Notes under the pieces: generated by a model
Databases searched by the model: none
The model's input: only the letters and a program-made list of their open reading frames with translations
What the model was told of the DNA's origin: nothing
Assembly (NCBI GenBank): GCA_026003335.1
Contig: BPHB01000001.1
Span: 1,885,001-1,949,000, forward strand
Direction of reading: 5' to 3'
Length of the DNA stretch: 64,000 nucleotides
Source: Chitinophagales bacterium
GTDB taxonomy: Bacteria > Bacteroidota > Bacteroidia > Chitinophagales > CAIOSU01
Translations under genes and position numbers: made by a program
Shown: piece after piece, positions 1 through 64,000 of the stretch
Layout: the number at the start of each line of letters is the position of its first letter
Position numbering within the stretch: the stretch's first letter is position 1

Positions 1-2
1 GC

Positions 3-1139
3 TACAGCCGGCATTTGATAATACCGGAGTTTAACATTGAAGGACAGCGCAAACTTAAGAATGCCCGGGTGCTGGTGATTGGTAGTGGAGGCCTGGGTAG
101 TCCTGCATTGCTTTATCTGGCAGCAGCCGGAGTAGGCCATATCGGCATTGTAGATTTTGATAAAGTGGATGCCAGCAATCTGCAACGACAAGTACTATTC
201 ACCATGCAGGATGTGGGCAGACCCAAAGTAGAGGCTGCCAAAGAAAGGCTCCTTGGGCTTAATCCTTACATTCAGATTACCACTTATAACACCCACCTGA
301 ATGCCTCCAATGCACTGGATATTTTCAAAGACTGGGATATCGTCTGTGACGGCACAGACAATTTTCCGACCCGCTATCTTGTGAATGACGCCTGTGTATT
401 GCTGGGTAAAACCAATGTGTACGCATCCATCTTCCGGTTTGATGGACAGGTGACGGTTTTTAACTACCGTTATCCCAACGGAGAATATGGCCCCAATTAT
501 CGGGACCTGTATCCCGAACCACCTCCACCGGGGTTGGTGCCCAGTTGTGCCGAAGGAGGTGTGCTGGGAGTGCTGCCCGGCATTATAGGCAGCCTGCAGG
601 CTAACGAAACCATTAAAGTCATCACCGGGCTGGGGGAACCCTTGGTAGGGCGTATGTTTGCTCTGGACGCACTGACTTTTCACACCCGCATTTTCCGATT
701 CAAAAAAGACCCCAATAACCCTATCAGCGGGCAGAATCCTACTATTAAAAAACTCATAGATTACGAGCAATTTTGTGGCATACCGCAACAGAAACAGCAA
801 AATCAAAAATCACAGCAAGGCGTGAAAGAAATAACCGTTCAGGAATTAAAGGCAATGCTGGACAATCAGGAGGATTTTCAGCTTATTGATTGCCGCGAGC
901 CCTACGAGTATGAAATAGTCAACCTACAGGGCGAACTGATACCCCTGGGCCAGATTCTGGAGGCTAAAGATCGTATAGCCACAAATAAAAAAGTGGTGAT
1001 TCATTGTCGCAGCGGACAACGCAGCGCCAATGCTATCAAAGCGCTTGAACAGAAATACGGATTTGAAAACCTTTATAATCTCAAGGGTGGCATTTTAGCA
1101 TGGGCCGCAGAGATTGATCCAAGCCTGCCTCGCTATTAA
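3..1139 (+). CDS. MoeB/ThiF-type adenylyltransferase fused to rhodanese domain (5' end missing)
   Basis: E1-like enzyme that adenylates the C-terminal glycine of a small sulfur-carrier protein (MoaD/ThiS type), joined to a rhodanese domain that can supply the sulfur, as in eukaryotic MOCS3. The frame is open to the left edge and reads YSRHLIIPEF, the usual start of the MoeB core, so only a few N-terminal residues are missing. The nucleotide loop GSGGLGSP lies near residues 23-30 and the rhodanese domain covers about residues 275-374 with the active loop CRSGQR. The paired CxxC zinc site of E. coli MoeB is absent: the usual position reads DPNNPISG, and only single cysteines (PSCAEGG, FCG) remain. 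The family is certain; whether it serves molybdopterin or thiamine synthesis cannot be told without its neighbours. Confidence 0.9.
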   Translation, partial: YSRHLIIPEFNIEGQRKLKNARVLVIGSGGLGSPALLYLAAAGVGHIGIVDFDKVDASNLQRQVLFTMQDVGRPKVEAAKERLLGLNPYIQITTYNTHLNASNALDIFKDWDIVCDGTDNFPTRYLVNDACVLLGKTNVYASIFRFDGQVTVFNYRYPNGEYGPNYRDLYPEPPPPGLVPSCAEGGVLGVLPGIIGSLQANETIKVITGLGEPLVGRMFALDALTFHTRIFRFKKDPNNPISGQNPTIKKLIDYEQFCGIPQQKQQNQKSQQGVKEITVQELKAMLDNQEDFQLIDCREPYEYEIVNLQGELIPLGQILEAKDRIATNKKVVIHCRSGQRSANAIKALEQKYGFENLYNLKGGILAWAAEIDPSLPRY

Positions 1140-1368
1140 TTTGCCCCGGATTATCCAAACAACATACCCCAGCCTAATAGGGGTCAGCCATCCATGGCCT
1201 ACCCGTTTGCTGCTATCTGCAAGAATTCCCAGCTTGCCAGCATAAAGCCGCCGGGCCCGTATGATAAAAAAATGTGTGGCCAACTCTGAAGACACCTCCG
1301 CTTCTATCATGCTCTATATACCCTGGAATGGAAATTTCGGTTTAACTTAAACACCACAATAATTCACC

Positions 1369-3102
1369 TTGCCGCTGATAAGTAAAAACGATATAATTCT
1401 GGCCGCACATCTTGACCGGCTGGGGCTACGCTTTACAGCAGATCTGCTGATGCAGGCCTTGGGGCTGAACAAAATGAACCGTCTGTATGAAAAGCTTTCC
1501 GGCAAGCAGGGACTTGATTTTCTGGATGCCGCCCTGAAAGAATTGAACATCCGATACATTGTTGCGCCCGATGACTTAAACCATATTCCTGCCAGCGGAT
1601 CATTCATTACCGTTTCCAATCATCCTTTCGGAATTCTGGACGGTATGCTTCTCATCCGCATCATATCTCAGAAGCGCCCGGATTATAAAGTAATGGCCAA
1701 CTTTCTCTTACAGCGAGCAGAGCCTGTAAGACATTACTTCATCAGCGTGGATCCTTTTGAAGGACAAAACCGGAAACGACAAGGACGCAACATCAGGGGT
1801 TTGAAAGATGCCCTCCAGCATCTTAAATCAGGGGCGCCTTTGGGCATATTCCCCGCCGGAGAGGTTTCTACTTTTCAAAATGGATTCAGGAACATTGGCG
1901 ACAAAGAGTGGCCTCTCTCTATTATCAAGTTTATCAAGAAAGCGGAACAACCCGTTGTCCCTATTTATTTTCATGGCAGCAACCGTCTGATTTTCCATCT
2001 TCTGGGTAAAATACATCCTGCCTTGCGTACGGCCTCTCTGCCGTCAGAAGTCTTCCATCAGCGTGGTGAAATAAAAATCCGGATTGGTCATCCGGTGAGT
2101 GCATGGGAGCAGCAGAAATTCACGGTTGAGCAGCTGGGCAAATTTCTTCGTGCAAAAGTGTATGCTTTGGGCCGTCCCTTATCCGAAAAAAAAACGCTTC
2201 AGCAAAAACTGCTGCAACTTAAAAAGCCACAAAAAATTATTGATCCCCTGCCCGTTCAACGTCTGCGTGAGGAAATTGATAATCTCCAGAATCGGAAATT
2301 ACAGGTGAAAGACCATCTGGAAGTCTATCTGGCGCCCTCTTCCAGCATACCCAACATACTTAAAGAAATAGGGCGGCTGCGGGAAACCACCTATAGAGCT
2401 GCCGGAGAGGGCACCAACAAGAGTGTTGACCTGGATGATTTTGACAAATACTATGAGCACTTATTCCTATGGGATAGGAAAAACGAAAAAATAGCAGGCG
2501 CATACAGGATCGGTAAAGGAGATGAAATTTTCATGAGCTACGGCATCAAGGGGTTTTATACTTCCACCCTGTTTCATTATGATGAAGCTTTCACCCCCTA
2601 CCTGAAAGGCTGCCTCGAACTGGGACGCTCTTTCGTTATTGAGGAGTACCAGAAAAAAACCTTCCCTCTTTTTCTGCTGTGGAAAAGCATTGTGCAGTTT
2701 CTGCAGCAACATCCTCAATATCGTTATCTGTTAGGACCTGTAAGCATCAGCAGCAGTTATTCAGAATTGTCCCGTTCACTGATAATTCAATTTATTAAGA
2801 GGTTTTACTATGATGCAGCACTTGCTCAGCTGGTACATGCAAGAAGAGCATATCAGGTAAACGAAAGGGATGAGCTGGGTATCATTCTTGACACCTTCAG
2901 CGACAATCTCAACGAGTTAGATCGTCTGATCGCTGACATTGAGCCTTCCCGTTTTAGGATTCCGGTACTGTTAAAAAAATATATTCGTCAGAATGCCCGC
3001 ATCATCGGCTTTAACCTTGACCCAAAATTCAACAATGCCCTGGATGGCCTGATGATTCTGGACTTGAAAAACCTGCCGGAAAGTAATGCTTACCGCTTGT
3101 AG
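1369..3102 (+). CDS. olsF: OlsF-like bifunctional acyltransferase (ornithine lipid synthesis)
   Basis: Predicted two-domain acyltransferase. Residues about 60-270 form a PlsC/OlsA-like O-acyltransferase (motif NHPFGILDG, then FPAGEVS), and residues about 310-570 form an OlsB-like GNAT N-acyltransferase of the putative hemolysin family. In OlsF of Serratia and Flavobacterium this pair converts ornithine to lyso-ornithine lipid and then to ornithine lipid, a phosphorus-free membrane lipid. The start is TTG at 1369. An in-frame TAA lies just upstream at 1360, and the next ATG (1450) would remove the conserved N-terminal helix, so TTG is preferred. The 577-residue length fits the family. Converges on the SDR gene. 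Ornithine as substrate is inferred; related enzymes could use other amino acids. Confidence 0.72.
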   Translation: MPLISKNDIILAAHLDRLGLRFTADLLMQALGLNKMNRLYEKLSGKQGLDFLDAALKELNIRYIVAPDDLNHIPASGSFITVSNHPFGILDGMLLIRIISQKRPDYKVMANFLLQRAEPVRHYFISVDPFEGQNRKRQGRNIRGLKDALQHLKSGAPLGIFPAGEVSTFQNGFRNIGDKEWPLSIIKFIKKAEQPVVPIYFHGSNRLIFHLLGKIHPALRTASLPSEVFHQRGEIKIRIGHPVSAWEQQKFTVEQLGKFLRAKVYALGRPLSEKKTLQQKLLQLKKPQKIIDPLPVQRLREEIDNLQNRKLQVKDHLEVYLAPSSSIPNILKEIGRLRETTYRAAGEGTNKSVDLDDFDKYYEHLFLWDRKNEKIAGAYRIGKGDEIFMSYGIKGFYTSTLFHYDEAFTPYLKGCLELGRSFVIEEYQKKTFPLFLLWKSIVQFLQQHPQYRYLLGPVSISSSYSELSRSLIIQFIKRFYYDAALAQLVHARRAYQVNERDELGIILDTFSDNLNELDRLIADIEPSRFRIPVLLKKYIRQNARIIGFNLDPKFNNALDGLMILDLKNLPESNAYRL

Positions 3103-3136
3103 CGTTCTCCAATGCCAGACGCAGAGTTAATTTTCA

Positions 3137-3928
3137 TCAGAGGGATTCTAACCGTCCCCCGTCAACAGGCAGGTTAATACCATTAATATAGGCTGCAGCC
3201 GGGGAAGCCAGAAATGCGGCCGCAGCAGCAATCTCGTCAGGTTTTGCAAAGCGCTGCAGAGGCACCTGCTTCTGCATGTTTTCAATGACAATGTCTCGGT
3301 GCAGTCCTGTCTTTCTTACACTGTCCTGAATAATTTCATCCAATCGCTCGGTCATGGTAAAACCCGGCAAGATATTGTTCACTGTGATGCCATATTCTCC
3401 GAGCTCAAACGACAGGGTTTTTGCCCAACTGGCCACAGCCCCTCTTACCGTATTAGAAACACCGAGCCCCCTGATAGGAGCTTTCACGGAAGTGGAAATG
3501 ATATTGATAATGCGGCCATAACCAGACTTTTTCATACCTTCCACCGTCAGTTGGGCAAGCAATTGATTACAAATAAGATGTTTGGTGAACGCACTCACAT
3601 ACTCTTCAGGCTTCGCATACAGTGCAGGCCCGCCTGGGGGTCCTCCGGTGTTATTCACCAAGATATGAATTATACGGCCGCTACGCCTGAGGTATTCGGC
3701 CACTTTGGTTTTCAGTTCATCGGGATAGTTGTAATCGGCTTCAATCAGGTCATGCTGCTGACCGCTGCTTCGGTCAAGGGAGCCCATAACATCAAGCAGC
3801 AGCTCACGACTCCGGGCTACCAGCGTAACACTTGCGCCCAGAAGAGCGAGCTCCACAGCAATAGCCCGACCAATACCTCTGCTGGCTCCGCCCACAAGGG
3901 CATTTTTCCCTGTTAAGTTTAAATCCAT
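3137..3928 (-). CDS. SDR family oxidoreductase with altered catalytic residues
   Basis: Short-chain dehydrogenase/reductase-like Rossmann protein of 263 residues. The cofactor loop reads GGASRGIG (residues 13-20), followed by VNNTGG near 91. The catalytic S-Y-K set is not intact: the serine region is IISTS (143-147), but the YxxxK positions read S158 and R162 (VSNTVRG). This resembles the beta-ketoacyl-ACP-reductase-like SDR subgroup known to lack a normal tetrad. It is divergent from the 3-hydroxyanthranilate dioxygenase gene with about 77 bases between start codons, and SDR genes recur beside kynurenine-catabolic genes in Bacteroidota, so a role near that pathway is a reasonable guess. Substrate unknown. 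Confidence 0.85.
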   Translation of the reverse strand: MDLNLTGKNALVGGASRGIGRAIAVELALLGASVTLVARSRELLLDVMGSLDRSSGQQHDLIEADYNYPDELKTKVAEYLRRSGRIIHILVNNTGGPPGGPALYAKPEEYVSAFTKHLICNQLLAQLTVEGMKKSGYGRIINIISTSVKAPIRGLGVSNTVRGAVASWAKTLSFELGEYGITVNNILPGFTMTERLDEIIQDSVRKTGLHRDIVIENMQKQVPLQRFAKPDEIAAAAAFLASPAAAYINGINLPVDGGRLESL

Positions 3929-4005
3929 ACTCCGAAGATAAATTTTATTTCTTCCATGACCGGATAAAAAGGTTGTTCCGTAACTTAGATAGCAAAAACC
4001 AGTTT

Positions 4006-4533
4006 ATGCCAATTCAATCACCCATACATTTCAAGCAATGGATTGATGACCACCGCCATCTGCTGAAACCTCCGGTGGGAAACCAGGTTGTTTATAAAGG
4101 CAATCAAGACTTCATCGTGATGGTGGTAGGCGGACCGAATGCCCGAAAGGATTTTCACTACAATGAAGGGGAGGAGTTTTTTTACCAGCTGGAAGGAAAT
4201 ATCACCGTGCGCATAATGGAAGACGGCCACCCCCGTGACATTGTCATCCGCGAGGGGGAAATCTTTTTGCTTCCGCCCAGAGTGCCTCATTCTCCGCAAC
4301 GCGGTGCGAACACTGTTGGGCTGGTAATAGAACGCCACAGACGACCGGGCGAAAAAGACGGCTTCATGTGGTTTTGTGAAAATTGCAACAACAAGCTTTA
4401 TGAAGAATACTTTGAGCTCACCGATATCGTGCAGCAATTGCCTCCGCTGATGAAGAAATTCTATGACAATGTGGACCTGCGTACCTGTAAAAAATGCGGA
4501 GCCGTTATGCAGCCTCCTGCCAAGCCCGAATAG
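4006..4533 (+). CDS. nbaC: 3-hydroxyanthranilate 3,4-dioxygenase
   Basis: Cupin dioxygenase that opens the ring of 3-hydroxyanthranilate to 2-amino-3-carboxymuconate semialdehyde (ACMS), in the cytoplasm. Counting from ATG 4006, the iron ligands fall at H51, E57 and H95 and the substrate arginines at R47 and R99. These match the numbering known for the Cupriavidus enzyme, which decides this start over the TTG at 3973. The second, rubredoxin-like iron site of bacterial 3-HAO is present as CENC (124-127) and CKKC (161-164). Length is 175 residues. Only 6 bases separate it from the ACMS decarboxylase gene, so the pair is an operon catalysing consecutive steps. Confidence 0.95.
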   Translation: MPIQSPIHFKQWIDDHRHLLKPPVGNQVVYKGNQDFIVMVVGGPNARKDFHYNEGEEFFYQLEGNITVRIMEDGHPRDIVIREGEIFLLPPRVPHSPQRGANTVGLVIERHRRPGEKDGFMWFCENCNNKLYEEYFELTDIVQQLPPLMKKFYDNVDLRTCKKCGAVMQPPAKPE

Positions 4534-4539
4534 CGCCTG

Positions 4540-5553
4540 ATGCTCAAGATTGACATCCACACCCACATTATACCCCAAACACTACCCCGCTGGACCCAGA
4601 AATTCGGGTACGGTGGCTTTGTGGAATTGGAACATTTTGCACCCGGACGGGCCAACATGCTCATCGGTCAGACCAAATTCCGCGAAATTCAGTGCAACTG
4701 CTGGGACGCAAATGTGCGCATTAAAGAGTGCGATGCCCATGGTGTGCACGTGCAGGTGCTTTCTACCATTCCGGTGCTGTTCAGCTATTGGGCCAAACCT
4801 CAGGATGCGCTGGAGATTGCGCGTTTCCTCAATGATCATATTGCCGGGGTGGTGCAGCAGCATCCGAAAAGATTTGTTGGCCTGGGAACCGTACCCCTTC
4901 AAGATCCTGCGCTGGCGGCAAAAGAACTGGAGCGCTGCATCACCGAGCTTGGCCTGGCCGGAGTGGAAATCGGCTCGCACGTAAATGACTGGAACCTTAA
5001 CGCCCCCGAGCTGTTTGATTTTTTCAAAACCGCACAGCAGTTAAATGCCTGCATTTTTGTGCATCCATGGGACATGATGGGCAAAGACAAGATGCCTGAT
5101 TACTGGCTCCCCTGGCTGGTAGGTATGCCTGCAGAAACAGCTCTGGCTATCTGCTCTATGATTTTCGGTGGAGTTTTTGAAAAACTGCCCGCCCTTCGTG
5201 TTGCCTTTGCACATGGCGGAGGCTCATTCCCGGCTACCATCGGAAGAATAGAACATGGTTTTCATGTCCGCCCCGATGTTGTTGCCAAACATAATCCCGT
5301 CAACCCAAGACACTATCTGGGACGTTTCTGGCTGGATAGCCTGGTACATGATGCCCGCATGCTGGAATATCTGGTGCATCTTGTGGGTGCCGACAGGGTT
5401 TGTCTGGGAAGTGATTATCCCTTTCCGCTTGGAGAACCGGAGCCGGGACGTTTGATTGCATCCATGCCTTTTAACTCCACGGTGAAGGAAAAACTGCTGG
5501 CAGGTGCGGCCTTGCAATGGCTGAATATGGATAAGGGGAAATTTGTTCCCTAA
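4540..5553 (+). CDS. nbaD: 2-amino-3-carboxymuconate-6-semialdehyde decarboxylase (ACMSD)
   Basis: Amidohydrolase-fold zinc enzyme that decarboxylates ACMS to 2-aminomuconate semialdehyde, taking the tryptophan/kynurenine route toward complete catabolism and away from quinolinate and NAD. Zinc ligands are visible as H7 and H9 (IHTHI), H175 (FVHPWD) and D292 (GSDYPF), with H225 (FAHGGG) at the catalytic histidine position. All sit two residues below the Pseudomonas enzyme numbering. Length 337 is normal. Cotranscribed with the dioxygenase just upstream. Confidence 0.95.
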
Positions 5554-5702
5554 ACGTTTCTCACTACTTTAACCCGGCTTTCCATTAATGCATAGGCCGG
5601 TAGTGATTTATCTGTTCACCTAAAATATCCGAAAAAAAACTGCACATCCGTTACTCAAATGGCACAAGTATGAGAAGGTCTCTCATCTTCCGGGAAATTC
5701 TC

Positions 5703-6491
5703 CTAACGCTCACCATTTAATAAAGCCGGAAGCTGTTGCTGCAATTCCCTGAAACTGTGCCGGATGTCGGCTTGCCTGCGCGCAATGTCGTCCTCCATTT
5801 GCTGAATCAGGTGTTCGTAGGACAAAGCAGGTTTTTTCTTTAAGGAATGTACCACATGGAGTTGGTCCAGAAAATGACCGGTCTGGTCTTCCAGCGGTTT
5901 GACAAGGGCTATCAACCTGGCTGCCTGTGCATTTTTTTCTGATAGAATTTCCAGGACGTAGTGTGCAGTTTTGAGTTTCTTCCTGGCACTATGCACAGAC
6001 CCTCTTTCAACCAGTCTGAGTGCTTTTTCTATCTGGTGTACGCTAAAATCAAAGATTGCTCCGGTGAGCTCAGGCTTGCGCCATTGGGTGAACACCGGCA
6101 TACAGGCTTGTTGGAATTTTCTCCATGCTTTCAATTTAGAGAATACACGGAGCGCCTGTTGCAACCGCTTTACCCGGCACTGCGTAGCCGGCTGCCTGTG
6201 CGGCTTTTGCTTCCACTTCTTCAAAATCATGCTTTCCATCTGAGCATCTCTTATCCTGCCGGCCTTGCGGAAAATTTTTATCAGTTTTTGTGCGTGTTTT
6301 AGCTTCATTACACACCGATTATCCAGATGTTGCACCAGCAAAAGAAAGGCGCGTATTCTTTTAATTGTTACCCGCAAATCATGCACATTCTTTCGGGTTG
6401 CTTTTTTTCTGACAGCCGTGGCATGATGTTCAAAAGCATCTACCAGCTTTTTGAAATGTCGGTGCAGCATAAGCCAAAGATGGCGATACAT
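5703..6491 (-). CDS. CHAD domain protein
   Basis: All-helical protein of 262 residues with the CHAD signature near the N-terminus (VHDLRVTIKRIRAF), rich in histidine, lysine and arginine. CHAD domains bind polyphosphate through conserved basic residues and are often found near polyphosphate or phosphate genes; no such neighbour is visible here. No CYTH domain is fused. ATG start at 6491. It lies 35 bases downstream of the YceI gene on the same strand. The family call is firm; the cellular role is unknown. Confidence 0.8.
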   Translation of the reverse strand: MYRHLWLMLHRHFKKLVDAFEHHATAVRKKATRKNVHDLRVTIKRIRAFLLLVQHLDNRCVMKLKHAQKLIKIFRKAGRIRDAQMESMILKKWKQKPHRQPATQCRVKRLQQALRVFSKLKAWRKFQQACMPVFTQWRKPELTGAIFDFSVHQIEKALRLVERGSVHSARKKLKTAHYVLEILSEKNAQAARLIALVKPLEDQTGHFLDQLHVVHSLKKKPALSYEHLIQQMEDDIARRQADIRHSFRELQQQLPALLNGER

Positions 6492-6526
6492 TTGAGCCTG
6501 CAGAAGGCTGTTTCAAATGATGGTCG

Positions 6527-7270
6527 TTATCCCGGTGCCACTTCAGCAACCAGGGTAATCTGCAATTGGATGTTGTTATCAATCACCTTGTCTTTAACCA
6601 ATTCTGGGAAAAAGGAGTCAGAGCGGTAGCGGATATCCCATTCGGTTCGGTCAATAGTAATATCGCTTGAAGCTGTTATCTGGTTGTCGCCAAGATTGAT
6701 AGTGGCTGGAAAGCTCAAGGTTCGGGCAATGCCTTTTATCAGAAGATTCCCGTTTATGACGTAATTCCCTGCTTGGCTGGTAGTATCAGGTTGTGCGGAT
6801 AGTAGTTCAAAAACAGCTTCTGGGAAGTTAGTCACGTCAAAAAAATCAGCGCTTTTTAAATGTTCTTCCAGTTTTGCCAATCCTTCACTGGAGGAAATGC
6901 TGTACATATCCGCAATCAGTCTCCCCTGCAGATTGCCCAAAGAGTCAATGGTCAGAAATCCCTCCTTAAAATCAAGGGTGCCGCTGTGTTTCTTGGGAGT
7001 AAATTTATTTTTGCCCTGCCAGACAATCATGCTCTGTTCCGTATTGAGCACAAAAGTTCTTCTGACAGCGGCAGAAGCGGGGTTTTCTGTTGCAGCAGGG
7101 GCTGCAATCTCCGAAGAAGTCACCTTGTTTTCAGGTTGCCGGTTGCAACTCATAAAGAGAATAGCCTGCATACCTGGCCATAGAAGCACAACCGTTGCTA
7201 TGGATAAAAGGCGTATGGCACAAGATAAGCCTTGAGTATTCAGGCTATAAGTTTGCGGTGTCCTACCCAT
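6527..7270 (-). CDS. YceI family lipid-binding protein, probable lipoprotein
   Basis: YceI-like beta-barrel of the lipocalin type; the family binds isoprenoid or fatty-acid chains in the periplasm. A hydrophobic stretch at about residues 18-40 ends in FMSC (C42), a plausible lipobox, followed by a Ser/Ala/Pro linker and the YceI domain from about residue 70. The start at ATG 7270 overlaps the end of paaN by 31 bases. The only later ATG (7171) would leave too short a signal segment, so 7270 is kept. Probably cotranscribed with paaN. Ligand unknown. Confidence 0.8.
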   Translation of the reverse strand: MGRTPQTYSLNTQGLSCAIRLLSIATVVLLWPGMQAILFMSCNRQPENKVTSSEIAAPAATENPASAAVRRTFVLNTEQSMIVWQGKNKFTPKKHSGTLDFKEGFLTIDSLGNLQGRLIADMYSISSSEGLAKLEEHLKSADFFDVTNFPEAVFELLSAQPDTTSQAGNYVINGNLLIKGIARTLSFPATINLGDNQITASSDITIDRTEWDIRYRSDSFFPELVKDKVIDNNIQLQITLVAEVAPG

Positions 7271-8907
7271 ACAAATCTTTTTATCACATATTCCGGGTTG
7301 GTGAAACTGGCATTACCCGCTGGATTGCCTCCGGTAACATGAAAGTCTGAAAAGGCCGCATGCTGGTTGACCCAGATAAATCCATGGAAATTCAGGGTTA
7401 CCGGCACAAACACGCTCTCCATTTCTTCCATGATCTTTTTACCCAGCTGTTCATCGGTGGTATAGGCTGCACAGGTAATGGCCCCCTGTTCGGCTCCCAT
7501 TTGTTTAGCCAGGGCGATAGATTCCTCTACATCTTTAGTTTTTATGACCACGATAATCGGTCCGAAAAGTTCTTTGCCGTAAATTGCCCGATCTGAGGCA
7601 CTGGCTTCAAGGATAACCGGAGATTTGACACGCGCTTTTTCAAATTCAGGGTTTTTCACATCGCCAGGGGGAAGAATTACCTTGCCCAGCGAAACTGAAT
7701 GCTCAATACGATGCATTGTAGCTTCACTTTGAATAGCGCCCAGTGTGCCGGGGCCTGCTTTCGGATTAAGGGCAAGCCCTTGAACGTATTGCTTCAGCTT
7801 TTCAATAACTTCTTCGTAGGAAATCATTTTATCGCCAGACTTCACTCCTGAAGCTGGTATAAAAAAGTTTTGCGGAGCCGTACACATTTGCCCTGAGTAT
7901 AAAGAAACTGCAAAGGCAAGGTTCTGAAGCGTAGCATCCAGGTTTTCGGAGGCATGCAGAATTACGGAGTTCACTCCCGCTTTTTCAGTAAAAACCGTTT
8001 TACCGTGAGTTACCAGTGACTCAATATAATTTCCGAAAGTGCTGCTACCAGTATAATCAATCAGCTTTACTGCCGGATGCTCTGCCAGTTGCTTGGTGAT
8101 TAGTTTTTCCGAAGAGTCAACCGCCATCTGCACCACATGCGGGTCAAAACCTGCGGCTTGCAGAGCCTGCTGCAATTCGGCTATAACAATAGCAATGGGA
8201 AGTACAGACTTTGGATGAGGCTTAACAATAGCGGTGTTGCCCGTTATCAGCGTAGCATAAAGGCCGGGAACCGTGTTCCACACCGGGAAGGTAGAGCACC
8301 CTATCACCAGACCAATACCTTTAGGCACTGCCCTAAAGAATTTTTGCACCTTTACACTACTGTCTTTTCCCATTGGTTTTTCCCATAGCACTTCATCGGG
8401 AAAACGCTTCAGTTCTTCATAACCCATAGCTATAGCCTCAAGAGCACGGTCGTTGGAGTGTGGCCCTGAAGCCTGAAATGACATGATGAATGACTGCCCG
8501 GTAGTATGCATGGTCGCATAAGCAATGGTGAAAAATCTTTCTTTAATACGTTCCAGCGAATCCACCAGCACATTCATCCGCTCATCCGGATTAGCCTTCC
8601 GCCATGTACTCCATGCCTGCGTGCTGCGTTGAATCAAATCCTCAACTGCAAATCGGGGGTAGCGTATCCCCAGAGGTTCCATTGTGTAGGGAGAAACTTC
8701 TTCCCCTATGAACCCTTCGGGTTTGTTTTGTAGTAAGAGGTCAAAGTTTTTATTCAGCAGCGACTGAAATTCTTCCTGTCCCCTTTTAGGGGCCTCCTCT
8801 CCGTAAGCTTTGGGATGCTCCGGATAGGCAGCATAAAAATCTCTGCGGTGAATGGCTTTTACAGCCTTATCCACAATGGACTGGTAAGTGTCAGTAAGCA
8901 GGGTCAT
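7240..8907 (-). CDS. paaN: PaaN-type aldehyde dehydrogenase (phenylacetate degradation family)
   Basis: Aldehyde dehydrogenase of 555 residues that matches the stand-alone PaaN family, distinct from bifunctional PaaZ. It should oxidise an aldehyde in ring-opened phenylacetyl-CoA catabolism. The catalytic cysteine lies in SGQMCTAPQN, the general-base glutamate in FTEKAG and the cofactor segment in VIGCSTFPVWN. No other paa genes (paaABCDE, paaG, paaK) are in the window, so phenylacetate as the true substrate is unproven. Divergent from the fadE gene with 261 bases between them, which hold the TetR operator. Confidence 0.85.
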   Translation of the reverse strand: MTLLTDTYQSIVDKAVKAIHRRDFYAAYPEHPKAYGEEAPKRGQEEFQSLLNKNFDLLLQNKPEGFIGEEVSPYTMEPLGIRYPRFAVEDLIQRSTQAWSTWRKANPDERMNVLVDSLERIKERFFTIAYATMHTTGQSFIMSFQASGPHSNDRALEAIAMGYEELKRFPDEVLWEKPMGKDSSVKVQKFFRAVPKGIGLVIGCSTFPVWNTVPGLYATLITGNTAIVKPHPKSVLPIAIVIAELQQALQAAGFDPHVVQMAVDSSEKLITKQLAEHPAVKLIDYTGSSTFGNYIESLVTHGKTVFTEKAGVNSVILHASENLDATLQNLAFAVSLYSGQMCTAPQNFFIPASGVKSGDKMISYEEVIEKLKQYVQGLALNPKAGPGTLGAIQSEATMHRIEHSVSLGKVILPPGDVKNPEFEKARVKSPVILEASASDRAIYGKELFGPIIVVIKTKDVEESIALAKQMGAEQGAITCAAYTTDEQLGKKIMEEMESVFVPVTLNFHGFIWVNQHAAFSDFHVTGGNPAGNASFTNPEYVIKRFVWVGHRKLIA

Positions 8908-9076
8908 ACACTATGTAAATTTTGATTGACGATAAAACATGGCATTAAAAATAAGCAATCAGCCCCGTAAATCACTCTCCCGCCACTTATTCTTATGACA
9001 GAAAGTGTTCAGCAATGATTATAAACGCCTGAACTTAACCAGCTACTTATTATTTATTTAATAGCAAGACCTCTTA

Positions 9077-9109
9077 TTTGGCAATATTCCACGGGTTATC
9101 CTATCTTTA
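9077..9109 (+). promoter_or_regulatory. Predicted promoter of fadE
   Basis: Bacteroidota-type promoter: -33 box TTTG at 9077-9080, a 21-base spacer and -7 box TATCTTTA at 9102-9109 (one mismatch to TAnnTTTG). Transcription would start near 9116, exactly where the operator palindrome begins. Found by eye, not mapped. Confidence 0.5.
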
Positions 9110-9115
9110 CAGGCG

Positions 9116-9139
9116 TTTACCAAACGATTGTTTGGTAAA
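9116..9139. promoter_or_regulatory. TetR-type operator in front of fadE
   Basis: Perfect 10-base inverted repeat TTTACCAAAC-N4-GTTTGGTAAA placed at the predicted transcription start of fadE, about 30 bases before its ATG. The same core (TTACCAAAC-N4-GTTTGGTAA, same 4-base spacer) lies in front of the tetR gene at 33.5 kb. A bound repressor here would block initiation. Confidence 0.8.
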
Positions 9140-9168
9140 TACATCTTTTTAACCTAAATCCTTTTATC

Positions 9169-11643
9169 ATGGAATTACCTTTTCATGGAATTTTTACAGC
9201 TTACCCGGCAGTGGCCGCAGCCGTAATCGTGGCGGCTATCCTGCTCATCGGTTATACCGGAGCACCCATGTGGACGCTGGCTGCCTTTATTTTCTTATAT
9301 GGACTAGGTGCCCCGTTGTGGTTGCTTTCCATAGCTGCCATTGTTGTAGTGGTCTTTAATATCAAGCCGCTGCGGGCTCAACTGGTCTCCCGTCCATTAA
9401 TGAATGCTCTCAAATCTGCCGGATTTCTGCCTACGATTTCCGAAACCGAACGTGTTGCCCTGGAGGCCGGAACCGTATGGGTTGACGGAGAATTTTTTTC
9501 CGGCAAACCCAATTTTAAAAAGATACTCAAAGAGTCATACCCCGACCTTACAGAAGAAGAGAGGGCTTTTCTGAACGGCCCCACCGAAGAATTGTGCCGT
9601 ATGACTAACGACTGGCAAATCTTCAAAGAGCAGGACCTGCCGGCCGAAATATGGGATTTTCTTAAAAAAGAGCGGTTCTTTGGCATGGGTATTCCGAAAG
9701 AATACGGAGGACATGGCTTTTCTGCCAATGCCATGAATGCCGTCATTGCCAAAATTGGTACCCGATCCATTCCACTGTGCGTAGATGTAATGGTTCCCAA
9801 CTCCCTGGGACCAGCCGAACTACTCACCCACTATGGAACTAAGGAACAAAAAGAATACTACTTACCGCGCCTGGCAAGGGGTGAGGAAATTCCCTGCTTT
9901 GCCTTGACTGAGCCCAATGCCGGTTCTGATGCCGCTTCTATATCCTCTTATGGTGAAGTTTTCAGAGGAGAAGACGGCAAACTTTACATCCGGCTCAACT
10001 GGAATAAACGTTATATCACCCTTGCCGCAGTATCTACTCTGCTGGGCCTTGCCTTTCAACTGCGTGACCCCGAAAATCTGCTGGGTAAAGGCACTTTCCC
10101 CGGCATCACCTGTGCTCTCATTCCTACCAACACACCGGGAGTTGTATTGGGCAGAAGGCACAATCCCCTCGGGGTGCCTTTTATCAATGCGCCTACTGAA
10201 GGACATGATGTAGTAGTATCGGTTGATCAAATTATTGGAGGACCTGCTCAGGCGGGTAATGGTTGGAAGATGTTGATGGAAACCCTTTCGGGCGGACGCG
10301 GCATCTTCCTGCCAGCTATGGGGAGAGGCGGTTCCAAGATGATCAGCCTTGCCGGAGGGGCCTATGCCATGGTACGCCAGCAGTTCAATACTCCCATTGG
10401 AAAGTTTGAAGGTATTGAAGAAATTCTCGGTCGTATCGGGGGCTATACCTATATCCTTGAAGCCCTGAGCCGATTCACCTGCGGAGCCCTGGACAAAGGC
10501 AAAAAGCCGGCAGTGATCTCGGCAATAGCTAAATACAATGCCACAGAGTTCAACCGCATCGTAGTAAATGATGCTATGGATATGATAGGCGGGGCAGGCA
10601 TTGTTCTGGGCCCAAGAAATCTCATCGGTCACGGATATATCTCCCTCCCCATCGGCATAACAGTAGAAGGCTCAAACATTGTTACCCGTTCGCTTATCAT
10701 ATTCGGTCAGGGTTTAATACGCGGACATAAATATGCTGTAAGGGAGATGGAAGCCATCATGCAAAATGACGTTGCAGGCTTTGATGCCGCCTTCTGGGGG
10801 CACATCAATATGACGGTAAGAAATGGTTTCCGCTCCGCGATGCTGAGCCTTACGCGCGGCTACCTGGCAGGATCACCGGTAAGCGGACCTACAGCAAAAT
10901 ATTATCGCAGGCTTTCGTGGGCCTCTGCTACGTTTGCCTTTATGTCAGATGTGGCATTGGCCACCCTGGGCGGCAGACTGAAGATGGCCGAGAAACTATC
11001 AGGCTATTTTGCTGATGCCTTATCATGGCAATATCTGGCTGTTTGCGCCCTGCGCAGGTTTGAAGCCGAAGGACGAAAGAAAGAAGATCTGCCCTTTGTA
11101 AAATGGGCATGTGAGCAGGCCCTGTATAAAATTCAGGATGCATTTGACAAAATATTCAACAACTTCCCTGTACCCGGCCTCAGCGCCATCCTCGGGGGGC
11201 CGGTAGCTCTGTGGTCAAGAATCAATCCGCTGGGCGTAAGACCATCTGATAAGCTAGGACATCAGATTGCAGAAGCCCTTCTGAATCCGGGTCCGGTAAG
11301 AGAAAGCCTGAAAGAAGGCGTATATCTGCCCAAGGAACCCCATGAGCCCCTCGCGCAACTGGAGGAAGCTTTCAGGCTGGTGCATGAGAGTATGGACGTT
11401 TACAACAAAATCAGAAAAGCCGTGAAAGCCAAAAAGCTGAAAAAAGGACGGGCCAAGGAACTGCTCAACGATGCCCTGGAAGCCAAGATTATCAACCAGG
11501 CAGAATACGATCTCATACTGAAGACCGAAAAGCTACGCAATGAAGTGATTCGGGTAGATTCCTTCCCGTTAGAAGAAATGCCTGTGAATCTGCCCGTAGT
11601 CACAGCTCCTCCTGCATCCAGAAAGCAAACGGCTGCTACCTGA
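9169..11643 (+). CDS. fadE: Long-chain acyl-CoA dehydrogenase, membrane FadE type
   Basis: Acyl-CoA dehydrogenase of 824 residues, the length of E. coli FadE and far longer than soluble ACADs. The first about 65 residues hold two to three hydrophobic membrane segments. The FAD-dependent dehydrogenase core follows (LTEPNAGSDAAS near 245; GGRGIFLPA near 370). The C-terminal part from about residue 550 is the DUF1974-type extension of FadE, ending in a charged helical tail. It introduces the trans-2,3 double bond in acyl-CoA, the first step of beta-oxidation, feeding electrons to the respiratory chain. Monocistronic, with a TetR operator at its promoter and a strong terminator after it. Confidence 0.9.
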   Translation: MELPFHGIFTAYPAVAAAVIVAAILLIGYTGAPMWTLAAFIFLYGLGAPLWLLSIAAIVVVVFNIKPLRAQLVSRPLMNALKSAGFLPTISETERVALEAGTVWVDGEFFSGKPNFKKILKESYPDLTEEERAFLNGPTEELCRMTNDWQIFKEQDLPAEIWDFLKKERFFGMGIPKEYGGHGFSANAMNAVIAKIGTRSIPLCVDVMVPNSLGPAELLTHYGTKEQKEYYLPRLARGEEIPCFALTEPNAGSDAASISSYGEVFRGEDGKLYIRLNWNKRYITLAAVSTLLGLAFQLRDPENLLGKGTFPGITCALIPTNTPGVVLGRRHNPLGVPFINAPTEGHDVVVSVDQIIGGPAQAGNGWKMLMETLSGGRGIFLPAMGRGGSKMISLAGGAYAMVRQQFNTPIGKFEGIEEILGRIGGYTYILEALSRFTCGALDKGKKPAVISAIAKYNATEFNRIVVNDAMDMIGGAGIVLGPRNLIGHGYISLPIGITVEGSNIVTRSLIIFGQGLIRGHKYAVREMEAIMQNDVAGFDAAFWGHINMTVRNGFRSAMLSLTRGYLAGSPVSGPTAKYYRRLSWASATFAFMSDVALATLGGRLKMAEKLSGYFADALSWQYLAVCALRRFEAEGRKKEDLPFVKWACEQALYKIQDAFDKIFNNFPVPGLSAILGGPVALWSRINPLGVRPSDKLGHQIAEALLNPGPVRESLKEGVYLPKEPHEPLAQLEEAFRLVHESMDVYNKIRKAVKAKKLKKGRAKELLNDALEAKIINQAEYDLILKTEKLRNEVIRVDSFPLEEMPVNLPVVTAPPASRKQTAAT

Positions 11644-11666
11644 GACAATTCATGCATCTTATCATA

Positions 11667-11708
11667 AAAAAGAGGCTGCCGGCAAAGTTACCGGCAGCCT
11701 CTTTTTTT
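11667..11708 (+). terminator. Strong rho-independent terminator, probably bidirectional
   Basis: A-run, stem AAAAAGAGGCTGCCGG with an 8-base loop, then the perfectly complementary arm and a T-run. It ends the fadE transcript, and the symmetric A/T flanks let it also serve the convergent radical SAM gene. Confidence 0.92.
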
Positions 11709-11744
11709 TCTCCCCGGCTACTCTCTTTGCATAGAAGAGTTGAA

Positions 11745-12602
11745 TCAAAACAGTTCCATTTGACCGGAAGGACGTCTGAAAGCGCGAAGATTAAAGGAAA
11801 AGTGCTGGCGGGGGGGAAAGAACTTTTTGCACGCTAAATCAAAGAGCTGGCGTATAGCGTCAGCAATATTGCCTTCACCATGCATACGCGTACCCCAGCG
11901 ACTATCATGCAGATGCCCTCCATGGCAAGCCTGAATACGATGTAGCACCTTTTCTGCTTTATCCGGAAACGTTTTCCGTATCCAGTCTTCAAAAATGCCC
12001 GCTATTTCACCATTGAGCCGCACAATGGTGTAGCCTGCAGTATAAGCACCACGCTCAGCCGCAGCCTGGATTACGCGCGCTATTTCATGATCATTTAACC
12101 CCGGAATTACGGGAGCTACCATCACTGATACGGGAATTTTCTTTACGGCAAGCTGTTCAATGATATTTAATCTTTTTAAACAGGAGGCTGTACGAGGCTC
12201 CATTTTCTGCCGCAAATCTTCATTCAGTGAATTAATGGAAACAGCAACGCTTACCAGGTCATGCTGTGCAAGCTCCTGCAGCAGATCAATATCACGCAGG
12301 ATCAGGCTGTTCTTGGTGATCAACCCTACAGGATGTTTGTACTTTACAAGAACCTCAAGCATCTTCCGGGTGATGCCGAATTTTCTTTCAGCAGGCTGGT
12401 AACAATCGGTGTTGCCGGAGAGCATGATCGGAGAAACTTTCCACTTCGGATGAGAGATCTGCTTTTCCAGAAGTTCTGCGGCATTAGGTTTCACGATGAT
12501 ATTCTGCTCGAAATCAATACCGGCATTAAAGCCCCAATAGGCATGACTGTTTCTTGCATAGCAGTAAACACAGCCATGCCCGCAACCCGCAGCATGAGGC
12601 GA
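11745..12602 (-). pseudogene. Radical SAM protein (PA0069/SplB-like), 5' end lost
   Basis: The visible frame gives 285 residues of a radical SAM protein of the PA0069/Rv2578c type (normally about 350). The [4Fe-4S] motif CGHGCVYC is present with coding strand bases near 12563-12584, followed by ARNSHAYWGFNAG and the rest of the barrel to the normal C-terminus (RRPSGQMELF). The frame is closed by TGA at 12603-12605 with no ATG, GTG or TTG before the cysteine motif. The first internal start (GTG 12494) would drop the iron-sulfur site. About 80-100 N-terminal residues are therefore missing, and a PhoD-like fragment on the other strand begins at the same place. Function of the family is unknown. 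Confidence 0.85.
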
Positions 12603-13507
12603 TCAAGGAAGTTGGCGGAAAATGGGTGCTGCAGGAACCTGCCGGCCATTCCATCATGGGGCAGGTGCAGCGCCAGTGGCTGTTCAACGGCCTGTTGAAT
12701 TCCACTGCCGACTGGAAGATCATCGTATCCAGAGTGGTCTTCAACAAAGGTTACCGGACGGTGCTCGATTCGCTGCTGAAAATCGGAAAGGGAATCAGCC
12801 CCATCCTCGGTATTGACGTGAGCGGCATACAACTGTCCACCGGCCTCATCGGGGCCGGCATTATGTCTGACGGTTGGGCGGGCTTCCCGTCCGACCAGGA
12901 TGCGCTCCTTGACCTCATTGAAACCAATGACATCAAAAACGTTTTCATCGTCAGCGGTGATGCGCACACAGCCGCTTTGGATGATGGCGCTAATTCCGGC
13001 ATACCGGAATTGCTTTCCGCAAACCTGAAAAAAGCCAACAGCCAGGACGCAGTGGTGTTCAGCGATTTCCTTGGCTATTGGGTTTGGAATAAAGGCGCCA
13101 GCGGCCTCAGCACCCAGAATTTGAACAATACCTACGGTAAAGTGGAAGTGTTTGGAAAAGATTCCATCCGGCTGAGCGCCATTGATGCCAACGGGACGGA
13201 AGTGGTGGGTCACACCTTTCTGTATGAGCAGCAGCACACCGGGATTTTCGAAACCTTCAGTTCGAAAGCGTTTAGTATTTATCCCAATCCGGCTTCTTCA
13301 AGGCTCATCATCATCGCTTTGAATGAGAAAAGTGAAAAGTACACTGCCGTCCTGCTGAATACCATTGGCAGGGAAGTGAAACGTGTAGTCTTTAGCCGAA
13401 AAACAGAGCTGGATATTTCAGGTTTGCCTGAAGGCGCTTACTTCTGCCGGATTCTAAACAGCAATAACCGGCCGGTGGCCGCAACCAAAGTCAGTGTGAT
13501 GAAGTAA
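12575..13507 (+). pseudogene. PhoD-like alkaline phosphatase, 3' part only, with T9SS sorting domain
   Basis: C-terminal part of a PhoD-family metallophosphoesterase. Recognisable segments are GQVQRQWLFNGLLNS, then FPSDQDALL, and the metal-site motif IVSGDAHTAALDD. A T9SS type A sorting domain occupies the last about 80 residues (SIYPNPASSRL, then GLPEGAYFCRI). Full-length relatives have roughly 250 or more residues before this point with a signal peptide and the first metal ligands; none exist here. The left end is approximate because it lies in the junction with the radical SAM fragment (12570-12605). It cannot be exported or active as it stands. Ends 7 bases from the convergent phosphodiesterase gene. 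Confidence 0.8.
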
Positions 13508-13514
13508 GGATAAG

Positions 13515-14750
13515 TCAGTGCGTCAGTATAATCTTCTTTACCGCTGAGCCGTTGCCCAAATTGATATGGAGGATGTAGGTCCCGGGAATAGCTCCTGCCA
13601 GGTTTAACCTGATATTGTTATTAAAGAGCTGAGGGCTGACAGGAATTTCTCTTCCCATGACATCAAAAACAGTCAGCTCAGCTGGCTGAAGCGCTTCGTC
13701 CGAAGAATAGATCACGATTTCACCGCTGGCAGGATCAGGAGCGATAATGAATTTTGTTTGTGACTGCACGTCAGCAATTGCCGTAGGGGGTGATAACCAT
13801 GATTTACCATACAGCTCCCACTCGGATTTTGTTTCCGGATGGACTCCGGTGTCATAGATCAGGTGATGCAGTGCTGTCACCGCAATGTCGGTGTGCACAG
13901 GCGATTCTCTGATCAATGCGAAGTCCACGCAACTGGGGTCAAACACGGCATTGAGCTGGCAATTATAGGTGCCGGGGTCAAGCGAAGAAACTTCATTATG
14001 CGGAACATCTCTGCCCGAAGCGATCCACCACACGCGTCTTTCCTCGTAGGAATTGCCCCCATGTGAAAAATTCCTTCCGCCATGGTCGGTTACCAAAAGG
14101 ATGAGCCAGTTTTCCGATGCAAAAGTTGACCGTGCATAAAGAGCGCTCAGAACCGTTCCGATGGCATGATCAACATCCTGAATGGCGTTGATGTAGAGCG
14201 GGTTAGCGGGCGAGAAGGTTGATACGTGCCCGGTCAAATCAACTTTGTCGAAGTAAACGAAAAGCACATCGAGATCCGGGTCTTGCAATTGTATCACCGC
14301 AGAATCCGCAGTAGGAAAGGTGCTGCCGTCAGCCACCTTTATTTTTTCATCCCAGCCGTCATTATAGAAATCATCAGCCAGCGGCCCCCATTCTACCACT
14401 TCCACGCGTTTCAGATTTGGCTTCAGCGTTTTGGCAAGTTTCGGAAAAGGGGCATATTGGTTAAAATTGCTTCCGTTGAAAGAGTTATCGGTTACCCCAT
14501 GTTTATTCCAATGCACGCCCGTGAGAATTGACGACCATGAAGGCCCCGACCAGGTGATGCCCACATGCCACGAATCAAAGGAATACAAACTGTTTGTAAG
14601 CAAGGTATCAATATTCGGAGTGTTTGCCTGAAGCAACGCGTCTGAACGACATCCGTCAATGCCAATTATTAATACCTTTCTATCTTGTGAGGCATGTAAT
14701 GCGATGGACAGTAACAGGAAGAAGGCGGAAAAGAATGAAAAACGTTTCAT
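13515..14750 (-). CDS. Secreted type I phosphodiesterase/nucleotide pyrophosphatase with T9SS tail
   Basis: Alkaline-phosphatase-superfamily enzyme of 411 residues. A signal peptide (ends near HASQ, residue 22) is followed by the metal-binding IGIDGCR (29-35), the nucleophile region TWSGPSWSS, the second metal site VDLTGH and TDHGG. This pattern matches nucleotide pyrophosphatase/phosphodiesterase-like proteins. The last about 75 residues form a T9SS type A sorting domain (IAPDPASGE, then VFDVMGREI), so the enzyme is exported and probably surface attached. Divergent from the DoxX-like gene by 32 bases. It is an intact gene inside the inserted 12.6-15.4 kb block. Substrate not predictable. Confidence 0.85.
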   Translation of the reverse strand: MKRFSFFSAFFLLLSIALHASQDRKVLIIGIDGCRSDALLQANTPNIDTLLTNSLYSFDSWHVGITWSGPSWSSILTGVHWNKHGVTDNSFNGSNFNQYAPFPKLAKTLKPNLKRVEVVEWGPLADDFYNDGWDEKIKVADGSTFPTADSAVIQLQDPDLDVLFVYFDKVDLTGHVSTFSPANPLYINAIQDVDHAIGTVLSALYARSTFASENWLILLVTDHGGRNFSHGGNSYEERRVWWIASGRDVPHNEVSSLDPGTYNCQLNAVFDPSCVDFALIRESPVHTDIAVTALHHLIYDTGVHPETKSEWELYGKSWLSPPTAIADVQSQTKFIIAPDPASGEIVIYSSDEALQPAELTVFDVMGREIPVSPQLFNNNIRLNLAGAIPGTYILHINLGNGSAVKKIILTH

Positions 14751-14782
14751 CTGAGAGATAATAAGAAGTCAAAAGTAAGCGC

Positions 14783-15145
14783 ATGAGCCTTTTGAAAAAA
14801 ATCAGTCTTTACGTCATGGCGTTGTTTTATGTACTTGCGGGGAGTAACCATTTTTATAACCCCCCATTCTATCTGAACATGATGCCGCCTTATCTTCCCT
14901 GGCATCTTGAATTGGTTTATATCAGCGGGATTGCCGAGATCGCCCTGGGGATACTGCTCGTGCCGAAGGCGACAAGAAAATTTGCGGCATGGTCGCTGAT
15001 ATTGTTGTTGATGGCGGTTTTCCCGGCAAACATTTATCTGGCCCAAACCAACGGAACAACAATTGATGCGCCTGCTTTTGCTGTTTGGGCAAGGCTCCTC
15101 CTGCAGGCGGTGCTGATACTCTGGGCCTACTGGCACCGCAAGTGA
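14783..15145 (+). CDS. DoxX-like small integral membrane protein
   Basis: 120 residues with four predicted membrane helices and a HFYNP segment after the first helix, typical of DoxX-like proteins (COG4270 type). The molecular function of this group is not established. ATG start at 14783, 32 bases from the divergent phosphodiesterase start. Part of the 12.6-15.4 kb block. Confidence 0.75.
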   Translation: MSLLKKISLYVMALFYVLAGSNHFYNPPFYLNMMPPYLPWHLELVYISGIAEIALGILLVPKATRKFAAWSLILLLMAVFPANIYLAQTNGTTIDAPAFAVWARLLLQAVLILWAYWHRK

Positions 15146-15205
15146 GGATCGCTGCTCGGAATTATCCGGCACATTCCATATCTTCAATGGATAAAATCCT
15201 GCACC

Positions 15206-15448
15206 ATGAATTATCTGAAAAGGCCTGCCCCCCTTATGGCATTGTTGCTTTTCCTGGCCTGCTAAAGCGAAAAGCAACCTGCCTTTGAGAAAGCGCCAAT
15301 TTTCGACAATCTCGGAAAGCATGAACTAAAGATCACCACCACCTCTTCCGAAGCGCAGAAATTCTTCAACCAGGGACTGAATCTTACTTATGGGTTCAAT
15401 CATGCAGAAGCGGGCAGATCCTTCGGCTATGCCGCTACCCTCGACCTT
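15206..15448 (+). pseudogene. TPR lipoprotein remnant with nonsense codon, 3' end lost
   Basis: ATG at 15206 begins a lipoprotein signal (LLLFLAC) whose lipobox cysteine is followed directly by TAA at 15263-15265. The same frame then continues with clear homology to the start of a TPR-containing protein family: IFDNLGKHELKITTTS, AQKFFNQGLNLTYGFNHAE, GRSFGYAATLD. A TCA-to-TAA change would explain the stop. The similarity ends at about 15445, where the 3' end of the GH3 gene begins on the other strand, so several hundred codons are missing. The gene is doubly dead in this sequence. Confidence 0.78.
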
Positions 15449-16784
15449 AGCGCTTGGCATCATAATCCGAGTTAATCGCCCGGAGCGCTTCATCCAGGAT
15501 CTTCCTGAATTTTTCCAGGTCGTCAGGCGGTTGTTTGAATTCAATCGCCCACTCGTGGCCGCCTTTGCTGCTGCCTTCAAAAAAGATTGGCGCCACTGTA
15601 TAATCGGTCACCAGCGCTCCGGTTTTTTCACAGGCTTCCGCCAGGGCGCGGTCGGTATTGTGAATCATTACCTCTTCTCCAAAGACATTGATAAAATGTT
15701 TCACCCGCCCGGCCACCTGAATCTTATACGGGTTGACGGAGGTTATCCGGACCGTGTCACCGATCTGGTAGCGCCACAGTCCGCTGTTGGTGGTTATTAC
15801 CAGGGAATAGACCTTACCTTTTTCGGTATCACCCAGGCTAAGACATTTCCCTGTGTTGGTATCCAGAAATTCATAATAGACACCGTTATTGGTCAGCAAA
15901 AGCATGTCATCCGCGGCTTCAGCATCCTGAAAGGCAAAAAATCCTTCAGAGGCATTATAGGTTTCCAGGTAGTGCATGTTTACCGGGTCAATGAGTCTGG
16001 CAAACTGATTACGATAGGGAGTGAAACTCACCCCTCCATGTATGTAGAGTTCAAGGCCTGGCCATACTTCTTTTATGTTCTGCTTTCCGGTAAGCTGCAG
16101 GATATTGCGCAGCAGCACCAAAGTCCATGTAGGCACGCCCGCCATTTGGGTAACATATTGCTGCGAAGTGATCTGCGTCATGCGGTGCAATTTCTGCTCC
16201 CAGTCATCCAGGAGCGCTACCGACAGATCCGGGGTTTTCATCCAGTGTGCAACATGGGGCATATTTTGCATCATCACAGCAGAAATATCGCCCACACGTA
16301 TTGCATCATTCAACTCATGTATCCGATGGCTGCCACCCATGAGCAGCGCACGGCCGGTGAAGATCCTTGTCTCGGGATGATTGTGACAATAGACAGCCAC
16401 CGCATCGCGTCCGCCACGGAGATGACAGCAGGAAAGACCTTCGGAGCTTACAGGAATGAACTTGCTGCGGTCGCTCATAGTGCCGGAAGATTTTGCAAAC
16501 CAGCGTACCGTACCTGCCCACAATATATTTTGCTCTCCACGCAACATGCGATGAATATAAGGGCGCAGCGATTCGTAATCCTGCAGAGGAACACGCTGGG
16601 CAAATTGTTGCGGGGTTTTTATTGAAGCGAACCCATGCTGCCTGCCCCATTCGGTAAGAGAGGCCTGTTTCAACAAGCTTTTTAACAAGACTTCCTGCAC
16701 CTCATGTGGATGCTCGGCCGCATATCGGATAGCAGCCAGCCTTTTCCGCAAAAACCATGATACGAGCGATTGAATAAGAGGCAT
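15447..16784 (-). CDS. GH3-family protein, C-terminally truncated
   Basis: Member of the GH3 (auxin-responsive promoter, acyl-acid amido synthetase) superfamily, an adenylating-enzyme fold whose bacterial members have no settled function. Start ATG 16784 (MPLIQSLVSWFL) is preferred over GTG 16802 because relatives begin there; 21 bases separate it from lptB. The core is recognisable: FAKSSGTMSDRSKFIP, YNASEGFFAFQD, LWRYQIGDTV. It stops after NSDYDAKR at about 445 residues, while relatives run about 55-60 residues further through the segment containing KGKLGGQ and PRLSN. The stop TAA seems to arise by chance at the junction near 15447. The missing tail makes activity doubtful. Confidence 0.85.
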   Translation of the reverse strand: MPLIQSLVSWFLRKRLAAIRYAAEHPHEVQEVLLKSLLKQASLTEWGRQHGFASIKTPQQFAQRVPLQDYESLRPYIHRMLRGEQNILWAGTVRWFAKSSGTMSDRSKFIPVSSEGLSCCHLRGGRDAVAVYCHNHPETRIFTGRALLMGGSHRIHELNDAIRVGDISAVMMQNMPHVAHWMKTPDLSVALLDDWEQKLHRMTQITSQQYVTQMAGVPTWTLVLLRNILQLTGKQNIKEVWPGLELYIHGGVSFTPYRNQFARLIDPVNMHYLETYNASEGFFAFQDAEAADDMLLLTNNGVYYEFLDTNTGKCLSLGDTEKGKVYSLVITTNSGLWRYQIGDTVRITSVNPYKIQVAGRVKHFINVFGEEVMIHNTDRALAEACEKTGALVTDYTVAPIFFEGSSKGGHEWAIEFKQPPDDLEKFRKILDEALRAINSDYDAKR

Positions 16785-16805
16785 ACCCGCCAGATAAAGC
16801 ACAAC

Positions 16806-17552
16806 TTACATTTCCCGAAACGTTTTCTTGCCTCTCAGGACAAAATGTTCACCCAGATAAACTTTTCTTACCTGCTCATCATGCGCCAGATCTTCTGCTG
16901 TTCCTGAGCGGAATATTTTTCCTTCCACCAGTAGATAGGCTCGGTCTGTTATGGACAACGTTTCCTGCACATTATGATCGGTAATCAGAATGCCAATATG
17001 TTTGAAACGGAGTCTTGCAACAATCCGCTGAATATCTTCCACGGCTATCGGGTCAATGCCGGCAAAAGGTTCATCCAGCAGAATAAACTGCGGACTAACG
17101 GCCAGCGCCCGTGCTATTTCTGTGCGTCTGCGCTCTCCTCCTGACAACACTATGCCCTGACTCTTGCGCACATGCTTAAGGCCGAATTCCTCAAGCAGAT
17201 TTTCCAGGATGGCGATGCGCTGTGCTGCAGTGAGCTTCTGCATTTCCAGTACGGCAAGAATGTTGTCTTCCACAGAGAGTTTGCGAAATACAGAGGCCTC
17301 CTGCGGCAGATAACCAATGCCCATCTGCGCCCGCTTATACATAGGAAGGGCCGTAATGTCCCTACTGTCCAAAAAGATTTTGCCGGACTCAGGTTTTATT
17401 AAGCCCACTATCATGTAAAAGGTTGTGGTTTTTCCAGCGCCATTAGGGCCCAGCAACCCGACAATTTCACCCCGGTTCAGTTCCAGAGATACCTGATTGA
17501 CCACTTTTCTGCCCTTATAGGTCTTCACCAGATTTTCCGCACGCAGGATCAT
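16806..17552 (-). CDS. lptB: LptB, ATPase of the LPS export ABC transporter
   Basis: Cytoplasmic ATP-binding subunit that drives lipopolysaccharide extraction from the inner membrane with LptF/LptG and LptC. 248 residues with Walker A GPNGAGKT (35-42), Q-loop LPQEASVF, signature LSGGERRR, Walker B ILLDEPF and the H-loop in LITDHN. The spacing and LptB-specific segments ([22 protein letters not shown]) make the assignment firm. Its ATG overlaps the recJ stop by 4 bases (ATGA), so the two are translationally coupled. Confidence 0.95.
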
Positions 17553-19306
17553 GAGCTCACGCTATTTTTAAGCACCACTGACTGGCTGGACGGCCCTTCA
17601 TCCGCCAATTTGATGTCTTTGACATTAAGCTCAATGGTGGTAATACCATTCCATTCATTTTTTTCAAGTGTGTAGCAGATATCAAATCGTTTTTCGGTGC
17701 CGGTATGAAAAATTTTTTCCGCCAGATCACCCATGCCAAAGGCAATGCCTTTACAGCAGCGCCCTTCATCCTGGGTAAGATCCAGCTTCAAATGGTCAAC
17801 GCCCACAATGCGGGAATAGCCCCGGTCACGAACATTGCGGCTCAGGAAAACCGGCTTCATATTACCTGGGCCAAAAGGAGCAAACTGACTGATGATGTGA
17901 TAGAATTTCTCTGTGATGTCGGCAAATTTCAGCTCTCCGTCAATATTGATTTCCGGGACCCTTGATTCCTCTGTAATCGTTGCGCGCACTACTTCTTCAA
18001 ACCGCTGGCAAAACAGTTGAAAATTTTCTTTCTTCATGGTAAGTCCAGCAGCAAACATGTGTCCGCCAAACTGCTCAAGCAGGTCGCTGCACTCTCTTAT
18101 GGCTTCATAAACATTAAATCCCTTCACTGAACGCGCTGATCCGGTAAGTAAGCCGTTGGATTCGGTGAAAATTATAGTCGGGCGGTAATAGGTTTCTATA
18201 AGACGCGAAGCCACGATGCCAATGACGCCTTTATGCCAGTGTGGCTGCGCCAACACGGTTGTGTAGCTGGACTGCAGTCGTGCATCCTGCTGAATCAGTT
18301 GCAATGCCTCAGCGGTGATGTCTTTATCAATTTGTTTGCGTTCGGAATTTTTTTGGTTAAGCAATCCGGCATGTGTATCGGCATGCATTTGTGTTTCAGC
18401 AATCAACAGCTTCACCGCATGTCGGGCATCATCCATCCTGCCAGCTGCATTGATGCGCGGACCCAGTATAAAGACAATATCTGAAACGGATATATCCCTC
18501 TTCAACCCGTTGACCTCTATCAGCGACTTCAATCCTTGGCCGGGGTTTTCATTCAGTCGCTTCAGACCATAATAAGTCAGTACCCGGTTTTCACCGGTTA
18601 TCGGCACAATGTCAGCGGCAATACTAACTGCTACCAGATCAAGATATTTCTCCACTACTTCAGCGGGTATGTTATTGCGCTGTGCAAAAGCCTGGATGAG
18701 CTTAAAACCAATGGCACATCCGCTGAGCTCTTTATAGGGATAATGACAATCCGGGCGCTTGGGGTCCAGCACCGCACAGGCCGGGGGCAATCTATCACCT
18801 GGCAGATGATGATCGCAAATAATAAAATCTATCCCCAGACTGGAGGCATAACGTATTTTCTCCTCCGCCTTAATGCCGCAGTCCAGCGCTATGATGAGAC
18901 TGAATCCGTACCTGCGGGCATAATCAATTCCTTGGGTGGATATGCCATATCCTTCTTTGTAGCGGTGGGGTATGTAATAATCAATCCGGTCATAAAACTC
19001 CTTCAGAAAGGAATACATCAGCGCCACGGCAGTGGTGCCGTCCACATCATAATCTCCGTAAATGAGAATTTTTTCCTGAGAGCGAAGCGCTTCTTCCAGA
19101 CGGGTGACCGCCTTATCCATATCCCGCATGAGGAAAGGGCTGTGCAAATGCTGCAGCTGAGGACGAAAAAAAAGCCGGGCATCTTCAAAAGTAGTAATCC
19201 CCCTGCAGACCAGCAGACGGCATATTACGGGATGAATTTTCAGCTCCCTTTGCAGAGATATCACCTGCTCTTCATCTACATCTGTTAGCAGCCAGCGCTT
19301 CTGCAT
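17549..19306 (-). CDS. recJ: RecJ, single-stranded-DNA-specific 5'-3' exonuclease
   Basis: DHH-family nuclease for recombination and repair, 585 residues. DHH motifs are visible as GDYDVDG (84-90), LDCGI (141-145) and CDHHLPG (164-170). The DHHA1 domain follows with the GPRINAAGR segment and a GGH motif ([11 protein letters not shown]), and the C-terminal OB-like domain closes the protein. ATG start at 19306. First gene of the recJ-lptB-GH3 run on this strand. Confidence 0.95.
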
Positions 19307-19388
19307 GCAAAGAATTTATTATCCGGATTAAAATGCCCCAACCTTACACCGAAGTTAAAAAGATTAAAGTATGGGATGTGTCGGATTT

Positions 19389-21452
19389 TCAATACCAAAA
19401 CACTTTTCTGACTATGACATTTCCCCGGTGAAGAACTTTCAGCAAGTAAATTCCCGGAGCCAGGGACGACAGGTCAACCTGCACAGTACCTGCGGCCTGA
19501 AAAGCAGGCAACAGCATTTTGCCGGAGATATCAGAAAGCCAGACACCTGAAGGCTGGCCATGAGGAAGGCTGAGCCGCATTGTACCGCTATCCTGATTCA
19601 CCCAGACATGTATTGGCATGTTTTCGGCAGAAAAAATTTTACTTATCACTCTGTCGGCTACAACAACGGAATCAGAAATCTGGCATCCGTTTGAATCGGT
19701 AACGGTTACTGCATAGGTGCCCGGAGAAAGGGATTCAATAGCCGGTGTGGTGGAATGCAGGGAATCATTCCACTCATAGCGGTAAGGAGGCAACCCTCCG
19801 GAAACAAGCGCTCTCACTGAGCCATTTGCTCCATGCACCGAGGAGTCAGCGATTAGAGTTAGCATGAGCGTATTGCGGCTGGTCATCTCAAAGTAGCGAT
19901 ATTTGGAGCAGCCCGTGCTGTCGGTAACTTTTACCCAGTATTTTCCTCTTCTCAGCCCAGTAAGATAAGAATTGGAGGAGCCGTCAGACCACAGATATGT
20001 ATACGGGGGTGCACCGTGAAGAGGAAAGAGAATAATAACACCATCATGATCGGAATTGCAGGTTGTAGGAACCACTGCGGCACTGATGGTGAAACAACCC
20101 ACACAAAGATCATTAAAGAGCATATTGACACTGCTGTGCAGATTGAGCCTGCCATTTGCTACCGTTCTTCCATCTAAATCAGATAAAATATCAGCACCCT
20201 GCAGCACATAATCTTTCACAATAAGCGCCCCGTGTGAAGGGTTAGCCTTGTATGCATCTATAAAGCCCCGACATGCTCCGCTATACAGTAAGGCTACTGC
20301 TGCGCTTACATGAGGAGCGGCCATGGAGGTACCTGAAGAGGTCGTATAAATGCCAAACTGACCGGTTGATAAAATGCCGGTTCCAGGTGCGCCCAGGTCA
20401 ACGGTTTCTGCTCCGTAAGCGGCCGTAGGACTTCTACGGTCAAAGCGGGTAGTGTTGGTTACTACTATCAGGTATTCGCTCGGACAGGAGGAAGGAATAT
20501 CTGATGTTGTATCTATATTGATATTGAGGTTAGCTGTGGACACCACACTGAGTATGCCAACGTTTCCCAGAGAATCATACATGGCACACCAGATGGGATA
20601 GTCTTCCGGATGCCCATAGTCTATTCCAAAAGATGAATTTACAGCCACAATAAAAGCGCCTTCGGCACCACCAGTCACTGCATACTGCTTGCGCAAGTCA
20701 TATATGTAACTATAGGCTTCTACTACCTGGGCTTCATCGCCATAGTCAGATAAGGCCACAGGTAATATGCGTGCGCCCCAGGCAACACCGCAAATACCTG
20801 TTGCATTGTTACATGTGGCTGCCGCAATACCACACACCAGAGAACCATGATGATTAGGGGGTATGGTTCCGGAATGATTGCCGGCATGCCAGCCATCATA
20901 GTCATCAATATATCCATTCTGGTCATCATCTATGCCATTATTCTTTATCTCATGACGGTTTTTCCAGAATGGAATATCCGGATGCAAAAGGTCAGCGCCC
21001 TGATCAACTACTGCTATAACCACGGAATCTCCCGAAGCAGTTACTCCTCCGTTGGCCAGTTCCCATGCGGGTACTGCCTTCACATCAGCTCCGGGCAACC
21101 CTTGAAACTGTCCGGTATTAAGCAGATTCCACTGTTCGGGAAACAGCGGATCATTCGGGACGTAACTTCTGAACTGAATGCGGTGATTTACTTGCGCCAG
21201 TTTCACCCGGGGGCTTGCCCTGCATGTTTTCAGCAGTTGCGCAGCGTTTGCTTTCGTGAAACTGAGCAGCCATATATTCCAGCTTTTTGATAGCAGACGC
21301 TTCTCCCGCGGAGCCACCGGTAAAACGGACAACAGTTCTTCTACGCGGGCATCCGACTCCAGATGCACTAGCACTTCTACCTGCCCCTGCGTCCGCATCG
21401 TGATGCAGAAAAAAGCACATAACACCAAAAGCACCGTTCTATATGCTCCCAT
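19389..21452 (-). CDS. Secreted subtilisin-like serine protease with SprB-like repeats and T9SS tail
   Basis: Peptidase S8 of 687 residues from ATG 21452, which places a signal peptide (ends near RTQGQ) right at the N-terminus; a TTG at 21479 would add nine residues and overlap kmo. Counting from this ATG, the catalytic residues are D150 (VVDQGADL), H202 (HHGSLVCG), N272 (AVNSSFG) and S376 (SGTSMAAPH). Two SprB-like repeats follow at about 455-605 (GAPPYTYLWSDG; GLPPYRYEWNDS). The C-terminal about 80 residues form a type A sorting domain ending in GIYLLKVLHRG. Predicted to be exported by the T9SS and act at the cell surface or outside. Confidence 0.9.
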   Translation of the reverse strand: MGAYRTVLLVLCAFFCITMRTQGQVEVLVHLESDARVEELLSVLPVAPREKRLLSKSWNIWLLSFTKANAAQLLKTCRASPRVKLAQVNHRIQFRSYVPNDPLFPEQWNLLNTGQFQGLPGADVKAVPAWELANGGVTASGDSVVIAVVDQGADLLHPDIPFWKNRHEIKNNGIDDDQNGYIDDYDGWHAGNHSGTIPPNHHGSLVCGIAAATCNNATGICGVAWGARILPVALSDYGDEAQVVEAYSYIYDLRKQYAVTGGAEGAFIVAVNSSFGIDYGHPEDYPIWCAMYDSLGNVGILSVVSTANLNINIDTTSDIPSSCPSEYLIVVTNTTRFDRRSPTAAYGAETVDLGAPGTGILSTGQFGIYTTSSGTSMAAPHVSAAVALLYSGACRGFIDAYKANPSHGALIVKDYVLQGADILSDLDGRTVANGRLNLHSSVNMLFNDLCVGCFTISAAVVPTTCNSDHDGVIILFPLHGAPPYTYLWSDGSSNSYLTGLRRGKYWVKVTDSTGCSKYRYFEMTSRNTLMLTLIADSSVHGANGSVRALVSGGLPPYRYEWNDSLHSTTPAIESLSPGTYAVTVTDSNGCQISDSVVVADRVISKIFSAENMPIHVWVNQDSGTMRLSLPHGQPSGVWLSDISGKMLLPAFQAAGTVQVDLSSLAPGIYLLKVLHRGNVIVRKVFWY

Positions 21453-21475
21453 ACCTTTTCTAAAATTAACCTCCT

Positions 21476-22813
21476 TCAAGATGAAACAGACCGGCAGAAT
21501 TCTTCAATCCATTGATCCAACAACCCGGTAGAGGGATCGGCCAGTTGTGCATAGAGTTGCTCACTGAGCAGTTTTTTCTCAAAGAAAGCATCCTGTTTTT
21601 TGCTTATCTGAAGGGCTTGGGAATAGGGCAGATGACTAAAGGTTACCATAGAATACAGCGGAACAAACTTATCCGGATGGCGTTCGTGCATAAGCAGTTC
21701 AATCTTTTTGCGAAGCACGAACTTTTCATCTGCCACCAGGTCGCGCATTTCAATAAAGTTGCGCAGGGCAAGCTCGGCAATGGCATCGGCATCGGGTTTC
21801 CTTGTTTTCTGAAATGCGGGGATAATCTTTGTCCAGTCATCAGCATATTCCTGCATCATACTATTGAGGATGGTACAGTCTTCAAATCCGGCATTCATGC
21901 CCTGTCCGTAAAAAGGAACAATGCCGTGGGCTGCATCTCCTATCAGCAGCACCTTGTTATCATAAGACCACGGATAACACCGGAAAGTAGCAAGAGAGGA
22001 AGTAGGATTGGAGAAGAAGGTTTCTGTCAGTCCGGGCATCAGCGGCACCACATCGGGAAAATGTTTTTGGAAAAACCGCATCACTGCCTGCTCATCCTGT
22101 AGTTTTTCAAAAGATTCTTCTCCTTCAAAAGCCAGAAACAAGGTAACCGTATAGCTGCCGTCAAGATTTGGCAGGGCGATGAGCATAAAGCTCTTTCTGG
22201 GCCAGATATGCAAGGCATGTTTAAACATCCTGAAGCTGCCATCTTCATGCGGAGGAATCGTTAACTCCTTGTAGCCGTGGTCAAGATAGCTTTGGGAATA
22301 GTTAAAGCGGTCTGTCTTTTCCAGCGATCTGCGTATGGCAGAAAACGCCCCGTCAGCAGCGAAAATGACATCGCTTTGCGTGAAGCCGTTTTTCAGAATC
22401 GCTTCCTTTTTCTGAAAATCATATCCTTCGCAAGGTTGTTCAAAGGTGATGACTGCTCCGGCACGCTCAGCTTCGGTCATCAGCAGTTGATTCAGGCCTG
22501 TGCGGGAAATGGAATTGATATACTGCCCTTTCCTGCCATAAGGCTGCAGTTCTGTGGTGCCATCAGGATGGTGAATCATCCGGCCATGCATTGGAATAGC
22601 CATTTTGCGGATAGCCTCTTCCAGGCCTACCTCCCGCAGGGCCCGCAGCCCGCGATCGCTCAGCGCGAGGTTGATGGAACGGCCCCCTCCGATGTTGTGC
22701 CTGCGCATGTCCGGACGCTTTTCATACACATGCACGCGATAGCCTCTCCGGGCAAGGAAGATAGCCCAGAGTGAGCCGACAAGGCCGCTGCCGATGACAG
22801 AAGCAGACTTCAG
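21476..22813 (-). CDS. kmo: Kynurenine 3-monooxygenase, apparently starting at CTG
   Basis: FAD-dependent hydroxylase converting kynurenine to 3-hydroxykynurenine with NADPH and O2. The FAD-binding start KSASVIGSGLVGS is encoded at 22772-22810, upstream of the first ATG. Other motifs are YEKRPDMR, GGRSINLALS, FAADGAFSAIR and LIGDAAHGIVPFYGQGMNA. From TAA (near 22850) to this segment there is no ATG, GTG or TTG; the best candidate is CTG at 22813 (445 residues, normal length). A start at the annotated-looking ATG 22735 would delete the GxGxxG loop and inactivate the enzyme. The C-terminal hydrophobic anchor of eukaryotic KMO is absent, as usual in bacteria. Its stop lies just upstream of the protease gene. 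Confidence 0.88.
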   Translation of the reverse strand: MKSASVIGSGLVGSLWAIFLARRGYRVHVYEKRPDMRRHNIGGGRSINLALSDRGLRALREVGLEEAIRKMAIPMHGRMIHHPDGTTELQPYGRKGQYINSISRTGLNQLLMTEAERAGAVITFEQPCEGYDFQKKEAILKNGFTQSDVIFAADGAFSAIRRSLEKTDRFNYSQSYLDHGYKELTIPPHEDGSFRMFKHALHIWPRKSFMLIALPNLDGSYTVTLFLAFEGEESFEKLQDEQAVMRFFQKHFPDVVPLMPGLTETFFSNPTSSLATFRCYPWSYDNKVLLIGDAAHGIVPFYGQGMNAGFEDCTILNSMMQEYADDWTKIIPAFQKTRKPDADAIAELALRNFIEMRDLVADEKFVLRKKIELLMHERHPDKFVPLYSMVTFSHLPYSQALQISKKQDAFFEKKLLSEQLYAQLADPSTGLLDQWIEEFCRSVSS

Positions 22814-22882
22814 AGGATTGCTAAAACAGTTGCGTGCTAATGATTAAAAATTAAAAGTACTCACCGGCAAAGAAAAAACAAA

Positions 22883-25800
22883 TCACGGATTTACTACAAA
22901 TGTGCCGTTGCTGAGGATGTTCATATTTGCTCCCGTCTGCACTTCGGCCGTTTTAGCCTTGCCGGTAATGGTAGCTGGCACTTCAAGCGTACCGCTGATG
23001 ACATGCGTTTTATTCACCGACTCATAGTTATCGCTGACAGTGATTTTATTGGAAGCACTTTTCTCTATATCCACATTATAGAATTTCTTCCCGTTGGAAG
23101 TGATGGTATTATTCGTATTGCCCTTGAATACCACCTTGCTGGTATTATAAGTAAATGTAGAGGTAGCCTCGCTTGTCCAGTTGCCATGCACGTTTAATAC
23201 ATTACTACCGGATATAATTAACGTAGCATCATTATCCAGATAGAGGTTGCGGGCGCTTTCCGTACTGCTCACTGTAGCATGGTTGGTGCCGCTCACGCAA
23301 TTGACGGCTGTAGTTTGGCTAACGATGTACACATTTGTGGTGGATGTGGGTATGCTGGTTGCCGCCACGAAGTTGCTGCCATTGAGCACATACCAGTTGC
23401 TGGCGCTGTTCCAGTTGGCGCTATTCAGCCCGTTCCACAAATAGTCATTTGTTGCCATTACCGGACTCACCGAAGCATTAATACTGGTCAGGTTGGGCTG
23501 TGAAATGACCACTGCTGTCTCAGTCCCATCGGCAAGGTTGCATCCCGAAACCGTGGCATTATACACCGGCCGGTAATAATAGGTGCCTGCCAGCGGAGGC
23601 GTGTCGGGTGAAGTCACTGTGGTGCCGCTGCCGCCCGGAGAGGTGGCGCGCACCCAACTTACGCTACCCCCCACTCCGCCACTAAATGAAGCATTGAGGG
23701 TAATCGGAGCGCTCAGACAGGCACTCGTGGGGGTTACCACATTTGTTGCCCAGGTGGGGTCAGCCACAACGGTGAGGGTTACGGAAGCACTGGTGGCATC
23801 GCAGCCGATACCGGTGGCAGGTAAGCGCCTGCGGTACTGGAAGCTGCCGGTAGCCGTAATACCGCTGATGGTCATCGTTGCAGAGGTAGTATTCGTGTAG
23901 GTTGCTCCTGCTGGCGTATTGTTAGACACCGTCACCCAAGCGCTGCCGTTGTAATATTCCCAAACGGGGTTCATGGTTCCCGTGCCGCCTGTGAGGTTGG
24001 AGGTAACATTGCTGGAGCCTCCCACACAGATGGAAGGATTGCTGAGCACGGGATTGCTTAAAGCCGGATCAATCACCACTGTCCAGCTTACGGAGTTCAC
24101 ATTTGAATTGCAGCCACTGGCGCTGCAATTCCGCCTGGATTCCATGATTACCGTACCGCTGGCCGTTGCCGTGATGTTGGGCACAGAAGTGCTCCATGCC
24201 GACCATGAGGTGCCGCCATTGGTGGAGTAGCGCATTTCGTCCTGGCAGGAGCCGGCACCTCCGCTGCCAAACTGGGTGACATTCACGGTGAGCTGAGCGC
24301 CAATACATACATTGGCATCCGATGGATTTTTGCTGATGAGGGGGGCAACCGGGTCATCCACAACAAACCACAGGAGAGATCCATTGCCGGCAGGTTCCCA
24401 TGCTGTATTGTTGCATCCGGCTCCCGATGTAGTTCTTTTGGTTTGGAAATAATATTCACCTGTGCCGTAAGTAGCGGTATTGATGGGGCCGGTGTAGGCA
24501 TTCCACGAGCCACTGGTGCCTTTGCGCCATTGAATTTCATCGGTAGCAGAAATGCCGCCCGTGCCACCGGTTATGGTAGGCACCAGCGAGGCACCAATGC
24601 AAACATACTGCTCTGAGGGACTGGACCGGGTCACCGCACCCGCAACCGGTTGCGCAAAAATTTCCCATTCCACAGCAGGCGTTTCGGGAGAAGCTTCACA
24701 AGCCAGGCCATCGCAGACCCTGCGGGCTTTAATACGCACATAACCGGGGGCAACGCCCGCTGTGAGCGATGGGATGGCAGTTTGCCAGTCAGACCATACC
24801 CCGTCTGTATTCTGATAAGCATATTCATATACACAGGTACCGGCACCTCCTGTGCTACCGGTAGCGGCATTGACCGATAAACCCGTGGTGCCTTCGCAAG
24901 CCTGCGCAAAATTGGATCCGGCAGTTTTTGTAAGGTCATTCGGTTGGGTAGGCTGAGGGGTGATAGTGAAGGAAGCATACACCGGACGGCTCCAGCCGCA
25001 ACAGATTTCCCTCACACGATAACGCACTTTGTAACTGCCTGCAGCCAGTGCAGAAACATCCACAAGGGGATTGCTGGAGTTAATGGTTATCAGCGGACTG
25101 TTGGCATTGTTGGTCACCGCGCTGAAAATCACCCATTCGTATTCTACCTGCGTTCCCCAGGCATTGGTATGTGTGAGCTGAATTTCCGCTCCGGCACCTT
25201 CACACAACGAAGTGGGAGAAATGGTAATAACAGGCAGGGGACGATTGTCAGAAACAATACGCAGAAAGCCGGGGAAATCAGCCGGTGCAGTGAGGTCATA
25301 GGTTGCGTTGGTTGTGGTGCTGTAGATTTTGATATTTGTAGAGCTGGTCGTATAGGAGGTTTGTGTTTCATTGCGGTCATTGACAAAGGTGAGGCCGGAG
25401 GGAAGCGTCCACGTGCCGGAAGCTTTGTAGAGGTTGATTTCCGAGTTGATGCAGGGTTTGCCCTTGTCATGCAGAATGCGCACTACCGGAGATGTAGGTA
25501 TAGAGGTGGAGGGGTTAGAGGCGCCTGAGCCCACCACATACATCTGATAGGACACTCCTGGCGCGCCATCCTGGCCTCTGCCGCCAGCACCTCCTGGTTT
25601 GCCGGGCCTACCTCCTGCGCTGGTTGCACGATCACCGGAGCAGCCTCCATTGCCTGAGCCACCATTGCCACCGGAACCTCCGGCTCCTCCGCTTCCGCCT
25701 GAACCTCCGGCTCCGGCTGTACCGCTGCTTACCACGATATCTACTAAGTTGGCGCCTGTATTGGAATTGTTTCTGTAAATACCGAAGGAGCCTCCCCCGC

Positions 25801-28800
25801 CAAAACCACCGAAGCCGCCCTGGCCACCACCGCCACCACCTCCGCCACCGCCTCCGGAGTTACCATAGTTGTTATTCCAATACCAGCAATCTTCCCCCGA
25901 GCTGGATCCTCCGCCTGCACCACCACCGCCACCACTGCCATGTCCGCCCTGGGCAGCCTGTGAACTTGGCACATAGTAAGTGCCAAAGGAATGGTTAGGA
26001 CTAGCTGGGGAGCCAGGCGAATAACTGGGTGTGCCGTTGTTACCGGCAGTGGCATTATCATAGGCCCATTCGCCATCTGCACGGGAGCAACTGTGTGAGC
26101 TGTAATTATCCTGACAGGCGGTACCCGGAGTAGTGCCTCCTGATCCTCCGGCCACATTGGTTGACTGGCCGGCCGAACCATTACAGGGTCTGCTTCTGCG
26201 CCCGTTGCCGGCAGCATTGCCTCCGCGTCCGCCATTGCCTCCGTCACCTCCCCAGGAATTATTACCACCGGCACCTCCAGCGCCTCCGCTCAGAAAATCG
26301 GAGTCGTTGCAGGAATCTGTTTGCCCACTACCTCCATTACCTCCATTAGCGCCATTGGCACCGTTTGCTCCGTTTTCGCCTGCGCTGGCATTGCCGGAAG
26401 TAAACTGGCACCGGATGATATTGTAGTTAGAAGCGCCATTGAGCCATAAAGCATAGTTGGAGCTGCCTCTTCCACCCGATGAGGTGCCGGTTACTGCACT
26501 GGTAGTTACATTTATGTCCTGGAGGGTCCAATTGCTGGTGCCATTGGCAGCCATGCCAATGAGGTGGCGGGTGGTGGAGCTTACCTCAGTAACTGTAGGA
26601 TTAGAGCCAGTAGTAGTGGCGCTAAAGGTAATGTTGGTGCTGCCATCGTTTTGTTTTCTCCAGCCATTGGCTGCATCATATCTGCCTTCAATAATTACAT
26701 TGCTCGGGATGTCTACCCGTTGCGTCTCAGTATAGTTGCCGGTGGCCATGCGGATGTGGGTGCGCCCGCCCAGTTGGGAAATGGCATAGGCAAGCGTGGC
26801 ATAGGGATTATCCGGACCACCTCTATCAGAAGCATCCACACCACCATTAGCTGCAGGCCTCACATAGGCATAATTGCAATGCGGAGAGGCTACCTCTACA
26901 TTACAGGTGGATTGAAAACTTCCGCAACTGGTGTTATAGGTTACGGTAATCGTGTAGGTTCCCAGGGCAGTGGGTGCCGTCCATGTAACCGAACTGCCGG
27001 TGCCGGTGAAGGAGCCTCCTGAAGCCGACCAGGAATAGCTGGTCACCTGGTTGACCGCGCCAATGGCAGGCGGCTGCAGGGTGCCCAGAATGTGGCTGGA
27101 GCCGGGCAACACCAGGCCCCCGCAATTGGAAAACTGAATGGGTGGCGGATTATCGCCTGTGCCGTGCGGTGAGGGAAAGCCCGCAGGCGCGTTGCTGGTG
27201 CCATTCATTACATTGACTACCACGCGTGCGCAATTGGAATTGACTGTCCTGCCGCTCAAGCCGGATGGGCAATCGGAAGCGGTAACTACCACTCTATAAA
27301 GACGTGTGCCGGCAATCTTGGGGGGAGTATAGGTGGCATTGGTTGCCCCACTGATATTTTGCCAGTTGCTGGCTCCTGAGCAGGCAGTGTTGTTGGAAAC
27401 CTGCCACTGATAGGTAAGTGCCGTGCCTGAAGCCGTTACGCTGAGGGCGGGCATGGAGCCGCTAGTGCAAATATAAATGTCAGAAGGATGAGCCGTAATG
27501 GTGGGTTTTACGCAGTAATCAATGCGGATATAGGGCTTCAGCGTGGAATGCTGATAACCGTAGATATGATGATAGTCGCCATCATTGCCGGTACAGGCAC
27601 ATACACCTAAAAAACAACCGGTGCAGCAGTCATCTCCCCCGTTGTAAGCCCAGCCCATCGTGATTTGCCCTCCGGATAAGGCATTGGTGACATCGGTAGT
27701 GCTGGCAGCCTGGCTTTGCCAGCCGGTGCCGTTTTTGCCGGTGCCATTGTAGTAGCCATTGTTGTTGCGGACACGCTGACCGTCCACATCGCAACTGGGC
27801 TGGTTGGCCAGATACTCATTATACTGAACCATGCCGTGTTTGAGAAAGATGGCGTCACCGCAGGTTCTGCCACCATAGCGATACCAGTAGGTGGTAGCGG
27901 AGTTAATCACTGCATTAGTCGGTATGGAAGAGATATTAAATGAAGCATATCCATCCATATAGGGGTTTTCAAAGGGCCAGGTATCATCAATCCAGCCATA
28001 GCTGATATCATATACATAAACCCGTCCGGCATACGTGCCTACATAGCAATACCAACTTCCTGAATTATTGGGTCGGTTAGCAGTATGGGTGGGCCAGGTG
28101 CCTCCGGGATAATAGTCGGTAACCGGATCAATCGTTACCGGAAATTTGCGGTGGGCGGCTTCCAACCAGCTCAGCGGAACTAGTATATAGGTTGTGTACG
28201 AGCCGGCATTCTTTTTCTTTAAGACATAGCTGCCCTCCATCACGGCATCCGGGTTTCTTTTGGTTGTATCAAATTCTGTGTCACTACAGGAACCCTGAGC
28301 CATACGCTCAAAATAAACCGGACGCAGGATATTCAACATTGGCTCGCCTGAAGTATTTTTAAATGAGATGTCCTGAAGAAACTGCTGCGAAGCATTGTTT
28401 GCTGAAAAGGGTGGTTTTTCCACGCCTGTTCCTGCAAGCGCCCATTCCGCGGGTGCTTTTATTTCTTCGCGGAAAGCCAGATAAGCTGCCCCCGCCGGTT
28501 TGGAGGCCAAAAAAGCCGGACTGCGGAGGATATAATTCAGCTTTTTGCTGGTGATGGAATTTAGAATTACGGCATCGGTATAGGGGAAAATGTCTGCATA
28601 TACGAGGCTGTCCCGGCTCGCTTTGCCCCGGGATGCGGCATTGGCTTTTATTTCCTGCAGCGGTCTTCCATTTGCATCAAGCCACACCAGTACCGGCTCA
28701 GCCCAGTCTTCGTAGAGCTGACCATGGATTTTTGTGACAATGGACAAACCGGGACGTTCCGGAAAATACATTTTGTGTTTGTTGTGCACCGCAGCCCATT

Positions 28801-29128
28801 TACGATTGGTGTATTCCTTGCCTTTGTTTTCCAGGGGAAATGAAAGTATGGTCAGCCAATGACCGTTTTCCCGGTAGTGCAGAGGACCCGCCCCGATAAT
28901 TGCCGTATAGCTGCCATCAGGATTTTTAAAGTGCTTGGAGAATTCGGTACGTAGCGCCACCACCTCCTGCTCCATGCTGTAAGCACCAAAGGGGCCTTGT
29001 TGGTCCTGAAAATAAAGTCGCAGGGCTTCTGTTTCATCTGTTTGATTACGTTCACGCAGTTGATTTTGCGAAAAAACGGTAGCGAAGCATGTGCCGCTGA
29101 TAAGGACGAAGAGTAAATACTGCTTCAT
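22883..29128 (-). CDS. Giant secreted surface protein: beta-helix with glycine-rich insert and Ig-like repeats
   Basis: 2081 residues with a Sec signal (ends near FSQNQ). An N-terminal region of about 350 residues includes CBM-like and spore-coat-like segments. An Ig/PKD-like domain rich in cysteine follows (about 540-740). A DUF1565-like parallel beta-helix start lies near 752-910 (VRPAANGGVDAS, IRMATGNYTETQRVDIPSN). Glycine-rich tracts built of GGN, GAN and GGA triplets span about 915-1190. Then come several about 90-residue Ig-like repeats, each with a cysteine near the start (CIGASL, CIGAQL, CVGGSS), and beta-helix-like strands to the end. No T9SS type A or B sorting domain is visible; the last residues are NGTFVVNP. 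Probably an adhesin or sheath component. Function unknown. Confidence 0.8.
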   Translation of the reverse strand: MKQYLLFVLISGTCFATVFSQNQLRERNQTDETEALRLYFQDQQGPFGAYSMEQEVVALRTEFSKHFKNPDGSYTAIIGAGPLHYRENGHWLTILSFPLENKGKEYTNRKWAAVHNKHKMYFPERPGLSIVTKIHGQLYEDWAEPVLVWLDANGRPLQEIKANAASRGKASRDSLVYADIFPYTDAVILNSITSKKLNYILRSPAFLASKPAGAAYLAFREEIKAPAEWALAGTGVEKPPFSANNASQQFLQDISFKNTSGEPMLNILRPVYFERMAQGSCSDTEFDTTKRNPDAVMEGSYVLKKKNAGSYTTYILVPLSWLEAAHRKFPVTIDPVTDYYPGGTWPTHTANRPNNSGSWYCYVGTYAGRVYVYDISYGWIDDTWPFENPYMDGYASFNISSIPTNAVINSATTYWYRYGGRTCGDAIFLKHGMVQYNEYLANQPSCDVDGQRVRNNNGYYNGTGKNGTGWQSQAASTTDVTNALSGGQITMGWAYNGGDDCCTGCFLGVCACTGNDGDYHHIYGYQHSTLKPYIRIDYCVKPTITAHPSDIYICTSGSMPALSVTASGTALTYQWQVSNNTACSGASNWQNISGATNATYTPPKIAGTRLYRVVVTASDCPSGLSGRTVNSNCARVVVNVMNGTSNAPAGFPSPHGTGDNPPPIQFSNCGGLVLPGSSHILGTLQPPAIGAVNQVTSYSWSASGGSFTGTGSSVTWTAPTALGTYTITVTYNTSCGSFQSTCNVEVASPHCNYAYVRPAANGGVDASDRGGPDNPYATLAYAISQLGGRTHIRMATGNYTETQRVDIPSNVIIEGRYDAANGWRKQNDGSTNITFSATTTGSNPTVTEVSSTTRHLIGMAANGTSNWTLQDINVTTSAVTGTSSGGRGSSNYALWLNGASNYNIIRCQFTSGNASAGENGANGANGANGGNGGSGQTDSCNDSDFLSGGAGGAGGNNSWGGDGGNGGRGGNAAGNGRRSRPCNGSAGQSTNVAGGSGGTTPGTACQDNYSSHSCSRADGEWAYDNATAGNNGTPSYSPGSPASPNHSFGTYYVPSSQAAQGGHGSGGGGGAGGGSSSGEDCWYWNNNYGNSGGGGGGGGGGGQGGFGGFGGGGSFGIYRNNSNTGANLVDIVVSSGTAGAGGSGGSGGAGGSGGNGGSGNGGCSGDRATSAGGRPGKPGGAGGRGQDGAPGVSYQMYVVGSGASNPSTSIPTSPVVRILHDKGKPCINSEINLYKASGTWTLPSGLTFVNDRNETQTSYTTSSTNIKIYSTTTNATYDLTAPADFPGFLRIVSDNRPLPVITISPTSLCEGAGAEIQLTHTNAWGTQVEYEWVIFSAVTNNANSPLITINSSNPLVDVSALAAGSYKVRYRVREICCGWSRPVYASFTITPQPTQPNDLTKTAGSNFAQACEGTTGLSVNAATGSTGGAGTCVYEYAYQNTDGVWSDWQTAIPSLTAGVAPGYVRIKARRVCDGLACEASPETPAVEWEIFAQPVAGAVTRSSPSEQYVCIGASLVPTITGGTGGISATDEIQWRKGTSGSWNAYTGPINTATYGTGEYYFQTKRTTSGAGCNNTAWEPAGNGSLLWFVVDDPVAPLISKNPSDANVCIGAQLTVNVTQFGSGGAGSCQDEMRYSTNGGTSWSAWSTSVPNITATASGTVIMESRRNCSASGCNSNVNSVSWTVVIDPALSNPVLSNPSICVGGSSNVTSNLTGGTGTMNPVWEYYNGSAWVTVSNNTPAGATYTNTTSATMTISGITATGSFQYRRRLPATGIGCDATSASVTLTVVADPTWATNVVTPTSACLSAPITLNASFSGGVGGSVSWVRATSPGGSGTTVTSPDTPPLAGTYYYRPVYNATVSGCNLADGTETAVVISQPNLTSINASVSPVMATNDYLWNGLNSANWNSASNWYVLNGSNFVAATSIPTSTTNVYIVSQTTAVNCVSGTNHATVSSTESARNLYLDNDATLIISGSNVLNVHGNWTSEATSTFTYNTSKVVFKGNTNNTITSNGKKFYNVDIEKSASNKITVSDNYESVNKTHVISGTLEVPATITGKAKTAEVQTGANMNILSNGTFVVNP

Positions 29129-29568
29129 AGGCTATGCCATTATTTATTAATTGTGTTACATATTAATTGTTCAAAGAACAACCATCCTGCAGGAACCCTG
29201 CTGCTAGCTGCCTTGCATCAGCTTCTGCGTAATGTGGAGAGGACAACAGAGGAAAGTAAAGTTGCTTCATAATCTCACTTCCACTTTTTTCTCGTAGAAT
29301 TTACTTAAGCGGAAGTTATGAAATCTTGTGAAAATTTCCAAGAGGATTTTCATTAAGAAAAGAGAAAGAATTGGCCGCTCTGACCGTACGCTTTGGCATG
29401 AGCTGTTCTTAAAAAAGTAAAAGCGGAAATAGCCTGAAGGCTACTCTATCTGTTGGCGGCTGACTCCCTGAGTTTTTCGAGAACCTATGGAAGGAAGAAT
29501 TCTAAAAGTAATACTGTACCCTACCGGTGGCCAGTTTTACGGTCTTAAATCATTTCCGGGGCAAACAG
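29129..29568. other. Intergenic region between kynU and the giant surface protein gene
   Basis: 440 bases, AT-rich toward the giant gene. I see no credible ORF, tRNA or clear hairpin terminator. It must hold the promoter of the giant protein gene (minus strand), but no convincing TTTG/TAnnTTTG pair was found by eye. A short direct repeat TATTAATTG occurs twice near 29150-29170. Confidence 0.5.
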
Positions 29569-30834
29569 CTACAAAATTTTGTTCAAAACCTGTCCAAACT
29601 CAAACACTTCGGAGAAGGTATTGTACAGCGGCACCGGAGCCATACGAATGACATCCGGTTCACGCCAGTCCACGATGACACCTGCTTTTTTCAAGGCACC
29701 GTAGAGATGTTTACCTTCCTTGCCCACGTGAACGGAAAGCTGGCATCCCCGCTGATTTTTGTCCGCAGGAGTAATGATTTTAAGCGGATGCCTGGATTGT
29801 TTTGCAACATCGTGCAGAATAAATTCCAGATATCCGGTGAGTTTTTCACTTTTTTCCCGGAGGTTTTCCATTCCGGCTTCTTTAAATATTTCCAGCGATG
29901 CTTTGTGTATGGCCATGGGAAACACCGGTGCATTGCTGACCTGCCAGCCTGCCGCTCCGGGTTGGGGATGAAAAACATCGGGCATCTCAAAGCGGGTTTT
30001 TTCATCGTTGCCCCACCAGCCGGCAAGACGGGGCAAGTCAGGATTATTGCAATGCCGCTCGTGCACAAACGCACCGCCCACTCCTCCGGGGCCTGAATTC
30101 AGATATTTGTAAGTACACCACGCGGCAAAATCCACCTCCCAATCATGCAACTGCAGCAACACATTGCCTGCAGCGTGTGCCAGGTCAATACCCACCATGG
30201 CGCCCCCTTCATGACCGGCTTGCGTGACCGCTGGAATGTCAAAGAATTGGCCGGTATAGTAATTCACCCCACCAAGCAAAATCAGCGCGAGCTCGTGTTT
30301 GTGATTCTCAATGGAGTACAAAATATCTTCGGTGCGCAGGGTATATTCGCCAGGGCGCGGAGTAAGCTCAATGATGCCCTCCTGCGGATTATAGCCGCGG
30401 AGTTTTAATTGGGTTTGCACTGCATAGCGGTCTGAGGGGAAGGCATTTGCCTCCATCATGATTTTAAAACGCCTTCCCTGGGGCTGATAAAAGGAAATCA
30501 TCAGCAGGTGGAGATTCACGGTAAGGGCATTCATCAAGACGACTTCTTCCGGAAGTGCGCCTACCAGCTCACACTCTTCTTCAAAAAAATGATGATAATA
30601 AAACCAGGGATTTTTGCCGTGCAGATGCCCTTCCACGGCAAGCTGCTGCCAGTCGTGCAATTCCTGCTGAATTTTTTCGGAAACGGTTTTGGGCTGCAGC
30701 CCCAGCGAGTTGCCGCAGAAATAAATCAGCGGGCTGCCATTGCGATGAGGAATAAAAAATTTATCCCGAAAGGAGCGTAGCTTATCCTGCTGGTCAAGCT
30801 CAAGGGCAAAGGCAAGGGAATTTTCAAAAATCAT
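29569..30834 (-). CDS. kynU: Kynureninase
   Basis: PLP enzyme that splits 3-hydroxykynurenine (or kynurenine) to 3-hydroxyanthranilate (or anthranilate) and alanine. Start ATG 30834 (MIFENSLAFALELD) gives 421 residues, the usual length; an upstream in-frame ATG at 30876 would overlap the previous gene. Motifs are YFCGNSLGLQP (38-48), MNALTVNLHL, the cofactor-contact GIDLAHAAGN (D217, H220) and the Schiff-base lysine K243 in CTYKYLNSGPGG. It lies 14 bases after the glutamine amidotransferase stop on the same strand. It feeds the dioxygenase/ACMSD pair at 4.0-5.5 kb. Confidence 0.95.
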   Translation of the reverse strand: MIFENSLAFALELDQQDKLRSFRDKFFIPHRNGSPLIYFCGNSLGLQPKTVSEKIQQELHDWQQLAVEGHLHGKNPWFYYHHFFEEECELVGALPEEVVLMNALTVNLHLLMISFYQPQGRRFKIMMEANAFPSDRYAVQTQLKLRGYNPQEGIIELTPRPGEYTLRTEDILYSIENHKHELALILLGGVNYYTGQFFDIPAVTQAGHEGGAMVGIDLAHAAGNVLLQLHDWEVDFAAWCTYKYLNSGPGGVGGAFVHERHCNNPDLPRLAGWWGNDEKTRFEMPDVFHPQPGAAGWQVSNAPVFPMAIHKASLEIFKEAGMENLREKSEKLTGYLEFILHDVAKQSRHPLKIITPADKNQRGCQLSVHVGKEGKHLYGALKKAGVIVDWREPDVIRMAPVPLYNTFSEVFEFGQVLNKIL

Positions 30835-30848
30835 ACTACAACTTAAAA

Positions 30849-31562
30849 CTACCGGCCAAGGAAATTCGCCACCCATTTATCTAATAAGCTATGCAATAAG
30901 GCATTCTGGGCATCTGCATAATGCAGGTGAGCCAGAATGGTCTCAGCAGATTGCACATATTTTGCCGAAACAAGCTCTGCATCGCCTTCCTTCAACATTT
31001 CTTGCATAGAGACTTGTGTCATTTCTGGATGAAACTGCAATGCGATTACCTGCCTTCCGTAGGTAAAAGCTTGATGCCTGCATGCTTCGCTTTTTGCCAC
31101 ATGCACCGCCCCACGAGGCAAGTCAAATGTATCACCGTGCCAGTGGAAGGTAATGAATTCTCCCGGGAAAAAATGCAACAATGTGTTTTGTGCGGCCTCC
31201 AGCAGGTACACGGGGAACCAGCCAATCTCCTTATACTGATTTGGATAAACCCTGGAGCCGAGCACATGGGCAATCAGCTGTGCGCCCAGACATATGCCCA
31301 GCACATGCTTCTCATGTTGGATGAATTCTTCAATACATTTTTTTTCGTAATAAAGCCAAGGGTACTTTTTTTCATCATGCACACTCATCGGCCCTCCCAT
31401 GATAATGAGCATATCTGAGCTCTCTGCCGCAGGGAGATTGGCATTTTTCCACAGACAGACCTCATGGAGCTGATATCCGTTTTTGTTTACCCAATGAGAT
31501 ATACAGCCAAGCCCTTCAAAAGGGGCATGCAAAAGTGCATACACACGAAGGTTTTTTTTCAT
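30849..31562 (-). CDS. Class I glutamine amidotransferase-like protein
   Basis: 237 residues from ATG 31562 (MKKNLRVYALLHA); longer upstream frames are unlikely to be translated. The triad is complete: C91 in GICLGAQ, H178 and E180 in QFHPE. This is the stand-alone GATase type related to the GMP synthase glutaminase domain, without a synthase domain. Such proteins act as glutaminases or gamma-glutamyl hydrolases on unknown partners. Tight spacing to kynU suggests cotranscription, but a link to kynurenine chemistry is not shown. Confidence 0.8.
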   Translation of the reverse strand: MKKNLRVYALLHAPFEGLGCISHWVNKNGYQLHEVCLWKNANLPAAESSDMLIIMGGPMSVHDEKKYPWLYYEKKCIEEFIQHEKHVLGICLGAQLIAHVLGSRVYPNQYKEIGWFPVYLLEAAQNTLLHFFPGEFITFHWHGDTFDLPRGAVHVAKSEACRHQAFTYGRQVIALQFHPEMTQVSMQEMLKEGDAELVSAKYVQSAETILAHLHYADAQNALLHSLLDKWVANFLGR

Positions 31563-31740
31563 ACCATGAGCGAAGCTACAGCATACCAGGAAAAAAACCA
31601 TGTCCGGGAAAGTGTATACCCCACATTTGTAGTTCTGCCGCCCGTCTTGCACCATGTAAAGGGGCACCGCAGCTGCTCTTCCTTACCTTTATTTTTCTTT
31701 TTAAGAAAGCATTCCATTTACGCTTTTGTCCACATATAGG

Positions 31741-33360
31741 CTAATAGCGAACAACATTACTATGCTCCTGAATGAACCGCTGTTCACGATAAAATGCAGA
31801 CACCAGAACAAACAGTACCGCTGCAACCAGCATCAGCAAGGTAAAAAAGAGAAAATAAGATGAGCCCTTTAATTTATGCACATACACATGCTGGGGCTCA
31901 AATCTTCCCTGCATCAGAAGAGTTGAAACCGGTTGCTTGTTAATATCCAGTACTTCAAAAATATTTTGATCCGGATTATATGAGCCTATGATAAAAGTGC
32001 CCGAAAATACAACCGTATCTGCTTCACCATGAGCTGTAGTTTTTATCAGTGCTAAAGATTTAACCTTATCTGTTTCAATCCGGAGTCCTTCCCGAATACC
32101 TTCGGTATGCAACACATGGAAATACGTACGCGGGCCTGCAATTATGCTTTCTATCTGCACGGGGCGCAGAATAAAGTAGTTGACCTGCGTGGTTATGAAG
32201 TTACCCAATGTCACTGTCAACCAAAAGAATCCCATCACAAGCGACTTCATGGCAACGGGAGCCTGAGTATAGGAAAACTCCAGGGCTGTTATAGATACCA
32301 GCACTTCAGCCGTAGTGATAACAAAAAATGCCAGCAGCTGCCACCCCACGTGCACAGGAACATTCTGCTCCAGGTTTCTCTCAATCCAGCAGATGATAAC
32401 AAAAGAAAAAGCGGTAATAAATAACCCCAGAGAGATTTTCCGCAGATAAGTGAGCCGGAAAAACCGATTTAAAAAAGGATACACCCACAAGGAAAATACA
32501 GGAGCAAGCACAATAATCAGTAAGGGGTTAATAGCCTGAATCTGGGCGGGCAACACTTCAAACCGGATAAATCCAAGGTCAATGGTTTTTTGCATCAGCT
32601 CCCTTTCGGCCTGAAGTACCCATGTTGACCCCGTCTGGTCATACAAAGACCAGAAAACAGCTATGAACACGTAAACCAGGCTGAGTTTAAGCAGAATACG
32701 CAACCCATCAGGATGGAAAACTTCCTTTTTAAAAGCTTTCCACCCTACCGGAGGAATGGCGATATATTTTTTTCTGCCCCTCCAGAACACATATGTAGCC
32801 AAGCACATCAGAATACCCGGGAGACCAAAAGCCACGGCAGGTCCATGCCATGCAAGCAGGAAAGGCGTAAGCAGGGTAGAAAAAAATGCGCCCACATTTA
32901 TGGAAATGTAGAAATACCCGAAAACTCTTTCCAGCAAGTGACTATTTGAAGTATTAAACTGATCTCCTACATGAGACGAGACGCACGATTTGATACCCCC
33001 CGCTCCGATGGCAATCAGCCCCAATCCAATAGCAAGACCTTGTGTATTTTCCCATAAGGCAATTACAGCATGCCCCAGACAATAAAACAGCGATAACCGG
33101 ATAATGGTCTTGTATTTACCCCACCAGATATCAGCGAGCAGTGCCCCGGCAAGCGGAAGAAAATAGGCCGCCATAACGAAACTGTGCTGCCAGATAGTGG
33201 CTTTCGCTTCACCCAGCATAAGAAATTGTGTCATATACACAATCAGGATGGTTTTCATACCGTAAAAGCTGAATCGCTCTGCCGCTTCGTTGCCTATGAT
33301 GTACGGGATGCCGGAAGGCATGCCCCCTTTGCGGGAAGTTTCTTTTTGTGGATGCTCCAT
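31741..33360 (-). CDS. POT/PTR family proton-coupled oligopeptide transporter
   Basis: 539-residue major facilitator membrane protein with the POT signatures: the proton-coupling ERFSFYGM near residues 29-35, the FYISINVGAF segment, and FWSLYDQTGSTW in the middle. A periplasmic or loop insertion of about 100 residues before the last helix (about 400-500) is typical for Bacteroidota members. Imports di- and tripeptides with protons. Divergent from tetR with 150 bases between starts, which include the long operator palindrome, so it may also respond to the TetR protein. Confidence 0.9.
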   Translation of the reverse strand: MEHPQKETSRKGGMPSGIPYIIGNEAAERFSFYGMKTILIVYMTQFLMLGEAKATIWQHSFVMAAYFLPLAGALLADIWWGKYKTIIRLSLFYCLGHAVIALWENTQGLAIGLGLIAIGAGGIKSCVSSHVGDQFNTSNSHLLERVFGYFYISINVGAFFSTLLTPFLLAWHGPAVAFGLPGILMCLATYVFWRGRKKYIAIPPVGWKAFKKEVFHPDGLRILLKLSLVYVFIAVFWSLYDQTGSTWVLQAERELMQKTIDLGFIRFEVLPAQIQAINPLLIIVLAPVFSLWVYPFLNRFFRLTYLRKISLGLFITAFSFVIICWIERNLEQNVPVHVGWQLLAFFVITTAEVLVSITALEFSYTQAPVAMKSLVMGFFWLTVTLGNFITTQVNYFILRPVQIESIIAGPRTYFHVLHTEGIREGLRIETDKVKSLALIKTTAHGEADTVVFSGTFIIGSYNPDQNIFEVLDINKQPVSTLLMQGRFEPQHVYVHKLKGSSYFLFFTLLMLVAAVLFVLVSAFYREQRFIQEHSNVVRY

Positions 33361-33445
33361 TATTCAGGTAAATGAAAAAATGGCTCTAATCTAAAGAATA
33401 ATACGTCCTCTGAAGTAATGGCAGAAAAGAGTTTCGGTCACCGGG

Positions 33446-33489
33446 TTTATTTGGCTTTACCAAACATGCGTTTGGTAAGGCCAAATAAA
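33446..33489. promoter_or_regulatory. Long TetR-type operator palindrome
   Basis: Two 20-base arms separated by ATGC that match at 19 of 20 positions. The inner core TTACCAAAC-N4-GTTTGGTAA (33457-33478) is the same as the fadE operator. The outer part adds TTTATTTGGC on the left and its mirror on the right, so CCAAA/TTTGG half-sites occur four times. The core covers the -33 box of the tetR promoter, consistent with autorepression. Confidence 0.82.
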
Positions 33490-33502
33490 GACCTTACCTT
33501 TG
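33471..33502 (+). promoter_or_regulatory. Predicted promoter of the tetR-fad operon
   Basis: -33 box TTTG at 33471-33474, a 20-base spacer and a perfect -7 box TACCTTTG at 33495-33502. Transcription would begin around 33508, almost at the ATG (33511), so the mRNA would have nearly no leader. The -33 box is inside the right arm of the operator. Confidence 0.6.
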
Positions 33503-33510
33503 AATCATCT

Positions 33511-34104
33511 ATGCCGAAACAAAAAGTCAATAAAGAATATGTCGTACACCAGGCACTGAAGATGTTTCGCAAAAAGAGTTACCATCAGTGTACAATGGCC
33601 GACATAGGTGAGGCAGTTGGTTTGCTGAAAGGCAGCATTTATCACTACTTCAGCAGCAAGGAAGAACTGATGAAAGAAGTGATGATCTATGTACACAAGT
33701 TTTTCAAAGACCAGGTATTTGTCCATGCTTATGATAAAAACCTGCCGGCCCGCGTTCGTCTGGAGAAAATGATCCAGGTAGCCGAGCATGTTTTCCTTGG
33801 CCCTGAAAACGGAAATATCATGGGCAACATCGGTCTGGAGACAGCACATGTCAATCCGGAATTTCAGGAGCTGATACAAGTATTTTTCAAACAGTATATG
33901 AAGGCACTGAAAACCATTTATGCAGAAACCTACCCTGAGGAAAAGGCCCAGGAACTGGCCGAACAGGCCATGGCCGAAATGGAAGGATCGCTCATGCTGT
34001 CACGCATATTTAACAAGAAAGATTATTTTCTCAAAGCCAATCGCAGAATTCTGGAGCGCATGGACACTGTTTCAAACGGGCGTTTGGCAAAAACCAGGAA
34101 TTAG
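33511..34104 (+). CDS. TetR-family transcriptional repressor, probable fatty-acid-degradation regulator
   Basis: 197 residues from ATG 33511; an upstream in-frame ATG at 33418 lies in front of the promoter and operator and is rejected. N-terminal TetR helix-turn-helix at about 24-45 (MADIGEAVGLLKGSIYHYF, SSKEEL). The C-terminal ligand domain is of the AcrR/FadR-like type. First gene of tetR-fadN-fadA-fadE, the order also seen for the fadNAE operon controlled by the TetR-type FadR in Bacillus subtilis. The shared palindrome at its own promoter and at fadE (9.1 kb) supports repression relieved by acyl-CoA; the ligand is inferred. Confidence 0.88.
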   Translation: MPKQKVNKEYVVHQALKMFRKKSYHQCTMADIGEAVGLLKGSIYHYFSSKEELMKEVMIYVHKFFKDQVFVHAYDKNLPARVRLEKMIQVAEHVFLGPENGNIMGNIGLETAHVNPEFQELIQVFFKQYMKALKTIYAETYPEEKAQELAEQAMAEMEGSLMLSRIFNKKDYFLKANRRILERMDTVSNGRLAKTRN

Positions 34105-34146
34105 GTATTTTTGTTAACCTATTTACAAACCATAAAAAACACCATC

Positions 34147-36585
34147 ATGGATGCAGTAGCTGAAAAACCCAAAGCACAAACCCCTGCCAGAAAAACCCAG
34201 AGACACATCCGCTCGGTAGCAGTTCTGGGTTCCGGTGTGATGGGCTCCCGCATTGCCTGTCACTTTGCGGGCATTGGCGTCAAAGTGCTCCTTCTGGACA
34301 TTGTTCCCAGGGACCTGCCTGAAAACCTGAAAAACGACCCCGCTGAGCGCAACAAAATTGTAAACAGTTCTCTCCAGGCCGCCCTGAAAGGCAAACCGGC
34401 CGCCATCTATGATACTGCCTTTGCTTCCCGCATCACTACCGGCAACTTTGAAGACAATATGAAAGATATAGCTTCTGTTGACTGGGTATTTGAAGCCGTC
34501 ATTGAAAACCTGGAAATCAAGAAGAAAGTCTTTGCCGAAGTAGAAAAATACCGCACTCCTGGAACTATCGTTTCCACCAACACTTCCGGTATTCCGCTGC
34601 ATAAAATGCTGGAAGGACGCAGCGAAGATTTTCAGAAAAATTTCATAGGTACCCACTTCTTCAACCCACCCCGTTATCTGAAACTGCTGGAAATCATTCC
34701 GACTCCCAAAACCGATCCCGCTCTTGTGGAATTCATGATGGAATATGGCGATAAGTATTTAGGCAAAACCACTGTGCTCTGCAAAGATACTCCAGCCTTT
34801 ATCGCCAACCGCATCGGGGTGATGAGCGTCATGTCGGTTTATCATCTGATGAATGAACTGGGCCTTTCCATCGAAGAAGTAGATGCACTCACCGGCCCCA
34901 TATCCGGCAAACCCAAAACGGCAACCTTCCGGCTTGGTGACCTCATCGGCATTGATACCCTGGTAAAAGTGGCCAACAACGCCTATCAGGACTGCGTCAA
35001 CGATGAATCCAGGGACCTTTTTGTAGTGCCCGACTATATCAATAAAATGGTCGAAAAAGGCTGGACAGGAGACAAAGCCGGACAGGGCTTCTATAAAAAG
35101 GTGAAAACCCCGGATGGCAAAAAAGAAGTCTACGTCATCGACCCAAAAACACTGGAATATAAGCCCCTCGCCAAACCAAAACTGGAAATCGTCAGTGCAG
35201 TGAAAGGCGTGGAAGACCTTCGTGAGCGCCTTCTCCTTATCCATAAAGCCACAGACAAGGGTGCCGAATTTTTAAAGAAACTTTCGGCCTATGTGTTTCA
35301 ATACTGCACCAACCGCATTCCGGAAATAGCCGATGACCTTTACAAAATTGACGATGCAGTAAAAGCCGGCTTCGCATGGGAGCTCGGACCCTTTGAATCA
35401 TGGGATGTCATTGGCGTTGAAGAAGGAGTGAAATACATGGAAAGCATCGGCAAAAAACCCAATCAATGGGTGTATGACATGCTTGCAAAAGGCATCACTT
35501 CTTTCTACAAAGTAGAAAACGGAGTGCGCAAATACTATGACATTCAAACCAAAGCCTACAAGGCCATCCCCGGACGCGAGGCCTTTATTCTGCTGGACAA
35601 CCTGCGCGGACAGAAACCGGTATGGAAAAATGATGGTACCACCCTCCATGATATTGGGGACGGAGTCCTCAATCTGGAGTTTCACAGCAAAATGAATTCG
35701 CTGGGACCTGAGGTCATTGAAGGCATCAATAAAGCTATTGACATTGCCGAAAACGAAGGCTGGAAAGGATTGGTTATTGCCAACAATGGTCAAAACTTCT
35801 CTGTTGGAGCCAATCTGTTTATGATTGTGATGATGGCCGTACAACAAGAGTGGGATGAACTGGAACTGGCCGTGAGGACTTTTCAGAACACCATGATGCG
35901 TGTGCGCTACTCGGATATCCCTGTGGTAGTTTCACCCCATAATATGACCCTCGGAGGCGGATGCGAGCTTACCCTGCATGCCGACAAAGTGGTTGCTGCA
36001 GCAGAAACCTACATTGGGCTGGTAGAAGTTGGCGTAGGCCTGATTCCCGCAGGTGGCGGCACCAAAGAACTTGTGCTACGCGTTTCTGACTCCTTCCGCA
36101 AAGGCGATGTGCAACTTAATCGCCTCCAGGAAGCTTTTGTCAACATTGCAACTGCCAAGGTAGCCACCTCAGCCTACGAAGCCATGCACATGGATATCCT
36201 GAAGAAAGATCGCGACATCGTCATTCTCAATAAAGACCGGGCTATTGCCGCTGCAAAACAAGAAGTGCTTCGCCTGTATGACCTGGGCTACACCAGACCT
36301 ATCATGCGAGAAGACATCACTGTTCTCGGACGCACTGCACTCGGGGGCCTGTATTCAGGCTCCTACGGCTTCTACTTCGGCAACTACGCCACCGAGCATG
36401 ATTATCTCATCGCCAGAAAACTGGCCTATGTGATGACCGGTGGCGACTTGTCCGGTGAGCAAAAAGTATCAGAGCAATATCTGCTTGACCTGGAACGGGA
36501 GGCCTTCCTCTCGCTCTGTGGTGAGCAGAAAACGATAGAAAGAATGCAGCACATGCTGGAAAAAGGGAAACCGTTGAGAAATTGA
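34147..36585 (+). CDS. fadN: 3-hydroxyacyl-CoA dehydrogenase/enoyl-CoA hydratase, FadN type
   Basis: Bifunctional beta-oxidation enzyme of 812 residues from ATG 34147; a TTG at 34111 is less likely. Domain order is dehydrogenase first (LGSGVMGS, residues 28-34; ENLEIKKKVF; THFFNPPRYLKLLEI), then the helical C-terminal dehydrogenase domains, then enoyl-CoA hydratase from about residue 500 (NFSVGANLF; LGGGCEL; EVGVGLIPAGGG). This order is that of Bacillus FadN and opposite to E. coli FadB. It lies 42 bases after tetR. It carries out hydration and NAD-dependent oxidation, passing 3-ketoacyl-CoA to the thiolase. Confidence 0.95.
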   Translation: MDAVAEKPKAQTPARKTQRHIRSVAVLGSGVMGSRIACHFAGIGVKVLLLDIVPRDLPENLKNDPAERNKIVNSSLQAALKGKPAAIYDTAFASRITTGNFEDNMKDIASVDWVFEAVIENLEIKKKVFAEVEKYRTPGTIVSTNTSGIPLHKMLEGRSEDFQKNFIGTHFFNPPRYLKLLEIIPTPKTDPALVEFMMEYGDKYLGKTTVLCKDTPAFIANRIGVMSVMSVYHLMNELGLSIEEVDALTGPISGKPKTATFRLGDLIGIDTLVKVANNAYQDCVNDESRDLFVVPDYINKMVEKGWTGDKAGQGFYKKVKTPDGKKEVYVIDPKTLEYKPLAKPKLEIVSAVKGVEDLRERLLLIHKATDKGAEFLKKLSAYVFQYCTNRIPEIADDLYKIDDAVKAGFAWELGPFESWDVIGVEEGVKYMESIGKKPNQWVYDMLAKGITSFYKVENGVRKYYDIQTKAYKAIPGREAFILLDNLRGQKPVWKNDGTTLHDIGDGVLNLEFHSKMNSLGPEVIEGINKAIDIAENEGWKGLVIANNGQNFSVGANLFMIVMMAVQQEWDELELAVRTFQNTMMRVRYSDIPVVVSPHNMTLGGGCELTLHADKVVAAAETYIGLVEVGVGLIPAGGGTKELVLRVSDSFRKGDVQLNRLQEAFVNIATAKVATSAYEAMHMDILKKDRDIVILNKDRAIAAAKQEVLRLYDLGYTRPIMREDITVLGRTALGGLYSGSYGFYFGNYATEHDYLIARKLAYVMTGGDLSGEQKVSEQYLLDLEREAFLSLCGEQKTIERMQHMLEKGKPLRN

Positions 36586-37032
36586 TTCCGGTAGAGTGCG
36601 CATTACCTTGGGTTCTTTGATTTTTACGTCAACACTTGTCTGATCGCTTGCTGTGAAGCGGGCGCGTGCATGCAGTCAGGTGTGCACTCGGTTGGTAACA
36701 TCCGCGGGGGCACTGACAGCGTGAAAACGTGCCCTTTTGCAGACAGCGGAAAGCTAGTGCCCGGTGCTGCATCCAAGGCAGATAAAGCCATGCATAGACG
36801 TGGCCGAAGGCGTATCCGGTTTTCTGCATACCCTTCAGCCGTCTTTACCTGAACGAAACAAGATACCGTATGAAGGATGAACCACCGATACCTGCAGGGA
36901 AGAAAACTTTTTAAGTATTCTTTCCGGCAGAATAGCTAAAAACAAAAATTTGAAATCATAAATCATTTATAACCCTGTGTTGCGAAGTACTGAAACAAAA
37001 TACCGTACTATGCAATACATAAAACCAAAAAC
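36586..37032. other. Long gap inside the fad operon
   Basis: 447 bases between fadN and the thiolase gene. No recognisable gene, tRNA or strong terminator was seen; the short frames here have no protein-like composition. The last about 100 bases are AT-rich. The thiolase could have its own promoter here, but no good TTTG/TAnnTTTG pair or TetR palindrome was found. Confidence 0.5.
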
Positions 37033-38208
37033 ATGCAAGAAGCATATATCGTAGCCGGTTATCGTTCCGCGGTTGGTAAAGCCAACCGGGGCGGATTCAA
37101 GTACCTTTCCCCTGTGGATCTGGCAAAGGAAGTTATTGAATACCTGTTAAAATCCGTTCCGCAGTTAGATCCGGAAAGAATTGATGACCTTATTGTAGGC
37201 AATGCCGTCCCAGAAGCCGAGCAAGGCCTGCAAATGGCACGGTGGATTGCCGTGCGCTCGCTTCCTCTGGACGTGCCGGCAGTCACTGTAAACCGTTACT
37301 GTGGCTCCGGAGTAGAAACCATAAACATGGCTACGGCAAAAATTCGTGCCGGCTTTGCAGATTGCATTATCGCGGGCGGCTCCGAGAGTATGTCGCTGGT
37401 GCCAACGGTAGGCTGGAAAACCGTTCCCAACTATCACGTGGCTAAAGAATGGCCCCATTATTTCTTAGGCATGGGTCATACCGCTGAAAAAATTGCTGCC
37501 GAATTCAAGATAAGCCGTGAAGAGGCCGATGTATTTTCCTTCCAATCACACCAGAAAGCCTTAAACGCCATCAAGAACGGCTTCTTCAAAGATGAAATCG
37601 TGCCCGTGAAGGTGGAAGAAGTCTATTATGCCGATGGGAAAAAACAAACCAAAACTTTCACAGTTGATACGGACGAAGGACCGCGTGCCGATACCAGCCT
37701 GGAAGCGCTGGCTAAATTGAAACCGGTATTCTCCAACGGAGGCGTAGTAACGGCAGGAAACTCCTCCCAGACTTCTGATGGAGCCGCTTTTGTGATTGTG
37801 ATGTCAGAACGTATGGTGAAAGAATTAAACCTCAAACCGATAGCCCGCATGGTTACCTGTGCCTCTGCCGGGGTAGATCCAAGCATCATGGGTATCGGGC
37901 CGGTAAAAGCGATACCCAAAGCACTGAAGCAAGCCAACATGCAACTGGATGATATTGACCTCATTGAACTAAACGAAGCCTTTGCGACTCAGGCCTTGGC
38001 AGTGATTAAAGAGGCCGGACTGAACCCCGATAAGGTCAATGTCAACGGAGGCGCCATCGCCCTCGGTCATCCCCTCGGATGCACCGGCACCAAGCTTACT
38101 ATTCAAATTATCAATGAACTGAGAAGAAGAAAGAAAAAGTATGGAATGGTTACAGCCTGTATCGGAGGAGGTCAAGGTATTGCCGGCATTTATGAACTGC
38201 TCAATTAA
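37033..38208 (+). CDS. fadA: Acetyl-CoA C-acyltransferase (3-ketoacyl-CoA thiolase)
   Basis: 391-residue thiolase that cleaves 3-ketoacyl-CoA to acetyl-CoA and a shortened acyl-CoA. Nucleophilic cysteine in NRYCGSGVET (near residue 91), the active-site histidine in GGAIALGHPLGCTG and the second cysteine in ACIGGGQGIAG. ATG start at 37033. Follows fadN in the same direction and precedes the acyl-CoA dehydrogenase. Confidence 0.95.
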   Translation: MQEAYIVAGYRSAVGKANRGGFKYLSPVDLAKEVIEYLLKSVPQLDPERIDDLIVGNAVPEAEQGLQMARWIAVRSLPLDVPAVTVNRYCGSGVETINMATAKIRAGFADCIIAGGSESMSLVPTVGWKTVPNYHVAKEWPHYFLGMGHTAEKIAAEFKISREEADVFSFQSHQKALNAIKNGFFKDEIVPVKVEEVYYADGKKQTKTFTVDTDEGPRADTSLEALAKLKPVFSNGGVVTAGNSSQTSDGAAFVIVMSERMVKELNLKPIARMVTCASAGVDPSIMGIGPVKAIPKALKQANMQLDDIDLIELNEAFATQALAVIKEAGLNPDKVNVNGGAIALGHPLGCTGTKLTIQIINELRRRKKKYGMVTACIGGGQGIAGIYELLN

Positions 38209-38319
38209 ACATGGTAAAGCCTCTACGACCTGAACCACCGGCATGTACTGATGCAACCTATACTGGCAGACTGTAAAGCCGGAATTTTTAATACAAACCA
38301 ATAAAAAATTTCAACAATC

Positions 38320-40113
38320 ATGTCAACAGCTACTTCCCCTACAAAAGTCCTGCAAGGCGGAGAATTTTTAATAAAGGACACCGATGCTCAAGCTGTGTTC
38401 ATCCCGGAGGAAATCAATGAGGAGCAGCGCATGATCCGGGATACTTGTAATGATTTTATTGAAAAGGAAATTCATCCGGTGTATGACCGCATTGAGAATC
38501 AGGAAGAAGGCCTCACACCTTCGCTTATTGAAAAAGCTGGAGAACTGGGGTTGTTGGGGCTCGCCATTCCGGAAGAATACGGTGGGTTTGGAAAAGATTT
38601 CAACACCAACACCGTGATGATGGAAACCATGAGCAATGCAGGTTCTTTTTCGGTTTCCTTTGGTGCACATATCGGCATCGGCACCCTTCCCATCCTGTAC
38701 TTCGGCACCGAAGAGCAAAAAAGAAAATACCTTCCCAAGCTTGTAACGGGCGAACTGAAAGCAGCTTACTGCCTTACTGAACCAGGCTCTGGCTCCGATG
38801 CACTGGCTGCAAAAACACGTGCCGACCTGAGCGAAGACGGCAAATACTATGTACTCAACGGCCAGAAAATGTGGATCACCAATGCAGGCTTTGCAGACAT
38901 CTTCATTGTGTTCGCGAAAATCAACGGAGAGAAATTCACCGGCTTTATTGTGGAGCGCAATTCTCCCGGATTTACCGTAGGCGCTGAAGAAAAGAAGCTC
39001 GGCATAAAGGGCTCTTCCACACGTCAGATATTTTTTGAAAATGTCAAAGTGCCGGCCGAAAATGTGCTCGGTGAAATCGGTCAGGGACACAAGATAGCTT
39101 TCAACATTCTCAATATCGGCAGATTCAAGCTGGGCGCAGGCGTGCTGGGCGGTGCTAAGAAAGCCGCCACCATGGCTATACAGTATGCCAATGAACGGCA
39201 TCAATTTGGCGCACCCATAGGCTCCTTTGGCGCTATTAAGCACAAAATCGGAGAAATGGCCTCCCGCATCTATGCTCTGGATGCAATGACCTATCGCACC
39301 AGCGACCTCATTGACCGGATGGAAAAACAACTGCTTTCTGAAGGGAAAGACTTCGCTACGGCCGTACAGACCGCCGCTGAGGAATATGCCATTGAATCTT
39401 CCATCATGAAAGTATTTGGCTCCGAAACCGCATTCTTTGTGGTGGACGAAGCCCTGCAAATTCACGGTGGTATCGGCTATTCGGAAGAATACCCTGCAGC
39501 ACGTGCTTACCGCGATGTACGCATTAACCGCATTTTTGAAGGGACCAATGAAATCAACCGCATGCTCATTATTGACATGCTGATGAAAAAAGCCATGAAG
39601 GGCAAGCTGGATCTGATGACTCCCGGCATGGCTATTCAGAAAGAACTCACCTCCGTGCCTTCGTTTAGTAACGGTGAAAGCGGACTGTTTTCAGCCGAAA
39701 AGCGGGCATTGAAAAATCTTAAAAAAGCCTGTTTGCTGGTAGCCGGCAGTGCAGCTCAGAAACTGATGATGAAACTGAAAGATGAGCAGGAAATCCTGAT
39801 GTGTCTGGCAGACATGCTTATTGAACTCTATGCTTGCGAGTCAGCGCTGCTGCGCACAGAAAAGCTCACAGCCACGCGGGGCGAAGAGGCAACGACCATT
39901 CAGCGTGCCCTGATGCAGGTGTACTTCAGCGATGCTATTGAAAGAATACATCTGCATGGTAAGCATGCCCTGGCCGCTTTTGCTTCAGGAGATGAGCTGA
40001 AGATTCTACTCATGGGACTTAAGCGTTTCACAACCTATGATGTAATCAATACCAAAGAACTGCGCAGAAAAATTGCAGACAAGGCCCTGGAAGCAAACCA
40101 ATACTGCTTCTGA
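38320..40113 (+). CDS. fadE: Acyl-CoA dehydrogenase (FadE of the fadNAE type)
   Basis: 597 residues, the length of Bacillus FadE, with a normal ACAD core plus a C-terminal helical extension of about 190 residues. Visible motifs are YCLTEPGSGSDA, WITNAGFAD and the catalytic glutamate in RIFEGTNEINR. Oxidises acyl-CoA to enoyl-CoA, passing electrons to ETF. Last gene of the operon. The window therefore has two unlike FadE enzymes; this one has no membrane segment. Ends 12 bases from the convergent aroE. Confidence 0.93.
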   Translation: MSTATSPTKVLQGGEFLIKDTDAQAVFIPEEINEEQRMIRDTCNDFIEKEIHPVYDRIENQEEGLTPSLIEKAGELGLLGLAIPEEYGGFGKDFNTNTVMMETMSNAGSFSVSFGAHIGIGTLPILYFGTEEQKRKYLPKLVTGELKAAYCLTEPGSGSDALAAKTRADLSEDGKYYVLNGQKMWITNAGFADIFIVFAKINGEKFTGFIVERNSPGFTVGAEEKKLGIKGSSTRQIFFENVKVPAENVLGEIGQGHKIAFNILNIGRFKLGAGVLGGAKKAATMAIQYANERHQFGAPIGSFGAIKHKIGEMASRIYALDAMTYRTSDLIDRMEKQLLSEGKDFATAVQTAAEEYAIESSIMKVFGSETAFFVVDEALQIHGGIGYSEEYPAARAYRDVRINRIFEGTNEINRMLIIDMLMKKAMKGKLDLMTPGMAIQKELTSVPSFSNGESGLFSAEKRALKNLKKACLLVAGSAAQKLMMKLKDEQEILMCLADMLIELYACESALLRTEKLTATRGEEATTIQRALMQVYFSDAIERIHLHGKHALAAFASGDELKILLMGLKRFTTYDVINTKELRRKIADKALEANQYCF

Positions 40114-40125
40114 TAAAGAAACTAT

Positions 40126-40869
40126 TCAGAAGCTGCTCCATATTTTCCAGGCCTCTTCAGCCTGAATGGTGAGCATGTTCCATCCGTTGCATACTGCCGC
40201 ACCGCGTTTTTTACCCATTTGCATAAACAGTGTCTCTGAAGGGTTGTACACAAGGTCGTATAACAGATGGCGGGTAGTGAGGTGTGCATACGGAATAGCC
40301 GGAGCTTTTCCCGTATGAGGAACCATGCCTGCGGGTGTAGTATTCACAATGAGCAAGTGCTGCTGAATGATTTCTCTGGTAAGTTCGCTGTATGCATATA
40401 CGTCCCCCTTTTTTGAAACCGGTTGTCTGGAAACAAGGGCATAGGCAATACCCAGCTTTTGCAGCACATGCCGTATTGCCAGCGATGCCCCTCCAGTACC
40501 CAGTATTAGCGCCTTTTTATGATGAGGTTGCAGCAACGGTAGCAAAGAACGCATGAAGCCGATATGGTCTGTATTAAACCCCACCATTTTACCGGAGCTG
40601 ATTTTAATGGTATTGACCGCTCCGATGGTGGTGGCTTCAGCCTCTGTTTCGTTCAACAATGGAATGATAGCCTGCTTATGAGGAATGGTTACATTCAGTC
40701 CACGCAGGTCGGTATGCTGGGCAATAAGTTCCGGCAATTGACCTACCGTAGGAAGAGGAAAGTTTTCATACACGGCATCGCGGATAGCCTCACGCTGAAA
40801 CTTCTCGGTAAAATACTGCCGGGAAAACGAATGCCTAAGCGGATAGCCGATAAGGCCAAAACGCCTCAT
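40126..40869 (-). CDS. aroE: Shikimate dehydrogenase
   Basis: NADP-dependent reduction of 3-dehydroshikimate to shikimate in aromatic amino acid synthesis. 247 residues, somewhat short but complete. Substrate-site motifs are GYPLRHSFS (8-16) and NVTIPHK (near 59-65), with GFNTDHIGF (near 98) and the cofactor loop LGTGGAS (near 124). Its ATG is 8 bases after the TPR gene stop, so both are likely cotranscribed. Confidence 0.93.
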   Translation of the reverse strand: MRRFGLIGYPLRHSFSRQYFTEKFQREAIRDAVYENFPLPTVGQLPELIAQHTDLRGLNVTIPHKQAIIPLLNETEAEATTIGAVNTIKISSGKMVGFNTDHIGFMRSLLPLLQPHHKKALILGTGGASLAIRHVLQKLGIAYALVSRQPVSKKGDVYAYSELTREIIQQHLLIVNTTPAGMVPHTGKAPAIPYAHLTTRHLLYDLVYNPSETLFMQMGKKRGAAVCNGWNMLTIQAEEAWKIWSSF

Positions 40870-40877
40870 GCTGCTGA

Positions 40878-42284
40878 TCAGCTATACTGGTTAATTACTT
40901 GCTGTACGGCAAAATCGGCCTCCATAAGCGGGGCAATATCAAACAGCATGGCATAGAGTGATTTATCTTTTAGCAGAGCATGCTCCAGATTTAGCAAGGA
41001 TTCTTTTTTATTTCCAAGCAGATAGTGGTAGGCACTTTTTACATACAGGATGTCTGCCGGCGCATCAAACTCTTCACTTGCTTCATCCAGCAGCCTGAAT
41101 GCTTCCGCATAAATGCCGCTTTCCATCATGGTACGCGCCAGAGAAAGCCATGTTTCCTTCACTCCCGGCCGGATATCCAGCACTTTGTGATACAGCTCCA
41201 TAGCGCTGTCTAAATCTCCTTGTTCATAGTAGCAATCGGCCAGTGCCTCCAGATAATCAGGGTCATCGTCTTTTATTCTGACACAGCGCTCAAAAGACAG
41301 CACCGCATTAGACCATTTTTCCTCTGCCTGATAGCACATGCCGATTCTGAAAAGAGCTTCGTGAAACTGCGGGTCCAGATTCAGGGCTTTGCGGTAATAA
41401 TTCCGTGCCTTTGCATACTCCTCCATTGCCTCGTAACATTCGGCAATGTTGAATAATATTTCCTTAGATGGACGCGAGGCATCCAGACCATTGCGATAAA
41501 ACTCTATGGCCTTGCGATATTCCTCCATCTTAAAAAGCACGTCCCCGCAATCTTTGTATGCATACTCATATTCTTCGTTGATGGCAATTACAAATTCAAA
41601 AGCTTCTACGGCTTTTTCATACTCACCCACGCCAGAATAGGCATGAGCAAGGTTGAACCACGCCAGATAGTTGTAGGGATCTTTTTCTATCAAGGCCGTA
41701 TGCAGCTGAATACTCTCCTGATATTTTTCGGTAAATTCAACACAAAACCATAGCCGGTTGAGGGCTTCTTCATTGGCAGATTCATAACTCAGGGTTTTTT
41801 TCAGGCATTCAAAAACCTGGTCATACTGTTCCCATTCTTCATACACATCAGCCAGCTCCAGATATAAATCGGCCTTGTCTTCCGGTTCACAAATGCTCAG
41901 TGCCCGCTCTATGCTGGATGCTGCCTTTTTATAATCTTCCATCCACACATAAATATCCGAACGCAGCAGATAAATCTGCATATCCTGCGGATCATAAATC
42001 TCTGCACGCTCCAGCAGTTCCAACGCCTGATCAAACTGGCGCATGTCAAAAAAATACTGTGCCTTTTTTATCAGGAAATATGCAGAATAAGGGTATTGCA
42101 TGATAGCCAGGTCAACTACCCGGGCAGCTTTATCATTGCTGAGCTTTTGCTCGTAATACTCTATCAGCTGCTCAAAGGATGATTCATCCAGAAAAAGACT
42201 GCCTTGCGTCTTTTCCATCTCTTCAAAATGTGCTACCAGATCAAGGACATCCTGGTAATCATCGTGGGATAAGTTTTCAGACAT
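40878..42284 (-). CDS. Tetratricopeptide repeat protein
   Basis: 468 residues from ATG 42284 (MSENLSHDDYQD), made almost wholly of about twelve TPR units (for example YLAWFNLAHAYSGVGEYEKA and EALFRIGMCYQAEEKWSNA). No signal peptide or membrane segment is seen, so cytoplasmic. The pairing of such an acidic TPR protein with aroE recurs in Bacteroidota. Likely a scaffold; partner unknown. Confidence 0.85.
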   Translation of the reverse strand: MSENLSHDDYQDVLDLVAHFEEMEKTQGSLFLDESSFEQLIEYYEQKLSNDKAARVVDLAIMQYPYSAYFLIKKAQYFFDMRQFDQALELLERAEIYDPQDMQIYLLRSDIYVWMEDYKKAASSIERALSICEPEDKADLYLELADVYEEWEQYDQVFECLKKTLSYESANEEALNRLWFCVEFTEKYQESIQLHTALIEKDPYNYLAWFNLAHAYSGVGEYEKAVEAFEFVIAINEEYEYAYKDCGDVLFKMEEYRKAIEFYRNGLDASRPSKEILFNIAECYEAMEEYAKARNYYRKALNLDPQFHEALFRIGMCYQAEEKWSNAVLSFERCVRIKDDDPDYLEALADCYYEQGDLDSAMELYHKVLDIRPGVKETWLSLARTMMESGIYAEAFRLLDEASEEFDAPADILYVKSAYHYLLGNKKESLLNLEHALLKDKSLYAMLFDIAPLMEADFAVQQVINQYS

Positions 42285-42389
42285 GAGACAGGGTGAATTA
42301 GGTATGGTAAAAGTATGGAGTACGGGCTGAAATTTCAATTTTAATTTTTCTCACTAATTTCCACGTTGTTCTTGATTTACATCACTATA

Positions 42390-45300
42390 ATGATTAAAGG
42401 TCTGCCCTCCTGCAGGCAAGGGTTGTCTGTATTTTTTTGTTTCACTTTTCTCACTGTTTGCAGCCGTATTGTGCTTGCCCGGCATTCTGGTAACTACAAC
42501 GGGGACACCAGTTACTGGCAGCAACGTACCGACTATACCATTGAGGTCATACTGGATGACAGCCTCCATGAACTGCGGGGCCATATTTCTGTCGCCTACC
42601 ATAATCACTCTCCGGATACCCTGTCATTTATCTGGTTTCACCTGTATCCTAATGCCTATAAAGATCATTCAACTGCATTTGCACGTCAGCAGCTTGAAAA
42701 CGGCAATACAGCTTTTTATTTTTCCAAGCCCGCACAGCGCGGCTTTATTGACAGCCTGCATTTTCAGACATACAGTCAAACCCTTGCCTGGGACTATCAT
42801 CCTGAGCATGCGGATATCTGCAAGGTATATCTGCCAAAGCCTCTGGCCCCCGGTCAAAGTATCGTGATCTCCACGCCCTTCCGCGTCAAAATACCGGAGA
42901 GCTTTTCAAGGCTCGGGCATGTAGGCCAGTCCTACCAGATTACGCAATGGTATCCCAAGCCGGCCGTCTATGATCAGAGCGGCTGGCATCCCATGCCTTA
43001 TCTTGACCAGGGTGAGTTTTATTCGGAATACGGCTCATTTGACGTGAAGATTACTTTGCCGAAAAACTATGTGGTGGGAGCCTCCGGCAGCTTACAGAAT
43101 CCTGAAGAGCAGCACTGGTTAGACAGTCTTGCACAGGCTACTGCTCAATTGAAGCAATTTAAAAACGAAAAAGGCTTCCCTCCGTCTGACACTGTTCGGA
43201 AAACCCTGCATTACAAGCTGGATTATGCGCACGACTTTGCCTGGTTTGCCGATAAGCGCTTTTATGTGCTAAAGGGAAGTGTTATGCTTCCTGATTCCAG
43301 CCGGGAAGTTACAAGCTGGGCCTTGTTCACCGCCCGTCAGGCACACCTGTGGGAAAAAAGTATTGAATACCTCAATGATGCCATTAAGCACTACTCTGCA
43401 TGGATCGGCAATTACCCTTATGATCAGGTTACTGCGGTGGAAGGCGCCCTCAGCGCTGGCGGTGGGATGGAATATCCGGCTATCACCATTATCGGCAGTG
43501 CCGGAAACGATCTGTCACTGGAAACGGTCATCGTGCATGAAGTTGGTCATAATTGGTTTTATGGCGCCCTGGGAAGCAATGAGCGTGATCATCCGTGGAT
43601 GGACGAAGGCATTAATTCCTTTTATGAAACAAGATACCTCCTCACGAAATATCCAAAAATGAAGTGGCCCAATACCCGGCTCAAGGGTATTCACAGTTTT
43701 TTTGATCTTCACTACAATTTAAAGATCACCAACGAGCTTCTGTACCTGTATAATGCCTTGCGCGAACAGGACCAGTCCGCCAATCTTCCTTCCGAAGCCT
43801 ATACCGATATCAATTATGGCGCTATCGTTTATGCAAAAACCGCCATCTGCTTCGATCATCTTATGGCATACCTGGGCGATTCCCTCTTTGACAGCATTAT
43901 GCAGGATTACTACAATAAATGGAAATTCAAACATCCGCAACCTGACGACCTGAGAAGAATATTTGAAGCCGGAAGCGGCAAAGACCTTTCCTGGTTTTTT
44001 GACGATCTTCTCGGAACAAACAAGAAAGTAGATTACGCGATTACTCGGGTTAAAAAAGATAAAATCAACGATATCCACACCCTCAGAATTAAAAACCGTT
44101 CCGGCATGGCTCCGCCCGTTCCCGTTTCCGCAATCAGGAAAGATGAAGTGGTAAAAACCTTTTGGGTTGAGGGGTTCAGCGGGACAAAAGAAATTGAAAT
44201 AAAAAATGACGGCTATACCGACTATCGTATTGATGCGCTGAGGAACACAACCGAAATAAACCGAAAGAATAACAACTATCGCTTACAAGGGTTGCTCCAC
44301 CGGTCAGAAAAACTTCGCTTTCAACTTCTGGGCAGCCTGCATAATCCTGAGCGCACCCAACTGTTTTTTGTGCCTGCCGTGTGGTGGAACAACTACGACA
44401 AGACGGTTGTCGGCATTGCCTTATACAATCATGTTTTCCCTTTCAAAAAATTTGAGTTTGAACTGGTGCCCATGTTCGGCACGGCTTCCCTTTCTTTTGT
44501 GGGTGCCGGAAGAATAGGATATACGTTCTATCCCCAGAAAAGCAAACTGCACAACATTAACCTGAGCCTGCATGGAAAACGCTTTGGCTATGACCTCATC
44601 CCCGCAGTGAAAACATTCAGCAAGCTGCAGCCCGTGCTTACCCTTGCATTCAAAAAGAAAAATCCGAGAAGCTTAATAGATAAAAAACTGACCTTGCGCC
44701 ACATCTACGTCTGGCTGGACAAAGACTATAAAAACCATACCCGCTACTACGTAAATGAAGCCTCTTTTCATTTTGACAACGCCCGCGTGATCAATCCCTT
44801 TCATTTTTCCGCTACGCTGCAACAGGGCAGCGAATACCTGAAACTCTCCGGAGAATTCCGCTACCAGCTCACCTACAACAAGCCCAGCAAGGGCTTACAC
44901 ATCCGGCTCTTTGCCGGTGGCTTCCTGTGGCAGAATGTGGACCGTACCCGCGCGCCCATACCTTTTTTAAGAATGAACTCCGGAACAGGATACTATTTGG
45001 TCAACGATCAGCAAAACGATTACACGTTTGATGAGTTTTATTTCGGACGAACCGAAAGCACCGGCTTTTTTTCACAGCAGATTGTTGTGAAAGAAGGTGG
45101 ATTTCGCTCCATCATTCCCACAGAGGTGCAAAAAAACGGCATTTCCAAAAGCTGGTTGACCGCAATAAACATAAACTCCACCATCCCGGGAAAAATACCC
45201 ATCCGGCCATTTGTGAGCTTCGGCATGTTCGGTCAGGATCTCTCTAAATTTAATATCGCCTTTGAACTGGGATTAGCGATTATCGTGCTTCCCGACATTT

Positions 45301-45497
45301 TTGAAATCAACTTCCCGCTGGTGACACTGATTGATGATCCCATCGGGGATCTGAAAAAATGGTTCATTGGCCAAAACACGAAAGAGATCCGCACAGAAAA
45401 TCTTTATCAGAATACCCGCTATTGGAGCCTGATTACCTTTACCTTCAACCTGAAAAAAATGAATCCGTTTGAGCTGATCAGAACCATGAAGTTGTAG
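42390..45497 (+). CDS. M1-family zinc metallopeptidase with C-terminal barrel-like region
   Basis: 1035 residues from ATG 42390, with a signal segment (about 11-30). The M1 aminopeptidase core is clear: substrate motif GGGMEYP, zinc motif HEVGHNW (HExxH at 383-387) and the third ligand glutamate in WMDEGINSFYE. After the core, residues from about 630 to the end are rich in alternating aromatic/hydrophobic strands with glycine turns and end in an aromatic-rich strand (RYWSLITFTFNL). This looks like an outer membrane beta-barrel or porin-like domain rather than the usual M1 helical domain. Predicted envelope peptidase. Divergent from the TPR gene. Confidence 0.85.
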   Translation: MIKGLPSCRQGLSVFFCFTFLTVCSRIVLARHSGNYNGDTSYWQQRTDYTIEVILDDSLHELRGHISVAYHNHSPDTLSFIWFHLYPNAYKDHSTAFARQQLENGNTAFYFSKPAQRGFIDSLHFQTYSQTLAWDYHPEHADICKVYLPKPLAPGQSIVISTPFRVKIPESFSRLGHVGQSYQITQWYPKPAVYDQSGWHPMPYLDQGEFYSEYGSFDVKITLPKNYVVGASGSLQNPEEQHWLDSLAQATAQLKQFKNEKGFPPSDTVRKTLHYKLDYAHDFAWFADKRFYVLKGSVMLPDSSREVTSWALFTARQAHLWEKSIEYLNDAIKHYSAWIGNYPYDQVTAVEGALSAGGGMEYPAITIIGSAGNDLSLETVIVHEVGHNWFYGALGSNERDHPWMDEGINSFYETRYLLTKYPKMKWPNTRLKGIHSFFDLHYNLKITNELLYLYNALREQDQSANLPSEAYTDINYGAIVYAKTAICFDHLMAYLGDSLFDSIMQDYYNKWKFKHPQPDDLRRIFEAGSGKDLSWFFDDLLGTNKKVDYAITRVKKDKINDIHTLRIKNRSGMAPPVPVSAIRKDEVVKTFWVEGFSGTKEIEIKNDGYTDYRIDALRNTTEINRKNNNYRLQGLLHRSEKLRFQLLGSLHNPERTQLFFVPAVWWNNYDKTVVGIALYNHVFPFKKFEFELVPMFGTASLSFVGAGRIGYTFYPQKSKLHNINLSLHGKRFGYDLIPAVKTFSKLQPVLTLAFKKKNPRSLIDKKLTLRHIYVWLDKDYKNHTRYYVNEASFHFDNARVINPFHFSATLQQGSEYLKLSGEFRYQLTYNKPSKGLHIRLFAGGFLWQNVDRTRAPIPFLRMNSGTGYYLVNDQQNDYTFDEFYFGRTESTGFFSQQIVVKEGGFRSIIPTEVQKNGISKSWLTAININSTIPGKIPIRPFVSFGMFGQDLSKFNIAFELGLAIIVLPDIFEINFPLVTLIDDPIGDLKKWFIGQNTKEIRTENLYQNTRYWSLITFTFNLKKMNPFELIRTMKL

Positions 45498-45525
45498 CAT
45501 CCTATTTTTGAATAAACCTTATCCC

Positions 45526-47071
45526 ATGCCAACCGCAAAATCCATACACCCGATTCTCAGCAAGCTGGGTTTAGACCAACCCTTTTCAGGAGCCAGCACG
45601 GGAACCCGCTGGCTCGCCACCAAAGGAAAGCGCATCAAAAGCATCTCCCCGGTGGATGGTTCATTGACCGGCACCGTCAACGAAACAGGCAGGGCAGAAT
45701 ACGACAGTGTAATTACCACTGCGCAAGAGGCTTTCAGGCATTGGCGGATGATTCCGGCTCCGAAGCGCGGAGAGATCGTGCGGCAGATCGGTGACGCACT
45801 TAGAAAAAACAAAGAATCTCTGGGGCAGCTGGTGTCGTGGGAGATGGGGAAGTCGCTGCAGGAAGGGCTGGGCGAAGTGCAGGAGATGATTGACGTGTGC
45901 GACTATGCCGTGGGGCTGTCGCGCCAGCTTTACGGCCTCACCATGCACTCCGAGAGGCCACAACACCGCATGTTTGAGCAATGGCATCCGCTGGGCATTG
46001 TCGGCATCATCTCTGCTTTTAATTTTCCGGTGGCTGTATGGTCATGGAATGCCATGATCGCCTGGGTGTGCGGTGACGTTTGCGTATGGAAGCCTTCTGA
46101 GAAAACTCCGCTCTGCGCCATTGCCTGTCAGAATATTGTTGCAGCAGTATTGAAAAAAAACAATATCCCCGAAGGGGTGTGCTCGGTAGTCATCGGGGAC
46201 TATAAAGTGGGCGAATGGCTGGCGCAGGATACGCGCATTCCGTTGATTTCCGCTACCGGCTCCATCCGCATGGGCAGGCAGGTAGCTGCAGCCGTGGCAG
46301 CCCGCCTGGGACGGTCATTGCTGGAGCTGGGCGGCAACAATGCCATTATCATTACTCCGCATGCCGATCTGGACATCGCCATCCGGGCCGTAGTGTTTGG
46401 CGCTGCAGGAACAGCCGGGCAACGCTGTACCACCACACGCAGGCTCATCGTGCATGAGTCCGTGTATGAAGAAGTAAAAACCCGGCTTGTCGCATGCCTA
46501 TGCCCAGCTGCGCATCGGCAATCCGCTGGATGAAAAGAACCATGTAGGCCCGCTCATTGACAAACGTGCCGTAGAGCAATATCTCAAAGCGCTGGAAGCA
46601 GTGGTAAATGAAGGCGGCAGGCTGATTGTAAAAGGTGGCGTATTGAAAGGCAAAGGCTATGAGTCGGGCTGTTATGTGCGGCCGGCTATCGCGGAGGCAG
46701 AAAACCATTTCCCCATCGTGCAGCAGGAAACCTTCGCCCCGATTCTTTATCTCATCCGGTACAAAACCCTGGAGGAAGCCATAGCCTATCAGAATGGCGT
46801 GGTGCAGGGGCTGTCTTCCGCCATCATGACCAACGATCTGCGCGAAGCGGAAACTTTTCTTTCACACGCAGGCTCCGATTGCGGCATCGCCAACGTCAAC
46901 ATCGGCACTTCGGGTGCAGAGATTGGCGGAGCCTTTGGCGGTGAGAAAGAAACCGGTGGCGGCCGTGAGGCCGGCTCTGATGCATGGAAAGCCTACATGC
47001 GCAGGCAAACCTGCACGATCAACTACGGCACGCAACTGCCCCTGGCACAGGGGATAAAGTTTGAAGTGTAG
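45526..47071 (+). pseudogene. ALDH7-type aldehyde dehydrogenase with single-base frameshift
   Basis: Matches the alpha-aminoadipic semialdehyde dehydrogenase family (ALDH7/AmaB, lysine or pipecolate catabolism). The N-terminal frame from ATG 45526 carries the glutamate LLELGGNN and the catalytic cysteine AGQRCTTTR, then fails at about 46490. The other frame resumes at once with [19 protein letters not shown] and runs to a normal C-terminus at 47071. Removing one C at 46491 restores KTRLVHAYAQL, so total length would be about 515, as expected. As read, the product would lack its C-terminal oligomerisation part. Either a real mutation or a sequencing error. Confidence 0.85.
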
Positions 47072-47087
47072 ATGTGTGAATGCTTAC

Positions 47088-49753
47088 CTACCGGACAAGG
47101 GTAATGTTTCCGCGCAGCATCCGCAAAGTGTTGCCGCAGCTATACCGCACATAATACACATACACCGCAACATCCTGTGGTTCGCCCTTCCAGGCGCCAT
47201 CCCACCAGTTGTTGCGATCATGGGTTTCAAATACCTGCTCTCCCCATCGGTTGAACACGCGGTAATCTTCAAGCCGGATGTCTCCGCTGAGCAACGGCCC
47301 TATCCGGTCATGCACGCCATCAGCGTTGGGAGAAAAGGCAGTGGGCATAACAATTTTGCAATCCGTATGTTCCACCTTGATTGTTATGCTGTCCACCGCC
47401 ATGCAGCCACTCTGACCGGAAGCCTGCACATAATAGGTAGCCGTCTGAACCGGTTTAGCCACCGGACTGGCGCAGGCCGTACAGGACAAGCCTTCCGCAG
47501 GCGACCACTCAAAAGCACCGGCATTGCTGACTGTGGTTAAGACTACGGACATCCCAGGGGCAATAGTGGTATCTTCCGCAACTCTTACATATATGCTGTC
47601 AACCGAAAGATGCGTTACGATAATACTATCGCACCCTGACAAGGATGTGAAAGTATCTACATACACTCCGGATTGATATTGCCAGCCCCCCGCGGCAAAG
47701 AAGGAATCGCCCGGGCAGATGGATTTTATGATGGTATCAGTTAATGAAGGTTGAACATAAACAACCACCGAATCATAGCCACTACATAAAGGAATAAAGG
47801 AAATATCATCCAATGCAAAATCATTGCCGACTGGCACCGTACTTTGATTTACAATACATATATTAGCTATGGTATCGGCTCCGGAATTCCATGTAGCAGC
47901 AAACTGAGCCCAAACACAGTCAATGGAAGGAGAATTAAATACCGGACCTATTAACGACCCATTGATCAGAAACTGAAGTTCAGCAACCGGATCAAACAAC
48001 GTTGTTACCCAAGTTGAAAATTCATAATCGGTATTAGCTAAAACTTTAATTGTCTGACACCAAACCGGAACATTTGGAGTGGGATTTCCATTCACGAGCA
48101 TCATGTTTCCGTTGCCGCTGGTATGATCCGAGCATTGGGCCATCTTAGTATTCCACACCTGACTGCCATCATAAATCCAATAACGACCGTGATTCACATT
48201 AGGTGGCGGTTCATAGGGATAGCCTGATGTGAATCCAGTATTGCCAGCACTGAAATCTCCATTAATGATAAGATTCGTGCCCTTTATTTGACTTCTCACA
48301 GTATATACCGTTGTTACCAGAGGTGATGCAATCGGATCTGGAATACTGGGATCGCTTAGGCCTAAAGCAGGGGACCACAGATAGCTTGGTCCGCCACTAA
48401 TAGCATACAAACCCACGGATTGTCCTCGACAAATAATTAAATCATTACCCGCATCAATATCATTGACACCAACGGTAAGTTTTGTAATAACAATACTATC
48501 ACAACCCACAGAAGCGGCTACGGTATCATAATACACCCCTGAAACCGTTTGCCATCCTCCTCCAATGAAAAATGAATCTCCGTGACATGAAAATATTTCT
48601 ATGTATGTACTTGGAGCCTTCGAAACATAAACGCACTCCGGAAAGTCATAAACATCACTCGTATTATAAGTAAACAAAACCGGGTTATATTTAAATAATG
48701 GGTCATAGGCATTGAGATCAGGCGTTTCTATTCTTCCAATATCCGATGTGGAACTGTTGTTTTTTAAATGTGATAAATAAATCCATCTGGCCCTAATTTA
48801 AGCCCGCCTTTCCAATTGTCACCTAACGAGTCCAACAAAACATTCCGACCGGTGGAGAATTGGTATTGCCACAACCGAGGCAAGCCAGAGTATTGTACGT
48901 AATATAAAAACTCTCCTGATGGGGAATATTCCACATCATAAATGTTCGCTCCCTGATTCGGAAGCACCTGGTAGCTGTTTGTCATGAACATCCCGGTCAC
49001 TGCATCAAAACCGCAGATGTATAATGCCGTACCTTGACCGCTACAAAATGCAATTTCATTTCGGATTGCACTGTAGGTCATGTTTTTGTAATTGCCTACG
49101 TTACTTCCAAACTGAAAAGATGCATGGTAATTTACCCCGTCATCATCAACCTTATATACCACATAGGTGTTGCTGTTTTTGAGATTGCAAATAATCCAAA
49201 ATGAACGCCCGTTAACAGAATTGGGAACAAGAAGCAGTCCTTCCCCTATATCTGTATTGGAATAAAGGCCGGGCACCGAGAATATGGAAGAGAAAGTTCT
49301 GGAGCTTATGGCATATTTGCGATAGCGCAAGGGACCGGCATTTGTACCCCCTCCTCCGGTTGGATTTAAAAACACATAAATGGTATCCTCAGAACATCCG
49401 GGGTGTAAGGCTAATACTACCGGCTTGGTTGATTGCGCATTACCTCCTAATCCCGTCATAATTAAAAAATGATTGCCGTCATATACATTATCACCATCAG
49501 TATAAAAATGTATTACTCCTGTTTGATGTTCCACTGCTATAGCAGTTCCCTTAAAACCTAAATTGACAGATGGTGGCGGAGGAGATGGATTGACGGTAAA
49601 AGGAGATGCCCAGGTTTGAACTGGCCCTACGTATGAGAATTGAATGTGCGCGGGCGAATTCTGCCCAAATATCCAATACTTTTGTGCATACTGGGCATAA
49701 GAAGTTACCAATTGCGAAAATGAGAGAATCAGCATAAGCTTGATTGGTCGCAT
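47088..49753 (-). pseudogene. Large secreted protein with T9SS type B sorting domain, frameshifted
   Basis: Two adjacent frames form one gene. The first (49753 to about 48775) has a signal peptide and a beta-propeller-like region (WIFGQNSP; TDIGEGLLLVPN; LGPDGFIY). It ends at TAA 48764-48766. The next frame picks up directly with LSHLKNNSSTSDIGRIETPD and continues through two CxGDSFF...GCDSI repeats flanking a galactose-binding-like domain (NLIINGDFSAG). It ends with a type B (gliding-motility type) sorting domain (PTAFSPNADGVHDR; FNRWGEQVFE; GNITLVR). The break sits in TTTATTTA; one more T or one more TTTA unit restores the frame (about 888 residues). Surface protein, function unknown. Confidence 0.82.
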
Positions 49754-49833
49754 AAATCATTGTCCCACCTCGGAACAGGGGCAACGTATAAATAAAAGTA
49801 ATAAAAGTATATCCCATTAAAAATGAGAGAGGC

Positions 49834-51306
49834 TTATTTTTTTATCTTCAATTTTACCAGAAGATGCATCAGATCAGGAGACAGGTTAAAATAGACAACA
49901 ATGATTAAATAAAGTCCTGCAGATATCAGCGAACGCATAAAAATATCAGCCAGGTGACTCTCAATTTCAGGTATCATTATCCCGAAACCGATGGAAAATC
50001 CAAAGGCAGCAAATGCCTTTAACGAATCCAAACTGAACGGCTGCATTTTATATTTTACCCAAATAAATAGCAGCTTGACAAGGTTATATATCATTACTGA
50101 AAGAGCTGTTGCAAAAGCTGCCCCTGCTATCCCGTAAATAGGTATGAAAATATAGTTAGTACCAATTACCAGCAATACCAAAACAACCATAGAAACCAGA
50201 TCAAACCTATAATACCTGGATAAACGTATAATTTCCCCATTCACACCGGTGTACATGTCAAATAACTTGGATACAAGGATAAATAACACAACAATTTTTC
50301 CACCACTATAAATTTCGGGGAGATAGGTAAACAGACTGTCCACATTAATCCAAACCAAAGCGAAAAGCAAATTCCCGATAAGGATTAAATTGATGGATGA
50401 TTTTCTATAGATTTCCTCGATCTTTTTAAGATCATTATTCTTCCATGCTTCAGAGAGTACAGGAATAGCAATCTGCGATATTGAACGCTGTGGGAGTTGA
50501 ATTACGGTAGCTATAAGAAATGCAACCGAATAAATCGCGGTATCCTTTAGATTAACCATGAAACTTACCATCACTACATCTATATTGGCTACAACAGTTA
50601 CCGCTGCTCCACCAAGCAATGCATAAAACCCATAATTGGCCATTTCCCTATAACTGCTTTCAGGAAATCCCTCCCAAACAATCTTTATCTTCAAAGCACC
50701 AATTCTTATCAGGTATATGATTAGAAATACAACAGCCGCCCCATAAATTCCTATGAAAACGATCAGAAATTCGTTAAACGTTAAAATGTCTATATGATAT
50801 AGTATGATTGCGATTAAAGTCAGCAGCCTTATAATTACTTCCCGGATAACGATCGGAAATATGGTTTTGAAATAGGTATTGGAAACAGATTCCAGGAGCC
50901 TCATATAAAGAATAAAGAAGGTCAATGGAAACACAAGGAAGAAATGATCATTAATGAGCTCAGAATCTTTCTGATAAGCTGTCAATATGAAGTCCCTGAA
51001 CACATAGACTATGGCAGACACTGCGATAAAACCTAAAAGCGGAACTAAAAACGAAATAATAAGAAATGAGGAGTGCTGGTTTCTGTTACTTTTATAGAAT
51101 GGGAAAAATTTCAGTATAACATTAAATGCTCCAAGATTTGCAAACTGCGCAAGAATATACGCCAGGGCTAATAATACCCGTGTTAACCCAAATTGCTCTG
51201 GCTTAAAATAATAAGGGAAGAGCAATACCACATTGATATAGCCAATTACAACCCCTGTATAAGATGCAATGGATGAATAAAAGCTTTCTCTTTTTATCAG
51301 GCCCAT
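49834..51306 (-). CDS. Polysaccharide flippase of the MOP/Wzx type
   Basis: 490-residue integral membrane protein with about 12-14 predicted helices and the start typical of oligosaccharide flippases (ESFYSSIASYTGVVIGYIN). Moves lipid-linked glycan units across the inner membrane. Base composition is far more AT-rich than the window average. Divergent from the FkbM methyltransferase operon (54 bases), so probably part of the same surface-glycan locus. Confidence 0.85.
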   Translation of the reverse strand: MGLIKRESFYSSIASYTGVVIGYINVVLLFPYYFKPEQFGLTRVLLALAYILAQFANLGAFNVILKFFPFYKSNRNQHSSFLIISFLVPLLGFIAVSAIVYVFRDFILTAYQKDSELINDHFFLVFPLTFFILYMRLLESVSNTYFKTIFPIVIREVIIRLLTLIAIILYHIDILTFNEFLIVFIGIYGAAVVFLIIYLIRIGALKIKIVWEGFPESSYREMANYGFYALLGGAAVTVVANIDVVMVSFMVNLKDTAIYSVAFLIATVIQLPQRSISQIAIPVLSEAWKNNDLKKIEEIYRKSSINLILIGNLLFALVWINVDSLFTYLPEIYSGGKIVVLFILVSKLFDMYTGVNGEIIRLSRYYRFDLVSMVVLVLLVIGTNYIFIPIYGIAGAAFATALSVMIYNLVKLLFIWVKYKMQPFSLDSLKAFAAFGFSIGFGIMIPEIESHLADIFMRSLISAGLYLIIVVYFNLSPDLMHLLVKLKIKK

Positions 51307-51360
51307 AATCTATTTGCCACCTCTCAAGGTAAAATCTTATTTTGCACCATCTTCTGGTTT

Positions 51361-52098
51361 ATGTCGTTGACAAGAATACTCTCTCCTTTCATATTTCCAT
51401 ACACCCATGTAAAATCCATAAAGGGCAAAATTGTGAAGTTTCGCATTCATAATTCAACGGAATCCTTTAGGATAAAAAAGTGGGGAGGAGAAAAGGAATA
51501 TGTCCTTAACATATTAAACCATCTGAAGGATGATGACACACTTTACGATATAGGCGCCTCAGTCGGTCTTATCTCCGTTACAGCAGCATCATTATTGACT
51601 AAAGGGAAAGTAGTGAGCTTTGAGCCGGATCCTGAAATAGCATCAAGGCTGGAAGCTAATTTTAAACTAAATAATCTGAGCAACTATATAATCAAACAAA
51701 TAGCAGTGGGAGAAGAAAAATCCGTACTTCAACTTTATACGGAAGGTATCGATTCTTTTTCCCCCAGCCTGAAACCCGTCAATAAAATTACCCGACATAT
51801 TGAAGTTCCGGTAAATTCAATTGATAATCTCCTGTCTGACAATGAAATTCCACCACCCACATCTGTAAAAATTGATATTGAAGGTGCTGAAATGCTTGCC
51901 TTAAAAGGAATGTCAAAACTGCTTAGTTCTGAAGTAAAGCCCAAAAACCTCTTCATTGAAATTCATCCTGATTTTCTGAATGATTTTAACACCAGTGTTA
52001 CAGAAATTTTCCGATTTCTTCTGGATCACAATTATCACATTACAAACCTGATGCAACGCGATAGACAAATAATTTGTGACTTAAGTATTCCTGATTGA
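51361..52098 (+). CDS. FkbM family methyltransferase
   Basis: 245 residues, SAM-dependent methyltransferase. SAM-binding motif LYDIGASVGL (near residue 61), acidic FEPDPE near 88, and the FkbM-type VKIDIEGAEM near 170. FkbM enzymes O-methylate sugars in surface glycans. AT-rich like the flippase. Its stop is 3 bases before the cytidylyltransferase start, so it begins a four-gene operon. Confidence 0.88.
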   Translation: MSLTRILSPFIFPYTHVKSIKGKIVKFRIHNSTESFRIKKWGGEKEYVLNILNHLKDDDTLYDIGASVGLISVTAASLLTKGKVVSFEPDPEIASRLEANFKLNNLSNYIIKQIAVGEEKSVLQLYTEGIDSFSPSLKPVNKITRHIEVPVNSIDNLLSDNEIPPPTSVKIDIEGAEMLALKGMSKLLSSEVKPKNLFIEIHPDFLNDFNTSVTEIFRFLLDHNYHITNLMQRDRQIICDLSIPD

Positions 52099-52101
52099 CA
52101 C

Positions 52102-52776
52102 ATGACCCTCACCGCCCTGCTGCCTATGAAAGGTCACTCCGAGAGGGTGCCCAACAAGAACCTGAAGCTCTTTGCCGGCAGGCCGCTTTACCATCATGTG
52201 ATGCGCACCCTGCTTGGCTGCCCTGCCATCACCCGCATCGTGATCAACACCGACAGCGCAGCCATCGCGGAAGACGTGAAGCGCCATTTCCCCGAAACGT
52301 TGATTATTGAGCGCCCCGAGGCAATCCGGGGAGATATGGTACCCATGAACAAAATCATTGCTCATGATATTGCGGTGACCGGTGGCACGCATTTCGTGCA
52401 AACCCACAGCACCAATCCCCTGCTGAAGCCCCAAACCCTCCAGAGCGCCATTGACTTTTACTTTAGCCATTTACATGAGTATGACAGTCTTTTCAGCGTC
52501 ACCCGTCTGCAGACGCGCCTCTACTGGCAGGATGGCCGCCCGGTGAATCACAATCCCAATGCCTTGATACGCACACAAGACCTGCCGGTGATTTATGAAG
52601 AAAACTCCAACTTTTACCTCTTCTCCGCCACCAGCTTTCGCCAGAACGATGAAAACCGTATCGGACGCAAACCCTTTCTGTTTGAAACCCCGAAGCTGGA
52701 ATCGCTGGACATTGACGAGCCACATGACTTTGAGCTGGCGGAAATGATTTTCCTCAAACAAACTGCCGCCAAGTGA
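52102..52776 (+). CDS. Acylneuraminate cytidylyltransferase family protein (CMP-sugar-acid synthetase)
   Basis: 224 residues of the NeuA/KdsB-like nucleotidyltransferase family. The CTP-binding start is LLPMKGHSERVPNKNL, with HSTNPLLKP and the metal/substrate segment LDIDEPHDFELAE. Such enzymes join CMP to 2-keto-3-deoxy sugar acids (sialic, legionaminic or Kdo-like). No NeuB, KdsA or other ulosonate synthase is in the window; a pyruvate-type aldolase lies two genes on. GC content rises abruptly at this gene. Overlaps the next gene by 4 bases (GTGA). Confidence 0.85.
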   Translation: MTLTALLPMKGHSERVPNKNLKLFAGRPLYHHVMRTLLGCPAITRIVINTDSAAIAEDVKRHFPETLIIERPEAIRGDMVPMNKIIAHDIAVTGGTHFVQTHSTNPLLKPQTLQSAIDFYFSHLHEYDSLFSVTRLQTRLYWQDGRPVNHNPNALIRTQDLPVIYEENSNFYLFSATSFRQNDENRIGRKPFLFETPKLESLDIDEPHDFELAEMIFLKQTAAK

Positions 52777-54041
52777 CGCATGTAGCCTATTCGAAGCGTG
52801 ACCACCGCAGAATCCGCAAGCTGAAACGTTTGCATACTCTCTATGAGCTGACCAGCTTGGGGCTACGCAAGCTTACCGCCTATGGACGCAAAGGTCTGCA
52901 GAGGCTGCTGGTGTACCCGGTGATCACCGATAAAGAAACGCTGGGCGATGTAGTCAACCGTCTGCGCTTTGCCCTCCCGGATGACGGCCATTACGAAGTG
53001 CGTATTCCGGTGTCCAAAGCATTGCTGCAAACCAACCCGGACGAGCTACCCGTGCCGTCATCCCAGCAAAAATTTCCGCACCGGCACAGCCATTTCCATT
53101 TTATTGAAAGCGCTGCCGTGCGGCCGGCACAGGCCGATGCCCTGCTCCTCCACCGTTGCAGCGCTCTCAGGGAACCACGGATACTGGCTCACCTGCACAA
53201 AACCTACATCCTGGACAAAGAGTACTATTCTTCGGTGGAGGCAAGCACCCTGCGCGCCATCTACTATGAAACTCTGACAGAACAACGCAGGCAGGCATTT
53301 CAGGCTGCTTCAAAAAACATCTATTCTGAAATGCTGCACCCGGCACCGAAAGCCTATTGCTTTGCTACCGGCCCGAGCTTCGATCGTTACCGCGAGTTTC
53401 AATATGAGCCGGAAGCCTTTAAGGTCATCTGCAACAGCACCGTGAAAAACCACGATTTCCTGCGCTATATCGGCAATCCCCACGTGCTGGTTTTCGCTGA
53501 CCCGGTGTTTCATTTCAGCCCCTGCCGCTATGCAGCCGTTTTTCGCCAGCAGGTGCTGGATGCTTTCCGCACATTTCAATTTCACATTGCCGTGCCCCAT
53601 TACACGCAGCCGCTGCTGCTGCAGCATTTTCCTGAGCTGGAGGGTAAACTTATCGGCATGTATATGCGCAGATACCTGCCCCTCAATTTTCCCACACCCG
53701 AAAAATTTTGGGTAAAAAGCACTGCCAACATCCTCACCGCTCTCATGCTGCCTATCGCCTCTGCCGCAGCCGATGCGATTTACATCATAGGAGCTGACGG
53801 GCGGGAGAAAGGGGAAAACTACTTCTGGAAACACAGCAAGACCGCCCAGTATGACGACCTGATGCAATCGGCCTTTGATACGCATCCTTCCTTCTTCCGC
53901 GACCGCGATTATGAAGATTATTATGACGAGCACTGTGCCTTCCTGGAAAAAATGATTGAATTTGGCGAAGCAAACGGAAAGAAATATTTTTCACTGACGC
54001 CTTCGTATATCCCGGCACTGAGGGAAAGGAGGATAAAATAA
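52773..54041 (+). CDS. MptE/DUF115-like protein of a surface-glycan operon
   Basis: 422 residues, GTG start overlapping the cytidylyltransferase stop. The central part shows the pattern of the 6-hydroxymethylpterin-pyrophosphokinase-MptE-like/DUF115 domain: FATGPSFDRY, ICNSTVKNHDFL, VFADPVFHF and IYIIGADG. Domains of this type occur in flagellin-glycosylation (Maf) proteins and some sialyltransferase-like enzymes, so a transferase using the CMP-sugar from the gene before is plausible. No signal peptide. Remote similarity only; the reaction is not known. Confidence 0.6.
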   Translation: MTHVAYSKRDHRRIRKLKRLHTLYELTSLGLRKLTAYGRKGLQRLLVYPVITDKETLGDVVNRLRFALPDDGHYEVRIPVSKALLQTNPDELPVPSSQQKFPHRHSHFHFIESAAVRPAQADALLLHRCSALREPRILAHLHKTYILDKEYYSSVEASTLRAIYYETLTEQRRQAFQAASKNIYSEMLHPAPKAYCFATGPSFDRYREFQYEPEAFKVICNSTVKNHDFLRYIGNPHVLVFADPVFHFSPCRYAAVFRQQVLDAFRTFQFHIAVPHYTQPLLLQHFPELEGKLIGMYMRRYLPLNFPTPEKFWVKSTANILTALMLPIASAAADAIYIIGADGREKGENYFWKHSKTAQYDDLMQSAFDTHPSFFRDRDYEDYYDEHCAFLEKMIEFGEANGKKYFSLTPSYIPALRERRIK

Positions 54042-54098
54042 ATTCATGCCGGCAACACCTGCGTGCACACCGCAATGACACCGGCAAAAAGATCAAAA

Positions 54099-54854
54099 AT
54101 GAATCTCAAACACACGCTTAAGCAAAACAAACTGACCATCGGTTCATGGATTACTATCGGCCACCCGTCTGTGGCTGAAATCCTCTGCTCTGCCGGTTTT
54201 GACTGGCTGACGATAGATCTGGAGCATAGCCCCATTGACCTGGAAACGGCCCAGACCCTCATTGCTCTCATTCAGGGGAAAGGGTTGAAAGCGCTGGTGC
54301 GCGTGGGAAAAAATGAGGAGGTGATTATCAAGCGCGTGATGGATGCCGGAGCTGACGGGGTAATCGTTCCGATGATTAACAGCCGACAGGATGCGGAGCA
54401 GGCAGTGAGCTTTACCAAATACCCCCCGGCCGGCAAACGCGGTGTCGGGCTGGCACGCGCCCAGCGTTACGGAACCGGCTTTGATGCTTACAAAAGGTGG
54501 CTGGAAGAAGAAGCCATTGTCATCGCGCAGATTGAACACGTTCAGGCGGTAGATAATATTGAGGAAATCATCGCTGTGCCGGGTATTGACGGCACCATCA
54601 TCGGGCCATATGACCTCTCCGGCTCGCTGGGCATTGCCGGTCAACTGGACCACCCGCTGCTGCAGGAAAAAGTAAAAGCAGTGGAAGCAGCCTGCAAAAA
54701 ACAGAACTTCCCGCTGGGCTACCACGTCATCCAATCAGACCATAAGAAAATGCTGGAGAAGATCCGCGAAGGCTATACCTTTCTGGCTTTCAGTCTTGAT
54801 TTTTTCTTTCTGGGTGATAAAGCCAGAGAGGAAATGAGGATGATCCGGTCGTAA
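54099..54854 (+). CDS. HpcH/HpaI family aldolase
   Basis: 251 residues from ATG 54099 (MNLKHTLKQNK), the family start; earlier starts at 54063 and 54075 add unrelated residues. Class II pyruvate aldolase: WLTIDLEHSPID near 38-49, the arginine in ALVRVGKNEE, metal ligands in AQIEHVQAVDNI and the GPYDLSGSLG segment. These enzymes reversibly cleave or form 2-keto-3-deoxy acids from pyruvate and an aldehyde. Last gene of the FkbM-NeuA-MptE-like operon; the context suggests it acts on a sugar acid for the cytidylyltransferase. Confidence 0.85.
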   Translation: MNLKHTLKQNKLTIGSWITIGHPSVAEILCSAGFDWLTIDLEHSPIDLETAQTLIALIQGKGLKALVRVGKNEEVIIKRVMDAGADGVIVPMINSRQDAEQAVSFTKYPPAGKRGVGLARAQRYGTGFDAYKRWLEEEAIVIAQIEHVQAVDNIEEIIAVPGIDGTIIGPYDLSGSLGIAGQLDHPLLQEKVKAVEAACKKQNFPLGYHVIQSDHKKMLEKIREGYTFLAFSLDFFFLGDKAREEMRMIRS

Positions 54855-54855
54855 T

Positions 54856-54886
54856 CGGGTAAAAAGCCTTCGGCTCTCTTCACCCG
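54856..54886. terminator. Possible hairpin between convergent genes
   Basis: CGGGT at 54856-54860 pairs with ACCCG at 54882-54886, and AGCC-TTC-GGCT lies inside with A and T-rich sides. It sits between the convergent aldolase and HIT genes. Weak stem, low certainty. Confidence 0.35.
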
Positions 54887-54897
54887 TCCCTCAGGCG

Positions 54898-55302
54898 TCA
54901 GCCCAGGTCCAGGTATGTTGCACTGATGGCATCGGCTATCTGCTGAAATTCCTCTCTGGAGAGCTTTACCCGTGGATTGGAAAAGCTGAGGTCATGAATG
55001 CCGTTGATGGGGCACAGGTGAATATGCGCGTGCGGCACTTCCAGCCCGATCACGGCCATGCCGATTCGGGCACAGGGAATGACCGCCTGAATTGCCCTGG
55101 CTACTTTCTTTGAAAAAGAGAAAAGCTCACTATACAGGGGGTCGTCAATGTCAAACAGATAGTCAATTTCGGCCTTCGGAATAACCAGGGTATGGCCTTT
55201 GGCCAGGGGGTTGATATCCAGAAACGCCAGGCAGCTTTCGGTTTCGGCAACTTTATAGCAGGGCAATTCACCCCGGACTATACGAGTAAAAACACTGGCC
55301 AT
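54898..55302 (-). CDS. HIT family protein
   Basis: Histidine-triad nucleotide-binding protein of 134 residues from ATG 55302 (MASVFTRIVRGELP). Active motif HAHIHL preceded by GLEVP; N-terminal FLDINPLAKGHTLVIPK is typical. Hydrolyses nucleoside phosphoramidates or related adducts. Its ATG is one base after the greA stop, so they form an operon. Confidence 0.92.
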   Translation of the reverse strand: MASVFTRIVRGELPCYKVAETESCLAFLDINPLAKGHTLVIPKAEIDYLFDIDDPLYSELFSFSKKVARAIQAVIPCARIGMAVIGLEVPHAHIHLCPINGIHDLSFSNPRVKLSREEFQQIADAISATYLDLG

Positions 55303-55303
55303 C

Positions 55304-55774
55304 TCAGCGGCTGATTGACAGGATTTCAAATTTTATCAATCCCCCGGGGGTTTGTATTTCCACTTGTTCTCCTGCTCTTTTACCGAGAAGCCCCTTGCCA
55401 ATGGGAGAGGTTACTGAAATTTTACCCTTTTTGATGTCCGCTTCATTTTCTGAGACAAGGGTATATTTGAACGTTTTGTTCACCTTCAGGTTTTTCACCT
55501 CTACGGTGGAAAGAATAACAACCGTTGAGGTATCCGCGGCGGCCTCAATAACCCTTGCCTTAGCCACAATTTCATTGAGCTGCGCAATCCGCGCTTCCAG
55601 ATGTCCCTGCGCCTCTTTTGCAGCATGATATTCTGCATTCTCGGACAAATCACCTTTAGCCCGCGCCTCTGCAATCTCCTGAGCTATATCTTTTCTGGCT
55701 TTGGTTTTAAGATGATTCAGCTCTTGCTTAAGCTTTTCAAGCCCCTCTGGGGTCATGTAATGTACGTCTGACAT
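55304..55774 (-). CDS. greA: Transcription elongation factor GreA
   Basis: 156 residues. N-terminal antiparallel coiled coil (about 1-75) with the acidic tip segment AKGDLSENAEYHAAKE, then the C-terminal FKBP-like domain (ISVTSPIGKGLLGKRAGE). Stimulates transcript cleavage by backtracked RNA polymerase. Cotranscribed with the HIT gene. Confidence 0.95.
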   Translation of the reverse strand: MSDVHYMTPEGLEKLKQELNHLKTKARKDIAQEIAEARAKGDLSENAEYHAAKEAQGHLEARIAQLNEIVAKARVIEAAADTSTVVILSTVEVKNLKVNKTFKYTLVSENEADIKKGKISVTSPIGKGLLGKRAGEQVEIQTPGGLIKFEILSISR

Positions 55775-55884
55775 TTTTAAAAAGTTTTAGAAATTATAAT
55801 TTATCCAATAGCCTTGACAGCCGGCTTCAGAATCCGGCTGGTAGCCGACAGTATGGTTGGATATAAATACATCACAGGCTTTAA

Positions 55885-55916
55885 AAAAAGGAAACGTTTC
55901 TCTCCGGAAACGTTTC
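55885..55916 (-). terminator. Rho-independent terminator after the PorV/PorQ gene
   Basis: Two copies of the self-complementary GAAACGTTTC (55891-55900 and 55907-55916) separated by six bases form a 10-bp stem. On the minus strand a T-run (A-run at 55883-55889) follows, 31 bases beyond the stop of the PorV/PorQ gene. Confidence 0.75.
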
Positions 55917-55947
55917 ACTTCAAAATCAGTAATGTAAAGCTACGGAA

Positions 55948-57051
55948 TTAGAGATTAAATCTCAAGCCATAATAGTGTACTCCGCTGAAGGGACTGGTTG
56001 CCTGAAAGGCGTAATCCAGCCCAATAGTGGGCGGATTTTCTTTACCTTTTTTAAGCGGAAACTGGAAAGAAGCTCCTGCACTGAAACCGGTAAATACAGT
56101 AGTGCGCTCATTTCCACTGGTCAGTCCCTTCTCCCAGCGATACCCTCCGCGGATCATGAGGTAATCTTTCCACGAGTATTCCAGTCCTCCGCCTACATTA
56201 TCTTTCCCGAAAGAATATGCTGTGTAATTTATAATTACCGAAAGCCGGTGATCATGTGGCAGGGTTTTATCATTTTTAATGTTATCCAGATAAATGTCAT
56301 AAGAGACGCCTATGTTCAGCAGCGAAGGTAATTCATATTTCTCGGTGCGCTGGCTGAGTGACTGCTGATATTCAGCCTCCGGGGCATTTCCGCGAAATAC
56401 CAATCCATCACCGCTGAAACTCATTGGGGTGCCCACGTTGCGCAGTGCAATACCGAATCGGGCATTATCCAGCTTGCCGGTAACATACTGGATGCCCAGG
56501 TCAACGCAAAAGCCGAAGGCGCTCAGGTCGTCAATCTTTTCAGATATTATTCTTACCAGCGCACCGGCATAAATGCGCTTGGAGAACTCCCGTGAAAAAG
56601 CAAGTCCGATATTGAAAAACTGGGGTTTGAAGGTTCCCAACCCTCCTTCAGGATTGGACGTGGTGGTGCGTTGAATGTCTCCGAAATCAAAAGACATCAG
56701 GCTGATGCCAAGCACGTTAGCTTTGCTCTTGCCAAACTTCTGGGCAATGCCGGCCGAGTGAATGTAAATGTCGGAGCCCTGCAGCCAGTGTGCCCGGGAA
56801 AAAACAAATTCCGTTTTGCGGGTAAAAGCCAGACCCGCCACATTGGCATTCATGGCCTCTATGCCCATCACCCGGGAGTTATTCATGCCATGCAGGCCAG
56901 CCAGTCGTATCCACGGGGTAATGGTGAGTTCTGGTGCCCCAGACTCACCGGCACGGTCGGGGTTGCCGGCTTGTACGGCAACCCCGACCGTCAAAATCAA
57001 CAATAACGTAGCATAAGCTTTTCGCATCATGGTTATCGGTTGAATCTCCAT
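55948..57051 (-). CDS. PorV/PorQ family outer membrane protein
   Basis: 367-residue predicted outer membrane beta-barrel with a signal peptide (ends near VQAG) and the family pattern of an N-terminal MNANVAGLAFTRKTEF and W-containing strand region (SRAHWLQGSDIY), closing with a Y-G-L-R-F-N-L strand. PorV and PorQ act in T9SS cargo handling or surface attachment; close paralogs with unknown roles are common. The ATG at 57051 overlaps the preceding stop (TAATG), indicating coupling with the large secreted protein upstream; ATG 57030 or 57027 are alternatives. Confidence 0.78.
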   Translation of the reverse strand: MEIQPITMMRKAYATLLLILTVGVAVQAGNPDRAGESGAPELTITPWIRLAGLHGMNNSRVMGIEAMNANVAGLAFTRKTEFVFSRAHWLQGSDIYIHSAGIAQKFGKSKANVLGISLMSFDFGDIQRTTTSNPEGGLGTFKPQFFNIGLAFSREFSKRIYAGALVRIISEKIDDLSAFGFCVDLGIQYVTGKLDNARFGIALRNVGTPMSFSGDGLVFRGNAPEAEYQQSLSQRTEKYELPSLLNIGVSYDIYLDNIKNDKTLPHDHRLSVIINYTAYSFGKDNVGGGLEYSWKDYLMIRGGYRWEKGLTSGNERTTVFTGFSAGASFQFPLKKGKENPPTIGLDYAFQATSPFSGVHYYGLRFNL

Positions 57052-60000
57052 TAAAATGTATCCAGATCAGTCGGGCGTAATGCTCCGAACCATTTAACTA
57101 CCCTTTCACACACTCCGTCCGCCTTTACGTGAATAAGATAAATGCCACTTGCCACCGGAATACCTTTGCTGTTTTTCAAATCCCAGTCAATGGTATTATC
57201 CAGATTTACCTCTGTTACCGGATTTCCCGGGGAAATATCCGTAGTTACTGCCCTTTCAAATTTGCGGACAATGACTCCATTGAGAGTATAAATAGTTACC
57301 GTGCAGTTGTCCGGCAGGTTGGTAATTTTAATGCGGTTGTCGAGCTGACTGGTTTCGTAGGCCGAATAAGCATAGTAAGGATTGGGCACTACGTTAATCA
57401 GATCGCATGCCGTGCGGGCGGTTTCAGTTTGTTGATATTTTGTTTCCAATCCCCGGGTGGAGAATGCATATTTCGGTGCCCCGTTGTTTGAACCGTCCAC
57501 GTAGAAACGTTTATACGGGACGTTTACCCGTAGCCGTATTTTCACATCATTGGGCACAATACCTTCTTCAGGTGATTTGAGTTCATACCCTGGAGCCAGA
57601 ACGGCCATAGACACCCACATGATTTTGCTGTACACTGAGTTATTGAGTTCAGTGAGCACAATACGATTATTGCCGCTGCCGGCAATAGTGTGAAACAAAT
57701 TGAAGCTATCCAGCATTGCACGCTGCAAAGCCGCACCTTCATCATAGCGTGTGTTCATCACATAGATGTAGTGCTTTCCACCAAACAGAGGCTGTGCTCC
57801 CGGCACCGGACTGCGCACATTGGAAGTAGGATTCCAGATCATATCGCGTCCGTTTTCGGCCACCAGCCAGGAGTCTTCGCCGAACATCATGTTTAGACGT
57901 TCTCCCGTCTCCACATTGATGGCGTAGCCGGGGAACCATGACCGACCGGTATCTTCAGGCAGTTGGTTCTGGCCATGATAACCGTTATAGCGATCCCAGG
58001 ATTTAGCCATACGTATCTGACCCTTCATGGCATGTCCCTCGGTAAGCGCACTATCTTCACCCAATTCAATGACCACACAGCGTGTCCATTTACTTTTATC
58101 GGATGTAAGTACCACATCCACGCTGTGGAGGTTGTGGAGGGTATTTTCGGTGATTCTGAAATAGTTGATGCTGGTAAGGCTTGCCAGATTCACTCGGTAT
58201 CTCCACAGGAAAGCAGGGCCATAGGAATAAGGGGTATTCCAGATACGGGGATCCGCGTTGTAGAGCCCCTTATTTACCCGGTTGGTAGCTAGTCCGTATG
58301 GTGCCCAGGTGCCCCCTAAAATGTTACCAAACACCATGTCAGGGTCATAAAATAACGTGTATCCCCTGCCATCCACAAAGCGATACAAGTGATCATCAAA
58401 AAAGCCCTCAAAGCGATCATTATCTCCCCCGCTGTACTGGCCTGATCGTATCCAGTTTTCCGGATCCTGTACGTTGGAAGCATCGGCTATTCCGGTAAGC
58501 CACCGGTCAAGGGGGTTAGTAAACTCTATGGAAGCCTCAATAAATCCATTGGCGGGGATGTAACCTGCCGAGTCTATCAGATTAACCGCATTGGGGGCTT
58601 TACCCGGTAGATTGACCTGCTTGAGATTAATAGAAATACCATATTCGGCAATCAGTTGCTCGTTGAAGTCGCTGATATTTCTTTCTGAGAGCACAGTATC
58701 CACTTCCAGTGAGCCTGCCTCCCGAATTTCCAGGCGCCAGGTTGCTGCCGGGCTGATATAGTCACAATCATTGGATCCGCGAATGACATAGCATCGCGTA
58801 GTATCTTGCATGGTGAAGATAAAATCCGCATTCTTTACCTTCATCGGGTCATACACTTTCACATCAATAGGACCATGGTTTTCCTTATACTGGATAGGTC
58901 CGTAAAAATGATTAGGGCTGTTGAGGATTTGCATCTCGGAGGAATCGGTGAGTTCCAAACTGATGCCGCTGTTGCCTTCGCCTTCCAGGCGGGTAATTTT
59001 CACTCCATCTCCATACTTGGTTAAAATATCTGTACCTCCTCGTGCCGGCTCGGGCTTATGAGGTATGCCGCTGTATATCTGATAGTTTTTTCTGCCCTGC
59101 AGATAAGGCAGCGCCTGTCCTTTCTCACTGGGCACAGTAGCCGCGATATTATAGGGCTTATAGTTGTTGTAGGCGTAAGCAATAGCTGTGAAATAGTAGG
59201 TTTTGTGATTGACCAGGCTCTTGGAGCCGGAAGCAAACTGGTCTTCGGTGATGCGAAAAGTCTTGCGGATACCGTTATTGGCTCCGTCCACCATGAGCTT
59301 GGGCACATCGGCATTCAGAGTAGCATCGTAATAGTAGTTTATGATTTTGCTTACCCCATCCCGTACATCTACTTGTGCAATAAGACGGGCTTTGCTGACA
59401 TCTTCCAGTTCCTGCACACTCACTTGAGCATTTTTCAACTGATAAAGCTTATAGCCCTGAAATTTATAGGTAGTGTCGGTAATGGTGGAATCACTTTGTG
59501 CCAGAGCAGCAGCCACCGGGTCCACCTCTTCATAGGCCTCATTAAAATTATTGGAACCGGGCAGGTTGACAAGGGAAATAATCAGTTCCCTGTCCAGTTC
59601 ACGAATGACGAGTGTAGGCGCATCCGGGCCATCTACCAGCTTAAAGCAGTTATCAAAAAGGGCCTGCGCTTTGTCTGAAGCCGGACCGATGGTGGTTTCA
59701 AACGAAGGACAAGGATAGACTCCTGAAGGTCTTACCCACACTACTCCTACGGTAATGTTATTGACATCACCGGGCTTCAGGGTAAAGGGCCCGGAAGATT
59801 GCAGGAACCGCCTGTCGGCAGGAATATTGTTAACTGAGCACTCTGACCAGAATGTAGGATACGGTGCATCCGGAGGATTACTGGGGAACATGTACTTGGT
59901 ACATTGCGAACCGCCATAGGCATCCGGGGCATCCTGGGTGAAGCAGGTATTGTCTTTCCAGAATCCGGTCATGTAGTTGTAGTAGTGCACAGCCGTTTCT

Positions 60001-61154
60001 GGGTTGCCCTGTACTGTAAAATCGTTATTGTAATAGGTGAAAGTAGACATGCCCAGTTGCCTGCGCACCCCGTTGGAATCAGGATCGCTGAGCGGGCCTT
60101 CAAAATAATCTACTCCGACCAGGGGAGGCGTGTTTCCATACCCTCTTGAAGCACAATCCGGGTCGGTAGCCGTACCGTTGTAACAGATACCCAAACTGCG
60201 GGAGGTATCGCATCCCACATAGTCGTTGTTGTAACAACCCAGATCGGGATCCACCCACTGAGCCATGTAAAAACTGCCGATGGTGCTGGAACCCTTATTG
60301 ATGAGTTTGTATCGGTAGAAGGTCATGTCGTTTACCTCATCACTGGTAGCAAAAGCAAAAGCAAGTGCGTTCACCTGAATGCCGATAGCCTCCCCTCCGG
60401 TTTCGGTATGAATATTCCCTTTATCATTATAAACCCAGAAAATCATCTGGTCCGCATAGACGTTGCCTTCACCACACTCGGGGTTAATAACCGGGAAGTC
60501 GCATTTGGTTGGATCATAAAGACCATCGCCATCTGCATCATAGAAAGGGGCCAGCTCATCCAGTATGGGCATGGTTGCGCCCGATACGCTTTTGGTACGG
60601 AGATTTCCTTTTGCAGGCCATTCCAGAATAGACTCTGGAATATCACTTTCATTAATATTGCCGCCTGTGGCCTGACACAAAGCAAGCATGGCATCTATAT
60701 CAGCTCCGTTGACTTTCCAGAAGCGGTTGTAGTCGTCACAGGTTTCTTTTGTCACTGAACCTGAACCATCCAGAGGGCCGGGCCAGAAGTCATTTCCGCT
60801 CTGGCGATAGGTTTGGGCAGCTACCTTCAGATTTCCCCCGGCATCAATACCTCCTAGCCAGATAGCACCTGCAAACAGCGAGTGTACTGAATTGGCGGAT
60901 CCCGCGGGCACCTTGGGTATTTCATAGCGGGCATCATTCAGATTCCACCAGAGGTCACCCCCGTTCAGCAAGGTTGTGCGCACATTATTGATATCCAAAT
61001 CAATCTGAGCTGAGGCCGGTGAACACGAGGCAGCTAACCCTTTGTAATAAGAAGAGGTTTTGCCTGAACCGATATTTTCTTTTGCCATCATCCCGCTCAC
61101 CGAGCAGGCAAAAATCAGAACGGCAATTTTTTTACGGATGCTCATGACTAACAT
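57051..61154 (-). CDS. Large secreted protein with FlgD-like/T9SS-type C-terminus
   Basis: 1367 residues from ATG 61154; a TTG at 61166 overlaps the receptor stop and is less likely. Signal peptide ends near MMA. The body is a Bacteroidota-specific extracellular protein with calcium-loop-like DADGDGLYDP near 190 and many aromatic/Asp-rich segments; no catalytic domain recognised. C-terminal about 100 residues look FlgD-like or sorting-domain-like (NVVPNPYYAYS; VTIYTLNGVIVRKFE; GIPVASGIYLIHV). It lies 8 bases after a TonB-dependent receptor and overlaps the PorV/PorQ gene, an arrangement that recurs in this phylum. Function unknown. Confidence 0.75.
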   Translation of the reverse strand: MLVMSIRKKIAVLIFACSVSGMMAKENIGSGKTSSYYKGLAASCSPASAQIDLDINNVRTTLLNGGDLWWNLNDARYEIPKVPAGSANSVHSLFAGAIWLGGIDAGGNLKVAAQTYRQSGNDFWPGPLDGSGSVTKETCDDYNRFWKVNGADIDAMLALCQATGGNINESDIPESILEWPAKGNLRTKSVSGATMPILDELAPFYDADGDGLYDPTKCDFPVINPECGEGNVYADQMIFWVYNDKGNIHTETGGEAIGIQVNALAFAFATSDEVNDMTFYRYKLINKGSSTIGSFYMAQWVDPDLGCYNNDYVGCDTSRSLGICYNGTATDPDCASRGYGNTPPLVGVDYFEGPLSDPDSNGVRRQLGMSTFTYYNNDFTVQGNPETAVHYYNYMTGFWKDNTCFTQDAPDAYGGSQCTKYMFPSNPPDAPYPTFWSECSVNNIPADRRFLQSSGPFTLKPGDVNNITVGVVWVRPSGVYPCPSFETTIGPASDKAQALFDNCFKLVDGPDAPTLVIRELDRELIISLVNLPGSNNFNEAYEEVDPVAAALAQSDSTITDTTYKFQGYKLYQLKNAQVSVQELEDVSKARLIAQVDVRDGVSKIINYYYDATLNADVPKLMVDGANNGIRKTFRITEDQFASGSKSLVNHKTYYFTAIAYAYNNYKPYNIAATVPSEKGQALPYLQGRKNYQIYSGIPHKPEPARGGTDILTKYGDGVKITRLEGEGNSGISLELTDSSEMQILNSPNHFYGPIQYKENHGPIDVKVYDPMKVKNADFIFTMQDTTRCYVIRGSNDCDYISPAATWRLEIREAGSLEVDTVLSERNISDFNEQLIAEYGISINLKQVNLPGKAPNAVNLIDSAGYIPANGFIEASIEFTNPLDRWLTGIADASNVQDPENWIRSGQYSGGDNDRFEGFFDDHLYRFVDGRGYTLFYDPDMVFGNILGGTWAPYGLATNRVNKGLYNADPRIWNTPYSYGPAFLWRYRVNLASLTSINYFRITENTLHNLHSVDVVLTSDKSKWTRCVVIELGEDSALTEGHAMKGQIRMAKSWDRYNGYHGQNQLPEDTGRSWFPGYAINVETGERLNMMFGEDSWLVAENGRDMIWNPTSNVRSPVPGAQPLFGGKHYIYVMNTRYDEGAALQRAMLDSFNLFHTIAGSGNNRIVLTELNNSVYSKIMWVSMAVLAPGYELKSPEEGIVPNDVKIRLRVNVPYKRFYVDGSNNGAPKYAFSTRGLETKYQQTETARTACDLINVVPNPYYAYSAYETSQLDNRIKITNLPDNCTVTIYTLNGVIVRKFERAVTTDISPGNPVTEVNLDNTIDWDLKNSKGIPVASGIYLIHVKADGVCERVVKWFGALRPTDLDTF

Positions 61155-61162
61155 TTTTCGGT

Positions 61163-64000
61163 TCAAAATTTAAAGATTGCACCCAGCCGAATTTGGCGGG
61201 GAAGGCTGTAATTGCTGTTTCTTGCACCGGTCGGATCAAAGCCGGTTGAAACAAAGGCACGGTACATGTCGATATACGATTGCGCATTTACCTGATTGGC
61301 TATGTCTTGCTGACCCAGCTCTGAAGCCAGATAACCATCGTCATTTGGATTGCCCGTGTAAGGATAGACTTTGATGACATTTTTGGTATTAAGGAGATTC
61401 TGGATAATGAGGTACACCTGCAGATAGAGGTTTCTTCTTGTTTTACCCTCATCGGTGTTGCGGAAGTTCAGCTTAAAGTCTTTCTGCACGCGGAGATCAA
61501 TTCTGAAGTTCCATGGCAGTCGTGAGCCGTTGATATCGCCCGAGAGAATGCGTCTGGTAGCCACACCGGTAACTGCTTCAGGAGTTGGGTTTTCCTGGGC
61601 TGTATAGGGCTCACCGGAGCGGGCACGCACAGTGAGGTTTATAAAAGCATTGGAAAAGATATCTACATTCCGGATTCTGGGTCCGTTGTAATCTTTACCC
61701 TCCCCATAGCCGTAGTCAATAGAGGCGGCAATATTATGTCTGGAGTCATAATCCAGTGGAAATACTGTGCGCAGGTTGGGCTGGTTAGCGCTGACTATAT
61801 TGCGCTGGGAGGTGGCACTCGACCCAGTGCCTTCAGCCCATTGGATTGTGTAATTGAGGCGCAATGCGATGTTGCTGGTGCGTGTTTTTCTGAGATCATA
61901 AGCTACTGAAAAACCTTTCACATTGCCCACATCAAAGTTGCCAAATGTGTTATAGGCCACCGGATAGAAGTACGGTATAGCAGTAACCTGCACCATGTCT
62001 TTCAGGTTGCGGTAAAAAGCCGACAGCGTAATGGCGGAGTTGGACGTTACCAGCTGCCGGAAGCCGAGCTGGTAATCAATAGTCTGTTCGGCTTTCAGAT
62101 TAGGGTTATTGACAAAGCCTCCGATATTGCTTTCCAGGAAAAGCCAGTCAGTGGGTGAAGTTCTCAGCCCCGTAGGAGGTCGTTGACTGAGAATATCAAA
62201 GTGCGCAAAGAAGGAAGCCTCGTCAGTAAGATTGAATGAAAACGCTATACGGGGCATAATGGTAATCTGAGGCTCATAGTCTTTAAAAGATTCATTAGGG
62301 TCATAATTTTCATCTCCTATTTTGATGTTGGGGTCTACCAGGTAGGGAATTACCCGACTTTGTCCGGGTGCAAACAGCAGCTTGGGATTGGTGGTCTCTA
62401 CGCCTTCGGCCGTATACCATGTATCTCCGTTACGATAACCCGTAGGGGTAGGATTGAGCTTGGATGGATTATCTACATACACAACGAAGTCATCGCCTAT
62501 GTTGGCGGGTATGGAAACAGAAGGATCCAGTTTTCCACGCGCTTCACCCACCGTATATGCCCGATAGAGGGTATACGGGTCACGAAGCACTTTCTGGTTG
62601 GCATCAAAGCGGTCAATACGCACCCCTATGTTGAAGAGAATGTCTTTGAAGTTGAATTTATCCTGGATATAGGCCGCCATATAGATGGGCCGATGTGAAC
62701 CGATAGGACGGGTGTAGTTGCCTTCGGCATCCTTTTGTTTAAAAAAGTCTTCAAAGGAAGGCTCACTGGTAAGGCGGTTACCCTTATAGTCATATCCAAA
62801 ATAACTGACATAGGAATTGCCGTTGTTGAGCAACTCGTCAGCGCTGAACATGTCCAGTGAAAAGAAATCGGGAGGTAAGGCATCTATATTGACCCACGAA
62901 CGGTTGGTGGGGTCTCCGAAAAGTTTCTTTCGGAGATTACGGTCAAAAGTGCTTTGCTGGCTGGCGCTATAGGGGCGATCATAGAGGATCGTATCATTTT
63001 CGCTGAACACGGGACGATTGGGGTCATCCCAGGCATAGATTTCCCCATCAATCAGTAGCTTCGGATTGCTGCGGTCCAGACCTACTATATGCTTGTTGGC
63101 CAGTTGCCGCATGAGTTCCCACAAGCCTATAGAGCCGATAGAATATCCTCTTAGGATGAGCTGTTCAAATTCAAAGCCGAATTCCAATGCGTGTTTGCTG
63201 CGTGCAGCTGAACCCGGCTTCAGTATATCTACGGAAGCCTGCAGGCTTATACGATACTGCTGCTGATCACCCGGCTCGGAGTTGCCCGGGTTATTGATGC
63301 CATAGCCATTATATTGCCGACCGGTATTGAACCATATTCCATGCGGCACCCGCGGGCGATCACCATTGCGAAGCGCATTGTTCAGAATAATCTGGTCCAG
63401 ATTGGTTATGGAAGGGGCAATCCATTGGCCATTAACAAAACTACCCTCGGCAAGTTGATAAAGTCGCGAGGTAAAAGCCGTGCCAGTAGGATTTACATCA
63501 GCGGGAGTGAAAACCACAAGGGCGCTGCTGTCACCGGTTTGCAGATGACCCTGAAGCCCGGTAAGCGAATCGCGACCGAAGGCGTAAGTAGGCACCCGTG
63601 TGATGTCAAACTTTCCGATGTATCCGTAATCAAAAAGCCGGTCGCCATGGTCGTCATCCATGTACTGATTATATACGCGGGTAAAATCAAACTGCAGGGA
63701 GTAGTATGCATTCTGAAAAGCACTTTTTCTTTCCTCTCCATCCTGCCCTCCGGATCTCTGGCCAAAGCGCTGCAAAAAACGGCCATATACACGCCAGGTA
63801 TTTTCTTGCACCATCGGGTTGTTGATGTAGTTAAACATCGTGTAGCGATCCACCCAGTCATGCCGTCTGACGTAATCATAGCTCCCCCCGAAAGTCAGGT
63901 TGATATTATCGGTCAGGGAAAAGTCCAGTTTGCCCGAAGCCGAATAGTTATTCTCCACCACGTTAGGTTTGGTTTTCACTTTTTCAATATCCTCAGCCGT
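61163..64000 (-). CDS. TonB-dependent receptor, N-terminus beyond window
   Basis: At least 945 residues of an outer membrane receptor barrel; the frame stays open to the right edge (TAEDIEKVKTKP before the first internal Met), so the signal peptide, carboxypeptidase-regulatory-like domain and plug lie outside. Visible barrel features are alternating strands such as YMAAYIQDKFNFKDILFNI, LNYTIQWAEG, and the C-terminal strand RQIRLGAIFKF with terminal Phe. First visible gene of the trio receptor, large secreted protein, PorV/PorQ. Substrate unknown. Confidence 0.88.
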   Translation of the reverse strand, partial: TAEDIEKVKTKPNVVENNYSASGKLDFSLTDNINLTFGGSYDYVRRHDWVDRYTMFNYINNPMVQENTWRVYGRFLQRFGQRSGGQDGEERKSAFQNAYYSLQFDFTRVYNQYMDDDHGDRLFDYGYIGKFDITRVPTYAFGRDSLTGLQGHLQTGDSSALVVFTPADVNPTGTAFTSRLYQLAEGSFVNGQWIAPSITNLDQIILNNALRNGDRPRVPHGIWFNTGRQYNGYGINNPGNSEPGDQQQYRISLQASVDILKPGSAARSKHALEFGFEFEQLILRGYSIGSIGLWELMRQLANKHIVGLDRSNPKLLIDGEIYAWDDPNRPVFSENDTILYDRPYSASQQSTFDRNLRKKLFGDPTNRSWVNIDALPPDFFSLDMFSADELLNNGNSYVSYFGYDYKGNRLTSEPSFEDFFKQKDAEGNYTRPIGSHRPIYMAAYIQDKFNFKDILFNIGVRIDRFDANQKVLRDPYTLYRAYTVGEARGKLDPSVSIPANIGDDFVVYVDNPSKLNPTPTGYRNGDTWYTAEGVETTNPKLLFAPGQSRVIPYLVDPNIKIGDENYDPNESFKDYEPQITIMPRIAFSFNLTDEASFFAHFDILSQRPPTGLRTSPTDWLFLESNIGGFVNNPNLKAEQTIDYQLGFRQLVTSNSAITLSAFYRNLKDMVQVTAIPYFYPVAYNTFGNFDVGNVKGFSVAYDLRKTRTSNIALRLNYTIQWAEGTGSSATSQRNIVSANQPNLRTVFPLDYDSRHNIAASIDYGYGEGKDYNGPRIRNVDIFSNAFINLTVRARSGEPYTAQENPTPEAVTGVATRRILSGDINGSRLPWNFRIDLRVQKDFKLNFRNTDEGKTRRNLYLQVYLIIQNLLNTKNVIKVYPYTGNPNDDGYLASELGQQDIANQVNAQSYIDMYRAFVSTGFDPTGARNSNYSLPRQIRLGAIFKF

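Follow-up and report, generated by a model that had tools for sequence, protein, structure and literature searches.

A palindromic operator shared by tetR and fadE points to a TetR-controlled beta-oxidation regulon in Chitinophagales

Introduction

Why should a fadE gene of a Chitinophagales bacterium carry, just upstream of its start codon, the same palindrome as a tetR gene in the same window, by which we mean the whole 64,000-nucleotide stretch of DNA analyzed here? A regulon of fatty-acid degradation has been described in Bacillus. Such regulons are also known in Proteobacteria (PMC5343134), and one is described in an archaeon. For Bacteroidota, none was apparent by title or abstract start in the open-licence literature among the matches listed, and RegPrecise 3.0 is described as holding one Bacteroidota collection, that of the Bacteroidaceae. 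An earlier note on this DNA had tied fadE to a fatty-acid regulon under the local TetR protein. Our analysis strongly supports such a regulon and widens it to tetR, fadB, acyl-CoA dehydrogenases, etfB, a second thiolase and an SDR, while the fadE link appears specific to this lineage. We propose that the TetR protein very probably acts as a local repressor of fatty-acid beta-oxidation through the operator TTACCAAAC-N4-GTTTGGTAA, from which it would be released by acyl-CoA.

Results

Exact copies of the 22-bp core TTACCAAAC-N4-GTTTGGTAA lie at fadE (9117-9138) and at tetR (33457-33478). The spacers, which the earlier note had called identical, are equal in length (N4) but differ in their letters, GATT at fadE and ATGC at tetR. 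The fadE operator, O1, has all 18 specified bases exact and lies 30 nt 5' of the start codon (Table 1). Within the 64-kb window, these two sites were the only ones at up to three mismatches to the 22-bp core; 100 dinucleotide shuffles of the window gave a mean of 0.02 copies, and none of them reached two. We then extended the search to the genome of origin (3,905,038 bases in 24 contigs). Random occurrence of the motif across the genome, which the earlier note had named as counting against its reading, was not seen: O1 and the tetR operator, O2, were the sole matches at up to two mismatches, and allowing three added five places (two for the reversed control), all five within open frames longer than 450 nt.

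Table 1 Features of the window discussed in the text.
Feature	Coordinates	Strand	Description
Predicted fadE promoter	9077..9109	+	TTTG 9077-9080, 21-nt spacer, TATCTTTA 9102-9109; score 9/10
Operator O1 at fadE	9116..9139	.	Perfect 24-bp palindrome TTTACCAAAC-GATT-GTTTGGTAAA
fadE	9169..11643	+	824 aa, large E. coli-type acyl-CoA dehydrogenase; Pfam ACDH_C 7.2e-96
Operator O2 at tetR	33446..33489	.	44-bp palindrome; core TTACCAAAC-ATGC-GTTTGGTAA at 33457-33478
Predicted tetR promoter	33471..33502	+	TTTG 33471-33474 in O2 right half, 20 nt, TACCTTTG 33495-33502; score 10/10
tetR	33511..34104	+	197 aa TetR-family regulator; Pfam TetR_N 2.3e-14; presumed O1-O3 binder and autorepressor
Operator O3	34069..34090	.	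Imperfect copy GTTTCAAACGGGCGTTTGGCAA in tetR 3' end, 56 nt before fadB
Predicted fadB promoter	34083..34113	+	TTTG 34083-34086 inside O3, 19 nt, TATTTTTG 34106-34113; score 10/10
fadB-like 3-hydroxyacyl-CoA dehydrogenase / enoyl-CoA hydratase	34147..36585	+	Pfam/NCBIfam
fadA-like acetyl-CoA C-acyltransferase (thiolase)	37033..38208	+	Pfam/NCBIfam
Acyl-CoA dehydrogenase, Bacillus FadE type	38320..40113	+	NCBIfam NF058590 843.6 bits, cut-off 600

The window holds no third perfect copy, as the earlier note had stated, although an imperfect one, O3, had been overlooked. O3 has three mismatches to the pattern TTAYCAAAC-N4-GTTTGRTAA, and none of 300 shuffles of the 196-nt region equaled it. The short core CCAAAC-N4-GTTTGG at up to one mismatch is uninformative alone, with 16 places in the genome of origin against 14 for the control; among the 13 further places with a locus (L132-L144), O3 itself is L138, L141 lies outside long frames and 11 lie inside them, while one place has no locus. 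A site at up to four mismatches was found between the two genes in 11 of 49 tetR-fadB pairs, counting the window's (10 of the 48 others). The mismatches number one in L030, two in L047, L048, L049, L011, L009 and L013, three in the window and L058, and four in L046 and L059. Nine of these 11 sites lie 48-79 nt from fadB, with 102 and 134 nt for the remaining two. In the other 38 of the 49 pairs, nothing matches before fadB at up to four mismatches; the genes almost touch in most of these. In two genomes (L227 and L232), a small ORF beginning MHNFKNIIAWQK adjoins a second operator downstream of tetR.

Flavobacterial sigma-A promoters are described with the -7 consensus TAnnTTTG, the -7 box of Flavobacterium spanning -12 to -5 (PMC9723704). 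Promoters were scored with the pattern TTTG-N18-22-TANNTTTG, for which the maximum is 10. At fadE, the core operator begins 7 nt past the predicted -7 box. If the Flavobacterium -7 geometry applies here, fadE transcription would begin close to 9114 and the palindrome would cover roughly +3 to +26. The palindrome that the earlier note had placed exactly at the fadE start is thus real and perfect over 24 bp, but it lies just past the predicted start. At tetR and fadB of the window, the predicted -33 box TTTG sits in the right half of the operator, and the predicted tetR leader measures a few nucleotides only. The same arrangement, a -7 box that scores 5/6 or better and lies 18-21 nt from the operator's own TTTG, was found at 42 of 69 gene-linked sites, which were hand-picked from the loci and include several close relatives, so that they are not independent; the corresponding figure for flank shuffles was 3.7%. 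This overlap of operator and predicted promoter supports repression in which the bound protein would hide the promoter.

O2 is longer than the shared core, with 20-nt arms that are 95% complementary. Its outer arms, TTTATTTGGC/GCCAAATAAA, are absent at fadE and may form a second pair of half-sites (TTTGGC/GCCAAA). The protein encoded downstream belongs to the TetR family (PF00440, 2.3e-14; PF21993, 5e-8), and its C-terminal domain is assigned by Pfam to TetR_C_13_2, which is LmrA/YxaF-like. An AlphaFold model (pLDDT 89) is all-helical with a normal TetR fold and matches TetR chains up to Z 20.7, the closest being 3on4. Structures of PA2196-DNA, FasR, AibR and FadR follow at Z 16 to 19.5, so that no single ligand class is singled out; both AibR with isovaleryl-CoA and Bacillus FadR stand at about 16. 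Six residues of the helix-turn-helix region (G37, K40, G41, S42, Y44 and H45) are invariant across 49 homologues. The protein scored below the cut-off of every named regulator model in NCBIfam, and an Rfam scan of 33380-34150 returned no family at the gathering score. Divergent from tetR lies a POT-family peptide transporter (31741-33360), whose start is 96 nt from O2. It is possibly co-regulated with tetR; no TTTG-N-TANNTTTG promoter was spotted for it by eye. A 2081-aa ORF elsewhere in the window (22883-29128) has no Pfam match at 1e-10.

In the bacterium's own family, all seven genomes have a match at up to two mismatches, and in all seven a site lies upstream of tetR-fadB; G002-G005 carry an extra site at another acyl-CoA dehydrogenase gene, 3 nt 5' of its start codon. 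Phylogenetic conservation was checked across 198 genomes of the order: TTAYCAAAC-N4-GTTTGRTAA occurs exactly at 49 sites in 38 genomes, with none for the reversed control, and at up to one mismatch in 66 genomes (control, 11). To type each exact site, we used tblastn to find a gene oriented away from it whose start lay no more than 450 nt off, a rule under which a small intervening gene is possible. By this measure, 45 of the 49 lie upstream of tetR or a beta-oxidation gene, the targets being tetR (20), acyl-CoA dehydrogenase (9), fadB (8), etfB (4), SDR (2), a second thiolase (1) and fadE (1); the 20 tetR sites include the window's own, which the script had assigned to the divergent transporter. 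A further exact site lies about 0.5 kb before fadB (L186), and three fall within unrelated open frames (L015, L033 and L193). The SDR resembles 2,4-dienoyl-CoA reductase. etfB was identified by Pfam in L124 and by similarity at the other loci. Sites with one mismatch add a carboxyl transferase, an enoyl-CoA hydratase, an Fe-S protein and BioB as targets, at one to four loci each. Among 69 loci that the searches of the family and the order yielded at 0 to 2 mismatches, the site falls within an unrelated ORF in 15. The operator arms conserve their letters, not merely their pairing.

Beyond the order, the motif at up to one mismatch matched 59 of 395 genomes of the class, with a lower but non-zero control. 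Here we examined 29 loci (L145-L173) and five further sites. TetR adjoins the site at two of the 29 loci (L156 and L159), and at the other 27, which lack TetR, the site lies within an open frame longer than 450 nt; four of the further five, all of family f25, are inside ORFs, and that of G444 (L178) adjoins tetR-fadB. As a marker outside the order, the motif at up to one mismatch was therefore set aside as unreliable.

A TetR homologue at E<=1e-20 is present in 88 of the 198 genomes of the order. It accompanies the exact motif in 36 of 38 genomes, compared to a presence in 52 of the 160 genomes without the motif (Fisher p 4.7e-13, a guide only since the genomes are related). The two motif genomes without TetR, G098 and G179, have the motif solely inside an unrelated open frame. 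Conversely, an exact site is present in only 36 of the 88 genomes with TetR; the others have degenerate or differently spaced ones. At 20 extra tetR loci, 15 of them from genomes without a site at up to one mismatch, the best upstream site had 2 to 5 mismatches in every case, a range that stands without a shuffle control.

The differently spaced sites share the half-site. An abutting form, TACCRAHC.GTTTGGTA, occurs in 29 of the 198 genomes (control, 9) at 43 places. Of these, 34 precede tetR (16), fadB (11), acyl-CoA dehydrogenase (6) or an Fe-S protein (1); for the remaining nine, the fetched DNA shows none of these genes within 450 nt, and some of the nine lie at contig ends. Six genomes of family f8 combine both spacings with one TetR homologue each (E<=1e-20). 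In G084, G090 and G168, the site at tetR is abutting and that at etfB is exact N4; G156 is alike but for one mismatch in its N4 site. G056 has abutting sites at tetR, fadB and acyl-CoA dehydrogenase and an N4 site (one mismatch) at etfB, and G174 has abutting sites at fadB and acyl-CoA dehydrogenase and N4 sites at tetR (one mismatch) and etfB. In G056 (L214, L242, L260 and L123), the abutting sites are the perfect palindrome TACCAAACGTTTGGTA. The N4 spacer itself is non-random: G comes first or C last in all 46 gene-linked exact sites compared to one of the three in-frame sites, and 26 of 27 typed sites fit RANC; the window's tetR spacer ATGC, outside these 27, does not.

We tentatively suggest, at slightly less than even odds, that one TetR repressor reads the half-site TACCAAAC at two spacings, with a fixed CGTTTGG half and a second half that shifts by 4 bp and thereby tunes repression. 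The halves stand 4 bp apart in most exact-motif genomes; in others, chiefly those of one family, they abut at tetR, fadB and acyl-CoA dehydrogenase genes (from TACCRAYC.GTTTGGTA to the perfect TACCAAAC.GTTTGGTA), with etfB staying N4. If the TTTG of CGTTTGG doubles as the -33 box, promoter and operator would evolve as one unit. Two staggered dimers on a site with a non-random spacer would account for both spacings. A deep TetR group of about 35% identity was considered as the source of the abutting half-sites and rejected, as homologues 50-54% identical to the window's TetR have them too.

As for fadE, its product scores 1006 bits with NCBIfam NF007000 (PRK09463; subfamily cut-off 600) and 877 with the narrower FadE_coli model NF038187, below its cut-off of 1300; the N-terminus is hydrophobic as judged by eye. 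Scoring the best 3 to 5 candidates per genome, we found this FadE in three of 198 genomes within the order and, among 295 sampled from the class, in the genome of origin only. In the 5.4 kb fetched for its homologues in G006 (72%) and G012 (65%), no site appeared at up to four mismatches. On these sequences, the link between fadE and the operator is local to this lineage, being found in one of the three genomes of the order that have this FadE. A plasmid collection gave 97 matching records, all below 60% identity, with the best 12 of the 97 at 48-55%. Divergent from fadE lies an aldehyde dehydrogenase gene (7240-8907; PaaN_2, 628 bits against a cut-off of 579).

Discussion

From the computed sites, their positions and conservation, their co-occurrence with TetR and their overlap with predicted promoter elements, we infer binding, repression, an effector and the operon structure as follows. 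A TetR dimer, or a pair of dimers, would bind TTACCAAAC-N4-GTTTGGTAA. At tetR and fadB, where the TTTG of the -33 box lies in the right half-site, the promoter would then be hidden, and at fadE, where the operator follows closely on the predicted start, initiation or early elongation would be blocked. After uptake and activation of fatty acids, the C-terminal domain would bind an acyl-CoA, most probably a long-chain one, and the repressor would leave. This would induce tetR, fadB and the fadA and acyl-CoA dehydrogenase genes that follow it, and fadE farther away, all at the same time, while TetR would limit its own expression.

Other readings of the same sites have to be set against this one. 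The protein could act as an activator, or in a mixed role, at fadE or other targets, as PsrA is described as activating as well as repressing (PMC13104628); with the operators of the window lying on a predicted -33 box or just past a start, positions that fit repression, we regard this as improbable. It is also quite improbable that another regulator reads the sites and tetR is merely one of its targets. The promoter of a regulator may carry a site for a different protein, and binding by TetR is a prediction here, yet nearly all exact-motif genomes encode TetR, and the two exceptions carry the motif only within an unrelated frame.

The fadE palindrome might instead act as an RNA hairpin, a terminator or attenuator in the leader. 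It would indeed be part of the fadE RNA from the predicted start, and a terminator scan flags 9115-9140 plus ACATCTTTTT (one found compared to 0.1 in shuffles). However, this sequence coincides with the -33 box at tetR, at fadB and at the majority of the other genes (42 of the 69 picked sites); there it precedes the predicted start and is thus left out of the gene's own RNA. Conservation of the arms also extends to their letters rather than to pairing alone. From the position of the operators relative to the promoters, we judge an RNA attenuator at fadE to be very unlikely. That the fadE copy is a chance match is hardly credible. The fadE genes of G006 and G012 lack a conserved site, but here all 18 specified bases match, the start codon of a beta-oxidation gene follows 30 nt on, and the 3.9-Mb genome holds a single other match at up to two mismatches. 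Repression by the local TetR protein is our preferred reading.

By function, the proposed switch is analogous to PsrA, FadP and Bacillus FadR. The C-terminal domain of PsrA is of another type than the TetR_C_13_2 domain found here. The Bacillus FadR operator likewise differs from ours. FadR is nonetheless a TetR regulator of fatty-acid degradation with the same fold (3whb/3whc, Z about 16) and with stearoyl-CoA bound in 3whc; the FadR model NF053878 gives our protein 34.5 bits, below its equivalog cut-off of 200. PDB entry 2fbq, which we take to be PsrA, is absent from the 51 PDB sequence matches of our TetR at E<=1e-3, and PsrA is not among the best 50 structure matches listed, which excludes nothing.

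PsrA of Pseudomonas and other Proteobacteria is described as regulating beta-oxidation, binding its own promoter and responding to long-chain fatty acids (PMC13104628), and as repressing a FadE homologue (PMC5722320). Its site is given as C/GAAAC-N2-4-GTTTG/C, with TTCAAACN4GTTTGAA at rpoS (PMC13104628). The core CAAAC-N4-GTTTG is the same, and both CAAAC-GATT-GTTTG and CAAAC-ATGC-GTTTG of the window fit the PsrA consensus; the N2-4 range of that consensus is also a precedent for variable spacing (PMC13104628). Our system differs in its longer arms (TTACC...GGTAA), its Bacteroidota host and the -33 box inside the operator. FadP of Betaproteobacteria, predicted by comparative genomics (PMC5343134), is likewise a TetR regulator of fatty-acid degradation; it comes from another phylum, and the likeness is drawn from its description. 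The best NCBIfam matches of our protein are to AcuR and BetI-like regulators, at 60.3 bits with NF051457 (cut-off 247) and 53.1 bits with TIGR03384 (cut-off 201.3), both far below cut-off, and their acrylate and choline contexts differ from the beta-oxidation context here. In the present system, half-sites are found at two spacings.

The exact motif, with no control match in 198 genomes, offers a usable regulon for a large order. It helps to pick out which acyl-CoA dehydrogenases serve fatty-acid use, and the TetR homologues become candidate acyl-CoA sensors. It also suggests that a rare enzyme such as FadE may join an existing switch by gaining one operator. With regard to history, we infer that the regulon is old in the order, whereas the fadE connection looks recent or else lost elsewhere. 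The rare fadE was probably acquired and then wired to the regulon in this lineage, its rarity in the sampled genomes being the one basis for acquisition by transfer. Outside the Bacteroidota, at three loci from Alphaproteobacteria / Candidatus Odyssella (L069, L072 and L076), a related TetR (35-38%) adjoins fadA-fadB, with the site TTCCCAAAC-GAAC-GTTTGGTTC at L069; these loci may reflect an older spread of the system.
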